Source of the DNA: Massariosphaeria phaeospora
Taxonomy: Eukaryota > Ascomycota > Dothideomycetes > Pleosporales
DNA length: 64,000 nucleotides
Direction of reading: 5' to 3'
Assembly (NCBI GenBank): GCA_011032825.1
Contig: JAADJZ010000012.1
Span: 372,001-436,000 of the forward strand
A program made the translations under genes and the position numbers. Of the stretch, positions 1-64,000 are shown in pieces (the first letter of the stretch is position 1; every line of letters starts with the position of its first letter). Under the pieces are notes generated by a model. That model ran no database searches and was not told where the DNA came from. It saw only the letters and a program-made list of their open reading frames with translations.

Positions 1-92
1 AATCTCGGAGGCCACTCAGGGGTAGCCATCTTGGAGGCCATAGGCGCAGCCATCTCGGTGGCCATCTCGGCGGCCATCTCGGCGCTCTGCTA
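1..92. repeat. Imperfect GCCATCTCGG tandem repeat
   Basis: The motif GCCATCTYGG recurs about every 12-21 bases, in the forms gccatcttgg, gccatctcggtg and gccatctcggcg. No reading frame here looks like a gene. It probably belongs to a repeat that begins left of the window. Confidence 0.5.
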
Positions 93-104
93 ATTAAGAC
101 ATAT

Positions 105-166
105 AAGGGGTGTACACCTCTTATATAGGGTTACGCAACTCTTAAAAAGAGGTGTATACACCCTTT
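105..166. repeat. Inverted repeat (hairpin), GGTGTACACC arms
   Basis: The left arm at 105-122 (aaggggtgtacacctctt) pairs with the right arm at 147-166 (aagaggtgtatacaccc and following), leaving a loop of about 25 bases. The arms differ by a few bases. It could be the end of a small repeat element or a transcript hairpin. The rest of 167-414 shows no gene. Confidence 0.5.
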
Positions 167-414
167 ATCTAGTGAAAATGTCGCTGTAGTGACACTAGCA
201 ATTCGTATGTATCACTCCCAACTATGTGTACATAGGCTGTCCTATAGCTTCACATGCGAGTTAGAGTGCATAGTCGAGGAACTTCAAGAGAAAAGGTAAT
301 GTCAAGGTAAACGGCCGTTCTCATTCGAGGTCAGCCTAAGTAATCGTTCTATCTACCTCCCTAAACCCCAAACCCCAAACCCCGCCCCACCCCACCCCCC
401 AACTCCACACCCCC

Positions 415-1896
415 CTACTCCTCCTTGAAATTGGGGAGGTTGGCGGCCAAGTGGCCGTTCTCGGCCAACATCTCCAGCCATCGCTTGATGGCTGGGACGA
501 AGTCCCAAGCACGCCTCTCCGCCGCCTTCTCCGCCGCCGCGTCCTCCTCCCCCTTGACGTCCCAGTACTTGGCGAGAACGTCCTGCTGGTCGCCAGCCAG
601 CTGCTCCAGGCGCTCCAGCAGGGCCTCCATGCCCTCACCGGCAATGGCGGCCTTGGTGTCCTCGTCGACGGGCGCACCCGCCAACTGCTCGTCAAAGATG
701 CCCATCTGGGCCAGGATGGCCGGGCTCATGGGCGGGATCTGGCCCTCGAAGGTGAAAGCCCTCCAGCCGGCCTCGGCGGCGTCCAGGCTCGACTCGACGA
801 GCCGCGCCGTGTTCACCGATAGGCAGGCCCGCTTGCGGAGCGCGGCGACGGGCGCCTGCGTCACGGCGAGCAGGTTGTAGTCGTTGTCGCCCGCAGCCAT
901 GACGCCCGAGATGTCGTCGGCGATGGCGGTGGTCCAGGCCTCGCCGGCGGCTTCGTCGAAGCTGGCCATCTTGGTCGGCTGGGCGTCCATGCCGTCCAGC
1001 TTCCAGACGTCTCCGCCCACCGGCACAAAGGCGATGAAGTGGTGTGCGGCGTCTTCAAGGCTCTCGGAGCTGGAGTCGGTGGCCGTCGTGTCCTCGGAGC
1101 TGCGGCGGGCGTCCTTGATCCTGGGTGCCTTGTTGGCCTTTTCCACCTTTTTAGCAACAGACTTGTCGTTCTCGAGGATATCCATCTTCGTCGCGAAGGA
1201 GTTGTGGATCTTCTTGACGAACTGGAAGCTGGCGAAGGCCTCACCGCGCTGATAGGGCGTGAGGTCCTTAGAGAAGTCCTTGAACTGGCGGAGGTGTTCG
1301 CCGATGTCGAGAGAGGGTTGGTTGAGGACGGTGTTGATCATGGCCAGGGTGGCGCAGCTGTTCTGGGCGGGCAGCTGGTTGGCGAACCAAAGGTTGTTGG
1401 GGCATTCCTTGACCTCGTTGTGTTGGGCGACCTTGCGGAAGCGGAAGAGAAGGATCAAGCCATAGATAGGCTGAGGAAGGGTGGCAAGGCATCCTGGGTC
1501 CATGGAGAAAGCCTCGCTGACGGCGACATCCTGGACGCCAATGTCGTGGAGAATCGTGGTCAAGTAGGCGGGTTCAGACTCGATCTCGCAGAATCCTTGC
1601 CAGGTGGTCTTGTCCATGTCGGTGGCAGGCTGCTCGGGAGGGCTGGGAAAGGCAACCGGCTCAGGCGATGTCGACTTGGCCTTCTTGCCTGATGGACCAG
1701 CTTCGTCAGCGGCAGTGGGAAGGGCTCGCTTCTTGGTGACCTGGACAATCTCCTGGGCAGTGACCTCGTTCGAGACAGTCGGCTTGAGCTCGGGGTCGAC
1801 GTCACGATCCTCGGTTGAGGCCTTGTGGATGGGTTTGGTGGCAGCGGCGTCGGCGGCTTGCTGCTGGCCTCGTCCGGCGGAGCGGGTTGAAACCAT
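415..1896 (-). CDS. UCH37/UCHL5-like ubiquitin C-terminal hydrolase (peptidase C12)
   Basis: This single-exon gene encodes 493 residues. The peptidase C12 domain starts near residue 98 (GFCEIESEPAYLTTILHDIG). The catalytic set is visible: oxyanion Gln174 in FANQ, nucleophile Cys181 in NSCATLA, His286 in HHFIAF and Asp301 in KLDGMD. After the domain comes a C-terminal extension rich in Ala and Glu, as in UCH37-type enzymes that work with the proteasome or INO80. Compared with the animal enzyme there is an extra N-terminal region of about 95 residues, low in complexity and rich in Lys, Ser and Pro. UCH enzymes cleave ubiquitin from C-terminal adducts and chains. The gene is divergent from the POM152 gene. 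The family call is firm; the exact orthologue is less so. Confidence 0.9.
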   Translation of the reverse strand: MVSTRSAGRGQQQAADAAATKPIHKASTEDRDVDPELKPTVSNEVTAQEIVQVTKKRALPTAADEAGPSGKKAKSTSPEPVAFPSPPEQPATDMDKTTWQGFCEIESEPAYLTTILHDIGVQDVAVSEAFSMDPGCLATLPQPIYGLILLFRFRKVAQHNEVKECPNNLWFANQLPAQNSCATLAMINTVLNQPSLDIGEHLRQFKDFSKDLTPYQRGEAFASFQFVKKIHNSFATKMDILENDKSVAKKVEKANKAPRIKDARRSSEDTTATDSSSESLEDAAHHFIAFVPVGGDVWKLDGMDAQPTKMASFDEAAGEAWTTAIADDISGVMAAGDNDYNLLAVTQAPVAALRKRACLSVNTARLVESSLDAAEAGWRAFTFEGQIPPMSPAILAQMGIFDEQLAGAPVDEDTKAAIAGEGMEALLERLEQLAGDQQDVLAKYWDVKGEEDAAAEKAAERRAWDFVPAIKRWLEMLAENGHLAANLPNFKEE

Positions 1897-2605
1897 GGTG
1901 GATGATGGGTGGATTGAGGACTGGAAGTAGATGGGTAGAGAAGTGGACTTGGAAAGAAGCTGATATCGGATCAGGTGTGGATGTGGAGGGCTGAGGAGGA
2001 AAGGAACTTGGAGAGTCGAAGCATGGCGGAGAGGGGGTTTATATAGCTACGGAGGGCAGCGGGCTGGCCAATGGGCGTATTGTGCGTGGGCAACAATAGC
2101 AGCAATGCGCGATGTGGTGTTGCTATAGGGCGGCGGCGACAATAGGAGCAGGGGTCGGCACAATCGGAAGCGAGCGTTCAATAGCAAGCGAGGGCGGTGA
2201 TGACGTCGAGGTTGCTTCACGGCGGCGGCGGCAGGCTCTTGTGAATGCAGATGTGGTGCCGGTGTGGTGAGCAGAAGCTGTGGTGAAGTATGGTCGCGGG
2301 TCGAGCGCGCTGATTGGCTGCCGTGCGCCGCTAGGTCAGCCCTACGGCGTCGCGATGCACGACGCGACGCTTGGAAGTTTTGTTTGCGCGCGGGAACAGC
2401 GAAAAGCGAAAAGCGAAAACACAGGAAAACACAGGACGAGACACGCAAACTCGCCACCACCCAGCGTCGTCTCCGTCTCCGTCTCCGTCTCCGCCCGCCG
2501 CGCCCCAGCTGCTACATCGCAGGCGCCTGGCCGCACTCTCCTTCCGCTGCAACACCCTATGCCCAGGCTCACCACACTCCACGTCTGCCACCACCACTGG
2601 GTGCG
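1897..2605. promoter_or_regulatory. Divergent promoter region between UCH and POM152 genes
   Basis: This is a 0.7 kb intergenic region between two start codons facing away from each other. It holds a TATATA-like stretch near 2039-2046 and pyrimidine-rich tracts with repeated gtctcc units near 2467-2495. The long overlapping frames on both strands look like composition effects of GC-rich DNA. I see no further gene. Confidence 0.5.
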
Positions 2606-5600
2606 ATGAACGGCACACCACGACGAGGGCCCGGCGGCTTCCCCGCGACGCCGCAGACACACCGCTCGCCCGCTGGAGGGGCAGGCGCAGGCACAGGAGC
2701 AGGCACAGGCTCGACACCCTCCCGCCCAAATGTGCGCGCGCCGCCGCTCGCTGAAGTGCCCCGGACGCCGGCTGCGCAGCCCAGCGCCGGCCCGCTGATT
2801 CCCTCGCACATCCTCGACCCCGCCCAGCAGCGCTTCTACCTGTTCGCCTTCTACGTGGCGCTGTGGGCATGGCGCTCGTACGACTTCTACAACCTGGCCA
2901 TCGAGGAGGACCAGTCGCTGGTGCTGTGTCTGAAGTGGTGCTTCCTGGACATGTGCTTCATCTTCGGCGTGCCCGTGCTGGAGATTCCGTGGCTGGAGTA
3001 CAGCAACGCGACGGCCTTCCTGCTGTTTCTGCTGCACGCCGTCATGGACGTCATGCTCATGTTCCGCATCGGGGTGTGTAGTAGCGAACGAACCCCTCAG
3101 GCGGCACCCATGCTAACAGGCCCAGGTACCCGTCCAGGCGTGGGCCCTCTCGCTGCTGGGCTTCCTGTGGGACAGCGAACTGGCTATCAGCGAGCGGAGC
3201 GTCAAACCGGGGCCGATCCTGCACAACGCGTCCCTCATCTTGGGCAAGCAGATTGTGAACATCCTACCGGAAGGGTAAGTAACTCTCCACACATGCTCCA
3301 GCCTGGTGCTAATGTGATAGATCCGCCATCCTGAACCCAGACAAGCTCTCGTTCTGCCTCAATTCCTCCGTCACCAGCCTCGAGCTACCCATCCAGATCA
3401 ACCAGACCGAACCCGTGGAGATCGACCTCCTGCGCATAGACATTGACACGAACCAGAATGAGACGATCAAAGTCAAGAGCCGTGAGCTGAAAGGCCTGCT
3501 CAAGACGGCTCGCAAAGCTGCCAAAGGTGCGGATCCGGCTGAACCTATTACTGTGCACTACAGAGTCAAGAAAAGAGGCGTCTATCTGCTGCGGAAGGTG
3601 CTGGACCAGTCACAGCTGGAGGTGCGACCGCGGTCATCGAGTGTGGTTGTGGCAAGCTGCCCGCAAGCTCGTGTCAAGCCAACCGGCGGCCACCGCTGCC
3701 GCAACGACCTCTCGGATGTCGCTCTCGAAGTCGAAGGCATTCCGCCCCTCAACATCAAGTACCGTCTGACCGTGAACGACAAAGCTCGCGGTGGATCCGA
3801 GTTTCACAACCTCCAACCTGACGAGTTCACGTCCCCGCTATCCCGACACACATCCCAGGCTCTGGTCAAAAGCGGACACGAGGACGTCTCTTGGGCGAAG
3901 TCTCAGAAGGTTACCGTCCCGCTGAACGAGACTCTACTAACCAGCGGTCGATGGGCATACGAAGTCGAAGAAGTGCGCGATGCACTTGGCAATGTTGTCA
4001 ATTACCTAGTTAGCGATGACGACGAGCGCCCCAAAGCCAGGAGCACCGGCATTCAACAGTCCTTCCAGGTCCATGAACGGCCGAAAACGTACGTCTCAGG
4101 CTGTGACTTGGAGAAACCGCTTCGAGTTGCCAAGGGCAATGTCCAGCGTTTCCCACTCGTGTACTCGTCGACCGGAAAGGAAGCCATAGATGCGCCGCAT
4201 CACATCGAATACATGTTCACCCCCGAGGCGGACATGCCTGTTGATGGGTCCCACAGTCCAAATGCGGAAATCAAGCAACAGACCATCCGTACTAACCGAG
4301 AGCAACCCCTCATCTCAGCAAGCGGACTCTACACAGTCACATCAGTCAAGACCGAATTCTGCGCGGGCGACGTCCTTGAGCCGACTTCGTGCTTGCTTCA
4401 AAACCCCCCCGAGCCAGAGCTGACCATCGAGAGCACTGACATTGTCGACAAGTGTGCTGGTAACCCGATTGGCCTCCGTGTTAGCCTTGACTTTGTTGGT
4501 ACTCCTCCATTCGAGGTAACCTACACTGAGAAGCAAGACGCCAGGAGGGCGAAAAAGATAAACTCAGGCAAAATCTCTTCAGTAAGAAGTACAATCGACC
4601 TCACGCCGCCCACTGCTGGTCATTATACCTATGTCTTCGACACGATCAAGGATGAGGTCTATGGTGAACGGCCATTGGAGAACCTGGTTCTGCAGCAGAA
4701 CGTGAAGCCCTCCGTCTCTGCTCATTATATCGAGACCGGCAGGCCCAAAGAAGCCTGCATTGATGACACCGCAGAGTTCGATGTGCGGCTGCAGGGCGAG
4801 GGTCCTTGGAACCTGGAGTACGAAGTGACACACAATGGGAAACGCAAGAAGCATTCCGTCGATATTGAGGAAGAACACTACACCATCAAAACAGAAGCAC
4901 TCACGCAGGGTGGGGAGCACACGGTATCCCTGGCTAGCGTTACCGACAAGATGGGCTGCAAGGAGTACTTGAAGGAATCAGCCAAGGTCATTGTCCGCCA
5001 TGACCGTCCCAAAGCCTATTTCGGCCAGATTGAGGGCAAACAAGCTGTGATGGCTTTGGAAGGGAAGAACGTAGAGCTCCCACTTCATCTGACAGGATCT
5101 GGACGCTGGTTTGTCGAGTACGAGAACCTGGACACGAACGAAGTCTTGAAGACGGAAATATCCTCGCGCAACTCGTTTTTGAAGGTCAAGAGTGAAGGCA
5201 CATACCAACTTATCAAAGTCCACGATGCCGTTTGTCCTGGAGTCATTGATCCGAAAGCTGGGCAGTTTTCTGTGGGTTGGGTCCCGCGGCCCAAGCTCAG
5301 TGTCGACGAATCAGCGACGATGGTGCTGGAGGGTGGAAAGTACATCAAGGAAGCTGTCTGCGAAGGCGAAGAAGACGCATTCGAGGTGACTATGTCTGGT
5401 AAGTGTACTCTTTATCACTTGCAACTTCAACTAACCGGCGACAGGCAACCCTCCGTTCGAAGTCGCGTATGGACAGGAGTACCGGGAGAAGAATCACGGA
5501 AAGAAATCTTCGGTTTCCAACAAACCCCTGCGGGCGCTTGCTGGATCTGCTTCTATCCGAGCAGAGACTTCGCAATCGGGAGTGTACGACTACATCTTCC

Positions 5601-6577
5601 GCGAGCTGGCCGATAGCAAGTACGACCATTCGTCCAAGCACTTCTCGCCTGTTACTGTTCAGCAGACGGTCTACCCGCGACCTGGTGCTCGATTCGACAA
5701 GCCTGGAAAGACGTACAGTTACTGTTCTCGTGAGACGGACGGCGAAGAAGTTATCCCCATGACATTCGACGGTGTGCCGCCCTTTTACCTCGAGATCGAG
5801 ATCAAGCACCACGGCACGCCCAAGCCAGAGATCAGCGTACACAAGAACATCCCATCTAACAAGTACGATCTCAAGATTGAGCACCGCAAACTACACCTCG
5901 GCCACTCTGCAATCTCCATCCGCAAGATCCGCGACGCACGAGGTTGCACGCTCAAGCCTCCCCCCGGCGGCCCGCGCGTCCAGATCAGCGTCCACGATGC
6001 CCCCACGGCGACTCCTCTAGAAGACCGCACCGACTTCTGCGTCGGCGACCGCCTCTCCTTCGCGCTCGGCGGCCAAGTCCCCTTCACCGTCTACTACACG
6101 TTCGAGAAGGACGAGCGCAAAGCATCCAACGCCGGCACGACCTTCCGCCGGCTCGCCGAACGCCCCGGCACCTTCACCATCACGGGCCTGCGCGACTCGG
6201 CGTCCGAATGCCTCGCGCCGCTCAACATGACCAAGCACATCCACGCGATCCCCTCGGTGCGGCTCTCGGGCGGGCAGCTCGCATCGGTCGACATCCACGA
6301 GGGCGGCGGCACGGACCTCGAGTTCCAGTTCACGGGCGACCCGCCGTTTGAGTTTACGTACACGCGCAGCTCGAATGCGGGCAAGGGGCGGAAGAGTAGG
6401 GTGCTGGAGATGCGCACCGAGGTTAGTCATGAGCTTGCGTTGAGTGTGGCCGTGCAGGAGGAGGGCACGTATGAGGTGGTGAGTATTAAGGATCGGTGGT
6501 GTGGTTTTGCGAGGGGGGGGAGGGCGTGGCGGTGGAGGGTGGGGGTGGGAAGGGGAAGGGGGGGCAGAAGTTGTTGA
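2606..6577 (+). CDS. POM152: Nucleoporin POM152 (pore membrane protein)
   Basis: Four exons are supported: 2606-3073, 3126-3274, 3321-5398 and 5445-6577. The junctions (gtgtgt..cccag, gtaagt..gatag, gtaagt..gacag) all keep frame and give about 1275 residues, the usual POM152 size. The N-terminus is Gly/Pro/Thr-rich. Three membrane segments lie near residues 77-95, 106-124 and 135-153, and a fourth hydrophobic stretch follows in exon 2. The rest is a long lumenal region of Ig-like repeats, each with a motif of the type PPFEVTYT or PPFYLEIE. POM152 anchors the membrane ring of the nuclear pore. The extreme C-terminus (after DRWCGF) becomes Gly/Arg/Trp-rich by reading a G-rich tract with a run of eight G at 6513-6520. 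The true C-terminus may differ there through a sequencing or gene-model problem. Confidence 0.92.
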
Positions 6578-7245
6578 TGTATTAAGGGGAGGGTGGGGCG
6601 GATTGAGAGTGAGGAGTGAAGAGTTTGAGTGCTGAGTGCGTTGAATGGAATGGAAGCGAATGGAATGGAATCGGGTGCATTGTCTCGGCGTTATTGTAAA
6701 GCGGTCTGAGGGTTTGGATGGGGTTTGAACCTTTGAAAGGCGTGGGACCTGGGGGTCTTTTTTTCTCGCTTTGGTCCGTTCAGTTCCCAAATCTGGTCTT
6801 GCGCGTGTGTGCGATGCGTGCGATGGTCTTTGCTGGTAAGTACCAACGTTACGTGAATGTCCTGTATGTATGTATGTGTTTGTGTGTTGCTTTGCACATT
6901 ACTCGCGCCACGCACTGCCTCGCTCCGCAGTGAAGCAAACCCAACCCAACCGAACCGAACCGAACCGAACCGGCCACGCAAAACGTTACGTTACGTTACG
7001 TTATGTTTCCGCATTGTCTACACGTCTGTCTGCTTGTTGGGTTGTACTGTTGTTATTTTGTTGACGTGGCTTGGGTTGGCTTGGATTGGATTGGATTGGC
7101 TTGGTTTAGTTTGGACAAACAGAACTACTTATGTTGGATGGATGGATAGTACTTAACTTGATTCCACTTGACTTGACTCCCCACTCCTTCTCCCCTTACT
7201 ACCATCAACACCAACACCAACACCACCACCACCCCCACACCCACA
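6578..7245. other. Intergenic, low-complexity short repeats
   Basis: No gene is seen. The tract contains short tandem runs: tggaatggaat near 6646-6672, gtatgtatgt near 6863, (aaccg) near 6942-6973, (acgtt) near 6983-7002, and ttggattgga near 7078-7100. It likely holds the 3' end of POM152 and the promoter of the small ORF at 7246, which has a TGACTC motif near 7173. Confidence 0.5.
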
Positions 7246-7593
7246 ATGTGCACCACCCACCTCCTCACCCACACCTGCCACCACGCGCTCCTCTCCACCC
7301 TCACGCCCTGCTCTACCGCCGCCACTGCTGCCGCCGCCCCATGTCCCTTCGAAAAGACCAAGATCTTCTTCCGGAAGCTGCCCGATGACTGGTGTGCGCT
7401 GTGCGAAGCGTCGGCTGCGGTGCGGGCAAGGGCTACGGTGGAAAACGTGGAGGATAGTAGTAGGGAGGATGGCGGAAGTGGGCGTGGTAGTGCGAGGGAG
7501 GAGCGGGGAGAGGAGGAAATGGAAGACGGGGCTGGACTTTCGTGGGGGGGGTTTTGCGTGGGGGTTCCGCTGGGGGCGGGGCTGGCGCGGTAG
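7246..7593 (+). CDS. MC1: small cysteine-rich protein of the MC family
   Basis: This intronless ORF of 115 residues has no name that I recognise. It starts MCTTHLLTHTC, followed by HH, and has Cys at 2, 11, 22, 33, 50 and 53, the last two forming CALC. His12 and His13 follow the second Cys, as in MC4, MC5 and MC8. The first 60 residues carry the family pattern. The remainder is a Glu/Gly/Arg-rich low-complexity tail that may be over-extended. No signal peptide or membrane segment is seen. The start ATG sits in a CA-rich leader (cccacaATG), like the leaders of the other members. The conserved promoter and 3' block of MC4-MC7 are not found here, so this member is more distant. Confidence 0.5.
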   Translation: MCTTHLLTHTCHHALLSTLTPCSTAATAAAAPCPFEKTKIFFRKLPDDWCALCEASAAVRARATVENVEDSSREDGGSGRGSAREERGEEEMEDGAGLSWGGFCVGVPLGAGLAR

Positions 7594-7833
7594 CGAGCGC
7601 ATGGTAGCTTGGGAAAGGACGGAAGGCGATGAGGGTTGGTTGGTGTGTTTTCACGATACTGGTGGGTGGGAGTCTGGGTTTGGAGCACAGTAAGTAGATG
7701 GTAGCGAGCAAGGCAGACTGCAGTCCGCACGTCATCTATCTAGTTGATGAAAGATCTGTGATTGTTGGGTACTACGCGGCCAGTGCTTTCCGTGATGTTT
7801 CTTACTAGTGACTCACAACCAATACACTACCTG

Positions 7834-9871
7834 CTATGCGTCCAGCACAGCCGGGGCCTTCTCTTTCTTCAGCCCGGTTACGGTCTCCGTGTGCTCGGTG
7901 CCCAGATGCGCCCCATCGACGAAGAAACTTGCCACGACGCCCAGGAACGCAAACGCCGTGTACGTGATCCACATGTTGCGCGTCGCCGCAGCGAACGCCT
8001 CCTTGGCCGCCATCTCCCACGCGGGGTTCGCGAGCGTGCTCGGCAGCATGACATTCGCCATGGCGCTCTCGCCGGCCAGATCGTGCAGGACGGTTTCGGG
8101 GAGGCCAGCGGAGCGAAGCAGCTCGCCGCGGGCGTCCATGGTGTTCTGGAAGATGGTGCCGCCGATGACGACGGAGATGGTCAGCGCCAGGTTGCGGATG
8201 AACGACAGCGTCGACGTGGCGGTTGACACGTCCTGCTGCTTCACCTGGCTCTGCACGGCGATGAGCGGCGGGGCGAAAAGCACGCCGGAGCCGATGCCGC
8301 CGATCATCTGGCAGCCGATGACCGTGGCGGTGCTGGTCGACACGTCGAAGCTGATGAAGAGCCCGAAGCCGAGGCACATGGTCATGGTGCCGAACCAGAT
8401 GATCTCGCGGAAGCAGCCGGTGCGGTGCATGATGATGCCGCAGATTAGGCCGGCGATGGCGCCCGTCACGATGAAGGGGAGGAGCAGGATTCCGGATTTC
8501 AGAGGGCTGGCTTCGAGGACGGATTGGAGGAATAGGGGCATGTAGTATTCAGCCGCAATGAAGACCTGCATGTTGTGAGTCTGCGGCTAAACACAAGGGG
8601 TGCACGATTAGATAACACGGAATGATAGCACTTACAAATCCATGGAAGAAGGTTACCAGAAAAGCGGCCACGTTCGTCCTCTTGCTGAACAGTTGCATGG
8701 GGATGAGCGGATACTTGGCCACACGCGCTTCGCTGTATACAAACGCAAAGACCATGATTCCGCCGACTACCAGCAACGCAATGACTTTGCCAGAGTCCCA
8801 GGGGAAGATGGCGCCGCCGAAGTTCAGGCCGAGGCACACCATGAGCGTGAAGCCGAGGAAGGTGGTCATGCCGGCCCAGTCGAGGGCTTTGATGCCTTCG
8901 ACGAAGGATGTATGTTCGTGTTGGATGTCGAGGAAGAACATGATCAGGGCGGCGGCGAGACCGCTGATGGGCAGGTTGATGTAGACTTGAGATGGTGTTA
9001 GTAGAGGTGACGCGTCAATGTTGGGAAGATGTGGAAACTTACAGCACCATCTCCAGCTTACCAGCGAAGCAAAGACACCTCCGAGGATAGGGCCAATGCC
9101 CCCCGCCAAAGCCCAGATCCCCTCTGTGAGGCCCATGAAAAGACTCCGTTTTCTGCGGTCGTTTTCGTCAGCCATATTTCTTCTAGATACTTACGACGGC
9201 CGGCCGAACTGACCGCAAACTAAACAAGTCACTGATGCAGACGTGCACAAGCAGAATCAAGCCTCCGCCCGCCGCACCCTGGAACGCTCGCCCCACGATC
9301 AACGCCTCCATCGTCTTCGCCGTTGCGCACACAGCAGACGACGCAAAGAAGCATGCGAGTGCGAGTACGAGGATGGGCTTGCGGCCCCAGATGTCGGACA
9401 GCTTCGCCCAGATGGGGCCCGACGCGGCATTGGCGAGGAGGTAGGCGGCGCCGATCCACGTGTAGCCAGCTGCGGAGGAGAGGTCCCGGGAGATGGTAGG
9501 CGCGGCGGTGGCGACGATTGTGGCGTCTAGGGCGGCTACGAAAAGGGAGAGCTAGGGTTGTCAGTGTTGTCTGGTCGTGCATCTATTGGACAATATAATA
9601 GCGAATATGTCAAGTGGCCTTGTTGCTGGAGCCGGACAGAGTGTAAGGGAAACAAACATACGAAGAGCGCCGTCACGATGGCAAACATACGCCATGTACT
9701 TCTCCGACTCTCGTAGTTTCCCGATGGCTCCTTTATGGCACTTGTCGGTACGTCAGATGGCTCCAACTCTTTTCTTGCTCCGTGGTCTGAGGCGCTAGAC
9801 TTTATCGTCGCGTCTCGGAGACCAGAGTTTGCGGGGAGAGTCGCCAATTCTATCTCCATTTCACGCTCCAT
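7834..9871 (-). CDS. MFS efflux transporter, 14-TM DHA2/TRI12-like
   Basis: Five exons read on the minus strand: 9871-9662, 9551-9214, 9152-9043, 8985-8636 and 8565-7834. All junctions keep frame and give 579 residues, typical of 14-helix drug:H+ antiporters. Visible motifs are LDATIVATAAP (DHA2 motif D1), SDIWGRKP (motif A loop), GGIGPILGG (antiporter motif C) and FHGF-VFIAAEYYMP across intron 4. The family exports toxins, drugs or self-made metabolites across the plasma membrane. No biosynthetic cluster surrounds it, so its substrate cannot be inferred. The exon 2/3 junction (donor gtcagt, acceptor cgcag) was chosen because it gives the conserved FSLRKRSLF; the acceptor of intron 4 was chosen for the same kind of reason. 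Confidence 0.9.
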
Positions 9872-10454
9872 TGTACCTGAAAATAAAGCAAAGAACCTGA
9901 CAGACCGGTGGCACTACCAAGGAAAAGAAGTTGATGGGTTCAAACGGGCAGTAGTGGAAAGATGAAGAAAAGAAAGCTCGCGGGAGGAGCTTTGACGTTC
10001 ATCATTCATCGCCCCGCATTTAGTCTGACATGCGCGTGCGGGCCAAGAGTAGTTATTATGAGTCACACTATTTACCTAGGGCGGAAGTGTTCGTTTGAGT
10101 AACCAAGATCATTCAGTACGTATGTGGTAGACAGTGAATTGAAATCCAGTGAAAGGTGCTTTTGCAGTCTATCGAATTTGCGGTGCGCGGTCGTCTTGCC
10201 TCGAGTTGGTGGGGTGACAACGCTAGTGACGTAATAGGCTTAGACCGCTCCGCTTCTTCGCATATGGTGCTTTTGTCCTACATACCTACACGTCTTCCTA
10301 TGATTGCACCCGTCTGAACTGCACTGACTCCGTGACGACCTGATAGCGACCAGCCCCAACCCCACTCCCACCTCGCGAGCCTCTTCACCGCCGGCCCCCG
10401 ACGATGTCCCTTCAAGCCCACCCGTTTCCTTTCAACCCCTCAACTACCCCATGT
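9872..10454. other. Intergenic, no gene seen
   Basis: This region holds the upstream side of the MFS gene and the 3' side of the DUF4360 gene. Frames are short and without recognisable motifs. I see nothing further in it. Confidence 0.5.
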
Positions 10455-11209
10455 TCAGCACTTCCTCCATCCCAGATTGAGGATCTGCTTGAATCCAGAA
10501 CTCGTCGCATCGCCCGAAACCTCGCCCGCAGCCGTCGCGTTACTCGTGTTCAGCGTTGCCGACAGGCTGAGCTGGAACTTGGCGTCGACTTTGGAGCAAA
10601 CGGACTGCTCGCTTTCCGGCACTTCGTCGTCCTTGTGCAGGACGAAATCGTCTCTGAAGGGGCCGGTGAGCTTCATCTGGGTGTTTCCCTTTGAGTATTG
10701 TCAGCGGGAGACAACGAGAGCCCGACTGCAGGGTAGGTAGGAGTGTGGATCAAAGGCCGGGTCGGCGTCTCGCCTGCAATGTCTCGTACCTTTCCCTTCA
10801 TATCAGCCCCTGTGCTATCGATCCACTTCCAGCGACTGACCAAACTCGCATCCACGCCCTTCTCAATACTAATGAAGCCCTGGAAATCCACCGAGCTGAC
10901 ATCGAACGCGTACCCGGGGATGTTCATCGTCACCGTGACGCGGCAGAAAGCGCGTTTCTTCAGGCTGCCGGCTTTGGGGCCCACGCCCGCTTTGAAGCCG
11001 TCGAAGATGATAGTCATGGCCGAGTTGTCGCGCGCAAACGCGACGCCGATGGTCCCGGGCCGGCAGCCGCTGCCTTCGCTGTCGGCTTCCGGTTCCACGG
11101 TGATGACTTTGGGGACGCCGGTGGGGGGTCGTATGGGGGCGGCTTGGGGCCGTGCCGCGGCAATGGCAGCCCAGAGGGCGAGAAGACCTGTTGTGAGAAG
11201 AGGGAGCAT
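10455..11209 (-). CDS. Secreted DUF4360-family protein
   Basis: Two exons, 11209-10790 and 10688-10455, are joined across a 101 bp intron with donor gtacga and acceptor caaag, giving 217 residues. A signal peptide is clear (MLPLLTTGLLALWAAIAAARP). The mature part has the DUF4360 layout: CRPGTIGVAFARDNSAMTI near the start, a Cys in RAFCRVTVTMNIPGY, and a late Cys in QSVCSKVD. An N-glycosylation site (NTSN) lies near the C-terminus. DUF4360 proteins are small secreted fungal proteins without a known biochemical role. An alternative acceptor a few codons downstream (cccag) would also stay in frame. Confidence 0.8.
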
Positions 11210-12355
11210 GGCGTTTTGCGGCTAGGCGTCAGATGGAAATTATTCTCGCTGTTGACGACGATCCGCCGACATATATCTCTACCTCGCCTACGACCCAAAC
11301 ACCATCCTTCGTACTCGGCCCCGATGTTGAGGTTCGTCAGCTTTTAGAAGCACAAGCATTCCATCCTTCGACCGTTCCCCAGTTACACTGTATGCACTCA
11401 CTCTACCCACTCCCAAGCCCTTTCCACGGACCCGCGCCATACCTCGATGCATGCCACGCGTTTCCGCTTGAAGGTACCACGCACCCAACCCAGCGGCTCT
11501 CGATCCTGTCCGATTCTCATCGCGTATCAAGTAATATCAGTTCACTAAGAAAAGGCAGAATGTAGATTTAGCCGATTCGGTACATCAACGACTAGAAACA
11601 AATTATACCCAACAGCCGATGATTGTGCTGACAGCGACGCAGACGGTTACACAACTGCCGATATACAACCAAGGTACCGCTGTATATATCCTATTCCAGC
11701 CATGTTACAGCGCCGTGAACTATGGTTTGTGCAGGCATATCCCTTCGACGCTGACGCCTGCACGTCGGGCGGCTTGCTACATTTGAACTGCGGTATCTTC
11801 AAGCTTAGCTTAGCCTACGCTCCTTCTTGCGTACGTAACATGTGGCGATTTACTGATGCGCATACTCGTGCATGCCACGGTACACAAGGTCTCCAGCTCG
11901 GTTGCTCGACTGCCTAGCGGTGGACAACTCACACGTTGCCAAGTAAGCGCTATCAGTCTTGACTCAACTCAACTCAACTCAACTCCCCTCCACTCCCTGT
12001 TGAATTGTGGACCTTCAATAGCCACGCCACGCTACATTGAGCAAGAGGAGTCAATCAAATCAATTCTCGTCGTAGCATCCACTCACTAACTTTTTGCGTA
12101 ACCCGCCGATGCTTTGTGCTTTGTCAGGGAACCAGACCAGAACAGAAGCGAACAGAGCTGAATAAACTAGTCGCGCAAAGTAGCAAAAAAAGAAACCCAA
12201 AGCGCTACCTAGCGACATAAACGCATAATTCAACGCACACAAAAACGCTAAAAAAGGCTACACAGCTCTTCTCTACCACTACTATTCCCTCTCTCTCTTC
12301 TCCCTCTCCTCCCCAATATCGATATCCAGTATCAATCAGTCAACCCCCTCTCTCC
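11210..12355. other. Intergenic, ACTCA tandem repeat, no gene seen
   Basis: No convincing coding frame is present. A short (actca)n run preceded by TGACTCA lies near 11957-11985. Pyrimidine-rich sequence near 12260-12400 lies downstream of the small minus-strand ORF MC2. Confidence 0.5.
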
Positions 12356-12574
12356 TCACTCCTCTCTCCTCCTCTCCTCCCTCCTGCCCCTCCCCCTCGC
12401 AACCAACAGCCTCCCCAACGCCGCCTGACACTCATCACACAACTCGAACTTCAAAAACTCCTTCCTATCCTCACATTTCGCGGGTATGGCGTCGGCGGAG
12501 CAGGCCTCGACTTCGGTGGTCATGACGTGCTGCGGGCAGGCGCACGAGTGGCGCAGCGTGGTGAAGGTGCACAT
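12356..12574 (-). CDS. MC2: small cysteine-rich protein of the MC family
   Basis: This intronless ORF of 72 residues is on the minus strand. It starts MCTFTTLRHSC and has Cys at 2, 11, 13, 25, 34, 46 and 49, the last pair as CDEC. It ends in an Arg/Glu-rich tail. The Met-Cys start is chosen over an in-frame upstream ATG at 12715 because it matches the other members and because the upstream part is a Thr/Pro-rich leader. A TATTTATA-like box lies about 150 bp upstream (12730 region). No secretion signal is seen. The function is unknown; the Cys pattern suggests metal binding, by inference only. Confidence 0.55.
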   Translation of the reverse strand: MCTFTTLRHSCACPQHVMTTEVEACSADAIPAKCEDRKEFLKFELCDECQAALGRLLVARGRGRREERRREE

Positions 12575-12747
12575 TGTTGTGGATGGGGATGTGGTGGGTG
12601 TGATGAGGTAAGGTGAGGTGGGTGCAGGGCTGTAGTTAGTGATTGGTGTCGTGGTGTCGTGGTATAGATATAGGTGCAGTGTCTGATGTGAGTGAGTGTT
12701 TAGGGTTTCTTGCATTCTGACCTGGTGGCTATTTATACTGGAGCTGG

Positions 12748-12782
12748 TCTGTATCTGTATCTGTATCTGTATCTGTATCTGT
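12748..12782. repeat. (TCTGTA)n microsatellite
   Basis: About six tandem copies of a TCTGTA hexamer lie just upstream of the MC2 TATA-like box. Confidence 0.85.
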
Positions 12783-13264
12783 GTCGTGGCGTGTCGTGTC
12801 GCTTTCCGTACAAGTTACGTTACATTGGCTGTGAAGTGAAGCTGCACACTACCTACAAACTGTGCGTACGGAAAGTAAGTATCCAGCCCCCTGATTCAAC
12901 TTCCAACACGCCGTCTTCACATTCATTTCCAAAAAATTCCCCAGTCCTCATTCATTCCTCCACTCAATTACATTACTCACCTATGCACTTATCTCATTCC
13001 TTCCTTCCTTCACTCACGCGTTCATTCATTCCCCTATTCAACTATTTTGTTCAAATTTCCTCTCCTCGTCAATCCATCCATCTCTCTACACGCCCAGCTG
13101 GAATTTCGCACCTACCTCCCTACCTTTAAACCCCAGCGTCAGAAATCTTAGACTCAACTCAACTCAACTCAACTCAACTCTTCGTACCAAACCGCACAGT
13201 AGAAACCCCAAAATCCACATAATTCTCTCTCTCTCTTTTCCTTTTACCCTCTCTCACCCTCTCC
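12783..13264. other. Intergenic with ACTCA tandem repeat before MC3
   Basis: No gene is seen. An (actca)n run of about six copies lies at about 13152-13180, roughly 90-110 bp upstream of the MC3 start codon. A CT-rich tract follows at 13223-13262. Confidence 0.5.
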
Positions 13265-13453
13265 ATGTGCCTCACAACAACCCACATCTACACCTGCGCC
13301 CCCGCGCACACAACCACGACCTACTCGCCCTGCGCCTCCCCCCGTACGTGCCGCCGTCGCCAAAGAGCAATAGTTCAGGAGCGGCGCAAGTGCGAGCGGT
13401 GCGCTGGCTGTAAACGCATGTTCTGGCGCGTGTGGAAGAAGGCCTTCTGTTGA
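13265..13453 (+). CDS. MC3: small cysteine-rich protein of the MC family
   Basis: This intronless ORF of 62 residues starts MCLTTTHIYTC and has Cys at 2, 11, 23, 29, 43, 46, 49 and 62, including CERCAGC. It is basic: the stretch around residues 27-42 is full of Arg. There is no signal peptide. It resembles MC2 most (Thr-rich start, third Cys at 23-25) and lacks the flanking blocks of MC4-MC7. The family assignment rests on the Met-Cys start, the exact C2-C11 spacing and the C-terminal CxxC. It could be a chance ORF, but the shared spacing argues against that. Confidence 0.5.
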   Translation: MCLTTTHIYTCAPAHTTTTYSPCASPRTCRRRQRAIVQERRKCERCAGCKRMFWRVWKKAFC

Positions 13454-13594
13454 GGGAGGGACATGAGAAAAAAAGGATTCACACTTTAACATGAGACGCT
13501 GTGGTGGGGGACTAAACTGCATGCTGGGTTAACCACGCCCTGCTCTCCAGCTCAGCTCAGCGCAACGCAACGCAGCCTGAAATATACTCCATTC

Positions 13595-13596
<2 letters not shown>

Positions 13597-13629
<33 letters not shown>
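13597..13629. repeat. (CA)n microsatellite
   Basis: An uninterrupted CA dinucleotide run of about 33 bases. Confidence 0.95.
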
Positions 13630-13631
<2 letters not shown>

Positions 13632-14599
13632 CGTCTCCTTCCTCTCATCCACCTGCCCCACCATCTGCTTTACCCATCTGCTGAGCACCGTACGAAATCT
13701 CGTGCTGCCAGTTTCAGTCCGTTCCGTTCATTGATCGACTAGGTTTTGTGATTCGATTCGCGCGACGCAGATGGCGGAACATGTGGCGCGAACGAGATTC
13801 AGGACGAAGGGGATATGTGTAGGCGAGATGATGACGTCGATGGTGACGCTGATGTGCGCCTTGTGGTTTGTTTTCAGCGTGAGCTGAGCTGAGTGGGTGG
13901 TTTGGTTTGTTCTGTGAAGCGCGCTCTCAGAACCATGGTTCGTTACGATCTATCACTTCTATAAACGTTCGATTGCCCTCGTGTTGTTTCCTACTTCGAC
14001 CTGCCGATTTGTTAAACCAAGCCTGTACACTTCTGACGTCCCATTTCTTACCAATTATTAGTGACCTGGTTCGTACCCCTTTATCACGTTTACTTCGCTC
14101 CATCTTGAGATGAAGTATAGGAGTCTGCATCTTACTTCTAGCAGATCGAGTATTAATGGTATGTATGTCATACACATAGCCATGTCTCACATTCTGCTCC
14201 GGTGAAGCCTCCGCGGAATCGGAAGGTGCGAAAGGACCAAAAACGCGGGTTTTGTCAGCAACGTTCGAATGGTTACTATCTTTGTTGATAGCACTCAAGC
14301 AAGGAAATAGCTTCTCCTTACTGTCTCTCTCTTCAGTGTTTCTCGTATTGCCCAGCGTGCTCGAATCGTTTGGGCGAACAGCGAACATGGCGATTAATCA
14401 ATGACCTGTCAGACATATCTTCCTATCTTATCATCAATATTGTCAAGCACGCATAGAACAACTCCTCCTTACCGCCTCTCTTCGCTCTGCAAAGCATCTC
14501 GTCTTTCTCCAACAAACTTCCCCGGGTGCTCGAATCGGCTGGGCCCGTGGCCGATAGATGCATTCGTTGCTGACGGCGGGCGGGCCAAGACCAGAAGCG
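13630..14599. other. Intergenic, no gene seen
   Basis: The longest frame (minus strand, 13927-14388) has no recognisable motif and no family match that I can name. Otherwise I see nothing. Confidence 0.45.
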
Positions 14600-14810
14600 G
14601 ACGGAGTCATTGGGACTCACGATAGAGTCATTAGGAGCTAAACTCACGGTAGAGTCATTAGGAGTCAAACTCACAGTAGAGTCATTAAGACTCCGACCCC
14701 CAATAGAGTCATTAAGACTCCGACTCCCGATACAGAGTAGAGTCATAGCCCATATAAATACAGTACAGCTGTCCTGTTTGCTTCTTCGCCAGAACACCAC
14801 ACTTTCTACT
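14600..14810 (+). promoter_or_regulatory. MC4 promoter: GAGTCATTAGGA array plus conserved core
   Basis: Seven GAGTCA motifs (complement TGACTC, the Gcn4/CpcA recognition core) occur in about 145 bases, in a repeating context tagagtcattaggagtc. The array is followed by a TATA-like box in catataaata (14751-14760) and then a block, agtacagctgtcctgtttgc and following, that recurs before MC5, MC6, MC7 and MC8. The array also recurs in inverse orientation before MC7 (25376-25700). Regulation by amino-acid starvation or another bZIP factor is an inference from the motif alone. Confidence 0.65.
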
Positions 14811-15028
14811 ACCAAATACCATGTCTTACTCCAAATCTCGATCCAAATTCGCACTGCGCACCAAAACCTCATACTACTCCACACATTATCTCCACAAAAC
14901 CAACATCCTCACGCCAGCAAATCCACCCGTCGATCGAAACTGCGACTCGCCTCCTACCAAGCGCATCACAAACTGACCAACCTACCAACCTACCAACCTA
15001 CCAACCAACCCCAACCAGCCAATCCAGA

Positions 15029-15340
15029 ATGTGCAAAAAGTACGAGCAAGAATTCGACTGCGGCCACAAAGCGGTCACCTGGGACCCCTGCCGGAGAATG
15101 ACGGGCATAGTCAAAGTCGAAGATAAGAGAAAACACCACATGTGTGAAGACAACGAAACCGTCATATGCAAGAAATCTCTGAAGAAAGAGCCGGTGTGTG
15201 AAAAGACTAGCCTGGAGTGCAATGAGTGTGAACGCCGCAGGGAGAGGAGGAGGGAGAGTAGCGGCGAGAGTGGCAGCGAGAGTAGCAGCGAAAGTGGCAG
15301 CGAAAGTGGCAGCGAGAGTAGCAGCGAATCAGACGGCTAG
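15029..15340 (+). CDS. MC4: small cysteine-rich protein with Ser/Glu tail
   Basis: This intronless ORF of 103 residues is of unknown function. Cys lies at 2, 11, 21, 39, 47, 57, 64 and 67. The opening MCKKYEQEFDCGH gives C2-x8-C11-x-H13 and then C21, the exact spacing also found in MC5 and MC8. The central ETVICKKS matches GAIIC in MC5, QGIIC in MC7 and GAVVC in MC8. CNEC forms the terminal CxxC. From residue 68 a basic patch (RRRERRRE) leads into repeated SGSES/SSES units, an acidic disordered tail absent from the other members. No signal peptide is seen. The leader just before the ATG carries tandem ccaacctac repeats. The product is likely intracellular and metal-binding (inferred). Confidence 0.75.
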   Translation: MCKKYEQEFDCGHKAVTWDPCRRMTGIVKVEDKRKHHMCEDNETVICKKSLKKEPVCEKTSLECNECERRRERRRESSGESGSESSSESGSESGSESSSESDG

Positions 15341-15449
15341 GCGAATCGGGGAGCTATGCGGCGGCGGCAGCGTAAGCGCTGGAGATGCTAGGGGACATAA
15401 TCTAGCGTGAGAGAGGATTTTGGAGACTAGGTTACTGACGGGTAGAGCA

Positions 15450-15660
15450 AGGATTGGGTTTGCGTTTGGGCGTTCTGGTTCTGAGTATCGGCTTGCCCTA
15501 TGTAGGGGCTCGACAGTGTACGATAGGACGACCTAGCGACAGGTGTAGGATTTCCTTTGCTTCTGTGTTTCTTTCAGTGCTTGTATGCTTTCTCTCTTGC
15601 GTATATTAGTATTAGGTTGCGATGTATATAGATCAATAACGAGTACGAGACCATGACCTG
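15450..15660 (+). repeat. MC 3' block, copy A (after MC4)
   Basis: This noncoding block follows MC4. It contains gtttgcgtttgggcgttctg, ttgccctatgt, tgtacgat and ctagcgac in that order. The same series appears inverted after MC7 (24661-24790) and, more diverged, after MC6 (16905-17145). It ends with a T-rich part and gatgtatatagatc, which also occurs after MC6. It is probably the 3' untranslated and terminator region of the gene cassette. Confidence 0.7.
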
Positions 15661-15679
15661 ACTAAGTTACAGTAGCAGG

Positions 15680-15745
15680 GAAGACTCACATACGTATACA
15701 AAGACCAGCACGACTGCCTCTTGACTTCCTTCATCACCACCGCAT
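15680..15745 (+). promoter_or_regulatory. MC5 core promoter
   Basis: The block gactcacatacgtatacaaa followed by gaccagcacgactgcctctt matches the core promoters of MC4, MC6, MC7 and MC8 in order and spacing. It lies about 180 bp before the MC5 ATG. Only one GACTCA motif precedes it. Confidence 0.6.
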
Positions 15746-15917
15746 CCACCACAGACAAGTATTCGCAGACCGAAGAGCTTTCCTACTAGAAACCCTCGCC
15801 TAGCTAAACATACCATTCATCAAACGCACCGCCATCCGCGCGCCATCACAGCAAAACACTACAGCCACCGCCTTACCGACCACCTGCCCTACATCCATAC
15901 CAGCCAACTACTCCACG

Positions 15918-16124
15918 ATGTGCATAAAATTCCTGGTACGGTACTACTGCGAGCACGAAGACATCGAATACGCACCCTGCGCCACGGCCAGAAACCGAAC
16001 AACAGAAGATGGCAAATACGTCAATATCAAGGGAGCCATCATATGCACGAGCGCTACGACGAGCACACCTAGACCCAGGAACTGGATCAGAAATTGCGAA
16101 GTGTGCGCTGAGTCCGACCACTAG
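15918..16124 (+). CDS. MC5: small cysteine-rich protein of the MC family
   Basis: This intronless ORF of 68 residues has Cys at 2, 11, 21, 43, 60 and 63. It opens MCIKFLVRYYCEH with H13, has the central GAIICTSA and ends NCEVCAESDH (CxxC at 60-63). This is the most compact member and best shows the six-Cys core with one His. There is no signal peptide or membrane segment. The next promoter unit (MC6) begins about 115 bp after its stop. A partial 3' block (gactgacgggtagggcgagg, 16216 on) is shared with MC4. MC4, MC5 and MC6 are tandem cassettes on the plus strand. The function is unknown. Confidence 0.7.
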   Translation: MCIKFLVRYYCEHEDIEYAPCATARNRTTEDGKYVNIKGAIICTSATTSTPRPRNWIRNCEVCAESDH

Positions 16125-16239
16125 CTGGGGTGCTTGCTGTGTGGCTCGCCGCTCGGGTGGTAGCACATGCTGGGGGAATCAATCAAGCGCGAGGCTGGGG
16201 GATGGAGATTATGTGACTGACGGGTAGGGCGAGGGTTAG

Positions 16240-16350
16240 AGTGAACTGGGAGTCATTAGCACTCATAACAATGAAGAGTCATACCCCATACAAATACCAG
16301 TACGATTGCCCCTTTACTCCTTCCCCAGTCCACTACACTTGGATATTGAG
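16240..16350 (+). promoter_or_regulatory. MC6 core promoter with two GAGTCAT motifs
   Basis: GAGTCAT occurs twice (near 16250 and 16277). It is followed by catacaaatacc and agtacgattgcccctttac, the same series as in MC7 (acaaatacgagcacgattgc) and MC4. The block lies about 220 bp before the MC6 ATG. Confidence 0.6.
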
Positions 16351-16563
16351 TATTAGATTCTGCACCCCAAATCCGGAACCAAATCTACCTCCAGTTTCGA
16401 ATTGAAGCCTCGAATTCGAATCATCGAAAGCATACCGAGTCCCTGCTTGACGCACGCACCTGGTGTTACTCCCACTTGCACCAATCAACACCAGCCCCAA
16501 CCATACTTCCACACCGAACCAACCACGAAGCGCAAACCTCCCCATCCACCCAACCAACCAGCC

Positions 16564-16845
16564 ATGTGTCGCCGCATCCAAAACACCTTCGTTTATTGCT
16601 CCACTGAGGCCAGAAAAAAAACGGGCCACAACGGTACCTACACAACCTTCAAGCAGTGCGATATTGCGAAAGCCAAATCTGAGCCAGACAACAAACTTTA
16701 CGTGAGGCATCCATACGACAACAAGATCTACTGCCTTAACGATTTCTACGGAAAGCATACTGGTTTCAACGACATCGATGCTTTCTGTCCGGCTTGTGAT
16801 GCGGTGGAGTGGGACAAAATGCCGAAAATGCCCTATTCGGGCTGA
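16564..16845 (+). CDS. MC6: small cysteine-rich protein of the MC family
   Basis: This intronless ORF of 93 residues starts at the Met-Cys codon pair rather than the in-frame ATG at 16402; the upstream part is a Pro/Thr/His-rich leader that contains the CA-rich sequence typical of the other leaders. Cys lies at 2, 12, 32, 57, 75 and 78. The centre reads NKIYCLND and the end FCPACDAVEW. The spacing between the second and third Cys is longer than in MC4, MC5 and MC8. A run of seven A codes for the Lys-Lys near residue 19. The product has no signal peptide and its function is unknown. It is the third of the tandem plus-strand cassettes. Confidence 0.72.
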   Translation: MCRRIQNTFVYCSTEARKKTGHNGTYTTFKQCDIAKAKSEPDNKLYVRHPYDNKIYCLNDFYGKHTGFNDIDAFCPACDAVEWDKMPKMPYSG

Positions 16846-16904
16846 GGGAGGCAGAACTGGGGGCTTGAGGGGTCCGGAATCATAGTCGGACCGGGAGGGA
16901 GAGG

Positions 16905-17145
16905 CATAGGGCGAGGTAATAGCTTAGGTTTTCGTTCGGGCGTTCGTGTTTATGGTATTAGACTGCTGTGCGTGGGAAACGGCAGTGATGTGTACGGGCT
17001 GACAGTGTACGATCGGAGATCTGTCGTCTGCGGACGGGAGTGGAATTTCCTTTGCTTCTGTATTTCTTTCTAGTTCCTTTGTACTTTCTTGCTTCTGTAC
17101 AATAGTACTAAGTTGTTATGTATATAGATCGAGAACGAGTAGATA
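16905..17145 (+). repeat. MC 3' block, copy B (after MC6)
   Basis: This is a diverged copy of the block after MC4: cgttcgggcgttc, ctgacagtgtacgat, gaatttcctttgcttctgta and gttatgtatatagatc appear in the same order. The far part (from aatttcc on) is closer to copy A than the near part is. Confidence 0.65.
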
Positions 17146-17708
17146 GACTGACATTCATTTACAGCGGATATCTCCGCGCAGTCACAGCGACATATGGTTC
17201 CTCCTCTTTCTTCTTCTGTGACTCATTGCGCCTCCACTCACTGATCAGGTCTGGGTCTGATCGGCTCTCTTGGATCCCGAAAACATAAAATCTCACATCG
17301 GACTCCTACACGTAGGCCTTCTGTGCTTGTGGTGCACCAGGTGTCGATTTCAACCTGCACTCGTTGCCATTGAGCAGGCTTTTTGGCCTGCACGGATCTG
17401 AGACTTTCGGGGTTCGAGCGAGTGGCGGCGTGAGTAATGCGTAGAGAGTGACTGGTTTCTCTCACCTTGGATGTCCATGTTGGCTGGATACTATCTTGGA
17501 TGGTGGCGTTGAATGGGAGTGCGGTGTTGCAGGTGGATTTAGGCGATGGAGCACGCTAGCACCTAAACCGGCAAGGCGCGCCGCACACGGAAACCCCACC
17601 ACGACGAAAAAGCCATCGCAGGTCGAACTTTTCACTCGACCATCGACATTTTTGACATCCACGTCCACTCCGAACCTTAGAAGAGATTGACCACCTCTCG
17701 CACTAGCC
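17146..17708. other. Intergenic, promoter side of the uL11 gene
   Basis: No gene is seen. The stretch directly before 17709 is the 5' side of the ribosomal protein gene, with a pyrimidine-rich run and the leader ending cactagccATG. Confidence 0.5.
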
Positions 17709-18413
17709 ATGCGTGAGTATCATCCTTCTGAGCAGCCGCGGCGGCCTGGCTAAATGCAGCGCAGCTCCCAAGTTCGATCCCAGCGAACTCAAGGTCATCC
17801 ACCTGCGCGCGACCGGTGGTGAAGTCGGTGCCTCGTCCGCACTTGCTCCCAAGATCGGTCCTCTTGGTCTCTCGCCCAAGAGTGAGTGCTCCGATCCTAA
17901 TATGGTACAGTTGGAATGCTCGCTAACGCTGCGCAGAGGTCGGTGAAGATATCGCCAAAGCCACTGGCGACTGGAAGGGCCTCGTACGTCGCACTGCACC
18001 TATTCACTGGAATTCTGCTGACTCCCACACAGCGCGTCACCGTCAAGTTGACCATCCAGAACCGTCAAGCCGCCGTCTCCGTCGTTCCCTCGGCCTCGTC
18101 GCTCGTTATCAAGGCCCTCAAAGAGCCCCCGCGGGACCGGAAGAAGGAGAAGAACATCAAGCATACCAAGAGCATCCCGCTCGAGGAGATCATCAACATT
18201 GCACGCACCATGCGCTTCAAGTCGATGGCCAAGGACCTGAAGGGCACCGTCAAGGAGATTCTCGGCACAGCGTTCAGCACCGGCTGCCAGGTCGATGGCC
18301 GCAGCCCCAAGGCCGTCACTGACGATATCGAGTCTGGCGAGATTGAGAGTACGTATTTCTGAAGATGAACACCAGATTCCGCCTTCTAACATGTCGCAGT
18401 CCCCGAAGAGTAA
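17709..18413 (+). CDS. RPL12: 60S ribosomal protein uL11 (L12)
   Basis: Five exons: 17709-17712, 17765-17881, 17937-17983, 18033-18348 and 18400-18413. They give 165 residues, the standard length of eukaryotic uL11. The first exon is only four bases (ATG plus C); joined to CTCCCAAG it yields the conserved MPPKFDPSE start. The third exon is 47 bases. Conserved segments are [30 protein letters not shown] and the C-terminal [11 protein letters not shown]. The last exon adds only Ile-Pro-Glu-Glu. The protein forms the base of the ribosomal stalk in the GTPase centre. It is a housekeeping gene between the MC cassettes. Confidence 0.95.
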
Positions 18414-18833
18414 ACGTTTGTTACACAGCGGAGGATACCAGTCGCATGTTACGCATGGCTATGAAAAGCGAGACGTAGTTCAATGACAAACCATATTCCA
18501 TATCCCGGGGCGCTCAATCGGTGCCGCTGGCAGGATGCCCGGCTTCGGCGTTGGGGTGGGCATCTAACGACTGGCCCTTAGATGGGTTCGGTTCGGTTCA
18601 GGTCAACAAAAAATACATCGTTGGCCATGGCGTCTTGAAGCCACATCTTTCGCATGCATGACTCTGCTATGTTGTTCTACTGTGCCTCCAAATGATTGCG
18701 ATGGATCCATGCATGCTGTGATGGCACGTGACTGGCGGCGGTCGTCACCTCCGAGAACTCCGCAGCTCCCCTGAAATTGCGGTGCGCTCACCTTTGCCAA
18801 CATGAAGCCCTCCACCCATCGCCCGACGGTACT
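18414..18833. other. Intergenic, no gene seen
   Basis: This holds the 3' side of the uL11 gene and the promoter of the GT8 gene. An in-frame ATG at 18777 would extend the next gene by 19 residues but lacks the basic and hydrophobic order expected of its N-terminus. Confidence 0.45.
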
Positions 18834-20206
18834 ATGCGTCGGAGACGCTCCGATGACCTCCCGCGCTTCGTAAAAGACCACGAACCCCCTCCGTTCCACT
18901 CCCGATGGCGCCGGCGCTACGGCCTGTATCTGGTCGCCGTGTTCTTCGTGTGCTGGATCCTGTACCCAGCCCGCTCGACAGGTGCTGCCGATGGAGACGG
19001 TGCGCCAGCGGTCAAATGGTCCAAGTACGCATATAGCTTGTATGCGACGGACAGTGCGATGCTCTGCCATGCCGTGCTCATCTTCGACGCGCTGGCCGAG
19101 TATGGCAGCAAAGCAGACCGCGTCCTCTTCTACCCGGAGTACTGGGACACGGCGGTGTCGGACTCGAAGGACAGGGACAGCCAGCTGCTCGTCATGGCTA
19201 GAGACACGTACAAAGTCAAGCTGCAACCGATCCAGATGCTGACGGTCGAGGGTCGGACGGCAGGTACGTCGCACACCCCCGCCGGTGCCAATCTCATCTC
19301 CTCTCCCTCGCTCTCTACTTGCGTGGCAACTCACAGGGCGGAACTGACATACACCTTGCAGACGAGTGGACGGGCACTTGGGACAAGACGGTCAGCAAGC
19401 TCATGGCCTTTACCCTGACGCAATACGACCGCGTCATCGCCCTCGACTCGGACATCACGCTGCTGCAGCACCTCGACGAGCTGTTCCACCTCCCGCCGAC
19501 GCCCATGGCCATGCCGCGCGCATACTGGCACAAGACGAAGCCGTGGCCGCTGACGTCGCTGCTGATGGTGCTGCAGCCCAGCCTGGACGAGTTCCTCCAC
19601 TTCAAGAAGCTCATTGCGCGCGGCGGCAACGAGGCGCTCGTCGCGGCGCACAAGTTCGATCTGGAGCTCGTGAACGAGCGCTTCGAGGACAGCGCCATGG
19701 TGCTGCCGCACCGCCCGTACGCGCTGCTGTCCGCCGAGTTCCGCGCGCACAACCACAGCGCGTACCTAGGTGGTGACAGCGGCGAAGAAGCCTGGGACGC
19801 GAAGACGGTGCTCGAGGAGGCCAAGCTCGTGCACTTCAACGACTGGCCGCTGCCCAAGCCGTGGATCATGTGGCCGCAGGAAGGGCTCGCCGCTGTGCAG
19901 CCCGACTGCGGCTTGTCGCTGCTGGAAACGTGCATGGAGCGCCGGCTGTGGAAGGGCTTGTATGAGGACTTTCGCAAGCGGCGGCGCGACGTGTGTCGGC
20001 TGCTGAGTGTGCCGGCGCCCGAGTGGACGCGCATTCAGGGCGGCGGCGGCGAGCAGGACCAGCAGCAGCTTGCGAATATCACCGAGGGCACGCATCATGA
20101 GGCGCCGCCTGTCCCGGGCGAAGGTGAGGCGGAGCCGGAGGTGAAGGCGGCTTCGGGCGAAAGCGAGAATGGTGAGGGTGAGCGTGAGCGTGCGAGCCCG
20201 GCGTGA
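18834..20206 (+). CDS. GT8-type glycosyltransferase, type II membrane protein (GNT1-like)
   Basis: Two exons, 18834-19263 and 19362-20206, are joined with donor gtacgt and acceptor ttgcag, giving 424 residues. A short basic cytosolic N-terminus (MRRRR, RWRRR) precedes one membrane anchor at about residues 30-44, so the enzyme is probably Golgi-resident with a lumenal catalytic part. The DxD metal/sugar-nucleotide motif is DSD at about residues 172-174, preceded by YDRVIAL as in glycogenin-like GT8 enzymes. LVHFNDWPLPKPW matches the conserved late region. The C-terminal tail from about residue 380 is Glu/Gly-rich low complexity. Similarity to fungal glucose N-acetyltransferase is likely; the exact acceptor is unknown. 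Confidence 0.82.
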
Positions 20207-23957
<3,751 letters not shown>

Positions 23958-24660
23958 GGGAAGGGATCGCGTGAGATGTGTGAGTGGGGGAGTGAGTGAG
24001 ACGACAGAGATTGATTGTATCTGGGTGTCGGCACGGCACTGCGTATGTGGAGGTGCAGACGATGGACCACGATGATGGTGCGAGGTACTTGGTACTTTAC
24101 TTACTCACTTGGCTACTTATCATCTATCTATATTGTAGACAGATGGCTAGTATCTATGTCGACGGAGAGCCTCCTTGTTTGGTTTCAATTCTTGTAGATA
24201 GATATACCCCCCAATTCAATTCGGTTCAGTTCAGTTCAGTTCAGTTCCATTCTGCAATGTTCCGTTCCGTTTCATGCAGTCACGGTCCTATCTATTCATC
24301 AGTTTCTTCTGCTGCGCTGCTATGCTATGCTATGCTATGCGGATAGTCTAGTCTCCAGTCTTTACTTGTTTATTTGTTTATTTGTTTGTTTGCGAGGTTA
24401 GTTTTTGACGTTGTCGGATAGCTCTGATGAAGTTGGGTCGTGTTAAATGAGTGACCGGACCGGAGAAAGAGGAAGAACCATTCAAGGATTGTGAGTGAGG
24501 CTATCTACTCGTTATGGGTATATCATCTATACACATGGCAACCCAACCCAACCCAACTTCGGTACTGGACTGGACTGGTGTACAGAACCGAGAAAGGATA
24601 CAGGTAAGAGGGGAAATACAAGAAGCAAAAGGAAGAGAAATACAGAAAGGAAAGGAAAGG
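23958..24660. other. Intergenic with short tandem repeats
   Basis: No gene is seen. Short repeats include ttcagttcag near 24224-24246, tgctatgctatg near 24318-24340 and tttgtttattt near 24367-24391. Confidence 0.5.
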
Positions 24661-24790
24661 GTGCACACCCGTCGCTAGATCATCTCATCGTACAGTGTTG
24701 AGCCACCACATAGGGCAACTCGATACTCCGAACCAGAACGCCCAAACGCAAACTCACGCCCGAGTCCCTTGTCCTACCCGTCCGTCCGTC
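24661..24790 (-). repeat. MC 3' block, copy C (after MC7, inverted)
   Basis: Read on the minus strand this block follows MC7 and matches copy A after MC4: gtttgcgtttgggcgttctg, then gagtatcg, ttgccctatgt, tgtacgat and ctagcgac. By eye there are about 13 mismatches in about 90 aligned bases and no clear gap. It is more alike than the coding parts of MC4 and MC7. Confidence 0.75.
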
Positions 24791-24801
24791 CGTCACCCAT
24801 C

Positions 24802-25092
24802 CTATTTCCACCACGCATGAGTGCGGCCTGAGGGTTGCATCTCTCTCGCTCGCGACGAGTTGTAGTTGCCGGGACACCCGGAGCCAAGGGGGCACATATC
24901 AATGGTACGTTCTTCCTTATCATGCTCACGCTGCAGGGCGCTCCTACATATGATTCCTTGGCCATCGCCTGTCTGGTGGTATTTGCCTTTGTCGAATTCG
25001 GTTCCAGCTAGGGATTTCACTGTGTCGCAGCATTCGTAGGTGAGTGGTTTGCAACTGCAGCCGCTGTATTTTGTGCGGATCTTCGTGCACAT
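24802..25092 (-). CDS. MC7: small cysteine-rich protein of the MC family
   Basis: This intronless ORF of 96 residues is on the minus strand. It opens MCTKIRTKYSGCSC and has Cys at 2, 12, 14, 21, 22, 49, 67 and 73. The centre QGIICRSAL matches ETVICKKSL of MC4. The usual terminal CxxC is here widened to C-x5-C (MCPLGSGC). The leader directly before the ATG contains tandem cgcacctac repeats, comparable to the ccaacctac repeats before MC4. The promoter array and 3' block are shared with MC4. There is no signal peptide and the function is unknown. The cassette is inverted relative to MC4-MC6. Confidence 0.74.
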   Translation of the reverse strand: MCTKIRTKYSGCSCKPLTYECCDTVKSLAGTEFDKGKYHQTGDGQGIICRSALQREHDKEERTIDMCPLGSGCPGNYNSSRAREMQPSGRTHAWWK

Positions 25093-25299
25093 TGTCGAGG
25101 TTCGTAGGTGCGTAGGTGCGTAGGTGCGTAGATACGTAGGTTGGCAGGTTGATAGGTTCGTAGTTCGTGATGTGATGGTGGTAGTGGTTTGCCGCAGGAG
25201 GGTTTTGGCAGACAGATAGATGTTTGTTCGGCGCGAGGATGTCTGTTTAAGAGAAAAGACTTGTGTAGTGGTCGAAACTGGCAGACTTAGATTGGAATG

Positions 25300-25705
25300 T
25301 GGTATTCAGTATTCAAAAGTGTGGTGTATTGGTGAAGAAGCAAAGAGGCAATCGTGCTCGTATTTGTATAGAGATTGACTCCTTATTATTGTGAGTCCGG
25401 CTCCTAATGAATCATCTATCGTGAATCCTAATAACGCCATCGTGAGTCCTGATGGGTCTATCATGAGTCCTAGTGACTCTAACGTGAGTCCCAATGACTC
25501 TATCATGAGTCCTAGTGACTCTAACGTGAGTCCCAATGACTCTATCGTGAGTCCTAATAACTCTACCGTAAGTTAATGACGCCGTCGTGAGTGTCAACGC
25601 CATCGTGAGTGCCAACGCCATCGTGAGTGCCAACGCTGTCGTGAGTCCCAATAACGCCGTCGTGAGTGCCAACGCCGTCGTGAGTCCTAATAACTCCTAG
25701 TCTTA
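25300..25705 (-). promoter_or_regulatory. MC7 promoter: TGACTC tandem array plus conserved core
   Basis: From about 25376 to 25705 the plus strand is a tandem array with unit gtgagtcctaatgactctat (about 20-24 bases) and many variants; five intact TGACTC cores occur, with others decayed to taactc. On the minus strand this is the same motif as in the MC4 promoter. Nearer the gene, the minus strand reads atacaaatacgagcacgatt, then gcttcttcaccaatacacca, the core shared by MC4-MC8. The core lies about 220 bp before the MC7 ATG. The distal edge of the array reaches the 3' side of MC8. Confidence 0.7.
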
Positions 25706-25864
25706 GCGTCCCAAGGTATGCTCTCGTGTCCGTGCTGTGCTTCTACGTGCCAGCGCCCACTGGTGGCTCCTGCCACACTGACTAAACCCCCGCCGCACCG
25801 CACCGCACCACACCTCCATCCCCACCTCCATCCCCAACCCCATCGCACACCCCTCCCCTCACCC

Positions 25865-26098
25865 CTACCACGCATACGGCTGCGAACTCCTCTTCCTATA
25901 CACACACGTCCAGCAGAACTCCGGCGCCTCATGAACCTGCGTCGGCACCATGAACGCCGCCCGACAGACCACAGCGCCCTCGCTGTTATGGACAAAGATT
26001 GTTCCGTCGACGGGCGGGTTTGCGCGCGCTCGGGGGCAGCGGATCCAGCCTTGGTCTTGGTGGGAGCAGAGGTAGCGCGTGCGGGTGCGGATGCACAT
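25865..26098 (-). CDS. MC8: small cysteine-rich protein of the MC family
   Basis: This intronless ORF of 77 residues is on the minus strand. The Met-Cys start at 26098 is chosen over an in-frame ATG at 26299, whose extra part is a Thr/Pro/His-rich leader. It opens MCIRTRTRYLCSH, so C2, C11 and H13 match MC4 and MC5 exactly, followed by C21, GAVVC (C45) and FCWTC (C62, C65). The C-terminus is basic and aromatic. There is no signal peptide. It lies directly upstream of MC7 on the same strand, as a second inverted cassette. The function is unknown. Confidence 0.7.
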   Translation of the reverse strand: MCIRTRTRYLCSHQDQGWIRCPRARANPPVDGTIFVHNSEGAVVCRAAFMVPTQVHEAPEFCWTCVYRKRSSQPYAW

Positions 26099-26329
26099 GG
26101 GGGTTGGTGGGTGGGGGTAAGGGGCGTGGGTGTGTAGAAGAGGGGTGTGGTGGGTGGGGTTTGGACGGTCGGTGGTGAGAACTGAGACGAGTTTGAGTAT
26201 GATCGTAAGGGAGTTGAGCTGAAGTCGGTGGGATTTTGAGGAGATGGCGTAACTGTTGAGATTCTTGGTGTAGATTCCGGGGTCAGCGTCTGCTTGCATA
26301 TATAGAGGCTAGTATTCAATGCCGCGAAG

Positions 26330-26395
26330 TCCGTACATTAGTGAAGAAGAGAAGGGCGCTGTCGTGCTGAGATCCGCATACGGTGTGTGCGTTGT
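26330..26395 (-). promoter_or_regulatory. MC8 core promoter
   Basis: On the minus strand ctcagcacgacagcgccctt and ctcttcttcactaatgtac match the conserved core of MC5 and MC7. It lies about 240 bp before the MC8 ATG. No TGACTC array is seen here. Confidence 0.5.
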
Positions 26396-27246
26396 CTGGT
26401 AGGTGGCTACATATTTTCAATCCATGCTGTGCATCTACGTGTCAGGCAGCAATCGAAGCCGTTTTTTGCCAGTGAACATTTAGGCGTGCATATGTGACTG
26501 GGTAATGCGATTATTGAGTACGCAAGAATGTGTGTGCAAATTTCAGAACATTTGTGCCATGGCGTAGAAGAAGTACGCGGTGCGGTCATTCGAGGGGAGG
26601 CTGGTAAGTGCTGATTGTGTTCGTTGGGACCGTGTAGCGTATAGAATTAGATGGAGTGATGTGTCCTGTGTTAAACACAAAGAAGAAAGTCGGTGTATGG
26701 TTTGGTGCGTAGTGATAAGAAGAGATCGTGCAGTGCTTTGCTGCTGTACGTAACTAGTAGGTGCCGGAAGCTTTGCAATGAGCAGGGAGGGAAGTGAGAC
26801 AACGCTCGCTTGCCCTCCCAGAGAAGCGTGAACTAGAAGGAGAGCAAGGAACAACGACGTAGTAAGAATGGAGAGGAATACCAATTCTTGCAAGGGTGGA
26901 TGCATCATGGTGCGATTTGACATCGTATCGTCGAGACGAAGTAGGTGGAAACGCTAACCGTTACGTAAATATCTTGTCTCAGACTCATGGACTGCTTGTG
27001 CTCCGAGATACCACCTAGTTTCGTGAAGTTTGCTTACTGGCATCGTAGTTCCCCTACGATGTCGCATGTGTGTTGTTTGCAACACCGCCGTCTTTGTCTC
27101 CTATGTCCATCAATCAGCACACCTATCCAAGCAAAAGATAACGCAAACATGACCCAAGCAGAACGCCGCTGCCTTCATATATAAGCTGCCCACTGTAGGC
27201 CAATACTGAATCGGTACCTTTGAGAAATTCTCGCATCGCTTCCATC
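26396..27246. other. Intergenic, no supported gene
   Basis: A minus-strand frame at 26543-26923 (126 codons) contains a hydrophobic stretch but no family feature; I do not call it. The right end is the promoter of the ATPase gene, with catatataagc near 27176-27186. Confidence 0.4.
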
Positions 27247-28920
27247 ATGACTGACTTCCCCGACTCAGTTCTCAAAGATTCCATGTCAGACATGACGTTA
27301 GCCGACACTACCACTACTCCACCTACCGAGCAACCCCCTAACTCAGATTCCCCAGTCGAAGCAGATGAGCTACATCGATATCAGTCGCTGCTCAGCCCTG
27401 CTCGTGCCGACCGCAAATCAGGCTCGGTAGTCTCAGAGGAGGTCATGACCGCACCACTGGTATGGTGGGATGTAAAACAACACATCGACCGCAAGGACCA
27501 AGATGGATTACACCAATACGCGGTACTTGGCCACGCCCCAGAGGAAACCGGAGAGACGCCTAAGCCAGTGCTGCTCAACACTAACATGCCGTGGTCGGCG
27601 TTCCTCTGTGGATCGCAGGGCTCCGGCAAGTCGCATACGCTGTCTTGCATGCTCGAGAACTGCATGCTGGAGGACGACCGGATCGGAAAGAACCCGCACC
27701 CGCTCGCAGGGCTGGTCTTTCACTACGATAGTTCGCAGAGCAGTGGCATGTGCGAAGCAGCTTATCTCTGCTCTTCCATTCCGACGACTGTGCTCGTGAG
27801 CCCAAGCAACTACGGACGCCTCAAGCAGCAATACGAAGCCATGGCTGCGAAGCAGGGAGAAGAGATCAAGGTTGAGAGACTGCGGCTTCTGCCTTCGCAT
27901 CTGAATACGGAGCGGGTGAAGACGTTGATGGCGGTGGGGAAGGGGGACGAAATTCCGCTATACATGCATGTAAGAGGAACCTCCATGGTCAATATTTTTG
28001 GTGTACTGACGTGTCCGCCAGCTCTTGATCAAAATCCTGCGGGATATGGCAACGGAGCGAGAGGGTAGCGGCGAATTCAACTACACTGATTTCGTTACAA
28101 GATTAGCATCTCAGTCTTTGATGGACAAGCAGAATCAGCCACTGCAGATGCGGCTCCATTTACTGGAGAGTTTCTTGGATATCCCCCGGAAAGTACGTTT
28201 GCGGCTGCACTGGCGAAGGTTAAATTGATAGCGAAGAGTCCATCGCTCTACAGTTCGTCTGATAGCTCACCCAAGGCTCTAGTCAGGCATACCGGACCCA
28301 ACAATCTCATCGGGAGACCGGGTACACTTACTGTGATTGACCTTACAGATCCGATCATTGATGCGGACTCCGCCTGCGTGTTGTTCGACATTTGTCTCTC
28401 GGTTTACCTCTCACAGACACATTGCGGAAAGATCGTCGCGCTCGACGAGGCGCACAACTACATGTCCGAGGAAAGCGCAGCGGCGAAGCAGTTCACCGGG
28501 AAGCTCTTGAAGACGATCAGAGAACAGCGGCACCAAGGCGCCCGCGTTGTCATCGCGACACAGGAGCCGACCATCAACACGTCGTTGCTGGACTTGTGTA
28601 GCATCACCATGGTGCATCGGTGCACGAGCCCGGCGTGGTTTACTGTCCTGAAGAAGCACGTGGCCGCCTTGTTCCTGAGCAAGAGCAATGCCGGAGATGG
28701 CGAGGAAGAAAACGGGCAAGTAGATGACCGCGTCTTGTTCGAGATTATCGTCCGATTGAAATTGGGGGAGAGTTTGCTGTTCTGTCCCACCGCAGCGATC
28801 GATGTGGAGGAGGAGCAGGGAGTCTTGCGGATGGTTGGCGGATACGTCAAGTTTCGCACGAGGAAGAGGTTGACGGCGGATGGAGGCCAGAGCAAGCTTG
28901 CTGGAGATGCGTCGGTGTAA
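27247..28920 (+). CDS. HerA/FtsK-like P-loop ATPase of unknown role
   Basis: Exons are 27247-27969, 28022-28192 and about 28276-28920, for roughly 510 residues. Intron 1 (gtaaga..cgccag) is firm. Intron 2 has donor gtacgt at 28193; its acceptor is uncertain (cccaag at 28275, or one about 40 bp earlier, both in frame). Walker A is GSQGSGKS at residues 122-129. Walker B is KIVALDEAHNYM, followed by IREQRHQGARVVIATQEP, the sensor-like region of the HerA/VirB4-type superfamily. TLTVIDLTDPIIDADSACVLFDI is typical of the fungal branch of this family. Members are predicted DNA-pumping or remodelling ATPases without an assigned role in fungi. The protein has no membrane segment. Confidence 0.75.
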
Positions 28921-29857
28921 ACAGAAGGTTTCCATGAAGGTGTCAAACATATATTGACTGCAGATAGAAGTTCAGAGATCCCATGCCGTCGGCCCGTAGA
29001 TAGCTCTTGAATATTCAATACATTAGCCCGAAGTCGTGTATGTAATCATTGAACTCGGCGCCCCGTAAGAGCAGGACTCGGGTCCAAAAGGTCCCTCTGG
29101 GGTCTGGACCTTGGCTACCCGCCTAACGGTACGCCGCAGATAGTTCTCGTCGTGGTGACCCCGACGTGCACCCTAGCGGATTAATTGCCCAAGGCTTCTC
29201 TGCTCTTAAATCCAACTCGCACCAGCTCGTCTTATCTGTCGTCAACTGCACCCCGAGTCGCAGCTACGAAGACTCGGGCTCCTCTTGCGTTGTAGCTTGT
29301 CGCGGTCTGGATGGAGAAGATGGAGGTGGTGCCAGCGACGCGTGAAAGCGACGGCGGGTGGGTGAGTCAGCAGCTCAGCAGCTTGGCGCGACTGCTAGCG
29401 ACGCTCCGCTCGCCGGCTGCCCCGTCCTCGACCTCCTATCAACCCCCAAGTTGGCCCCATCGCGCTTTTATCCCCTCGTTATCCCGCGTTTCTCGGCTGC
29501 ACCAGCCCACAAGTGATCCGTCCAGCTGGCCTTGCACAGATAAGGTCCGTTCAAGCTAGCTTGACATGCCCCGAGCGGTTTGGCGCTGGTGCAGTGCCGG
29601 AGAACATGTTCCTGTGAATGGCTAGCTGTGGCGTCGCCCCGCCTGTTTAGGGAGGTCATGGGCCAGATCCCCCAAGCTTTCGCAAAGGCTTGCTTCTATG
29701 CAAGCTCCCCTCTTTGTGCCGAGAGGCTCAGGGTCTCTTTTCCTTTGGCTTGTCCATCTCTTGACATCTCTTGTCGTTGGACGACATCGCCATTTTCCCC
29801 TCGGGCGCATTTCTTACACCCTGATCGTTCGATTTCACGTTTAGTTCCAATGCCATC
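28921..29857. other. Intergenic, no gene seen
   Basis: The two frames near 29311-29559 and 29580-29861 have no recognisable motif. Pyrimidine-rich DNA before 29858 is likely the GT90 promoter. Confidence 0.45.
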
Positions 29858-31314
29858 ATGATGCGGAAGGCTTACCGACTGTCGTTCGCGCACCTTGCTT
29901 TTTACCTTTCCACTTTTGTTATCATCTCACAGCTGTGGTCGGTGTGGAAGCAGTCCCCACGCGCCTATTTCTCATTCATACCAAGCGGTTGGGACTTTGA
30001 CGCGGATGTCCACTCGAATGTCCACACCTTAACTAATGAGCAGTGCGACATTGCGTTTCCGAAACTCTACCATCGTCTCGACGAAGCGGTGCAGCGACGG
30101 CAAGGACGCAAGGTCCACGTACAGGACATCCAGATCACCGAGGGGAGATGCATGGTGCGGGTCATGATATACCAAGGCGAGGTAAGCTCTTTGCCGAAGC
30201 GCCAGCGTCTGTGTAACATGTTAACACGCAGTAGCTCTTCGTAGTCGACGCCGGTAAACCGGAAAAATGTTACGTCGCCAACGGCAACGAGCGCGAGCGC
30301 ATCCTCGGCACCCTCGCCCAAATCGATCGCGCTCTAGCCACGACTCCATCCTCAGACTCTTCCATCCCGAATATCGAATTCTCCCTATCTCTAGACGACC
30401 TGCCACGGCGATCCAAGGGCAAGGGCACATTCTTTGGGTATACCCGCAAGGATGGGCGCGCGTACGATGACGTCTGGCTAATGCCCAATTATGCATACTG
30501 GAGCTGGAACTATACACATGCGCCGAGCTGGAACAGCATCAGGCGGGAGATTGCCGATGCGGAGCAGCGTGTGCCATGGGAGCACAAGGACCCGCGCGTG
30601 GTATGGCGAGGCAAGGTCAAGATGGCCAAGCTGCGGAGCGAGCTGGTCAAGGTCAGCAAGGGCAAAGAATGGAGTGATATCAAGCCCGTTGTGATCAACA
30701 ACCCAAAGGACAAGCACACTAAGGATGTGATGAATTTGAGGGAATTCTGCGGGTACGTCTTCGGATTGAGGGGTTTATGAGAGAGCCATTGCAATCTACT
30801 AATATGCTACTAGGTACAAATTTACTGTCCAAACCGAAGGCACATCTTACTCTGGCCGCCTCAAGTACCTGCAACTCTGCCGCTCAGCAATCATCACGCA
30901 CCCGCTCGTATGGCAAGAATTCCACACACACCTCATGAGCCTCGCTGGCCCGGACATCAACTTCATTGAAGCATCTGAGAACTTCGGCAATCTCGACTCG
31001 GCCATGGAGTACTATCGCGCACACGACAGTGAGGCTGAGGAAATTGCGCGGAATAGCTATGAGATGTTCGCGCGGCGATATCTGACGCCGGCTGCGGTAA
31101 ATTGTGCCTCTGATCTTAGCGGCTGTGATAGTTGCTGATTTTACATTCGTAGGTTACTTGCTATTGGCGGCGCCTCTTTTGGACGTGGTCGTCCGTCCAG
31201 GGCTTCGAGCCGCAGCTCTACGTGCCCGATGAGCATGGTAACCAAGTTATGCGCGCGACGCCTTGGACTGCATTTGCCGCCAACTGGCCCCATGATCCCG
31301 CCAAGATACCGTAG
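29858..31314 (+). CDS. GT90 / CAP10-like glycosyltransferase
   Basis: Four exons, 29858-30181, 30235-30752, 30814-31096 and 31153-31314, keep frame and give 428 residues. The N-terminus has a type II anchor (about residues 8-27). The CAP10 domain is visible as YAYWSWNYTHAPSW, DPRVVWRGKVKMAKLRSEL, REFCGYKFTVQTEGTSYSGRLKYLQ and VWQEFHTHL. The family adds xylose or glucose to glycans in the secretory pathway; CAP10 itself is needed for the Cryptococcus capsule. In plant-associated ascomycetes such proteins are common and mostly of unknown acceptor. The ending WPHDPAKIP follows a normal splice. No break is seen. Confidence 0.9.
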
Positions 31315-32327
31315 GCTGGAAGGCCGACAGAAGCGTTGCCGAAGAAGCTCGCATGGTAGGAGTATTCTTGGTTTGATATACGATACCCACATTTTCCACG
31401 ATCTATTTTCAGCATATTTTCACGTTCTTGGTGGTCATCTACGTTCTCATAGTTCTTGAATTTAGGCGCTGGCGGTCGTCTTTGGTATTATACTCTTCTT
31501 GTTATATACCTGGTTGTTGTATGAGAGGTGAGACGCTATGGAGGAGTCTACACATGCTGACTTATCAGTAAATATGTGTGATCCGCTCAAGTCAGCCTTT
31601 AATTGTGTACTGGATAGTTGCATTGTAGATCGCGGTCCGTTCAATATCTATTTCAAAACGATCCTGATCGCCTCTACTTCTGTTAACTAATCTGGTGAAT
31701 AGACTTATGAGGTCCAATCAACAATTCCGCAGGCGGATAGGAGTCGATAGAGACTTGCACACTCTTGGTTAGGAAGCTAAGTTGTTGGTATAAGGCTGTT
31801 TCTAGTTCACACAGGCGGCCTCGGGACGCTGGCTCCGTGAATACCAATTAGTCACCTGACAAAATTGCACTTCGAAATACTCAAACCACTTCGACCTTCA
31901 TCCGATACGAGAATAGAAACATCAAGACGATAATTTTACCTCTCATTTGTGTTTCGTTCTTGAAACGGATATGGATTGGACCTCCATAACTTTTGATATT
32001 CCACCTCGGCAGATTTAAATTGCCGGCCAACGGCCAGTGGCCACAAACAGCCAATTCCAATTTCAACACATCACGCCAATCCGGCAGTGACTTCCATAGG
32101 CTCGGAACTTCTCCAGCTTTATTAGATCGGAGAATTTAACCTAGAACTGCAGGGGTTAGATTCATCAGACGACCGCCCTCAATTAAAAGCACTTTAACCC
32201 CAGACTTTCGCAACGACACGACAGATTAAAACCTGGGGTAAACCAATGGTCCGGGGGCGGGTATAAAAAGTGTCTATGAGCGCAAGCGCCACTCCGATAT
32301 CTCAGTAACGATCATCATCAGCCCAGC
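31315..32327. other. Intergenic, AT-richer, no gene seen
   Basis: No coding frame is supported. A TATA-like box (gggtataaaaagtg) at about 32259-32272 lies about 60 bp before the AA9 start codon and probably drives it. Confidence 0.55.
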
Positions 32328-33194
32328 ATGCAGTTCCTCACCAGTCTGCTCCTCGCCGCGACAGCCGTCCAAGCCCACTGTAAGCTTTCCCACAACTCCA
32401 GCCCCTCCCAGTCTAACCCCCCGATCCAGACACCTTCCCCCGCCTCGTCGTGAACGGCAAATCTGAAGCGGCCGACTGGTCCGCAACGCGCAAGACCAAG
32501 AACGCCGAGTCGAAGCAGGGCATCGAGAACCCGACCAACGGCGACATCCGCTGCTACTCGTCGGCCAATGCGGCGAATATCGTGAGCGTGCCGGCCGGCG
32601 CGGATATCCACTACATCTCCACGCAGCAAGTCAACCACCCTGGGCCGACGCAGTACTACCTCGCTAAAGTGCCGTCGGGCGCGTCGGTCACGTCGTGGGA
32701 TGGCTCGGGGGCAGTGTGGTTTAAAATTAGCACGACGATGCCGAGCGTGGATGCGAATAAGCAGATGACATGGCCGGGACAAAGTACGTATCTACCTACC
32801 CACCCCACCCCACCATCTTCCCTCCTCTCCCTTCCTTCCCACCGAGTAGTTAAGTAACCTCAACACAACACACGCTGACTCGCACGTCCCACCAGACGAG
32901 TACAAAACCCCCGCCGCCAAAATCCCCAAAACCACCCCCGACGGCGACTACCTGCTGCGCGTCGAGCACATCGCGCTGCACATGGCCAGCCAGGCCAACA
33001 AAGCGCAGTTTTACCTCGCGTGCTCGCAGATCAAGATCACGGGCGGAGGTGGAGGCAGCGGCAGCCCGGGCCCGCTGGTCAGCTTGCCCGGAGCGTACAA
33101 GAGTAGTGATCCGGGCATTTTGGTCAATTTGGGGACGATTCAGAGTGCGCCGTCGACGTATCAGCCTCCGGGACCGGCGGTGTGGAGCGGGTGA
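32328..33194 (+). CDS. AA9 lytic polysaccharide monooxygenase
   Basis: Three exons, 32328-32379, 32430-32783 and 32896-33194, give 234 residues. The signal peptide ([16 protein letters not shown]) ends right before His17, the N-terminal copper ligand of the histidine brace; intron 1 splits the codon after this His. The second ligand is probably His in [10 protein letters not shown]. The H-x8-Q-x-Y motif is present as [12 protein letters not shown]. The ending GPAVWSG is the normal end of an AA9 domain without a cellulose-binding module. The enzyme oxidatively cleaves cellulose or related glucans outside the cell. The stop lies within a sequence resembling a splice donor (ggtgagtg), so a longer form with a C-terminal module is possible but no CBM1 is seen downstream. 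Confidence 0.93.
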
Positions 33195-33354
33195 GTGGGG
33201 GGTTGTGGGAGAGTGGGGGGGGGGGATGCTGGGGATTTCTGATAAGGGGGTTGGAGGTGTGGAACGTGGATATGTGAACGCTCGATTCAAAGCTTTTCGT
33301 TGCCCTGCTTGCGATTCTCTCTCGCAATCTGCTCCCGCAGCGTCTCCGTAGGCG

Positions 33355-34378
33355 GCTAGCTCCCCAATTTCTTTATTACACCTCTGCTCATACAACGTGC
33401 CCCCTTCGGTCCAAGTCCGTTTCAACGTATACAGCGTCTCAAGCGGACTCTGCGCCTCGCGCCCCTCCTTCTCCAGCCCCCGCAGCTCGTCCAGCGAGGT
33501 ATATGCCATAGCCTATTCCTAACCAGTCAGCACATCGTACTCTGTGAGGATATCGTGCGGCGTTGCGGTGAACGAGTTCACCTTGAGCGTGCGCACAGCT
33601 TCCGGCGCTGGCGCCAGTAACGCGGCGAGAAGCAGCCGACCGACGTGTGTCATTCATGGTAGTGAACGACACGGGCTCTTTGCCTGTTCCCGGCAGCACC
33701 GCCTTGTTAGCTGGAAATCGTAGCTCCCTGCAAATGGCCTGATTTTGAAGTTCCTGATGTACAAGTCAAAACACGGGCCAGGGACGAGGTACGTGATCTG
33801 TAGGTTTTGGACGTGCTCGCGGATGTATTTGCGTACTTGGAGCTTGAGCTGGTGCGGTTTTCCGGTCGCAGACGAGGGGTTGTATTTGATGTCGGTGCGG
33901 TATTCGCTTGGGGAGAAGATGTGGATGGTAGGGGATGCTTCGGCGAGTTGGAGGAGTGGGATTTGAGCGAGGAGGACGTTGCGATTGAGGGCGGAGATGA
34001 CGGTGTCGAAGCCTGCGGGAAGGGCCAGACATCGATCTGGTAAATGGTGTAGTAAAATCGTTGTGTGGTAGTAGGAACCTCTGCTCGCGTGATTTCATTC
34101 TTTATTGCGGTTCCCGTACGGTTGATCGTAAATATCTTACCCTCGATACGCTCTTGCATCCTCTGAATTCATATCTCCAATCACTAGACGCCTTTCTCCC
34201 TGATCTGGCGAACATTTTGTGATTTCTTTTCTCCTTTTGACGTTGAAGTGAAGATTCCTATTTTTGCCAAGGATGCTTTTGCGTTTATGCCGCGAGGATG
34301 TACTATCTGATAAGGCCTGTTGCACTGAAGAGTAGGACTTACGGGGCACTTGGACGATATCCGACATAATGAAAGCAA
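33355..34378 (-). pseudogene. Broken NmrA-like (NAD(P)-binding) gene
   Basis: Pieces of an NmrA/isoflavone-reductase-like protein lie in different frames on the minus strand. In order they are MSDIVQVP (34367), GVRRLVIGDMNSEDARAYRG (34195-34140), FDTVISALNRNVLLAQIPLL (about 34014 on), YLVPGPCFDLYIRNFKIRPF (33800-33740), AVLPGTGKEPVSFTTMND (33705-33650), LTEYDVLTG (about 33555-33530) and SLDELRGLEKEGREA. A good intron (gtaagat..cccgcag, about 34139-34015) joins two of them. At least three frame changes elsewhere cannot be explained by introns, and the nucleotide-binding N-terminus is not recognisable. The gene is probably dead. Several separate sequencing errors would be the alternative. Confidence 0.75.
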
Positions 34379-34635
34379 TGTTCAGCGCTTCGAAGGTGCG
34401 ATTGTGATCCCACAGATGGGCGTGTTGGCGTGTTGTGGCGTGATGCAGGCGTCGCGGCGGGTAGACGATGTATCATGTGAGCTCTCGTGAACGATTTCGA
34501 CCACCTGCAAAATGTCTACAGTTCAGAACTTCCTAATAGCCCTAGATTTTGCCAATATACTTCAACTTCAAGCGCGTTTTTACCTAGTTAAAAAGTGATG
34601 ATTGCCATACCAGCGAAAAAGCCCCGCCGGTTACG

Positions 34636-36128
34636 TCATAGCCGCTCCGATGGGAGCGCACCTGTCATCGTCCTCTTCACCAACGATAACATCGAGTCCA
34701 GGCCAGCAGCTTCCGCCCTTCCCGCAGCTTCTGCAATCACTTCGGCATCGTCAAGTCTTGCGCCTCGTTCAATGAGCAGCCAGAAGATGCCTTCATGCTC
34801 CGACTCCACTGCGCCGATCATAGGTGACGGTGACTTTTGATTCGCGTCCATCCCGGCATCGAGCAACGTTCGAACTATCTCGATGAAGCCTTTCTTCGCT
34901 GCCACAAACAGGGATTCGGCAGCACCCTCGCAGTGCACATCTGCGCCGCGTTCTAAGAGTACAGTGAGTGTGGCTGTGTGTCCGTGGGATGCTGCCGCTT
35001 CCAGGTCTTTGCCGCGTATCTTCGCTCCGTGGTTTAGTAGAATGGCGACGACGTCGCTGTGACCTTTCTCGCAAGCTCCGTGCAATGGTGAATCCATCCA
35101 TTGCCATTGACTAGGGACCTCGATCGGAGTACCGAGCGATATAAGATGTTCCGTCATCGTCCGCCATCCCTCTCTTACTACATGGTGTAGGAGATCGAAC
35201 CAGAATGTCTCGCGAAAGGGCCTCAGATTCCACTTCGCTCTCTCAGCCAACATGAGATTGAATACTTCAACACTCGGGGTCCGTAGAGCGATTTTTGCGT
35301 AGCCCGGCCGATAGTCTTTTATGTAACGATCTGGTTGAAAGCCTTCAATGGACCACAGATCATGGGCGAACGGATTCCGATTTGAACTGAGAATATATCT
35401 CACCATCTCCACATCCCCATTCCCCGTCGCTATCTTCAATACATCGTATAGGTCACGCAGTCGGTGTCCGTTCCTTCTAGCAATGAAGAGATCCAAAATC
35501 TCAAATCGACGCACCAGGCCAGCAATGGTGATCGGAATCCCCAGATTGTTTCGACGCGGACGTATCCGTTGTGAGTCGATCAAGCTTTTGACGAGCGGCA
35601 TCTGATTTGTATATATAGCTGCAGCTAAGAGATCAGATTCGAAGCAATCCCTGACAAATGGTTCAAGCCCGTGGAAAAGTAGTTCCCGAACATGATTGTC
35701 GAAGCCCGCCCTAGTCATTAATTCAAGCACACAGGATGTGTAATCTTTTGCTTGGTTTTCATCTTCATTCTCAGCGGTCAATCTTTCAGCAACCTTTCGT
35801 ATGAGCGTTAACATCAAGAAACCACGAGTTCGACCCTCCCTTAGACGCTGCTCCAGATAAGGCCTTACAAAAGGCATCTTACTCAGAGGAACATTGCAGG
35901 AACGTATCAAGTTGGAGGTGACCAGTGCCTCAACTAGCTCCTGAGAGAAAAGCTCTAAGTTGAGGATTTAGCTTTGAGCCCCCCTGTCCGTTGAGTGTAC
36001 TCACTATTAACAAGGCGCAAACGCAACGCACGTTTGAGTTCACGAAGCTGAACTGCTTCAGCCAGAATAAGCCTGAATACCTCGAGGGGCAAGTTGGTAA
36101 GGTTACGGTCCGGAGAAGCGCCAGACAT
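34636..36128 (-). CDS. F-box-like / ankyrin-repeat protein
   Basis: Two exons, 36128-36005 and 35954-34636, are separated by a 50 bp intron (gtgagt..acttag) and give 480 residues. The N-terminus NLTNLPLEVFRLILAEAVQ resembles an F-box-like or PRANC-type start common in fungal ankyrin proteins. Several ankyrin repeats are clear in the C-terminal half: SPLHGACEKGHSDVVAILLN, AASHGHTATLTVLLERGAD, FVAAKKGFIEIVRTLLDAGM. Earlier degenerate repeats fill the middle. There is no signal peptide. The likely role is as a protein-binding scaffold, possibly a ubiquitin-ligase adaptor (inferred). Such genes expand and decay rapidly in fungi. Confidence 0.82.
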
Positions 36129-36658
36129 GACTCTTTCAAACTAGCAAGTGATTGAATGAAATGAAATCATAGCTATCTTTACGAAAAAGCGATAGAATTA
36201 TGTCGGGTAACTGTCCAACATTTTGTACTGTGTCTGTGTTTTACGTCGGTTGGCTGTGCCGCATGCCACGTCGCAATATCTAATTGGACACGGCCTCGCC
36301 TCAGGCCTTTGGTGTCGGATTATGGACCCCCTACCCATGATAACCGGGAAAGAGAAACCAATGTGGGTGCCCTGTTAGCCAATAATTCCTCCCAATAATC
36401 CAACCGAGATCATAAGCTGTACTAAATCATCTCGAAAGAATATTCGCGCATCTCATACATTCTAGGGCCGTACCTCTCAAAGCAAAACTAACTTATACTT
36501 TCAAGGCTATATGATTATCAACTGAGTTCCAATAGCAGTGTATAGTCAAGCTGGTGGCATAAACGAGTAACGTGGAGTAAGAACAAAACCAAAGCAAAGT
36601 ACAGAAAAGAGGAGATGCCTCAGTTGGTCTAGTAGACCCAACACCCAACCCCTAGTCT
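36129..36658. other. Intergenic, no gene seen
   Basis: AT-rich, no open frame of note. Confidence 0.5.
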
Positions 36659-37892
36659 TTATGCATCGGGAATCTTATCAATCTTAACGACCATGTCGAA
36701 ATATTTCGATTCAATGTCACCAGAGGATTTTCTAATCCAGAACCCTGTAATAGTTCTGTCGCCGAGGTCGTCGTGGTAACTAAAAAAGCAATGTACGGTC
36801 AGCTGTGTTTTCGAGGTTCTCATGTCTTCGGTATAACACCAAAATGGGTACGTACTCTCTAAGCATTTGTGCCACTCGTCGTGCATGTATAGTACCCGCA
36901 ATTGCCTCGAACCCTTCCTTTGTGTTCGGATCCGGATCGTTCTTCTGGAATTTGAAAAAGTCGGCATCGCTGTCATTGTTGTCGTCAAGTTTCCGACCGA
37001 TACGCGCCAATGCTGCATTGATTACATCGTTGGTATCGTCCGTAACGATTCCGACTCGTAGTACTGACTCTAGCTCCACGTCTTGCGGCTGTTTCCCGGC
37101 TTTATCAATTGCTCCCTTCCAACCGATCATGACCTCGTCAGTCCATCTCACTGATTGTGTCTCATCAAGGCCTTGCCGTCGGGTCATGCCTTCCGTCCAG
37201 CCACGATAGACGTCAAGGTCGTTGTTGTAGCTTCTCGGGATAGCGATGGATTTCCGTTCTATGCTCGTGTATGTCTCAAGGAGAGAACTCCGAAAAGTCT
37301 CTTTCATCATAGAAATGGGAATTCCGTTGACTTTCCCCTCCACTTGGTTTCTGCTCAACAGCTCGTCGATTTTGTCATCCCTATTCTCCACCGTAAACTT
37401 GGTCCACTTGTCGTCTTTGTTGTGGCCAAGGAGTCTGTGACCAATAGTGGAATCAAACTCCTGTTTCGCTGCGTCGTCAATCCACGCATCATATCTGTCA
37501 TTGAAATCATCCAATGACAACTTCTCGGGGGCTGCATCTCCTGGATTCTGCTTGATTCTATCCAGGCGCGCGATCTCCGCCGCTCCGTCTCTGCGAAACC
37601 TGGGATCCAGCTGATCCCATTTTGAGGAATCAGCAACACATTCCATCCGCTTCTTGCCATTGCAAGCGGGCTTCTGCGGCTCTTCCGTGAAGCGTCCTGG
37701 CTGGGCAGCAGGCACATCTGGAGTACTCTGCCCCGGTTGCCAATGGGGGTTATTTTGTTGTCCGGGAACATTACTACCAGGGCTGTCTGGTGTGGAAGGG
37801 GCATCTGGAGATGGTCTTATAGGTCTGAGAATTGGAATACGACCAGATGCTAGACTGCTAAGAAGAAGAACAAGTATGATTGCGGAACGCAT
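36659..37892 (-). CDS. Unrecognised secreted protein, 385 residues
   Basis: I do not recognise this protein. Two exons are proposed: 37892-36856 and 36779-36659. The donor gtacgt and acceptor tttttag, with a gctgac branch-like site, convert an apparent stop at 36780 into an exon ending FDMVVKIDKIPDA. A signal peptide is clear (MRSAIILVLLLSSLASG). Next come about 60 Pro/Ser/Asn/Gln-rich residues (RPSPDAPSTPDSPGS), two Cys close together (CNGKKRMEC), and then a charged, probably helical region of about 290 residues with no Cys and no known motif. It lies divergent from the unrecognised gene at 39080 with 1.2 kb between them. Its function is unknown. Confidence 0.72.
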
Positions 37893-39079
37893 GGCTGAGG
37901 AGTGAGAATGTAGGCTGGTTTCGATAAGGCTGAACGAGAGAGCAGATTTGGATTGCAGAGGATAGTAAGTATGAAAGAAGATGGTAGTATATAATGGTAT
38001 CGAGTTAAATATCGTTTGCCTTTGCTCAAGTATTTAACATCGATATGCTTCTACCACGGTTTCGAGAGCATATTTGTCCTTCTCTCGTGGCTAAGCATCC
38101 ATGGAACTTGAAAAGTGTCCATATCGCGATCTCCTTCTATGTTCATGATTACGTGGCACGTAAATGTAGAGAAACTCAGAGTGCCTCTTGGCATGCGGCG
38201 CTTCCCAAACCGGATGGTCGCTCTACCGAGTAAGCGCCTCCCGCCGCCACGGCGGCGTTGTCCGCCCCTTCCTAGAGGAATGTTAGACGATTGAAGGTGG
38301 CGAGTATCGAGATAAATCCTCCCGTTTCTATTTTGGACGACTTGAAATATGTCGTTTGACAGTTTCATGAAGCGCCCATACTCGGCCCACTTACAATACG
38401 ACAACGGGTATGAACAACTAAAACTGGATCACCTTCGCCGCGACTTGGCAGACATAGAAAGAAGTAAACCGGCCACATTTTACGTCATTCAAGTTTTCTC
38501 AGTTCAGTAGCCGATCTAAGAATATCCCCCAAATCCTACTATCTGAGACATGCTTAGCACGAGGCTCATTGATGATCGTAATGACTGTTAGTCCAAGAAC
38601 TGTCTCATGATCGGAGTCAATCACCACCTAACCCGTGTCTAGATGTCTATGTGTGAGGATGGGCGTGAGGACAGCAAGGCTAAAGGATCCTGAACATGAT
38701 GACTATGCCGACTCAGTATGCGACTTGGGCTCGCGGCATTCACAATCCCGTGGTCGGCCCTGGCACCGTTTCCAAAAATACGAACAAGATGGCTCTAGGT
38801 GTCCTTGAAGATCTACGTGTCTCCGCTACCTCTTGAGCTACGTGTCGATAAAGTGTTGGATTATGTATCTTCAAAGTCGAACTTTGGAGAGGAAAGTACG
38901 TATATAGAGAGCTAGTTGTGTATGCAGAGACTCATTCACTATCTCATCAGTCTCATTCTCCACACATTACTCTCGTACTTTGAAAAACGTTCACCCGCTT
39001 ATTCTTACACTCCACGACCGTTACTAAAAGAGTACACCTTGTATTATTCAGCACCAACCCCCAAAGCCTAACTACCATC
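37893..39079. other. 1.2 kb divergent intergenic region, no gene seen
   Basis: It separates two outward-facing unrecognised genes and may contain both promoters. No supported coding frame is present. Confidence 0.45.
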
Positions 39080-40301
39080 ATGGCAATGCACGCCTTGATT
39101 GGGGCAGCGGGCATCGCGGTGTTGGCCGTCGATATTGGAATGATGCTTCAGGGCTCAAAGACACCCGATCCAAAGACACAAACCCAATTCACACTTATCA
39201 CTGGATCCGCACCTGGTGGAGACGGCACTATACCCGATGTTTACATCAAGAACAAGGACGGAAACCAGTTAGCCCATTTCCATGACGAGGATGGCCATCT
39301 GGACAACGAAGCCTTCCGATCGTTCACTGTCGATAACGTAAAGTACCATGACACCGTCAACCATAACTTGAACGCATTACAATCCGGACAGCCAGGTAAT
39401 TGACATCATTTCAACCACAGATAGCTGTACGCTGACTTACGTGCTAGCTTATGTCACTCTATTGATGAAGAACATCGACGCTATATGCCTGAGCGGAATC
39501 ATGGCAAATGGAAATGGCGGTACCTATACTTGGACTGGAGATATGGCCGAGCACTGCGGAGCGGAGTGGTACGCGAGCCGGTTCACTTTCAGCGGCTCGA
39601 ATTATCCCCCAAAGTGCATGTGGCTCGACTCGGACGGCACCAACAAGATCGTGGCCAAAGGTCTCACTATCCACATGCCTGACTTCCTTGGAGAATCGGG
39701 GCTGATCGACCAATACCGCGAGAACGACGATCTCCTATGCAAAAGCACAAAGCGCATGGTATTCTGGCCCCAGGATAGACATGGCGTCGATTTCGAAACT
39801 TTCCAACCGCGCCTGGAATACAACTCAACTGGCGCAATCATCAACGCCAACGACACAATCGACAACTTCGCCGAGTGCCGCGATCACGACAAGGGGTGTC
39901 GACAGGAGCGGGGGTATCCGGACGGAACGACGCTCTGGTGGCGCGAGGGCGAGAACAAGAAGCGCAACCACCCCCGAGACTTCGCAGAGCTGCCTAATAG
40001 TAATCCGTACCCGGACCACATTACAGTGAGCCATATGGAGGGTCATAGCGCACGAGAGCTATGCGAATCGCTTACCTCGCGCGGCGCAGACTTCATTGCC
40101 ATCAACGGCAAGGAAAAACTGTTCTGTGATATGGCCAAGAAGCAGCTTTTTGATGTGTGCGACGCGGAAGTCACAACAGCTTGCTTTGATTATGAGACGA
40201 TGGCCTTTCGAGATGTCGGCGCGAAGATCCGCAAGCGGGATCTCTCATATGGTGATACAATCCCTGAGAGAAGCTATATGACGAACGAGGTCTGGAGATA
40301 G
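39080..40301 (+). CDS. Unrecognised protein with N-terminal hydrophobic segment, 389 residues
   Basis: I do not recognise this protein. Two exons, 39080-39395 and 39448-40301, are joined by a 52 bp intron (gtaatt..tgctag). The N-terminus (MHALIGAAGIAVLAVDIGMML) is a membrane anchor or weak signal sequence. The region after the intron has about eight Cys, NxS/T sites (NSTG, NDT) and motifs such as AEHCGAEWYASRF and CMWLDSDGT, which suggests a folded extracellular domain with disulfides. A dibasic KIRKRD site lies 25 residues from the end. It may be cell-surface or secreted (inferred). The function is unknown. Confidence 0.7.
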
Positions 40302-42453
40302 AGTTCATTCAGTTGAAGTCGCCGAGTGACTTCTGTCAAGGTGCGATAGCTTCTGGGTCGGTCGTCAGATTCTCCTTTCCTTTGGGGTTTTCTTTTGGGA
40401 CAGATTTTCTTTGTACAGTCTTTGGAGTTATTTCATGTTTTCATCTTGATTTATGTACTGAAGAATCACTTACCTTCAAAGATCGAAGTGAGTAAAATCA
40501 CGTGAACCATGTGCTCCACCAGGACTAACCTTAATGCGATGACTCGGTCACCACATCCACGTGATCTACCTGCATTGCACTCTCTGCGAGTTTCGAAACT
40601 TCGAACTTAACCATACTCGCTCGATGGATGAAGAAATATTTAGGTGAGATTTCTGACTGGCGCTATATCACGATTGCGTTCGTACTCTGGTGTCGGCGGG
40701 AGGCATGGCGAAGCCTCATCTATCCGGAAGAACGGTTTTGAAAGAAGTTTCTGACAAAGTTGTAGTTTGTGCATTCATGTGATTGTTTTCTTGGTCACAT
40801 AAAAGATGGAAAAACTGAATGACTCCATTGACTGAATGGAGTGACTTACTGGTGACATCTATTGCGGAACTACATCAACGCCTAGTTCCGTCTCTTGGAC
40901 ACATGCTCCACCAAGAGACCAAATGATGGCAATAAACATTGGGTAGTGATCCTCACGATATTTCTGTATCGGACATGCATCCTGTCGGCGACGCCGAAGA
41001 CCACGCATATCGATGGATGCTTTATCCGGCTTGCCAGTTTCTTGCGTAGCAGCCTCATCGGTCTGGCTCAAAGTGCGTAGGGCTGGACTGTAACCATGTT
41101 TAGTGCGGTCGTGCGACATGGTGAGGGTGGGCAGGTCGAATCGACGTGCTCCTTCCCCATTGGACACTTGCTGCTTAGTCTAAGGCGTACCATGAAGGCT
41201 ATTCTGACCTCAGCCCTACATGAGCCGTGCCGCTATCATGCATATCTATCATTTTCCCCCTTCCTCCTTGCATATACTGTGCCTTGTTCGACACGGGAGT
41301 TCCGTTGGCCTGCACAACGAACGCGCTTGTTGCTGTGCCGTAATCAAGTCGGCGAAGCGGCCACCTCAACACATGCACTCCACCTCCGCGCCGCGCCGCG
41401 TCAACCCAGTCGACGGACCGCCCAGGAGATCATTAGGACGCTTGATACTAGAAACAGTTGGGACAAATCTGAATGCTGGAGGGAACTCTAACCATCGCTG
41501 GATGTGCGTCCCCAACGCTGGTACCGGCATGCCCAGACAGGAAACGCGAGCATCGCGCGGTCGGCTTGCGCTTCCATCCGCGCCCGGCTCGACGGTGAGG
41601 CTACGGATGTCGTGCAACCAGCCGGAATCCTACGCGCTGTTTATCCAGACGCGCACTGGACCCTGCACGTCCTTACACTACATGCTACTATCACAGCAGG
41701 GACGTTTGGGTAAACGCAGCTTACGCTCAGCGCTGCCTTCTGACCGAAATGCCCCACCTCCTAGCAATGAAGAATTGGCCTCGATCTGGTGAATTGGCTT
41801 TGGGGAGGCACGACGTTCCCATCATTGGTCCCTTCCGCGAGCTTCCGCAGCTCCATAGCGACGCGTGCGCAAGAACGACCTGAGGCTGGACCACGCTTTC
41901 TCACATCTGCCGAACGCGTGCTGCTCGTCCCGTCCCGCCAAGTCGTGGCGCTCGCAAAACACCAGCATCCGCTGCAGAGAACGCGCCTCGAACCATGCCC
42001 GCCAAGTTCACCCCGCAATCGCCCAACCAAAATCAAGACCGTTGGCCCGGCTCCGTCTGTGCACCACCGTGCGTGGCTTCGGTTCGACAAATCGACATGG
42101 CCTGCCCCATGTCCAGTCAGGCGCCCCAACTTGAAGGAGCGTAGGACATGGAGCAGCCAGTTTAAAAGCAGTCGCGGCCCGGCTCCAACTTTACCGTGGG
42201 CTTTTGAGCAACTGCCGAATTTTCATCCAGACTCACCCACAGCACCCGAACCCACATCCGCGCGGAGTCTTCTGGGGAGCATCCGCAGTGGAGACCTTTT
42301 CTCGTTCTTCAAAAGGTGGCACGTTCTTCCCCGGATTTGCACCCCAGGTTCACGGACGTTCGAGCGCGGGGCGACACGAGCTTATACAACATCTCTACTC
42401 CGAAGGGCCTCAGGTCGAGACTGCACGTCAGATCGCTCCATCGACGCGCTGAG
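40302..42453. other. 2.1 kb region, no supported gene
   Basis: Frames of 100-265 codons exist (for example plus 41789-42586 and minus 40859-41167) but they overlap each other on both strands, lack any domain, and the longest runs through the first exon and intron of the next gene. I do not call a gene here. Confidence 0.4.
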
Positions 42454-44258
42454 ATGGCGTCAGTTCAGATTACGCCAGGGAAGGCGGAGAAAACCTTGTG
42501 TATGTACCGCAACCTCTGAGCTGATCGCTTCCGTGCTGATGTTGTACCCTGTTAGACGAGGAGAATTTGGGCGAGACAAACGGTAGCGACCGATCCACCG
42601 AGGAGTTCACATGGACTGAAGAGGAAGAAACGGCGGTGCGCCGCAAGCTGGACAAGGTCATTGTACCTCTGACCACATTTCTGTACCTGCTGTGCTTTCT
42701 TGACCGGTAAGTTCACCGATTCAATCCCTCCTCATGGATGGCTGACGTTTGCAGTGCCAACGTCGGGAACGCACGTATCCAAGGCATGGAGGAAGATCTG
42801 AAGCTCTATGGCGTCCGCTTCAACTGGGTCACATCTATATTCTACATCGTTTACATGTTCGTCGAAGTTCCCAGTAACATCCTCCTGAAAATCATCGGAC
42901 CTCGCTACTACCTCCCGCTTCTTGTCGTGGGATTCGGATTCGTGTCGATGTGCACTGCATTTGTGCACAGCTTCGAGGGTCTTCTGACAGCTCGCGCCTT
43001 CCTTGGTGTCTTTGAGGGTGGAGTCATGCCGTAAGTTTTTGCAACGCTGAGTTTGCTAGCCCTCGATGCTGATATCCTAGCAGTGGCCTGGCTTTTTTCA
43101 TCACTTGCTTTTACAAGCGCCAGGAACTGTTGTTCCGTGTTGGAATTTATGTCTCAGCTGCGTCGCTAGCCGGCGCATTCGGTGGCCTGCTGGCCACGGC
43201 GTACGTCCCATCAATCCGTCGCGGCATCTGCGCATTCTAATTCTGGTAGGCTTGCTCTGATCCCGCCTTGGGGAACCTCCGCGATGATAATCAAGACTTG
43301 GCGCAACATTTTCTTCTTTGAGGGGTTATTCACAATGATCGTAGGCCTCGCGGCTCCCTACGTGATGCCAACCACTCCGGGCGAGTGTTGGTTCCTGAAT
43401 GAGCGAGAACGACGAATTGCAGCAGAGCGACTCCGGTCGAAGAGCGGCGCCGAGGAGAACGAGAAGGTGGAGGTTCAACATTTGAGTCGCTCTTTGATGA
43501 ATATCAACAACTACATTTGCGCCTTGGGGTTCTTCCTGATCAACATTACAGTACAGGGTATTTCCTTGTTCATGGTAAGCTACCACGTCATCTCATACTG
43601 TGGAATGTCGCTAATCAGATTAGCCTACCATTCTCAGAGACCTTGGTTGGAGTCGCACGAAGGCCCAGCTCTACTCCGTGCCCCCTTACGTATGCGCCTG
43701 TGTCGTTGCTATCGCTGTCGCGTACGCGTCCGACAAGACAAACCGCCGTGGCATCTACCTCGCATGCTTTTCGCTTCTTGCAATCACTGGCTTCGCCATT
43801 CTGCGATGGGCTCAAGATGCCAACATCAAATACATGGGCGTCTTCTTCATCACTCTTGGCGCCTTCCCCGGTGGTCCCGGATTCCTATCTTGGGCCATGA
43901 ACAATGCCGCTGGACCTGCCGTCCGTGCCGTCTCGGGTGCGTACGTAGTTACCCTAGGTACCGCTGGCGGCATCCTAGCTACTTGGTAAGTCTTACAGTT
44001 CAGCTCGTATCAGTTGCTTGTGCTGACAAAAGCAGGACGTATGTGAAATCAGAGAATCCCAAGTACCCTACCGGACACACCATCAACCTCGTCGGCCAAT
44101 GCGGTGTCGTCGTCCTCTCTCTCGCTGGGATCGCGTACTGCAAATGGGAGAACAGGCAGCGCGAGCACGGCAAGAGGGACCATCGTCTTAACGGGCTCAG
44201 TGCTAGCCAGATCAGGGATCTAGGATACAGGCACCCGGAGTACCGGTACATCACATAA
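42454..44258 (+). CDS. MFS permease, anion:cation symporter (Dal5/TNA1-like)
   Basis: Seven exons: 42454-42499, 42556-42706, 42755-43030, 43084-43200, 43250-43574, 43624-43985 and 44036-44258. All junctions keep frame and give 499 residues. Landmarks are RRKLDKVIVPLTTFLYLLCFLDR-ANVGNARIQGM, the classic start of allantoate/nicotinate/pantothenate permeases, then GVMPGLAFFITCFYKRQELLFRVGIY and WRNIFFFEGLFT. The protein should have 12 helices and import an organic anion or vitamin with protons. Intron 3 ends in tagcag, so an alternative acceptor three bases upstream would add one Ser; MPGLAF was chosen because it matches the family. The exact substrate is not known. Confidence 0.92.
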
Positions 44259-45680
44259 ACGTCGATATTGGAGGAGGTTGGATATCGTCACGTGGGTTAT
44301 GAGGAATGGTTTGGGGACTAAAGAGTCCAAGGAAATATATATCAACACGTCCCTTCGAATGCGTTTACCAATCCTGAGTTGGATTAACCACCAAATCGAT
44401 TACTATTTTTGCCCGATTCTCGCATCTCGATTAGGCAATCAACACCGATCGTTGTGTTTGCTACCTTGATTCCGCCCACTGTCACGTACGTACGTACATC
44501 GTGCAGAACTTAACCGAGCTAGCATCCAAAGGGAGCGAGCATACTTGCTGTACTGTAGCACGCATTGATGAAGAAGCGCAGCGACCCGGCCCGTTGGAGA
44601 ATGCTTGTGTGGGCTCATCACGGGAGAGAGCTCCGAATCACTCCCGCACACGGAGAAACGCCCACATATACATTGAGATTCCCTATTGCACCATCGCTCA
44701 CGTTTTCACCGACACGACGCGACTTGTCCCCGAGCACCAAACCCGAATACAACTGTTCCATCTCCCCCGGGCGCCCGTGCTACATTCACACTCGGCTTCA
44801 ATACCCCACATCCAATCACACAAAGCACAAGCGTGACATTCCACAATCGGCAGATTCTCAGCACCTCTTCTGTATGTACTCTACCTATTTGGTGCGCGTT
44901 GATATACAAATGCGCCTGGGTGCCTTAATGTAATATAGCGAAGGCTATAGAAAGTTAGGTGGTCAATCAATCGGCTAATTGGCGAATATGGTGCCTGGTG
45001 CGTCTGGATGCGGGGCAGGATTAACGGGGGAAGATCGACGAGGGAATTTATCAGGGCGTGTGCAAGATTGTTGATTTCAGTAGTTATGGAGCGGGGAGGT
45101 CCCGAGAGTGAAATCTTGGGGCTTGATTGAACCTGATTCAAGACAATGATATTCCCCGAAGCAGGGAAACCCTCACATTTTCAAGGACGTGTAAGAGCAC
45201 TACCAAGCTCCCACATCAAGTACCGGGAAACGTCCGCCCAACGGAGCCGTCTCGAAAGTAGAGCCTTCATATCTGCACCTGCTTTGACTTCAACCGTGTC
45301 CGCATTCAGACGCAGCACTCTCGGCTCTGCAAGGTACGTCGGCCCCATGCGTGCGACAACGAACCCATTCGTACTATGCGCAACCTGCAGCCTCGTATAT
45401 CAATTTTCATTGCCTCTGCACTTCAACGCCAATGAAAGCATGGAGAAAGCGCATGCTGTAAATGCCATCATCGCCATTTCTTCAACGGGACAACGACGAA
45501 TACGATGTCGAACCAGGTCCAATGCATGCCAAAGCATTCGCACACGACGCGTGTAGGTAGCCATTTCTCCGGGTTCGTAGCGGTAAGGGGCAGTATATAA
45601 CGGGTTCAGGCTGCTGTGTTAGCTCAAGTTTCCCACGAGGTCACCTTCTATTCACTGAAGGAACGGACGGCGACCGAAAG
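44259..45680. other. 1.4 kb intergenic, no gene seen
   Basis: Frames up to 136 codons occur but without motif. A TATA-like box (cagtatataacgg) at about 45591-45603 lies 80 bp before the next start codon. Confidence 0.45.
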
Positions 45681-47066
45681 ATGTTGCTCGAAATTTCAGC
45701 TGTCGCTCTCGCGCTGTCTGGCGCGGCTGTCGCGCAGAACAGCACGGTTGCGCTGCCTTCCGGCGTTCCTCGACCTACGGGAGGAATATCTCTTCTTCCT
45801 ACGCCGCCTGCGGTGTCGTTCTCCCTTGGCTTCCCTCCCGGAACTGGACTTCCAACCTTGAGCCTTCCCGGTCCTGGTGCGCCCTCGTCGGCACCATTTG
45901 GGGGTCCTTCTGCGATACCTTCTCCATCTAGCGTGCCGTTGCCGACCGGAAGTATCTCGTTCCCTTCGCTGCCACCTCCGTCAATCATTCCGGTGCCGAG
46001 TCTCAACATATCGGTTGTGTACCCTTCGTCGGCCTTCCCAACACCAAGCGCTCCTGTCAATGTATCCAGCTCTGGCGCACTTCCATTTCCGACCCCGTCT
46101 GTGGGGTTGTCGGTTACCTTAGGTCTCCCGTCAACTTCAGTGTCCCTGCCTACGCTCAATGTATCTCGCTCGCTTGGTCTCCCGTCGATTAGTACGACAC
46201 TTTCACTCCCGTCACTCCCGTCACTCCCGTCTCTGGCGCCATCGAGCACATTGGTTCCTTCAGCCAACGTCTCAACTTCAGCAGGTCTCACGCCAACGAG
46301 CATCTCCGTTCCAAGTCTTCCGACTCCAAGTGTCAACTCTTCAGCTTCAGTTGGACCCGGTATTCCAATTCCTACGATATCTCTTCCCGGACTGAATTCC
46401 ACCACGTTTTCGATCCCGTCGATCCCGTCTTCAAGCACTGTACCTGCGACATCGTCCTCCAGATCAACCGTACCGTCACCGTCTTCGAGACCTACGAGTA
46501 GGGTTAGTTCTGGAGCACCTAGTCGCACACCGAGCCCGACGCCTACTTTGAGGCCTACTCCTACTTTAAGGCCTACTCGCACACCAAGACCAACACCTAC
46601 GTTGAGATCGACTCGTACACCTACGCGGAGACCGACGCCCACAGCGCGACCAACACCTTCGCGACGACCCACAAATACACCGAGACCAATGCCCACAAGG
46701 GGATCGACTCGTTCGGCTTCAATTCGTCCAACCCCGACGCCAACGTCGTCGCGTAGGCCCCCCACCCTCACCTCTCGGTCTTCATCAAGGTCAACTCGAC
46801 CCGCGTCCTCTTCAAGGCCGACAGTCATTCCTCCACCTCCATCGTCCAGACCCACGGGTCCTTTTCCCACTAGCAGGCCATCGCTTCCCAGTACCCTCAC
46901 CACCATCCCCTCGCGGACGACAACTCGCCCACCACGGCCTACCCAAACCGACGATGACGATGACGATGATGACGACGATGATGATGACGATGATTGGTGG
47001 TGGGATTGGGAAGATTGGAGGGATTGGGCGTGGTGGCGTCGCAGAGGCGGGGGTCGCCGGGGATGA
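45681..47066 (+). CDS. Secreted Ser/Pro/Thr-rich protein with Asp-run and Trp tail
   Basis: This single-exon ORF encodes 461 residues. A signal peptide (MLLEISAVALALSGAAVAQ) is followed by about 400 residues of Ser, Pro, Thr, Leu and Val in irregular repeats (SLPSLPSLP; RPTPTLRPT), probably heavily O-glycosylated. Near the end come about 15 consecutive Asp residues, then WWWDWEDWRDWAWW and a basic Gly/Arg ending. No known domain is present. It could be a cell-wall, adhesive or stalk-like surface protein (inferred). The unbroken frame, signal peptide and upstream TATA box support expression. The antisense frame 45641-46906 is also open but is a mirror of the repeat composition. Confidence 0.72.
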   Translation: MLLEISAVALALSGAAVAQNSTVALPSGVPRPTGGISLLPTPPAVSFSLGFPPGTGLPTLSLPGPGAPSSAPFGGPSAIPSPSSVPLPTGSISFPSLPPPSIIPVPSLNISVVYPSSAFPTPSAPVNVSSSGALPFPTPSVGLSVTLGLPSTSVSLPTLNVSRSLGLPSISTTLSLPSLPSLPSLAPSSTLVPSANVSTSAGLTPTSISVPSLPTPSVNSSASVGPGIPIPTISLPGLNSTTFSIPSIPSSSTVPATSSSRSTVPSPSSRPTSRVSSGAPSRTPSPTPTLRPTPTLRPTRTPRPTPTLRSTRTPTRRPTPTARPTPSRRPTNTPRPMPTRGSTRSASIRPTPTPTSSRRPPTLTSRSSSRSTRPASSSRPTVIPPPPSSRPTGPFPTSRPSLPSTLTTIPSRTTTRPPRPTQTDDDDDDDDDDDDDDDWWWDWEDWRDWAWWRRRGGGRRG

Positions 47067-47854
47067 AGATTAAATAGGAGTTTCCACCATCGGGGAGAGG
47101 CGGGTGAACGGGAGGACGAAAATTATGGGTAAGAGACCGGGCGATATCTGATAAGTTGACAGGAGGCAGTTGGACATATTTAGGAAAAGTTTCGTCTTGT
47201 ACGGTGTAAAAATAAATGAGACTCTCCGCAGCAAGTTTGAGCTTTGCAAAAACTTTCTCTGTAATTCGCTGTCATCTGCAATTAAGGTTGTAAAAGGCTA
47301 TTGAAAGTTTGGAGTAATGTAAAAAGTGCCGGAGGTGAAGCAATGGATAATGCCAAAATGAGCAACAGGCAGCAGGAAACGTAATGCGACTTCCACAAAC
47401 TGCACGAGAGGATGTTGTGAACGTGTTTTCAGACGGGAAGCTGGAGGGGCAGTGGCTGTGGCGCTCCACATTACCCCACCACGACCCCGCCAAACCTCGG
47501 AGCCGAGGCTGCTTTACCTATGTACCTACCCTGTCTGCCTGTCTCTGACACGATTGAAGTTATCCATCTCCACCAAGGAGGCAATTGCGTCGTTGTACGA
47601 AACAGCCAGGGCCATCATCTCACACTGTGCCTGCGCCGTAACAGACGCACACGCGATGGCTCGTACATCGGGACCGCGACTTTCCCGACATCGCTTGGCA
47701 TGACGCGTGCATTCTGGAAGGTCATACTGTCATTGCACCAGTCGACGCACAATGGGTTCATCTTCACGTCACCACACTTGTATCTTCGTCCATTCGGTCT
47801 GTTCGGAACCCGGCAGCCAGCTTTCCCCCTTAAAACAGGTCTGCCCCTGGAAAC
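47067..47854. other. Intergenic, no gene seen
   Basis: Frames near 47452-47860 overlap the next gene's leader and lack motifs. Confidence 0.4.
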
Positions 47855-48668
47855 ATGCAAACTTCACGAATCCTCAGCCGAACAGCCTACATCCAACGTC
47901 TCTTATCACCTTGTACAAGAAGCTTCAGGGCCATTGCTCCATCAACATACATACGCTCTACTCCTACCAGACCCTTCTCTGCTCGTACCGCAGCCAAGAT
48001 GCCCGAAACACTCACTAAAGGCGAGATCGATTCACAGACGGACCCCTCCGTCTCTAAGCAGTATGATACGGAGACGCCCAAAGATCAACAAATCAAGGAG
48101 TTCTTTAAGTTCGTCGACGGCAAGAAGATTGGCATCTTGAGCACCTACCGAAAGGACGTTGGTAAGTCCAGCTCTTCTTTACACCGGCTATCATCCCCAC
48201 CATCTAACAGCATCAGGTCCCGTCGGTCGCTCCATGGCCATCGCCAAGCGCTCTGGCCCCGACTTCCTCTTCCTCGCCAACAACCACTCTAAGAAGTTCT
48301 CCGACCTCTCCGACAACAAAGAGGTGCAGATCACCTTCCAAGACAGCTCGAACCAAGACTGGGCGTCCATCTCCGGCACGGCGGTCACCACCTCCAATTC
48401 CGACCCACGCATCAAAGAGCTCTGGAGCAACGGAACAAAGGCGTGGTTCGGAGACCTGGGTGACGGGAAACACGATGGAAGCGCCGACGACCCGCGGATG
48501 ACGCTGATCGAGGTCAAGGCGAAGTACATTTCCTACTGGCTCCACCAGGTTGGCGCTTTAGGCTTCATGAAGGAGGTTGGCGTGGCAGCTGTCTCAGGAA
48601 AGGTTGCTGATACCGGGGTTCTGAGAGAGCTCCAAGGTGCCGACCTCGAACAAGCGAGGAAGATGTAA
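47855..48668 (+). CDS. Pyridoxamine 5'-phosphate oxidase-like FMN-binding protein, probably mitochondrial
   Basis: Two exons, 47855-48161 and 48217-48668, with donor gtaagt and acceptor catcag, give 252 residues. The domain has the split-barrel flavoprotein pattern: FFKFVDGKKIGILSTYRKDVGPVGRSMAIAKRSG, then DFLFLANNHSKKFSDL, VQITFQDSSNQDWASISG and LIEVKAKYISYW. These features match the stress-protein-like PNPOx family (GS26 type). The ATG at 47855 adds 48 residues rich in Arg, Ser, Thr and Ala without acidic residues, a likely mitochondrial presequence; the ATG at 47999 (MPETL) would give a cytosolic form. A second possible acceptor (taacag, 48210) would add two residues. The substrate is unknown. 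Confidence 0.85.
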
Positions 48669-48890
48669 ATTAGTACCTTGTAAACAAAGACGACACATAA
48701 TTACCTCTGTCTAGGGGCAGTTGAAGGATATCCCAAGTCCCCTTGATCAATGGATTCGTGTGACCAGCTTCACAAAGCTTTCGTATTGCTAAGAGACGTC
48801 ATCACACCCAGAATTTTGCCATGTATAGCGAGCGTATTCCACCAAATATCCGGTAGAGCGACTGTAAATCCCACAACAGCAGCCTTCACC

Positions 48891-49541
48891 TCAAGCCGCA
48901 GCAGCACCCGCCGCCGCCGCTGTCCTGATGACCATCTCCTCAACAGCAACGAAGCTAATGATGATCTGATCCATGAACTCCTGCTGCACCCCAAAGACGC
49001 CCATTGTCAACACGCCGTCCTTGGAGGGCTTCATCGACCGCGAAAAGTCGGCCAACGTCGCCCCCGCCCCATCCATCAGCGATATATGTCCCCCCAGCGA
49101 AACATGCCACGCGAACGGCGCCGGTGAGCCCGCAGCCGGCAGGGCCACCGAGTAGTTCTTGGAGAACAAGCCGACCCGCTTCATCTCCACCTCGGGCTGG
49201 CTGCCAAACACCAGGTCCATTTTGCCGGGGCTGAAGGTGTGATAGCCTACGCGGCCGATGACGGGGCCCGACTCGTTGCCGCGGTGGACAACGAGCTGCT
49301 TACGCGACAGCTCGACGAAGTATGCGGGCGTGATCTTGTCGGCGTGTAGGATGCGGAGGGCTTTGCGGCGCAGGGTGCCGTCGACGAAGACGTGGAATTC
49401 CAGCGGGGGCTGGGGCGGCGGTGGTGCCGCGACGGCAGGTGCTGAGGTGGCGTGAGAAGCGTACGGTGGTGGTTGACCGTGGGGGGCCTGCTGCAGGGGC
49501 GGCTGTCCGCCGTATTGCTGCGGTTGTTGCTGGTATGCCAT
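48891..49541 (-). CDS. Unrecognised protein, Gln/Pro-rich N-terminus, beta-rich domain
   Basis: This single-exon gene encodes 216 residues. The first 45 residues are Gln, Pro and Ala rich (YQQQPQQYGGQPPLQQ), followed by a domain of alternating hydrophobic residues (LEFHVFVDGTLRRKALRILH, KQLVVHRGNESGPVIGRVGY, FAWHVSLGGHISLMD) that looks like a tubby/LURP-type beta barrel, although I cannot assign it firmly. The C-terminal helix is hydrophobic and ends in an Ala-rich run. No signal peptide is seen. Function not assigned. Confidence 0.7.
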   Translation of the reverse strand: MAYQQQPQQYGGQPPLQQAPHGQPPPYASHATSAPAVAAPPPPQPPLEFHVFVDGTLRRKALRILHADKITPAYFVELSRKQLVVHRGNESGPVIGRVGYHTFSPGKMDLVFGSQPEVEMKRVGLFSKNYSVALPAAGSPAPFAWHVSLGGHISLMDGAGATLADFSRSMKPSKDGVLTMGVFGVQQEFMDQIIISFVAVEEMVIRTAAAAGAAAA

Positions 49542-49900
49542 GTTCGGAATCAGAAGCGATGCGATGCGATGCGAGACGGGGCGAGGAGGGCGAGTTTACT
49601 GGCTGCAATCAAGTAGAGAGGGCCATGCCTACTTATACCACCTAGCTACCTGCCTGATCCTGCTCGTCCTCGGCAGGGTATGTGGCAGCAGCCTGGCACG
49701 ATCGCCGTGGGGGCGAGGTTCGTTGGTGTTTCCGGATGCTGGTCAAGGAAGCTAGCGGCGGCGCAGTACACAGGCGGCGAAGTCACAAAACGAGTGTTGA
49801 ACGAAGTGCCAAGAATACGCGGGGAAATTTTGGATTATTACTAAGCCGCGATTGTACCTGCAGCTCCCCATGTGCACGGCACAATGTCTACCAGTATCTT

Positions 49901-50725
49901 CTATGTGCAAACAAAGTAATTCAGCTGCAAAGCATCATGCAGCCGCGCAAAGACACCACTGTGCCATGTCCTGAACTCCTCCCACTCAGACGCAGGCATG
50001 GTGATGGAGAGCATATTCAGCCACCCTCCCACGATCAGATCGGCATACGTAGCCCGCTCCCCCTCCAAGTACGGGCCATCGTGGACCATAAACAGCTGGG
50101 CTAGCGAAGTTAGCGCCTCCTTGAATGCCGTCTTGATCTGCTCTCTCGTCTCGCCCTTGATGCAGAGGTCGTCCCAGGAGTTCAGGTGCGCGCGCTGGAC
50201 GAAGAGGGCCTTTGCGGCCTCAGCCGTGGCCGGGTTGAAAGGCATGTACTGGGCGACGAGTACCACATGCGCGGAGAAGGTGGCGTCGATGTGCGTGTTG
50301 AATTTGGCGTACCCCGTGTACTTGGATTCCTGGTTAGCACTCAAGGGCGCGAAGAACGCCGTGTCCTTGTTCGGGCTCTCGTAGTCGAGCCCGTGGGCGT
50401 TAGGAGGTAGCAGACAGCCGCCTGTATCTGGATACGTCTCCTCGAGGTAGCTGGCGACGTCAAACGAGTCGCCGACGACCCTGCCCGAGGGGTCCCGCAG
50501 CATGGGCAGCGTGTAATAGTCGGAGTCATCGTCGAACTTGCGCGTGGCCGGGCAGCCGAGGCCCTTGCGAAGGTCGGCGATGTCGAGGATGTCGACAAAG
50601 GTCGTTTTGAAGGGTACGCCTTTGAAGCCGAGCGCGAGCCGGGCCTTGGAAGGGTTGGGCGCGTAGGAGCGGGGTTGTAGTGGGGAAGAGATGTCGTACA
50701 GGATGAGGGGATTGGAGTCGGTCAT
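49901..50725 (-). CDS. Glutathione S-transferase-like protein
   Basis: This single-exon gene encodes 274 residues. The N-terminal thioredoxin-like half includes LILYDISSPLQPRSYAPNPSKARLALGFKGVPFKT, the glutathione-binding core YYTLPMLRDPSGRVVGDSFDVASYLEETYP (with cis-Pro after Leu and the SNAIL-like DSF), and the C-terminal helical half ends GPYLEGERATYADLIVGGWLNM. This is the layout of fungal GSTs related to beta-etherase and maleylacetoacetate-isomerase types. The protein is cytosolic, and its role is likely in detoxification. It is the last ordinary gene before the transposon block. No break is seen. Confidence 0.85.
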   Translation of the reverse strand: MTDSNPLILYDISSPLQPRSYAPNPSKARLALGFKGVPFKTTFVDILDIADLRKGLGCPATRKFDDDSDYYTLPMLRDPSGRVVGDSFDVASYLEETYPDTGGCLLPPNAHGLDYESPNKDTAFFAPLSANQESKYTGYAKFNTHIDATFSAHVVLVAQYMPFNPATAEAAKALFVQRAHLNSWDDLCIKGETREQIKTAFKEALTSLAQLFMVHDGPYLEGERATYADLIVGGWLNMLSITMPASEWEEFRTWHSGVFARLHDALQLNYFVCT

Positions 50726-51263
50726 TGTGGATGATGTGGTGGGTGGTAATGTCGGTGAGGTATTGGTGTTGTTCGCCTTTGCAAGTGTAAACTACAGGTG
50801 TAGACTGGATTTGAGGGTATTTAGGTATGCGATGGCCATGGCTTTATACTCGGTATTGAGTGTGCCGTCGCACACGGCCGGGCTAACCCAATACAGGCCG
50901 CGAGCCACATCACCTCAGAGAAGTTGTGCGCAAAGCTGAAACTTTCTGCGGTGAGCCTATTTGACACCTCACCTCACAGCAATATGCGGAATAAAGAATG
51001 GCCAAGCAGTAAGCTTGTTTCGGGCCAACGAAGTTCGAACTAGTTCATGAGATTGTATGAGATGCTTCGATTCTTTCCGATAATCAGACCATTGCTGTTT
51101 GTTCGCTCTGTTCTTCCTGCAAAGCATATCCCTAGGAACTACCTTCACCTAACAGCTTGTTCTTCACCGTCTCTCCTTCCTAGAGCACAGTTCTCAGATA
51201 CTGCTTGAAGCGAGGACATGCAGTCAAATAAGAAGAACTACAATCTTACGACATGCAACACTA
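50726..51263. other. Gene/transposon boundary, no gene seen
   Basis: This is promoter side of the GST gene. The Pogo element starts at 51264. From here on the composition becomes AT-rich. Confidence 0.5.
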
Positions 51264-51361
51264 CCGTGTCCGTGCACCCAATGCACGGATTCAGCCAATG
51301 CACGCCGAACACCAAACACGTCAAAACTCCCTAATCTTCAACACGCGACAACTCCACCACT

Positions 51362-53033
51362 ATGGACCCTATTCAGGCTGCAATTGATGAAATCGAATTG
51401 CGAAAGCCAGGAGAAGATTTCTCATATACAGAAATTGCTACTAGACGTGGTGTCGATCGCAGTACACTATCGCGAAGACACCGAGGTGTTACAGCGTCGC
51501 GTGCAGCTACTGCAAACAATCAACAAAAGCTCAACCTACAGCAAGAGCAGGAGCTTGTGCGATATATCAAAGGACTTACAAAGAGACATATACCTCCTAC
51601 AAGAGAGATGATACGAAATTTCGCATCAACAATAGCTAAAGAGCTAGTCAGCGAGAGCTAGGTTACCCGCTTTATCAACCGACACAGCATTCATCTCATA
51701 TCACAATGGACAGTCGGCATGGACAGCAATCGCCACAAAGCTAATTTAGAGAATAAATATCGCCTCTACTTTCATCTTCTACACAGCAAGATTGAGCAAT
51801 ATCAGATAGATCCTCGTCATACCTACAATATGGACGAGAAAGGCTTCCTAATCGGCATTATTGGTAGATCAAAGAGGATATTTAGTAGACGAATGTGGGA
51901 GAAGAAGGAGGTTAGGGCATCAATCCAGAATGGAAATTGTGCATAGATTACGCTCCTAGCATGTATATGCGCTGATGGATCTGCTCTGCCTCCAAGCCTT
52001 ATCTATAAAGCTGCCAACAAGGGCATTCAATCAAGCTAGGTAGACGATATCCAGGCAGGAGAACACCTAGTCTTTATCACCTTATTACTATCTGGCTGGA
52101 CGAACAACGATATTAGACTTGCTTAGCTTGAGCAGGTGTTTGATCGCTGTACAAGAGAGAAAACCCAACGATCCTATTAACTCTTAATCCTAGATAGCTA
52201 CGAATCCTATATCACTATGGATTTTATCGACTACTGTGATTAGAACAAGATTCTTCTTGCTATTCTACTTCCTCATTTGACTTATACGCTTTAGCTACTC
52301 GATGTAGCAATGTTCAAGCCTCTATCAACTGCCTACTTAGTAGAACTATCAAACTACTTTCAAACAAGCCAAGGTCTCTTTTCTATTACTAAAGGCGACT
52401 TCTTCTTACTATTCTAGAAAGCGTAGGAAACCTCCTTTAAAGAATCAACAATTTTTAGCTCTTTTAGAGCAACAGGCATATCACCTCCTAATTCTAATCT
52501 TATCCTTAATAGATTCACCAAAACTCAAGAATTAAAAGAAAACTCTTTATTATTACTTAGCGATTATGATTGGAGAAATATAGATAGGCTTGTACGCTTT
52601 GTAGCAAGTAATTAGAGTAGTAAGAATACACAAAAGCTTCGTCAATCGCTCTACTACTAATCTATTCAAAATGACCTACTTAAGCATGAGATAGATAGTC
52701 TTAAGCAGGCTCTATCTATTAAGAAAAAGCGTAAGAAAAAGAGCAAAGCTCTAGACTTTCAACAGCGCTAGGAGTATCATAGTAGAGCTATTTTCTAGTT
52801 ACCAAGGAAAGTAAAGGAAGCACGTGTTCGTTAGTCAATCAAAGAGTAGGAAAATTAGGAGCAGCAACTTTAAAAAGCAGAGACAGCAGAGCTAAAGAAG
52901 GCAGCTAAGCTGTACAAAAAGAAAATTGCAAAAGAAAAGCGTGTAGCGCGGGAAGCAGCTAAGGTAGCAAAAGAGAAAAAGAAAGCAGAAAAGGCAGCAG
53001 AACGCGCTCGCTAGAAGAAAGCTCGCGACGCTA
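51362..53033 (+). pseudogene. Degraded Pogo transposase of element 1
   Basis: The reading frame starts MDPIQAAIDEIELRKPGEDF with a helix-turn-helix (YTEIATRRGVDRSTLSRRHRG), then CENP-B-type DNA-binding residues (ELVRYIKGLTKRHIPPTREM). After a stop at 51660 come the DDE segments: HTYNMDEKGF (first Asp), LLILDSYESYI (second Asp) and LLDVAMFKPLS. Well over ten in-frame stops interrupt it, nearly all TAG, as expected from CAG to TAG changes under RIP. The Lys-rich C-terminal region is cut at 53033 by element 2 and resumes at 55169-55356 (ALQLFLQSKKRYKRSVD..). It is non-functional. Confidence 0.88.
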
Positions 53034-55166
53034 CCGTGTCCGTGCGCGCAACGCCCGGAGTCGCGCAACGCCCGATAATTACTCTCTAGCAACATACAAA
53101 ATTGAGGCTGTAGAGCCACATACAATAGCTACTATAGCGATATATTTTGGTAGAGTGCACTAAAGACCTATGCGATGATATTCTCTCATACAAATTAATT
53201 ATATAGAGTTGCTGTTCTGCTGCTGCGGGTAGTGTGGGTGCGAGGTGCAGCAGGAGGCTTTGCAGCAACAACACCACGCCGCGCAGCCACTGCACTACGA
53301 TTTTGCTTTTTTCTTGGTGCAGCAGACTGTGAGGCCTTGCGCTTGCCTCTTTGAGGCAATTGTACAGCTTTTTCAGCGTCAGAAGCTTGCTTATTACGCT
53401 TTCTTTGAGCCTTGCGCTCAGCTGCTTCTTTAGCTTTTTTAGCTTTAACTTAGTTTCGCTTTGCTTTCTCTTTCGCGCGCTGCTTACGCTTTTTCTAAGC
53501 AATTTTCTTATTGTACAGCTTATTAGCGTGTCTAAGCTTCGCCATCTCTGCTTTTCTAAGTTTCTCTGCTCTCTAGTTCTGTTGTTTAGTTCTCTTATTA
53601 GAGCGTGCTTTCTCTACTCTACTAGGAGAGTAGAACTTAGCTTTACTATAATACTCCTTGCGAGGCTTGAACTCAAGAGCTTTGCTTTTCTTCTTGTGCT
53701 TCTTCTAAGTCTTAAGAACCTCTTTAAGGCCTACTATCTCGTAGTAGAAGAAAGAGTTTTAAATTGAGATGTAGTAGAGCGAGCGGCTGACTTTCTTTAG
53801 CTCTTTACTGCTTTTATCTTTGGCAACTTTGCGTAACAAAGTTTCTATTTTAAGCTAATCCTTGCTAGAGTAGACTAAAGAAGAGCTTGTGCTGCTATTA
53901 GAGTCCTTAGGAGTATCCTTAGCAAAGCGTTAAAAAATAACGTTAGGCTAAAGAAGTAATATACCCGTTGCTTTAAAGGACCTAAGTATTAGCTCTTAAG
54001 TAAACGTGCTTGTCCAGGCCTTCTAGAAGAAGTAAAAAAAGTTGCTTTTCTTAATTACTAACAGCTTCTGGCCGTTGTAAAAGTGTGTTGTAAGCTCCTT
54101 TGAGTACGCAGTTAACAGAAGCTTGAATATTACCTTATCAAGCGGCTGCAGCGTGTGGGTTGAATGAGGAGAAAGAATAGCCAAGAGTATCTTGTTCTAA
54201 TCGCAGTAGTTGATAAAGTCTATTGTTACATAAGAGCTGTGGCCGTTAACGATCAATAGGCGGTACTTTCTTCAAGCTTTCTGCTTGGTAAAGCGATCAA
54301 ACACTTGTTAAAGCTAAGCTAGGCCTAGCTTATTGTTAATCTACTTTAAAAGTAACGAAGAAACAAGCACAAAGTGTATCTCTAGCTTGATTTCCTCTAC
54401 CTAGCTTGATTGGATAGTGTTGTTGGCGGACTCGTAGAGGAGGCCTGGCGGCAGAGCTAATCTATCGCCGCATACACACGCTATAAGCGTTAACTAGGCA
54501 CAATTGCTATTTTAAAGTAATGCTTTAACTTTCTTTTTCTCTTACATACGTTGGCTGAACACATGCTTTGTTCTTAAGGTAACTTCTATTATAAAGCTTT
54601 TCTTATCTATATTGTACGTGTGCTTAGCGTTAACTTTATACTTAGCAATTTTGCGTTGTAGTAGGTTGAAATATAACTTATACTTTGTGTAGGAGTTGGC
54701 GTTGTAGCAATTAGCGTCTATTCTCGTTGAGTATTGAGAAATAAAATAGATAGAGTACTTGTTGATAAAGCGGGTAACCTAGCTTTTGCTCACTAGCTCC
54801 TAGGCAACTGCTAACGCGAAATTAGCAATTATCTCTTTTGTAGGAAGTATATAACGAGCAGTAAGCTTTTTTATATACTTTACAAGCTTCTCCTCTTGTT
54901 GTTAGGTAAGCTTCTGCTAGTTAGAGTCTTTGGTTTCTTAAAGTGCCTAAACAGCCTTGTGTCTCCGCGCCAAAGTTGAGCAATCGACACCAAATTGATT
55001 AGCAATTTTTTGATACACAAGTTTCTTTTCTAAGTCTAGCGCTTTAATTGCTGCAAGCGCATCATTAATAGGTGCCATAGCCGTTAAGTTGTTACGCGTT
55101 AAAGTGTAGGTGCTGTTTTGGTAATCGGGCGTTGCGCGACTCCGAGCGTTGCGCGCACGGACACGG
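53034..55166 (-). mobile_element. Pogo/Fot1-type DNA transposon 2, nested in element 1
   Basis: Terminal inverted repeats of about 43 bases lie at 53034-53076 (ccgtgtccgtgcgcgcaacg..) and 55124-55166, with one mismatch, flanked by TA on both sides (53032-53033, 55167-55168). The length is 2133 bp. The transposase is on the minus strand: a start with APINDALAAIKALDLEKKLV and IANQFGVDCSTLARRHKAV (minus, 55075-54947), then fragments full of TAG stops. It is non-functional and rich in A/T. It inserted into a TA in the C-terminal part of the transposase of element 1. Confidence 0.9.
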
Positions 55167-55508
55167 TACAAAAGCTCTACAATTTTTACAAAAAAGTAAG
55201 AGAAAAGCTTTGCAGCTATTTCTACAGAGCAAAAAGCGTTACAAACGTAGCGTTGATACTAGAAATGCTGCGAAGGCCTTAGAGAGCGTATTTGCTGCCT
55301 TAGCTATTCTAACGCGTCGCAGCCGCAACGTTAAGCTTCTAGATAAATATAAGTAGCACAAGTTGATTGCAAGTATTAATATAGTACTTTTCTAGAATAT
55401 CTTGTAATAATATTAATTGTAGGTAGCTCTATAGCTTTATTTCTAATAGAGCGTTTATAGTGTTCGGCGTGCATTAGCTGAATCCGTGCATTAGGTGCAC
55501 GAACACGG

Positions 55509-56280
55509 TATTCTAGCTGCTTCTAGAACTTATTCAAGCTGCTAGCGTAATTAGCTGCTTCCAATTCCACCCGCCTCTGTTTGTCCTTTTCAAGTTCGAT
55601 TTCTTTGCTAGGTATTTACTTAATGTAGCTTGCTTGTGTACTCTACGACTTTGCTACGCAGTATAAGCTACACGTTGAAAACGTTTTTAGTGCTAATCTC
55701 TAAGCTTTTACGAATAGTAATTGAGTTAGAGCTAAAGCTATTGCTATCAAAGTTTATAAAAGAAAACAAAAAGCTAGTAAAAAACTCTTTGTTAAACTAT
55801 CGCACTTTTCTAATTAAATAGAGTAGTAGCTCGTATATATAAAGTAGTAAATAGGTATAAGTTAAGTTAAAGTTAAGTTAGCTTACGTAAAACTCTAGTG
55901 CTAACTCAACTTATACCTACGCTAAAACGTTTTAGCGTAGGTATAAGTTAAGTTAGTACAAACCTCTACAATTTTATATTTTAATATATTTTCTTTTTAT
56001 AATTATAATAGCTAGTTATAATAAGTTTATTAACTTAACTACTATAACATAACGAGTTGAGCTTAACTCGTAGCGAATTAGGTATAGCGCTAGAGTTACC
56101 TAACCTAAATAGGTTTGCAAAAGAAAGCAACTCGTTTAACTTAATACTTAACTTATTCTTTAGCTATTACTGCTACAACAATATTCTACATACAAGTTCT
56201 ACTCGCAAGTACTATTTACATTAATCTATTGCGTTACATTTTTATTTTTACTATACTACTAGAGTTATAGAGTTCTGCTA
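55509..56280. other. AT-rich, RIP-like DNA between elements
   Basis: No gene is present. A 63-codon frame at 55630-55821 has no recognisable identity. Short gttaagtta direct and inverted copies occur around 55855-55960. Confidence 0.5.
55901..55956. repeat. 56 bp near-perfect palindrome
   Basis: The centre is acgt at 55927-55930. The arms (ctaactcaacttatacctac / gtaggtataagttaagttag around gctaaaacgttttagc) match with one mismatched pair. A further copy of ggtataagttaagtta lies about 50 bases to the left. It could be two terminal repeats meeting head to head or the core of a small palindromic element. Confidence 0.85.
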
Positions 56281-57547
56281 GAACGCATAAATACTTATAC
56301 TAAAAGCTTAACACTGCGCTCGTAGTAGAAAAACGCGCAGCTAAGCTAGCGCAGCAACGCTGTTGCTAGAAACTAGTAACAAACATATTTGCTATTTTCG
56401 CAAGTATAGCGTTTTAGTTTGTAAAAACTATGCTATAGGTATACTAAATCTTAACGTGCATTTGCGCTATTATTATACCGTACTAAGCAAAAAAAAAAAA
56501 GCAATTGTAGAGCACTTCTGCTAATATTCAATTAAGCTAGCAAAAGATATTAAGTTGCTTAGGCTATTTAGAGCGCTAATTTAGAAGCTAAAAGCGCTGC
56601 TAGATAAGCTTCAATGCAAGCAAAATACGTGCAGCTTTATTATAGTTAATATTAATACGCTATAGATACACATTAAGAAAAAGCATAAGCAAGTATAAAA
56701 AAGCGACACAAGTTTGCTATACAAGAAAGTTTTAGTGCAAACATTTTTCTAAACTAGCAAACTACAACGCTACTTTATTGTTAACGCTATAGATAGCAAT
56801 AGTAGGTTACTTACTTTTCGCAAAGTAGTAGATGTTGTTAGAAAACAGCTAGCTAAATAGAAGTTAACGAAGTAAGCGCATAAAAAGAAAATGCAAGTTA
56901 TAAACGCGCAAGCTGCGAAGACAAATAAAACTAGCTAGTTTAAGCAAACAAGTTAGCTAAAGCATTTTGCAAACTAGAACTTAATACATTTTGCGTATTA
57001 AATCTAGCTACTTAAGCGAAGCGAGGTGAAGCTGTAGTAAGCTGCAAAACTAGTAGAGCTACTAGTAGAAAAAAGCGTAGCTAGGCTTTTAACGCTTGCG
57101 CAAGAAATAAAACAATAGCTACGAAGCGCAAAGCAGCAAGAAGTTAACTAGCTGCTAATTGCTTAACTGCAGAACCTAAAGAGTTAAGCGCAATATGCTA
57201 GCTATATAGTTAAGTTTGTATGCTACTTTCTACGCATTCTAGCTAACGAAAAAGCAAGAATAGCTTAAAGTAGCAGCAGCAAGAATAGCAGCAGTAAGCA
57301 AACTAAAAACAATGTATTTAATAGCTGCTGTTTTAGGTTTAGCAGTACTAGAAGTAACAGCAATAGCAATAGCAATAGCTGCTCGCATCTTCAAAACAAG
57401 CGTAAAAAAAAAACAAACTTAATAAAAAATGCGCGCAAGCTTTTCTACTAGAAAAGCAAATAGAAAAAGCTAGCAATTACGCTATAAAATCTGTTAGATA
57501 GCAACGATTAAAAAAAGGCCTAGTAGTAGGCTTAGCTAGAAGCACTA
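56281..57547 (+). pseudogene. RIP-eroded relic of an OrsD-like/DUF3505 zinc-finger protein
   Basis: Translation with stops shows a zinc-finger pattern C-x4-C-x(n)-H-x4-H (CKQNTCSFI.. then HIKKKHK, about 56610-56695), followed by DTSLLYKKVLVQTFF, QRYFIVNAIDSN, QVINAQAAKTNKT, LVELLVEK and YIVKFVCYFLRILANEKARIA. This order recalls the long fungal DUF3505 (orsD-like, often RecQ-linked) proteins; the assignment is from memory of the family, not a search. Stops are again mostly TAG and the DNA is very A/T-rich. The relic is cut on the right by the LTR at 57548. Confidence 0.55.
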
Positions 57548-58058
57548 TGTTATTAGAAGTGTTCTCTTACCGAAGGTACGAGTTATTAGACTCGAAGATT
57601 TCGCTTGAGAGATTGTTCTGTGTTCGAAGGGCTTGATAACAACAAAAGAATAATCTCAATCCTATTCTAGATAGAATAACAAAGTAACAATCTGTTGCCT
57701 ATAGATCTAATCTATGTATGAGATGTACTTAGAAGAGTTAACTACAAAGAATCCAAACTGTAAAGGAGATCCTGCTAATCTATATAGTTCTATGATTCTC
57801 CGCTAAAAGCGTTCTGCTCTGCCTGCTACGTCCTGCTACGCCGTAGCGTCCGTAGCGCCCGTAGCAACCGCTGCTTAGTGTGCTACGTGCCAAGATCCCG
57901 TATCGCTTCGTAGCGCACGTAGCGCATCACGTGACTCTTGCTAACCTAATCCTGCCCCGCGCGTCGTTGTACTCCTATCTTGCGCACTAGCAAGCCTTGA
58001 CAACCTTTCTACGTCGTTGCTTAGCCTACAATACCTAGTATCGTCTCTGTTTGTAACA
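57548..58058 (+). mobile_element. Long terminal repeat of an LTR retrotransposon (element A)
   Basis: The 511 bp sequence starts TGTTA and ends TAACA, the classic inverted ends of an LTR. The flanking five bases differ (cacta before, ttatc after), so it is more likely a 5' LTR than a solo LTR. GC content and lack of decay differ from the relic on its left. It contains gtagcg repeats at about 57840-57925. A small gag-position ORF follows 166 bases later. Confidence 0.6.
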
Positions 58059-58224
58059 TTATCCCCCTCTTTAAGGATATCGTCTCGATAGCTGCCCTGC
58101 TGTGCCGTGCCGGTTCTTTCCGTGCCTTGCATCAAAGGTGCCTTTTCGTATAAGAGTAGGTCGACCCCGATCTCCGTCGTGTCGTAACTTTCTTTTGTAT
58201 TCTTTCGAGTCTTAGAGTCTAACC

Positions 58225-58716
58225 ATGCCCAAGGTCTCTGTATCCTCTTCCGCGAAGTCGACTGTTCGTAAGCACGCTCGCCTCGCGCGTATCCGTGCGA
58301 TGGATTACCTTGTAGCAAAGCCTTGTCGTCGCTGCTTGTCGAAGGGTCTAAAGTGTCTTCTCTCGCTGGAAGAGACTTGTTTAGACTGTATCTCGTCTGG
58401 CTCGGTGTGCAGTCTCTTTCTTTCTGAAGAAGAGTTTGCTGCTGTTGCTGAAAAACAGCGTTCTCTGCGTCAGGAGCTTCGTGCTGCTAAGCTTCAAGAG
58501 ATAGAGGTGCGCGATCGTTTGAGCGCTGCTCGTCAACGCGTGCTTCAGCTCCAAATTCAAATAGATGCTGCTGTGGGTGAAGAGAAGGAGTTGTTTGCTC
58601 GTAAGCTAGCGACGATTGAAGAGATGGAACGTCTTGAGGGGGCGCAGCCGGGCGCTTTCTTCGATCCCAAGAGTACGGCTTCCACCGATAGTCCTGTACC
58701 GAGGATGTGCGCGTAA
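58225..58716 (+). CDS. Cys-rich coiled-coil protein in gag position of LTR element A (3' end replaced)
   Basis: The ORF encodes 163 residues. The basic N-terminus (VRKHARLARIRAMDYL) leads into CRRCLSKGLKCLLSLEETCLDC-SSGSVC, six Cys arranged C-x2-C-x6-C / C-x2-C-x(5)-C, reminiscent of a Zn-binding cluster. After that there is a coiled coil (about residues 70-140). The last six codons and the stop come from the Pogo element 3 inserted at 58697-58698 (TA), so the native protein was longer. It is likely a retrotransposon gag-like or regulator protein; not a confirmed host gene. Confidence 0.6.
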   Translation: MPKVSVSSSAKSTVRKHARLARIRAMDYLVAKPCRRCLSKGLKCLLSLEETCLDCISSGSVCSLFLSEEEFAAVAEKQRSLRQELRAAKLQEIEVRDRLSAARQRVLQLQIQIDAAVGEEKELFARKLATIEEMERLEGAQPGAFFDPKSTASTDSPVPRMCA

Positions 58717-59797
58717 TGCTCGTGTTCGCGTAATGCTCACCTCAACTACATTACTGCGATAGCAAATATGAGGCTGCGCAACCACCTACAATAGCTATTA
58801 TTAAAAGATAACTTGGTGTATTGTTCTATAGAGGTAGCTCTACAACTTTGGCTATCTAAGTTTTGCCAGAAGATTAACGGCCCGGCCGCGCCGGGTGAGA
58901 GTTGGTGAAAGCGCTAGTGCAAGCACCTCCTTAGCAGCACCTCTAACAGCACTACCTACGCGTTGTTCTTTTACCTAAAGCTTACAGGTACAAGGCTTTA
59001 ATACCTTGCGATTACAATCTTAGTGTTGTTGTTGCAATTTTTTGGCGTCGTTGGCTCGTTTTTGAGCATCGCGCTCGGCTGCCTTTACAGCCCTCTCCTC
59101 CTCCTGCGCTTTCTTAAGTCTTTCACGCTCAACCTGCCTAATCTAAGCCTGCTCTTTCTAAATACGTTTAGCTTCGGCCTTTATATTCTTCGTCCTAAGT
59201 CGCTTAAGTCGCTTCTTCTTCTCCTCTTTCTCTCTCTGTACCCTTCGATTAGTAGCATAGCAAATTGTCTTTAGTAATAGAAGTTGAGCTCTCTAATAAG
59301 CTTCCCTATTTATCTAAAGATCTAGAGCGTTAATAGGGGTCTTATAGTCTCTTTGCTTCCGTTCTAAAGCGAACCTAAGGCCGTTGTTTTCGTACTCCAC
59401 AATAGCTTGCTGCGCTTGTAGTAAAAGAAGCGTTTCTTTTACTATCTCAGCTTTACAGCTACTAGAGGTGATAGGCTTACTTATAAGCAACCGAATCGAA
59501 GCCCTATTAACTGTATCAATCGTAGTAGGGTACTTAGAGAACTTTGGCGTTGTATTGCGGAACTTTTTAAGCACTTGCTTAGCGTTAAATAGAGCAATAC
59601 TAGTAGTCGAAAATAAGCTTTAGACGTTGGCGACAGTGAAGGAAGCATTCTAGGCATCCTTGAATAGGTAGTAGAAGTTGCTTTTCTTAAGAAATAGTAG
59701 CTCTTGTGTTTTCTCTAGGTAATCTTTCAAAGCTGTGCTATACGCTTTGCTAAAGAGAGAGAAAAAGCCTACATCTAGCAGCTGCAACGTATGAGTA
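58699..59797 (-). mobile_element. Pogo/Fot1-type DNA transposon 3, cut by Ty3/gypsy element
   Basis: The left end (ccgaggatgtgcgcgtaatg, with the unit repeated as gttcgcgtaatgctc) follows a TA and resembles the terminal repeats of element 1. The minus strand encodes the C-terminal part of a Fot1-like transposase: KYPTTIDTVNRASIRLLISK, LLLLQAQQAIVEYENNGLRFALERKQRDYKTPI (minus, 59490-59320) and, nearer 59797, HTLQLLDVGFFSLFSKAYS. The N-terminal half and the right terminal repeat are missing; the Ty3 LTR starts at 59798 in the middle of the frame. The missing half should lie right of the retrotransposon, outside the window. Confidence 0.8.
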
Positions 59798-60299
59798 TGT
59801 TACGATCCAGTATTACAACTAGGCCCAGCGCGAAGCGCCCGGGTTATAAGCCACCAATAGGGTCACACAGCAAGCTGACCGAACCTCGGTCACGTGACCG
59901 CTTACTGATGAGCGCTCAAGAATAAGCGCGCTCAATGGTGAGCGCTTAGCAACGAGCACTGCTCAATAGTGAGCGCTCAAGAATAAGCAAAGGACATTCT
60001 CTAAGTATATAGACTACGAGAGACAACGCACTCTTACAGTCGTTGTCTTTAATCTCAATTACCCAAGTTGACTCTTACTTTGACTTCTATACTCTTTGCA
60101 GAACGAAGCTCGCTACTGCCTTAGTATTGAACGCCATACAACCCCCCTTGGTCCATCGAACTCACTTCATCCCTAAGAACCAACCTAAGCCTGATAAAAG
60201 ACTCTTCCAAGTCCGCTCAGCCTTTACATATTGAAGACCTCCAAGATAAGTAATACCTCGATAACCACCTCTCCTCATACTCGCACCGGCGGTACGAAG

Positions 60300-61080
60300 G
60301 TAGCGAAGCCCGACCTCTACTATGGGGATCGCTTGAAGCTAGAGGACTAGTTACTCCAGTTCGACCTCTTCTTCAAGTTCGAAGATGACCATGTCGACGA
60401 CGTCGACAAGGCATCTCTGATGGCTTCCTACATGAGAGGGACAGCCCTCAAGTGGGTCCAACCCTACTTGAAGAAGTACCTGGATAGCGACAACGACGAA
60501 GACATGATTACACGCATGTTCGAAGATCGCGCTGTGTTCAAAGACAAGCTGCGACAATCCTATGCGATCGCCAACGAACCCGCTATCGCAGAAAGAACTA
60601 TCCAACGAATGCGCTAGACCAAGTCGGCCGGAGACTACGCCAACCTGTTTCAACAGTACTCCATCCAGACTGACTGGAACGACAAAGCACTCATGCGCAT
60701 GTACAAGCAAGGGCTGAAAGATAACGTTAAGGCAGAACTAATGCGCTCTGGAGCAGCCACAGACACCTTGGACAACCTGATCGAAGAATCGATCCGCCTC
60801 GACAATGAGTTGTACGAACTCGCAATCGAAACGCGAGCCGAAGCAAGGTTCCACGCACCAAAGAGCAACAGGAGTCATACACCCAACACTAGCCAGCGTC
60901 GAGTGCGAACCCAACACTCGCGCCTAGCAGGCGTATACAACTCAGCTCAAGGATACGAACCTATGCACCTCGACAACTTCAACAAAAGCAAACCGATCAA
61001 CAGACGATCGAAGTATAGCAAGGAAACAAGGACCTGCTATAATTGTGGCAAACTAGGCCACATCTCCAGCAACTGTCACT
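60300..61080 (+). pseudogene. Ty3/gypsy gag with zinc knuckle, broken by TAG stops
   Basis: The frame reads KPDLYYGDRLKLED, LLQFDLFFKFED, MRGTALKWVQPYL, KSAGDYANLFQQYSIQTDWN and then a CCHC zinc knuckle CYNCGKLGHISSNC at 61034-61075. TAG stops lie near 60342, 60615 and 61079. The capsid and nucleocapsid roles are known for the family. Confidence 0.85.
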
Positions 61081-61103
61081 AGAAGAACAAAGTTGTTCGA
61101 CAG

Positions 61104-61892
61104 TTGAACGTACTGTCCAATACCACGAGTGGTATTGATAAAGAATGGGAGGTAATCACCCCCATAGATGTCAAGAATCAGAGAGAACAGTCGCCTAAGG
61201 GGACAGGTTTAGCTGAAAGAAGATTGCTCTGTGACGATACCGACTCTTCGATGGATGAAGAATACGAGTCACTAGACGAGCAACCAAACCCACCAAATAC
61301 CACGGAACATCGAGACCAGATCATTAGGGAAGAACGGGTACGGAGAATCTATCAATCTGACACTTTGCCTCGAGACGATGTACCCGACTATGACGAAGCA
61401 GTGTGGAGATATCTTGACGAGCCCGACCAATGGCTCACAGAGGAAGACAAACAAGGAATCTACCAGGAGCTCAAGAAGGCAAGACGCCCTGAAGAAAACA
61501 TCCTACTTCTGGATCTAAACGAATCGGCCACTGAGAAACACTGGCACGATAAAGCAGCGAGAGAATCTCGACGAAGCTTTAGGAGTAACCGCAAGGACGC
61601 GAACTCCTACAGACCACAGTACTACCTAGACTACCAAAATCCAGAACACGCGAAAATGTCATGGACAGTGTGCTTTCACGATTACTGTCTTACCCACTAC
61701 TTAGACAAGCAAGGCACAGGATGGTTCCCCAAGAGGAAAGGCCAATCCTGCCCTTGGAAGTGGTTTGACTGCAAGAACGACACTTGCGAACACTACCTAT
61801 GGAACAAACGCGACATACTACACTTCCCTAGGAAAGACGACCCAGCGGAACTACTCGCAATGCAAATGCTTGTGAATAGCAACTGCACTTAG
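61104..61892 (+). CDS. Ty3/gypsy gag extension with Cys/His-rich module
   Basis: The open stretch of about 262 codons follows the gag zinc knuckle in the same element. Its start codon is not certain; it is probably the continuation of gag after a stop. The first 170 residues are acidic and probably disordered. The end holds a Cys/His cluster: CFHDYCLTHYLDKQG, then SCPWKWFDCKNDTCEHYLW and, after a stop, TCLHPNCAQHW (61915-61945). The spacing suggests two related zinc-binding repeats W-x(n)-C-x4-C-x(n)-H. Its role in the element is unknown to me. Confidence 0.6.
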   Translation: MNVLSNTTSGIDKEWEVITPIDVKNQREQSPKGTGLAERRLLCDDTDSSMDEEYESLDEQPNPPNTTEHRDQIIREERVRRIYQSDTLPRDDVPDYDEAVWRYLDEPDQWLTEEDKQGIYQELKKARRPEENILLLDLNESATEKHWHDKAARESRRSFRSNRKDANSYRPQYYLDYQNPEHAKMSWTVCFHDYCLTHYLDKQGTGWFPKRKGQSCPWKWFDCKNDTCEHYLWNKRDILHFPRKDDPAELLAMQMLVNSNCT

Positions 61893-62019
61893 GCTTAATG
61901 GCAGACCTGCCTACACCCTAACTGCGCACAGCATTGGACTTTCAAGAAAGCCAACGGATTCGGTACGGATTTTTTTTAGGCCAGCAACGCCTAACCCCGG
62001 AGTTAGACAGATTAACGTA

Positions 62020-62313
62020 ATCAACCCGGCGGAACAGATTAAGCTCTTAGTAAAGCTTAACGGTTACCTAATGAAAGCCTTGATCGACACAGGAGCACAG
62101 GATAACTTTGTTTCCGCTCGAGCAGTGTTTGTAGCCGGTCTACAACTACTGAAGAAACAACAGCCTTATCCACTTGCTAGTGCCAACGGACAGCTTATAC
62201 GGGCGCAACCGGTAGTTACGCACGAGATAAGTAACGTACCATTGCACATCGGACGACACCAAGAGAAGTTAGCCTTCGACGTCTTTGGACTAGCTATCCA
62301 CGACATATTTTAG
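62020..62313 (+). pseudogene. Ty3/gypsy aspartic protease region
   Basis: LIDTGAQDNFVSARAV carries the Asp-Thr-Gly active-site motif, followed by QLIRAQPVVTHEI and a flap-like region. The frame ends with a TAG stop at 62311-62313. Confidence 0.8.
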
Positions 62314-62639
62314 GACTTCCCTAGTTAAGAAAGCATAATCCCCTAGATCGACTGGAGGAAAAACACGCTTTCACTAGAGTGTTGCAGGAACAGCGCTCCT
62401 GACACTATGCCTGCGCATCGGCAGAGTTTGATAGCAGATAAGAGGACAATCAACGTAATTGCATCGACAAAGGACGGCCTTAGAACACAAAGGTCCAACT
62501 CAACAGATACCGACTCGGAGCCCTCGGATCAACAAGTTAGAGTAAAGAAGGAAATTAGCGCACTTTTAGGAATACCCTACGAGTACAAAGAGTTTAGACA
62601 TCTCTTTCGGGAAGTAGTAGATGCAGAAGCATTACCAGA

Positions 62640-64000
62640 ACACAAACCTTGAGACCACGAGATCGTCTTACAAGAAAGAAAGCAACCGACTTTCGGCCCA
62701 ATATACGGACTATCGGAAAAGAAGTTAGGCACACTCCGCGATTACATTAGAGATAACCTAAAGAAAGGTTACATACAACCATCACAGTCACCTGCAGGAT
62801 ACCCGATTATCTTCGTACCAAAGAAGAACGGCGTACTACGACTATGCGTTGACTTTCGAAGGCTCAACGACATTACGGTCAAGAATCATACCCTCTACCG
62901 AATATTACAGAATTACGGGATCGATTATCCTACGCAAAGGTCTTCACAGCGCTCGACCTACGGGATAGTTACCACCTTATCAGAATCAAGAAGAGTGAAG
63001 AATGGAAGACAGCGTTCCGAACGAGATACAGACATTACGAATACACTGTCATGCCATTTGGGCTCACGAATGCCCCAGCAACCTTTCAAGAGCTTATCAA
63101 CAACGTGTTGAGAATGCACTTGGATATCTTTGTCGTCGCCTATCTAGACGACATCCTCATCTATTCCGAAACTCAAGAGGACCATGTTGAACATGTCAAA
63201 ACGGTGCTAAGGTGCCTCGACAAATTCAACCTCTGACTCAAACCAGAGAAGTGCGAATTCACAAGCGCGAAGTCGCATTTCTCGGATACGTAGTAGGAGC
63301 GGACGGAGTACGTATGAGCGAAGACAAGATCAAGGTAGTCAAGGAATGGCCACAACCTAAGAACGTCAAGGAAATACAATCCTTCTTAGGGTTTCTGAAC
63401 TTCAATCGACAGTTCATCAAGGATTACTCGAAAATCGCCATACCTTTGACAAAGCTTACGCGAAAGGATACAGCCTTCGCATGAAGCAAGGAAGCAGAAG
63501 AAGCTTTCCTAACAGCTCAAGAACGCAAGCATTAGTCACCATGCTTCCGGATATTTCAAGCAGAACAACCTCCTACGCTTTGAGACCGATGCGTCGGATC
63601 TCGCGCTAGGAGGATGTGCCAGCCAATTGCACGAAGGCAAATGGCACCTATCGCTTACTACTCACGCAAGTTCTTAGGACCTGAAGAACGATACAACGTG
63701 CACGACAAAGAGCTGCTAGCTATTGTTGCATGCTTACAGCATTGGAGAGTATACGCAGAAAGCTGCTCGGAACTCACGATATTCACGGATCACAAGAACT
63801 TAGTCAATTTCACGACCACCAAAGTACTCAACCGAAGGCAGGTTAGATGGTCAGAAATGCTAGGCCAGTACAAGTTCAAGATCGTGTACACACTAGGAAA
63901 AGACAACGGCAGAGCCGACGCTCTCAGCCGAAGACATGATATCACCGGAACAAAAGAAATTATCGACACCGCGATACTTAAGGTCAACCAAGACGGATCA
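62640..64000 (+). pseudogene. Ty3/gypsy reverse transcriptase and RNase H, partial, with breaks
   Basis: The RT is recognisable from PIYGLSEKKL (62700), [45 protein letters not shown] and the catalytic YLDDILIYS at 63141-63167. The RNase H region follows with YYSRKFLGPEERYNVHDKELLAI (63655-63725) and TDHKNLVNF. Frameshifts near 62910 and 63500 and stops near 62650 and 63235 break the frame. The window ends before integrase. Confidence 0.88.

Follow-up and report, generated by a model that had tools for sequence, protein, structure and literature searches.

The question raised by this locus is whether eight small open reading frames (ORFs) that begin with Met-Cys, here called MC1 to MC8, form one family, and what kind of protein they encode. 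The first-pass annotation of the window, by which we mean the whole analysed stretch of 64,000 nucleotides from the fungus Massariosphaeria phaeospora, had described them as an intronless family of eight with a fixed six-cysteine layout. All eight frames are present where claimed (Table 1), are uninterrupted over 62 to 115 codons, and start with Met-Cys; the term intronless holds in the sense of open frames and reaches no further. The second cysteine lies at residue 11 in six ORFs and at residue 12 in MC6 and MC7, a C-terminal CxxC is found in seven of the eight, MC7 having C-x5-C, and the spacing C2-C11-H13-C21 is common to MC4, MC5, and MC8. The layout is less rigid than had been stated: the total number of cysteines is 6, 7, or 8 per ORF, so that "fixed six-Cys" is too strong, the third cysteine falls at residues 21 to 32 except in MC2 and MC7 (residue 13 or 14, within a CxC), and the central cysteine behind two hydrophobic residues is a feature of MC4 to MC8 and is missing from MC1 to MC3. 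The eight ORFs, at 7-26 kb, are situated among ordinary gene kinds and outside an AT-rich stretch at 51-64 kb. The interval that holds them is bounded by the POM152 gene and by an ORF at 27247, in which a P-loop-like motif is visible although Pfam gave no match.

The cysteine layout exceeds chance. Using a strict pattern, which excludes MC7 and was formulated post hoc, once the finding was known, seven matches were obtained in the window, compared to none in 200 kb taken from elsewhere in the same genome and none in 60 simulated windows (order-2 Markov). Together with the homology and shared promoters of MC4 to MC7 described below, these counts make it very improbable that the frames are chance ORFs, an explanation that draws on their shortness and on the fact that layout is the sole support for MC1 to MC3. 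By our judgement, a chance origin is extremely improbable for MC4 to MC8, and for any one of MC1 to MC3 it is unlikely. Starts at earlier in-frame ATGs were considered for MC2 and MC8 (12715 and 26299) and set aside because the TATA-like boxes at ~12737 and ~26304 are too close to leave space for a leader, an argument from position only.

Membership at the protein level was evaluated with a leave-one-out profile test over 3230 frames, in which the profile was trained either on four sequences (MC4 to MC8 minus the target) or on seven. With four training sequences, MC4 (E 1.8e-6), MC5 (1e-6), MC7 (1.6e-8), and MC8 (1.8e-6) were all recovered at rank 1, and the same was true with seven (2.3e-5, 3e-7, 3.3e-7, and 9.3e-6, respectively). 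MC6 was found at rank 5 (E 2.4) when MC4, MC5, MC7, and MC8 were used and at rank 1 (E 0.0042) when seven were used. Against the MC4-MC8 profile, MC1 reached rank 13 (E 9.7) and MC3 rank 26 (E 18), and MC2 was not listed; trained on seven, the ranks of MC1, MC2, and MC3 were 1 (E 0.17), 51 (E 23), and 11 (E 3.7). Amino acid identity among MC4 to MC8 is 19-30%, and in their alignment (A3) M1 and six cysteine columns are invariant.

Single members, some of them trimmed (MC1 1-69, MC2 1-55, MC4 1-69, MC7 1-86), were then used as queries against the whole genome (42.08 Mb in 51 contigs), with only 1 to 4 first-look candidates scored per query. MC8 retrieved MC5 as its only other match (E 6.2e-4) and MC5 retrieved MC8 (E 6.3e-4), while MC4 and MC7 each retrieved the other as their only other match (E 0.0079 and 0.058); MC6 gave no second match among the scored candidates. 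At the level of protein sequence, these results demonstrate that MC4, MC5, MC7, and MC8 belong to one family whose best genome matches are cluster mates. MC6 is a supported member, mainly through its flanking DNA, and is weak by profile. The claim of one family of eight thus stands for MC4 to MC8 and not for MC1 to MC3, for which the leave-one-out profile is not significant; judged solely by layout, these three probably represent the same protein type. Beyond the cluster, none of the five weak genome matches (L005, L006, L034, L036, and L037) begins with Met-Cys. L005, which lies on another contig (C1) and contains two in-frame stops, matches MC5 with E 0.012, comparable to the mutual match of MC4 and MC7, and may be either a relic or a chance match; we regard the remaining four (E 0.34-0.63) as chance.

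The ORFs share more than their coding parts. Common promoter/leader and 3' flanking DNA, which the first-pass annotation had not described, was detected by blastn on the 3' side between MC4 and MC7 (121 bp, 82.6% identical, E 7e-28), MC4 and MC6 (153 bp, 75.8% identical, E 2e-22), and MC4 and MC5 (71 bp, 73% identical); a model of the 3' flank recovered 16202-16235, within the MC5 piece, at no better than E 0.43. On the promoter side, the pairs MC4-MC7, MC6-MC7, MC4-MC6, MC5-MC7, and MC5-MC6 were detected by blastn and then aligned. The flanking DNA, on the 5' side of all four genes and on the 3' side of MC4, MC6, and MC7 plus a short MC5 piece, demonstrates by sequence comparison that MC4 to MC7 are homologous. 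By blastn, the MC8 flank has nothing in common with its cluster mates but the minisatellite, and no flanking DNA homologous to other MC genes was found for MC1. A match of up to 30 bp upstream of MC2 and MC3 was rejected as a pentanucleotide repeat, and a 21-bp match between the MC7 region and locus L013 was set aside as simple repeat or chance. The motif TATA[ACT]A occurs upstream of five of the eight genes, compared to about two expected at the window rate of 0.73 per kb, and is absent from the 400 bases upstream of MC1 and of MC3. The minisatellites carry GAGTCA-type motifs, which resemble part of an AP-1/Gcn4 site.

Table 1 Features of the MC locus, with positions in the window.
Feature	Position	Strand	Description
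MC1	7246..7593	+	115 aa; layout only; low-complexity C-terminal half
MC2	12356..12574	-	72 aa; C11-A-C13, CDEC, charged tail; TATAAATAG 163 bases upstream
MC3	13265..13453	+	62 aa; layout only
Minisatellite, GAGTCATTA-type units	14614..14732	.	Directly upstream of MC4 TATA box
MC4 promoter and 5' leader	14739..15028	+	TATAAATAC at -276; related to MC5, MC6, MC7 counterparts
MC4	15029..15340	+	103 aa; C2-C11-H13-C21, VIC47, C64xxC67, RRERR and SE-repeat tail
MC4 3' flank	15341..15645	+	Blastn and alignment with MC5, MC6, MC7 3' flanks
MC5 promoter and 5' leader	15691..15917	+	Blastn, alignment
MC5	15918..16124	+	68 aa; C2-C11-H13-C21, IIC43, C60xxC63
MC5 3' flank piece	16167..16237	+	73% identity to MC4 3' flank (E 2e-5 to 5e-5)
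MC6 promoter and 5' leader	16275..16563	+	ATACAAATACC
MC6	16564..16845	+	93 aa; IYC57, C75xxC78
MC6 3' flank	16846..17145	+	Related to MC4, MC7 3' flanks
MC7 3' flank	24502..24801	-	Related to MC4, MC6 3' flanks
MC7	24802..25092	-	96 aa; C12-S-C14, IIC49, C67-x5-C73
MC7 promoter and 5' leader	25093..25390	-	TATACAAAT at -278
Minisatellite, 21-bp and related units	25415..25694	.	Upstream of MC7 promoter; related to array upstream of MC4
MC8	25865..26098	-	77 aa; C2-C11-H13-C21, VVC45, C62xxC65; TATATATGC at -206

Comparison of the coding parts with their surroundings showed that coding DNA is only 38-50% identical between members, near the shuffled control, and that flanks are more alike than coding DNA in all three pairs tested. 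For MC4 and MC7, identity is 0.76 on the 3' side, 0.65 on the 5' side, and 0.50 in the coding part, with a shuffled control mean of 0.43 and maximum of 0.47. Over whole coding parts, pN does not exceed pS (both are 0.49 for MC4-MC7), and pS exceeds pN in the seven most diverged pairs; once the start and the shared cysteine columns are removed, pN is greater than pS in six of ten pairs, mostly by a small margin. Silent sites have diverged more than the 3' flank, and therefore constraint on the coding parts may be relaxed; the likeness of the flanks may reflect regulatory conservation or homogenisation. Synonymous codons score above a composition null in all eight ORFs (z 1.8-4.8; MC1 4.5 over residues 1-69, MC3 4.4), the raw codon score is negative in five (MC2 and MC4 to MC7), and the GC3 of MC4 to MC7 is 0.61-0.65 versus 0.85-0.89 in three training genes. 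That MC4 to MC8 are true duplicates whose coding parts are decaying without selection, their flanks being kept alike by gene conversion, is in keeping with the near equality of pN and pS in the pairs MC4-MC7, MC4-MC5, and MC5-MC7, but we consider it quite unlikely, given that all five frames are open and that the start and six cysteine columns are invariant.

In agreement with the earlier claim that signal peptides are missing, none of the eight proteins has a strongly hydrophobic N-terminus, as judged by a hydrophobicity measure only: the maximal 10-residue Kyte-Doolittle mean within the first 35 residues is 0.20-1.11, whereas two neighbours whose starts are of the secreted type reach 2.40 and 2.10. 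The products therefore most likely act inside the cell. The same property argues against non-classical effectors that would be exported independently of a signal peptide and target a host or competitor, as does their location at 7-26 kb, beside ordinary neighbour genes and away from the AT-rich stretch. We regard this alternative as unlikely, even though it would explain the fast change and fits proteins that are small, cysteine-patterned, clustered, strongly diverged, and devoid of relatives in the protein set searched. It also has a precedent in the Pleosporales: in Pyrenophora tritici-repentis, small secreted cysteine-rich proteins are reported to have been tandemly duplicated and then diversified (PMC3538342). 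The MC proteins resemble that set as small cysteine-rich paralogues in a member of the same order, with tandem duplication followed by diversification, and differ from it, in a comparison by description, in that those proteins are predicted to be secreted whereas the MC proteins have a Met-Cys start without a hydrophobic N-terminus.

A small zinc-binding fold is plausible because C-x-[H/C] at the second cysteine, present in six of the eight ORFs and missing from MC6, is combined with CxxC in proteins without a hydrophobic N-terminus. Conserved non-cysteine positions in the MC4-MC8 alignment suggest a fold, and this argues against metal storage or detoxification. Fungal metallothioneins are small, cysteine-rich, intracellular proteins with dense CxC/CC clusters; the MC proteins, with 6-8 cysteines in 62-115 residues and a probable intracellular location, are likewise small and cysteine-rich, but most members have no such dense arrays. 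Their cysteines are mostly single, with one CxxC, CxC being restricted to MC2 and MC7 and CC to MC7, and a metallothionein-like role seems improbable. We likewise give little credence to redox or oxygen/nitric-oxide sensing, in which Met would be removed and an exposed Cys2 would upon oxidation lead to destruction through a Cys/Arg N-degron. Cys2 is present in all eight, and Met-Cys N-termini start this pathway in the plant proteins ERF-VII, VRN2, and ZPR2 (PMC11773813). This N-terminus is the only likeness shown between these proteins and the MC proteins, and the best match in this genome to the PCO/ADO thiol dioxygenase family PF07847 reached 14.2 bits against a cut-off of 27, in a search that read exons singly and that none of 14 control genomes passed either.

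The first-pass annotation knew of no named family with this layout, and our searches agree. Pfam gave nothing above cut-off for any of the eight proteins; MC4 matched AF-4 through its repetitive tail (E 2.7e-4, 20.8 bits, below the cut-off of 26.9). The best match in NCBIfam, a prokaryotic library, was not significant (E 0.022), and the MC4-MC8 profile, from which MC1 to MC3 were left out, had no match at E<=10 among PDB sequences. In a set of 5.8 billion proteins, Pleosporales included, MC5 alone yielded no candidate, and an alignment of all eight (A1) yielded 4017 candidates, none at E<=10, which is weak evidence because the quality of A1 is poor and a database of this size demands a high score. 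As a positive check, a neighbouring GH20 protein retrieved 2298 proteins from this set; among the best 120, the top match had 79% identity and 99% coverage, and the named sources are largely Pleosporales. Among the open-licence papers listed by searches with no synonym matching, none was found to describe a Met-Cys family of this layout. Many unnamed Pezizomycotina proteins start with MC...Y.CGH and resemble the MC proteins in Met-Cys, in C-x-H near residues 11-13, and in a terminal CxxC; neither the MC5 nor the A1 search of the 5.8 billion proteins returned any of them. The broad protein type may be common though unnamed.

We consider it reasonably probable that MC4 to MC8 are duplicated cassettes encoding small intracellular, probably zinc-binding proteins that diversify around a Cys/His skeleton. 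One small intronless cassette, consisting of promoter, leader, coding part, and 3' flank, would have been multiplied inside one chromosome region. After duplication, the coding parts of MC4 to MC8 would have diverged, with Met-Cys and the later cysteines as the main features preserved, whereas some stretches of promoter and 3' flank would still be recognisable as DNA in MC4 to MC7. Zinc would most likely be bound by C11-x-[H/C]13 and the terminal CxxC, the core would be completed or stabilised by C2, C21, and the cysteine behind two hydrophobic residues, and the loops between these residues may be a fast-changing binding surface. Expression, zinc, the cytosolic site, diversifying selection, and the binding role are what we infer for these proteins. 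A more specific version, rather unlikely in our view, is an intracellular hypervariable recognition family of cytosolic zinc mini-proteins under a common promoter, with loops under diversifying selection; it likens the MC loops to immune or self/non-self recognition systems, minus secretion.

Divergence of coding DNA ahead of the DNA that flanks it is characteristic of arms-race proteins, for example venoms and secreted effectors. Faster coding divergence in proteins without a signal peptide would point to a role in intracellular conflict or recognition, or to an unseen export route, and the shared flanks provide a handle for finding members that protein searches overlook.

All eight small ORFs proposed by the first-pass annotation (MC1-MC8, within 7-26 kb of the window) have the correct starts and uninterrupted frames, and all begin with Met-Cys. 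Their Cys positions, listed below, give six to eight cysteines per protein, so the claimed "fixed six-Cys layout" had to be dropped; a central Cys preceded by two hydrophobic residues is present in MC4-MC8 but absent from MC1-MC3. The tail of MC4 (15237-15328) contains an SE/SG-rich stretch encoded by a 12-bp (36-bp) tandem repeat.

Cysteine residues of the MC proteins, and blastn matches between MC gene neighbourhoods (searched against the window plus 200 kb)
Feature	Cys residues	Length (bp)	Identity (%)	E
MC1	2,11,22,33,50,53,104			
MC2	2,11,13,25,34,46,49			
MC3	2,11,23,29,43,46,49,62			
MC4	2,11,21,39,47,57,64,67			
MC5	2,11,21,43,60,63			
MC6	2,12,32,57,75,78			
MC7	2,12,14,21,22,49,67,73			
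MC8	2,11,21,45,62,65			
3' flank, MC4-MC7		121	82.6	7e-28
3' flank, MC4-MC6		153	75.8	2e-22
3' flank, MC4-MC5		71	73	5e-5
Promoter side, MC4-MC7 (minisatellite included)		219	69	6e-16
Promoter side, MC6-MC7		102	75	3e-13
Promoter side, MC4-MC6		67	78	4e-6
Promoter side, MC5-MC7		59	76	2e-5
Promoter side, MC5-MC6		37	84	0.001

The cluster is real and goes beyond chance. Seven window ORFs (all MC members except MC7) matched a strict layout defined after the finding (Met-Cys start, Cys at 11/12, one more Cys, CxxC). No ORF matched it in 200 kb of the same genome outside the window, of which 180 kb adjoin the window and 20 kb come from two other contigs, or in 60 versions of the window simulated with an order-2 Markov model. 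Regardless of layout, there were 17 Met-Cys ORFs of 45-160 aa in the window and 41 in the 200-kb sample; requiring a Cys at 11/12 left 10 and 4, respectively, the ten being MC1-MC8 plus 2569-2811 and 20989-21129 (both minus strand). A looser pattern, MC...C-x-[H/C], likewise defined after the finding, gave six window matches, each an MC member, and two in the 200 kb. Synonymous codon choice exceeded a random-synonym null (52% G+C) in all eight ORFs (z 1.8 to 4.8; MC1 and MC4 shortened to 69 residues, training on 1124 codons from three neighbouring genes), but with uniform codon use as the reference, five of them (MC2, MC4-MC7) had a negative raw score.

The eight are one family only in part. 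When each of MC4-MC8 was left out and 3230 open frames were ranked with a profile of the other four, MC4, MC5, MC7 and MC8 each ranked first (E 1.8e-6, 1e-6, 1.6e-8 and 1.8e-6, respectively). MC6 ranked fifth (E 2.4), and first with a seven-member profile (E 0.0042); its flanking DNA ties it in. Membership of MC1-MC3 was unsupported in this test. In whole-genome searches with one member at a time, MC8 found only MC5 (E 6.2e-4), MC5 found MC8 (6.3e-4) and two weak stop-containing matches (0.012, 0.34), MC7 found only MC4 (0.058), MC4 found only MC7 (0.0079), and MC2 and MC6 found only themselves. MC1 (0.63) and MC3 (0.54, 0.58) gave only weak matches lacking Met-Cys.

On another contig, the stretch L005 (C1:561036-561185) resembles MC5 residues 6-59 at E 0.012; it is interrupted by two in-frame stops and lies in a kilobase whose G+C is 0.45. 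It is possibly a decayed relative, since the match is as strong as that of the MC4-MC7 pair, or else chance. Both looser-pattern matches outside the window are candidates. The 55-aa ORF at L017:4876-5043 (+), which lies roughly 15 kb to the left of the window and 22 kb to the left of MC1, looks like an additional MC protein (Met-Cys, C11-G-H13, Cys 24, 30, 44, 49; MC profile score just 3.5 bits). The 57-aa ORF at L014:2359 (+; Met-Cys, C11-G-C13, no terminal CxxC) may be another, or background.

The function of the MC proteins is inferred; a profile search of PDB sequences returned no match. The absence of a hydrophobic N-terminus suggests cytosolic proteins, in which spaced cysteines (C-x-[H/C] in six of eight, CxxC in seven) would more likely be metal ligands than form disulfides. 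Met aminopeptidase would cleave Met1 ahead of Cys and expose Cys2 as a ligand or reactive site. A less probable alternative is that oxidation of the exposed Cys2 marks the protein for destruction as an N-degron; this reading loses some weight because a genome search, run without a positive control, gave no PCO/ADO dioxygenase match above cut-off.

A Pfam scan of ten neighbouring ORFs gave matches that passed the cut-off for five of them: POM152 nucleoporin, MFS transporter, DUF4360, ribosomal protein L11 domain and GH20 hexosaminidase. Because the nearest named GH20 relatives are from Pleosporales and reach up to 79% identity over nearly full length (best 120 of 2298 proteins), we take this fungus to belong to Pleosporales and to have no very close relative in the protein set. 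G+C falls to 0.32-0.49 in 51000-64000, likely a repeat-rich block; the frame from 63614 to the right edge resembles, we presume, retrotransposon reverse transcriptase/RNase H.

Models derived from the shared flanks recovered their own members in 264 kb and no other convincing match (next, MC5 3' flank, E 0.43; stretch L011, 0.023). Genome-wide DNA searches recovered only the MC4 3' flank with that of MC7, and nothing further with the MC7 promoter; these searches are insensitive, since MC6 was missed. Related minisatellites with GAGTCA/GGACTC units adjoin the MC4 and MC7 promoters on the upstream side (14614-14732, 25415-25694); they could be promoter arrays or mark points of duplication.

In global alignments, identities (in the order 3' flank, 5' flank, coding part) were 0.76, 0.65 and 0.50 (MC4-MC7), 0.64, 0.51 and 0.38 (MC4-MC6), and 0.56, 0.59 and 0.44 (MC6-MC7), with Fisher p of 1e-9 to 8e-3 in six flank-versus-coding comparisons if sites are independent. 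Shuffled MC4 coding DNA against MC7, a control for the coding part only, averaged 0.43 (maximum 0.47; 30 shuffles). The three closest pairs had nearly equal Nei-Gojobori pN and pS (MC4-MC7 0.49/0.49, MC4-MC5 0.48/0.51, MC5-MC7 0.51/0.52). Among the remaining seven pairs, pS (0.66-0.91, near or past saturation) exceeded pN (0.53-0.59). With the start and shared Cys columns removed, pN exceeded pS in six of ten pairs and fell below it in four. The Cys columns are therefore kept, and the remaining positions change at about the silent rate. Since silent sites have also diverged more than the 3' flank, the contrast with the flanks suggests diversifying selection on the coding parts but does not prove it. 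Of the new facts, the strongest is that these are duplicated cassettes whose flanks are still recognisable and whose coding parts are almost unrecognisable.
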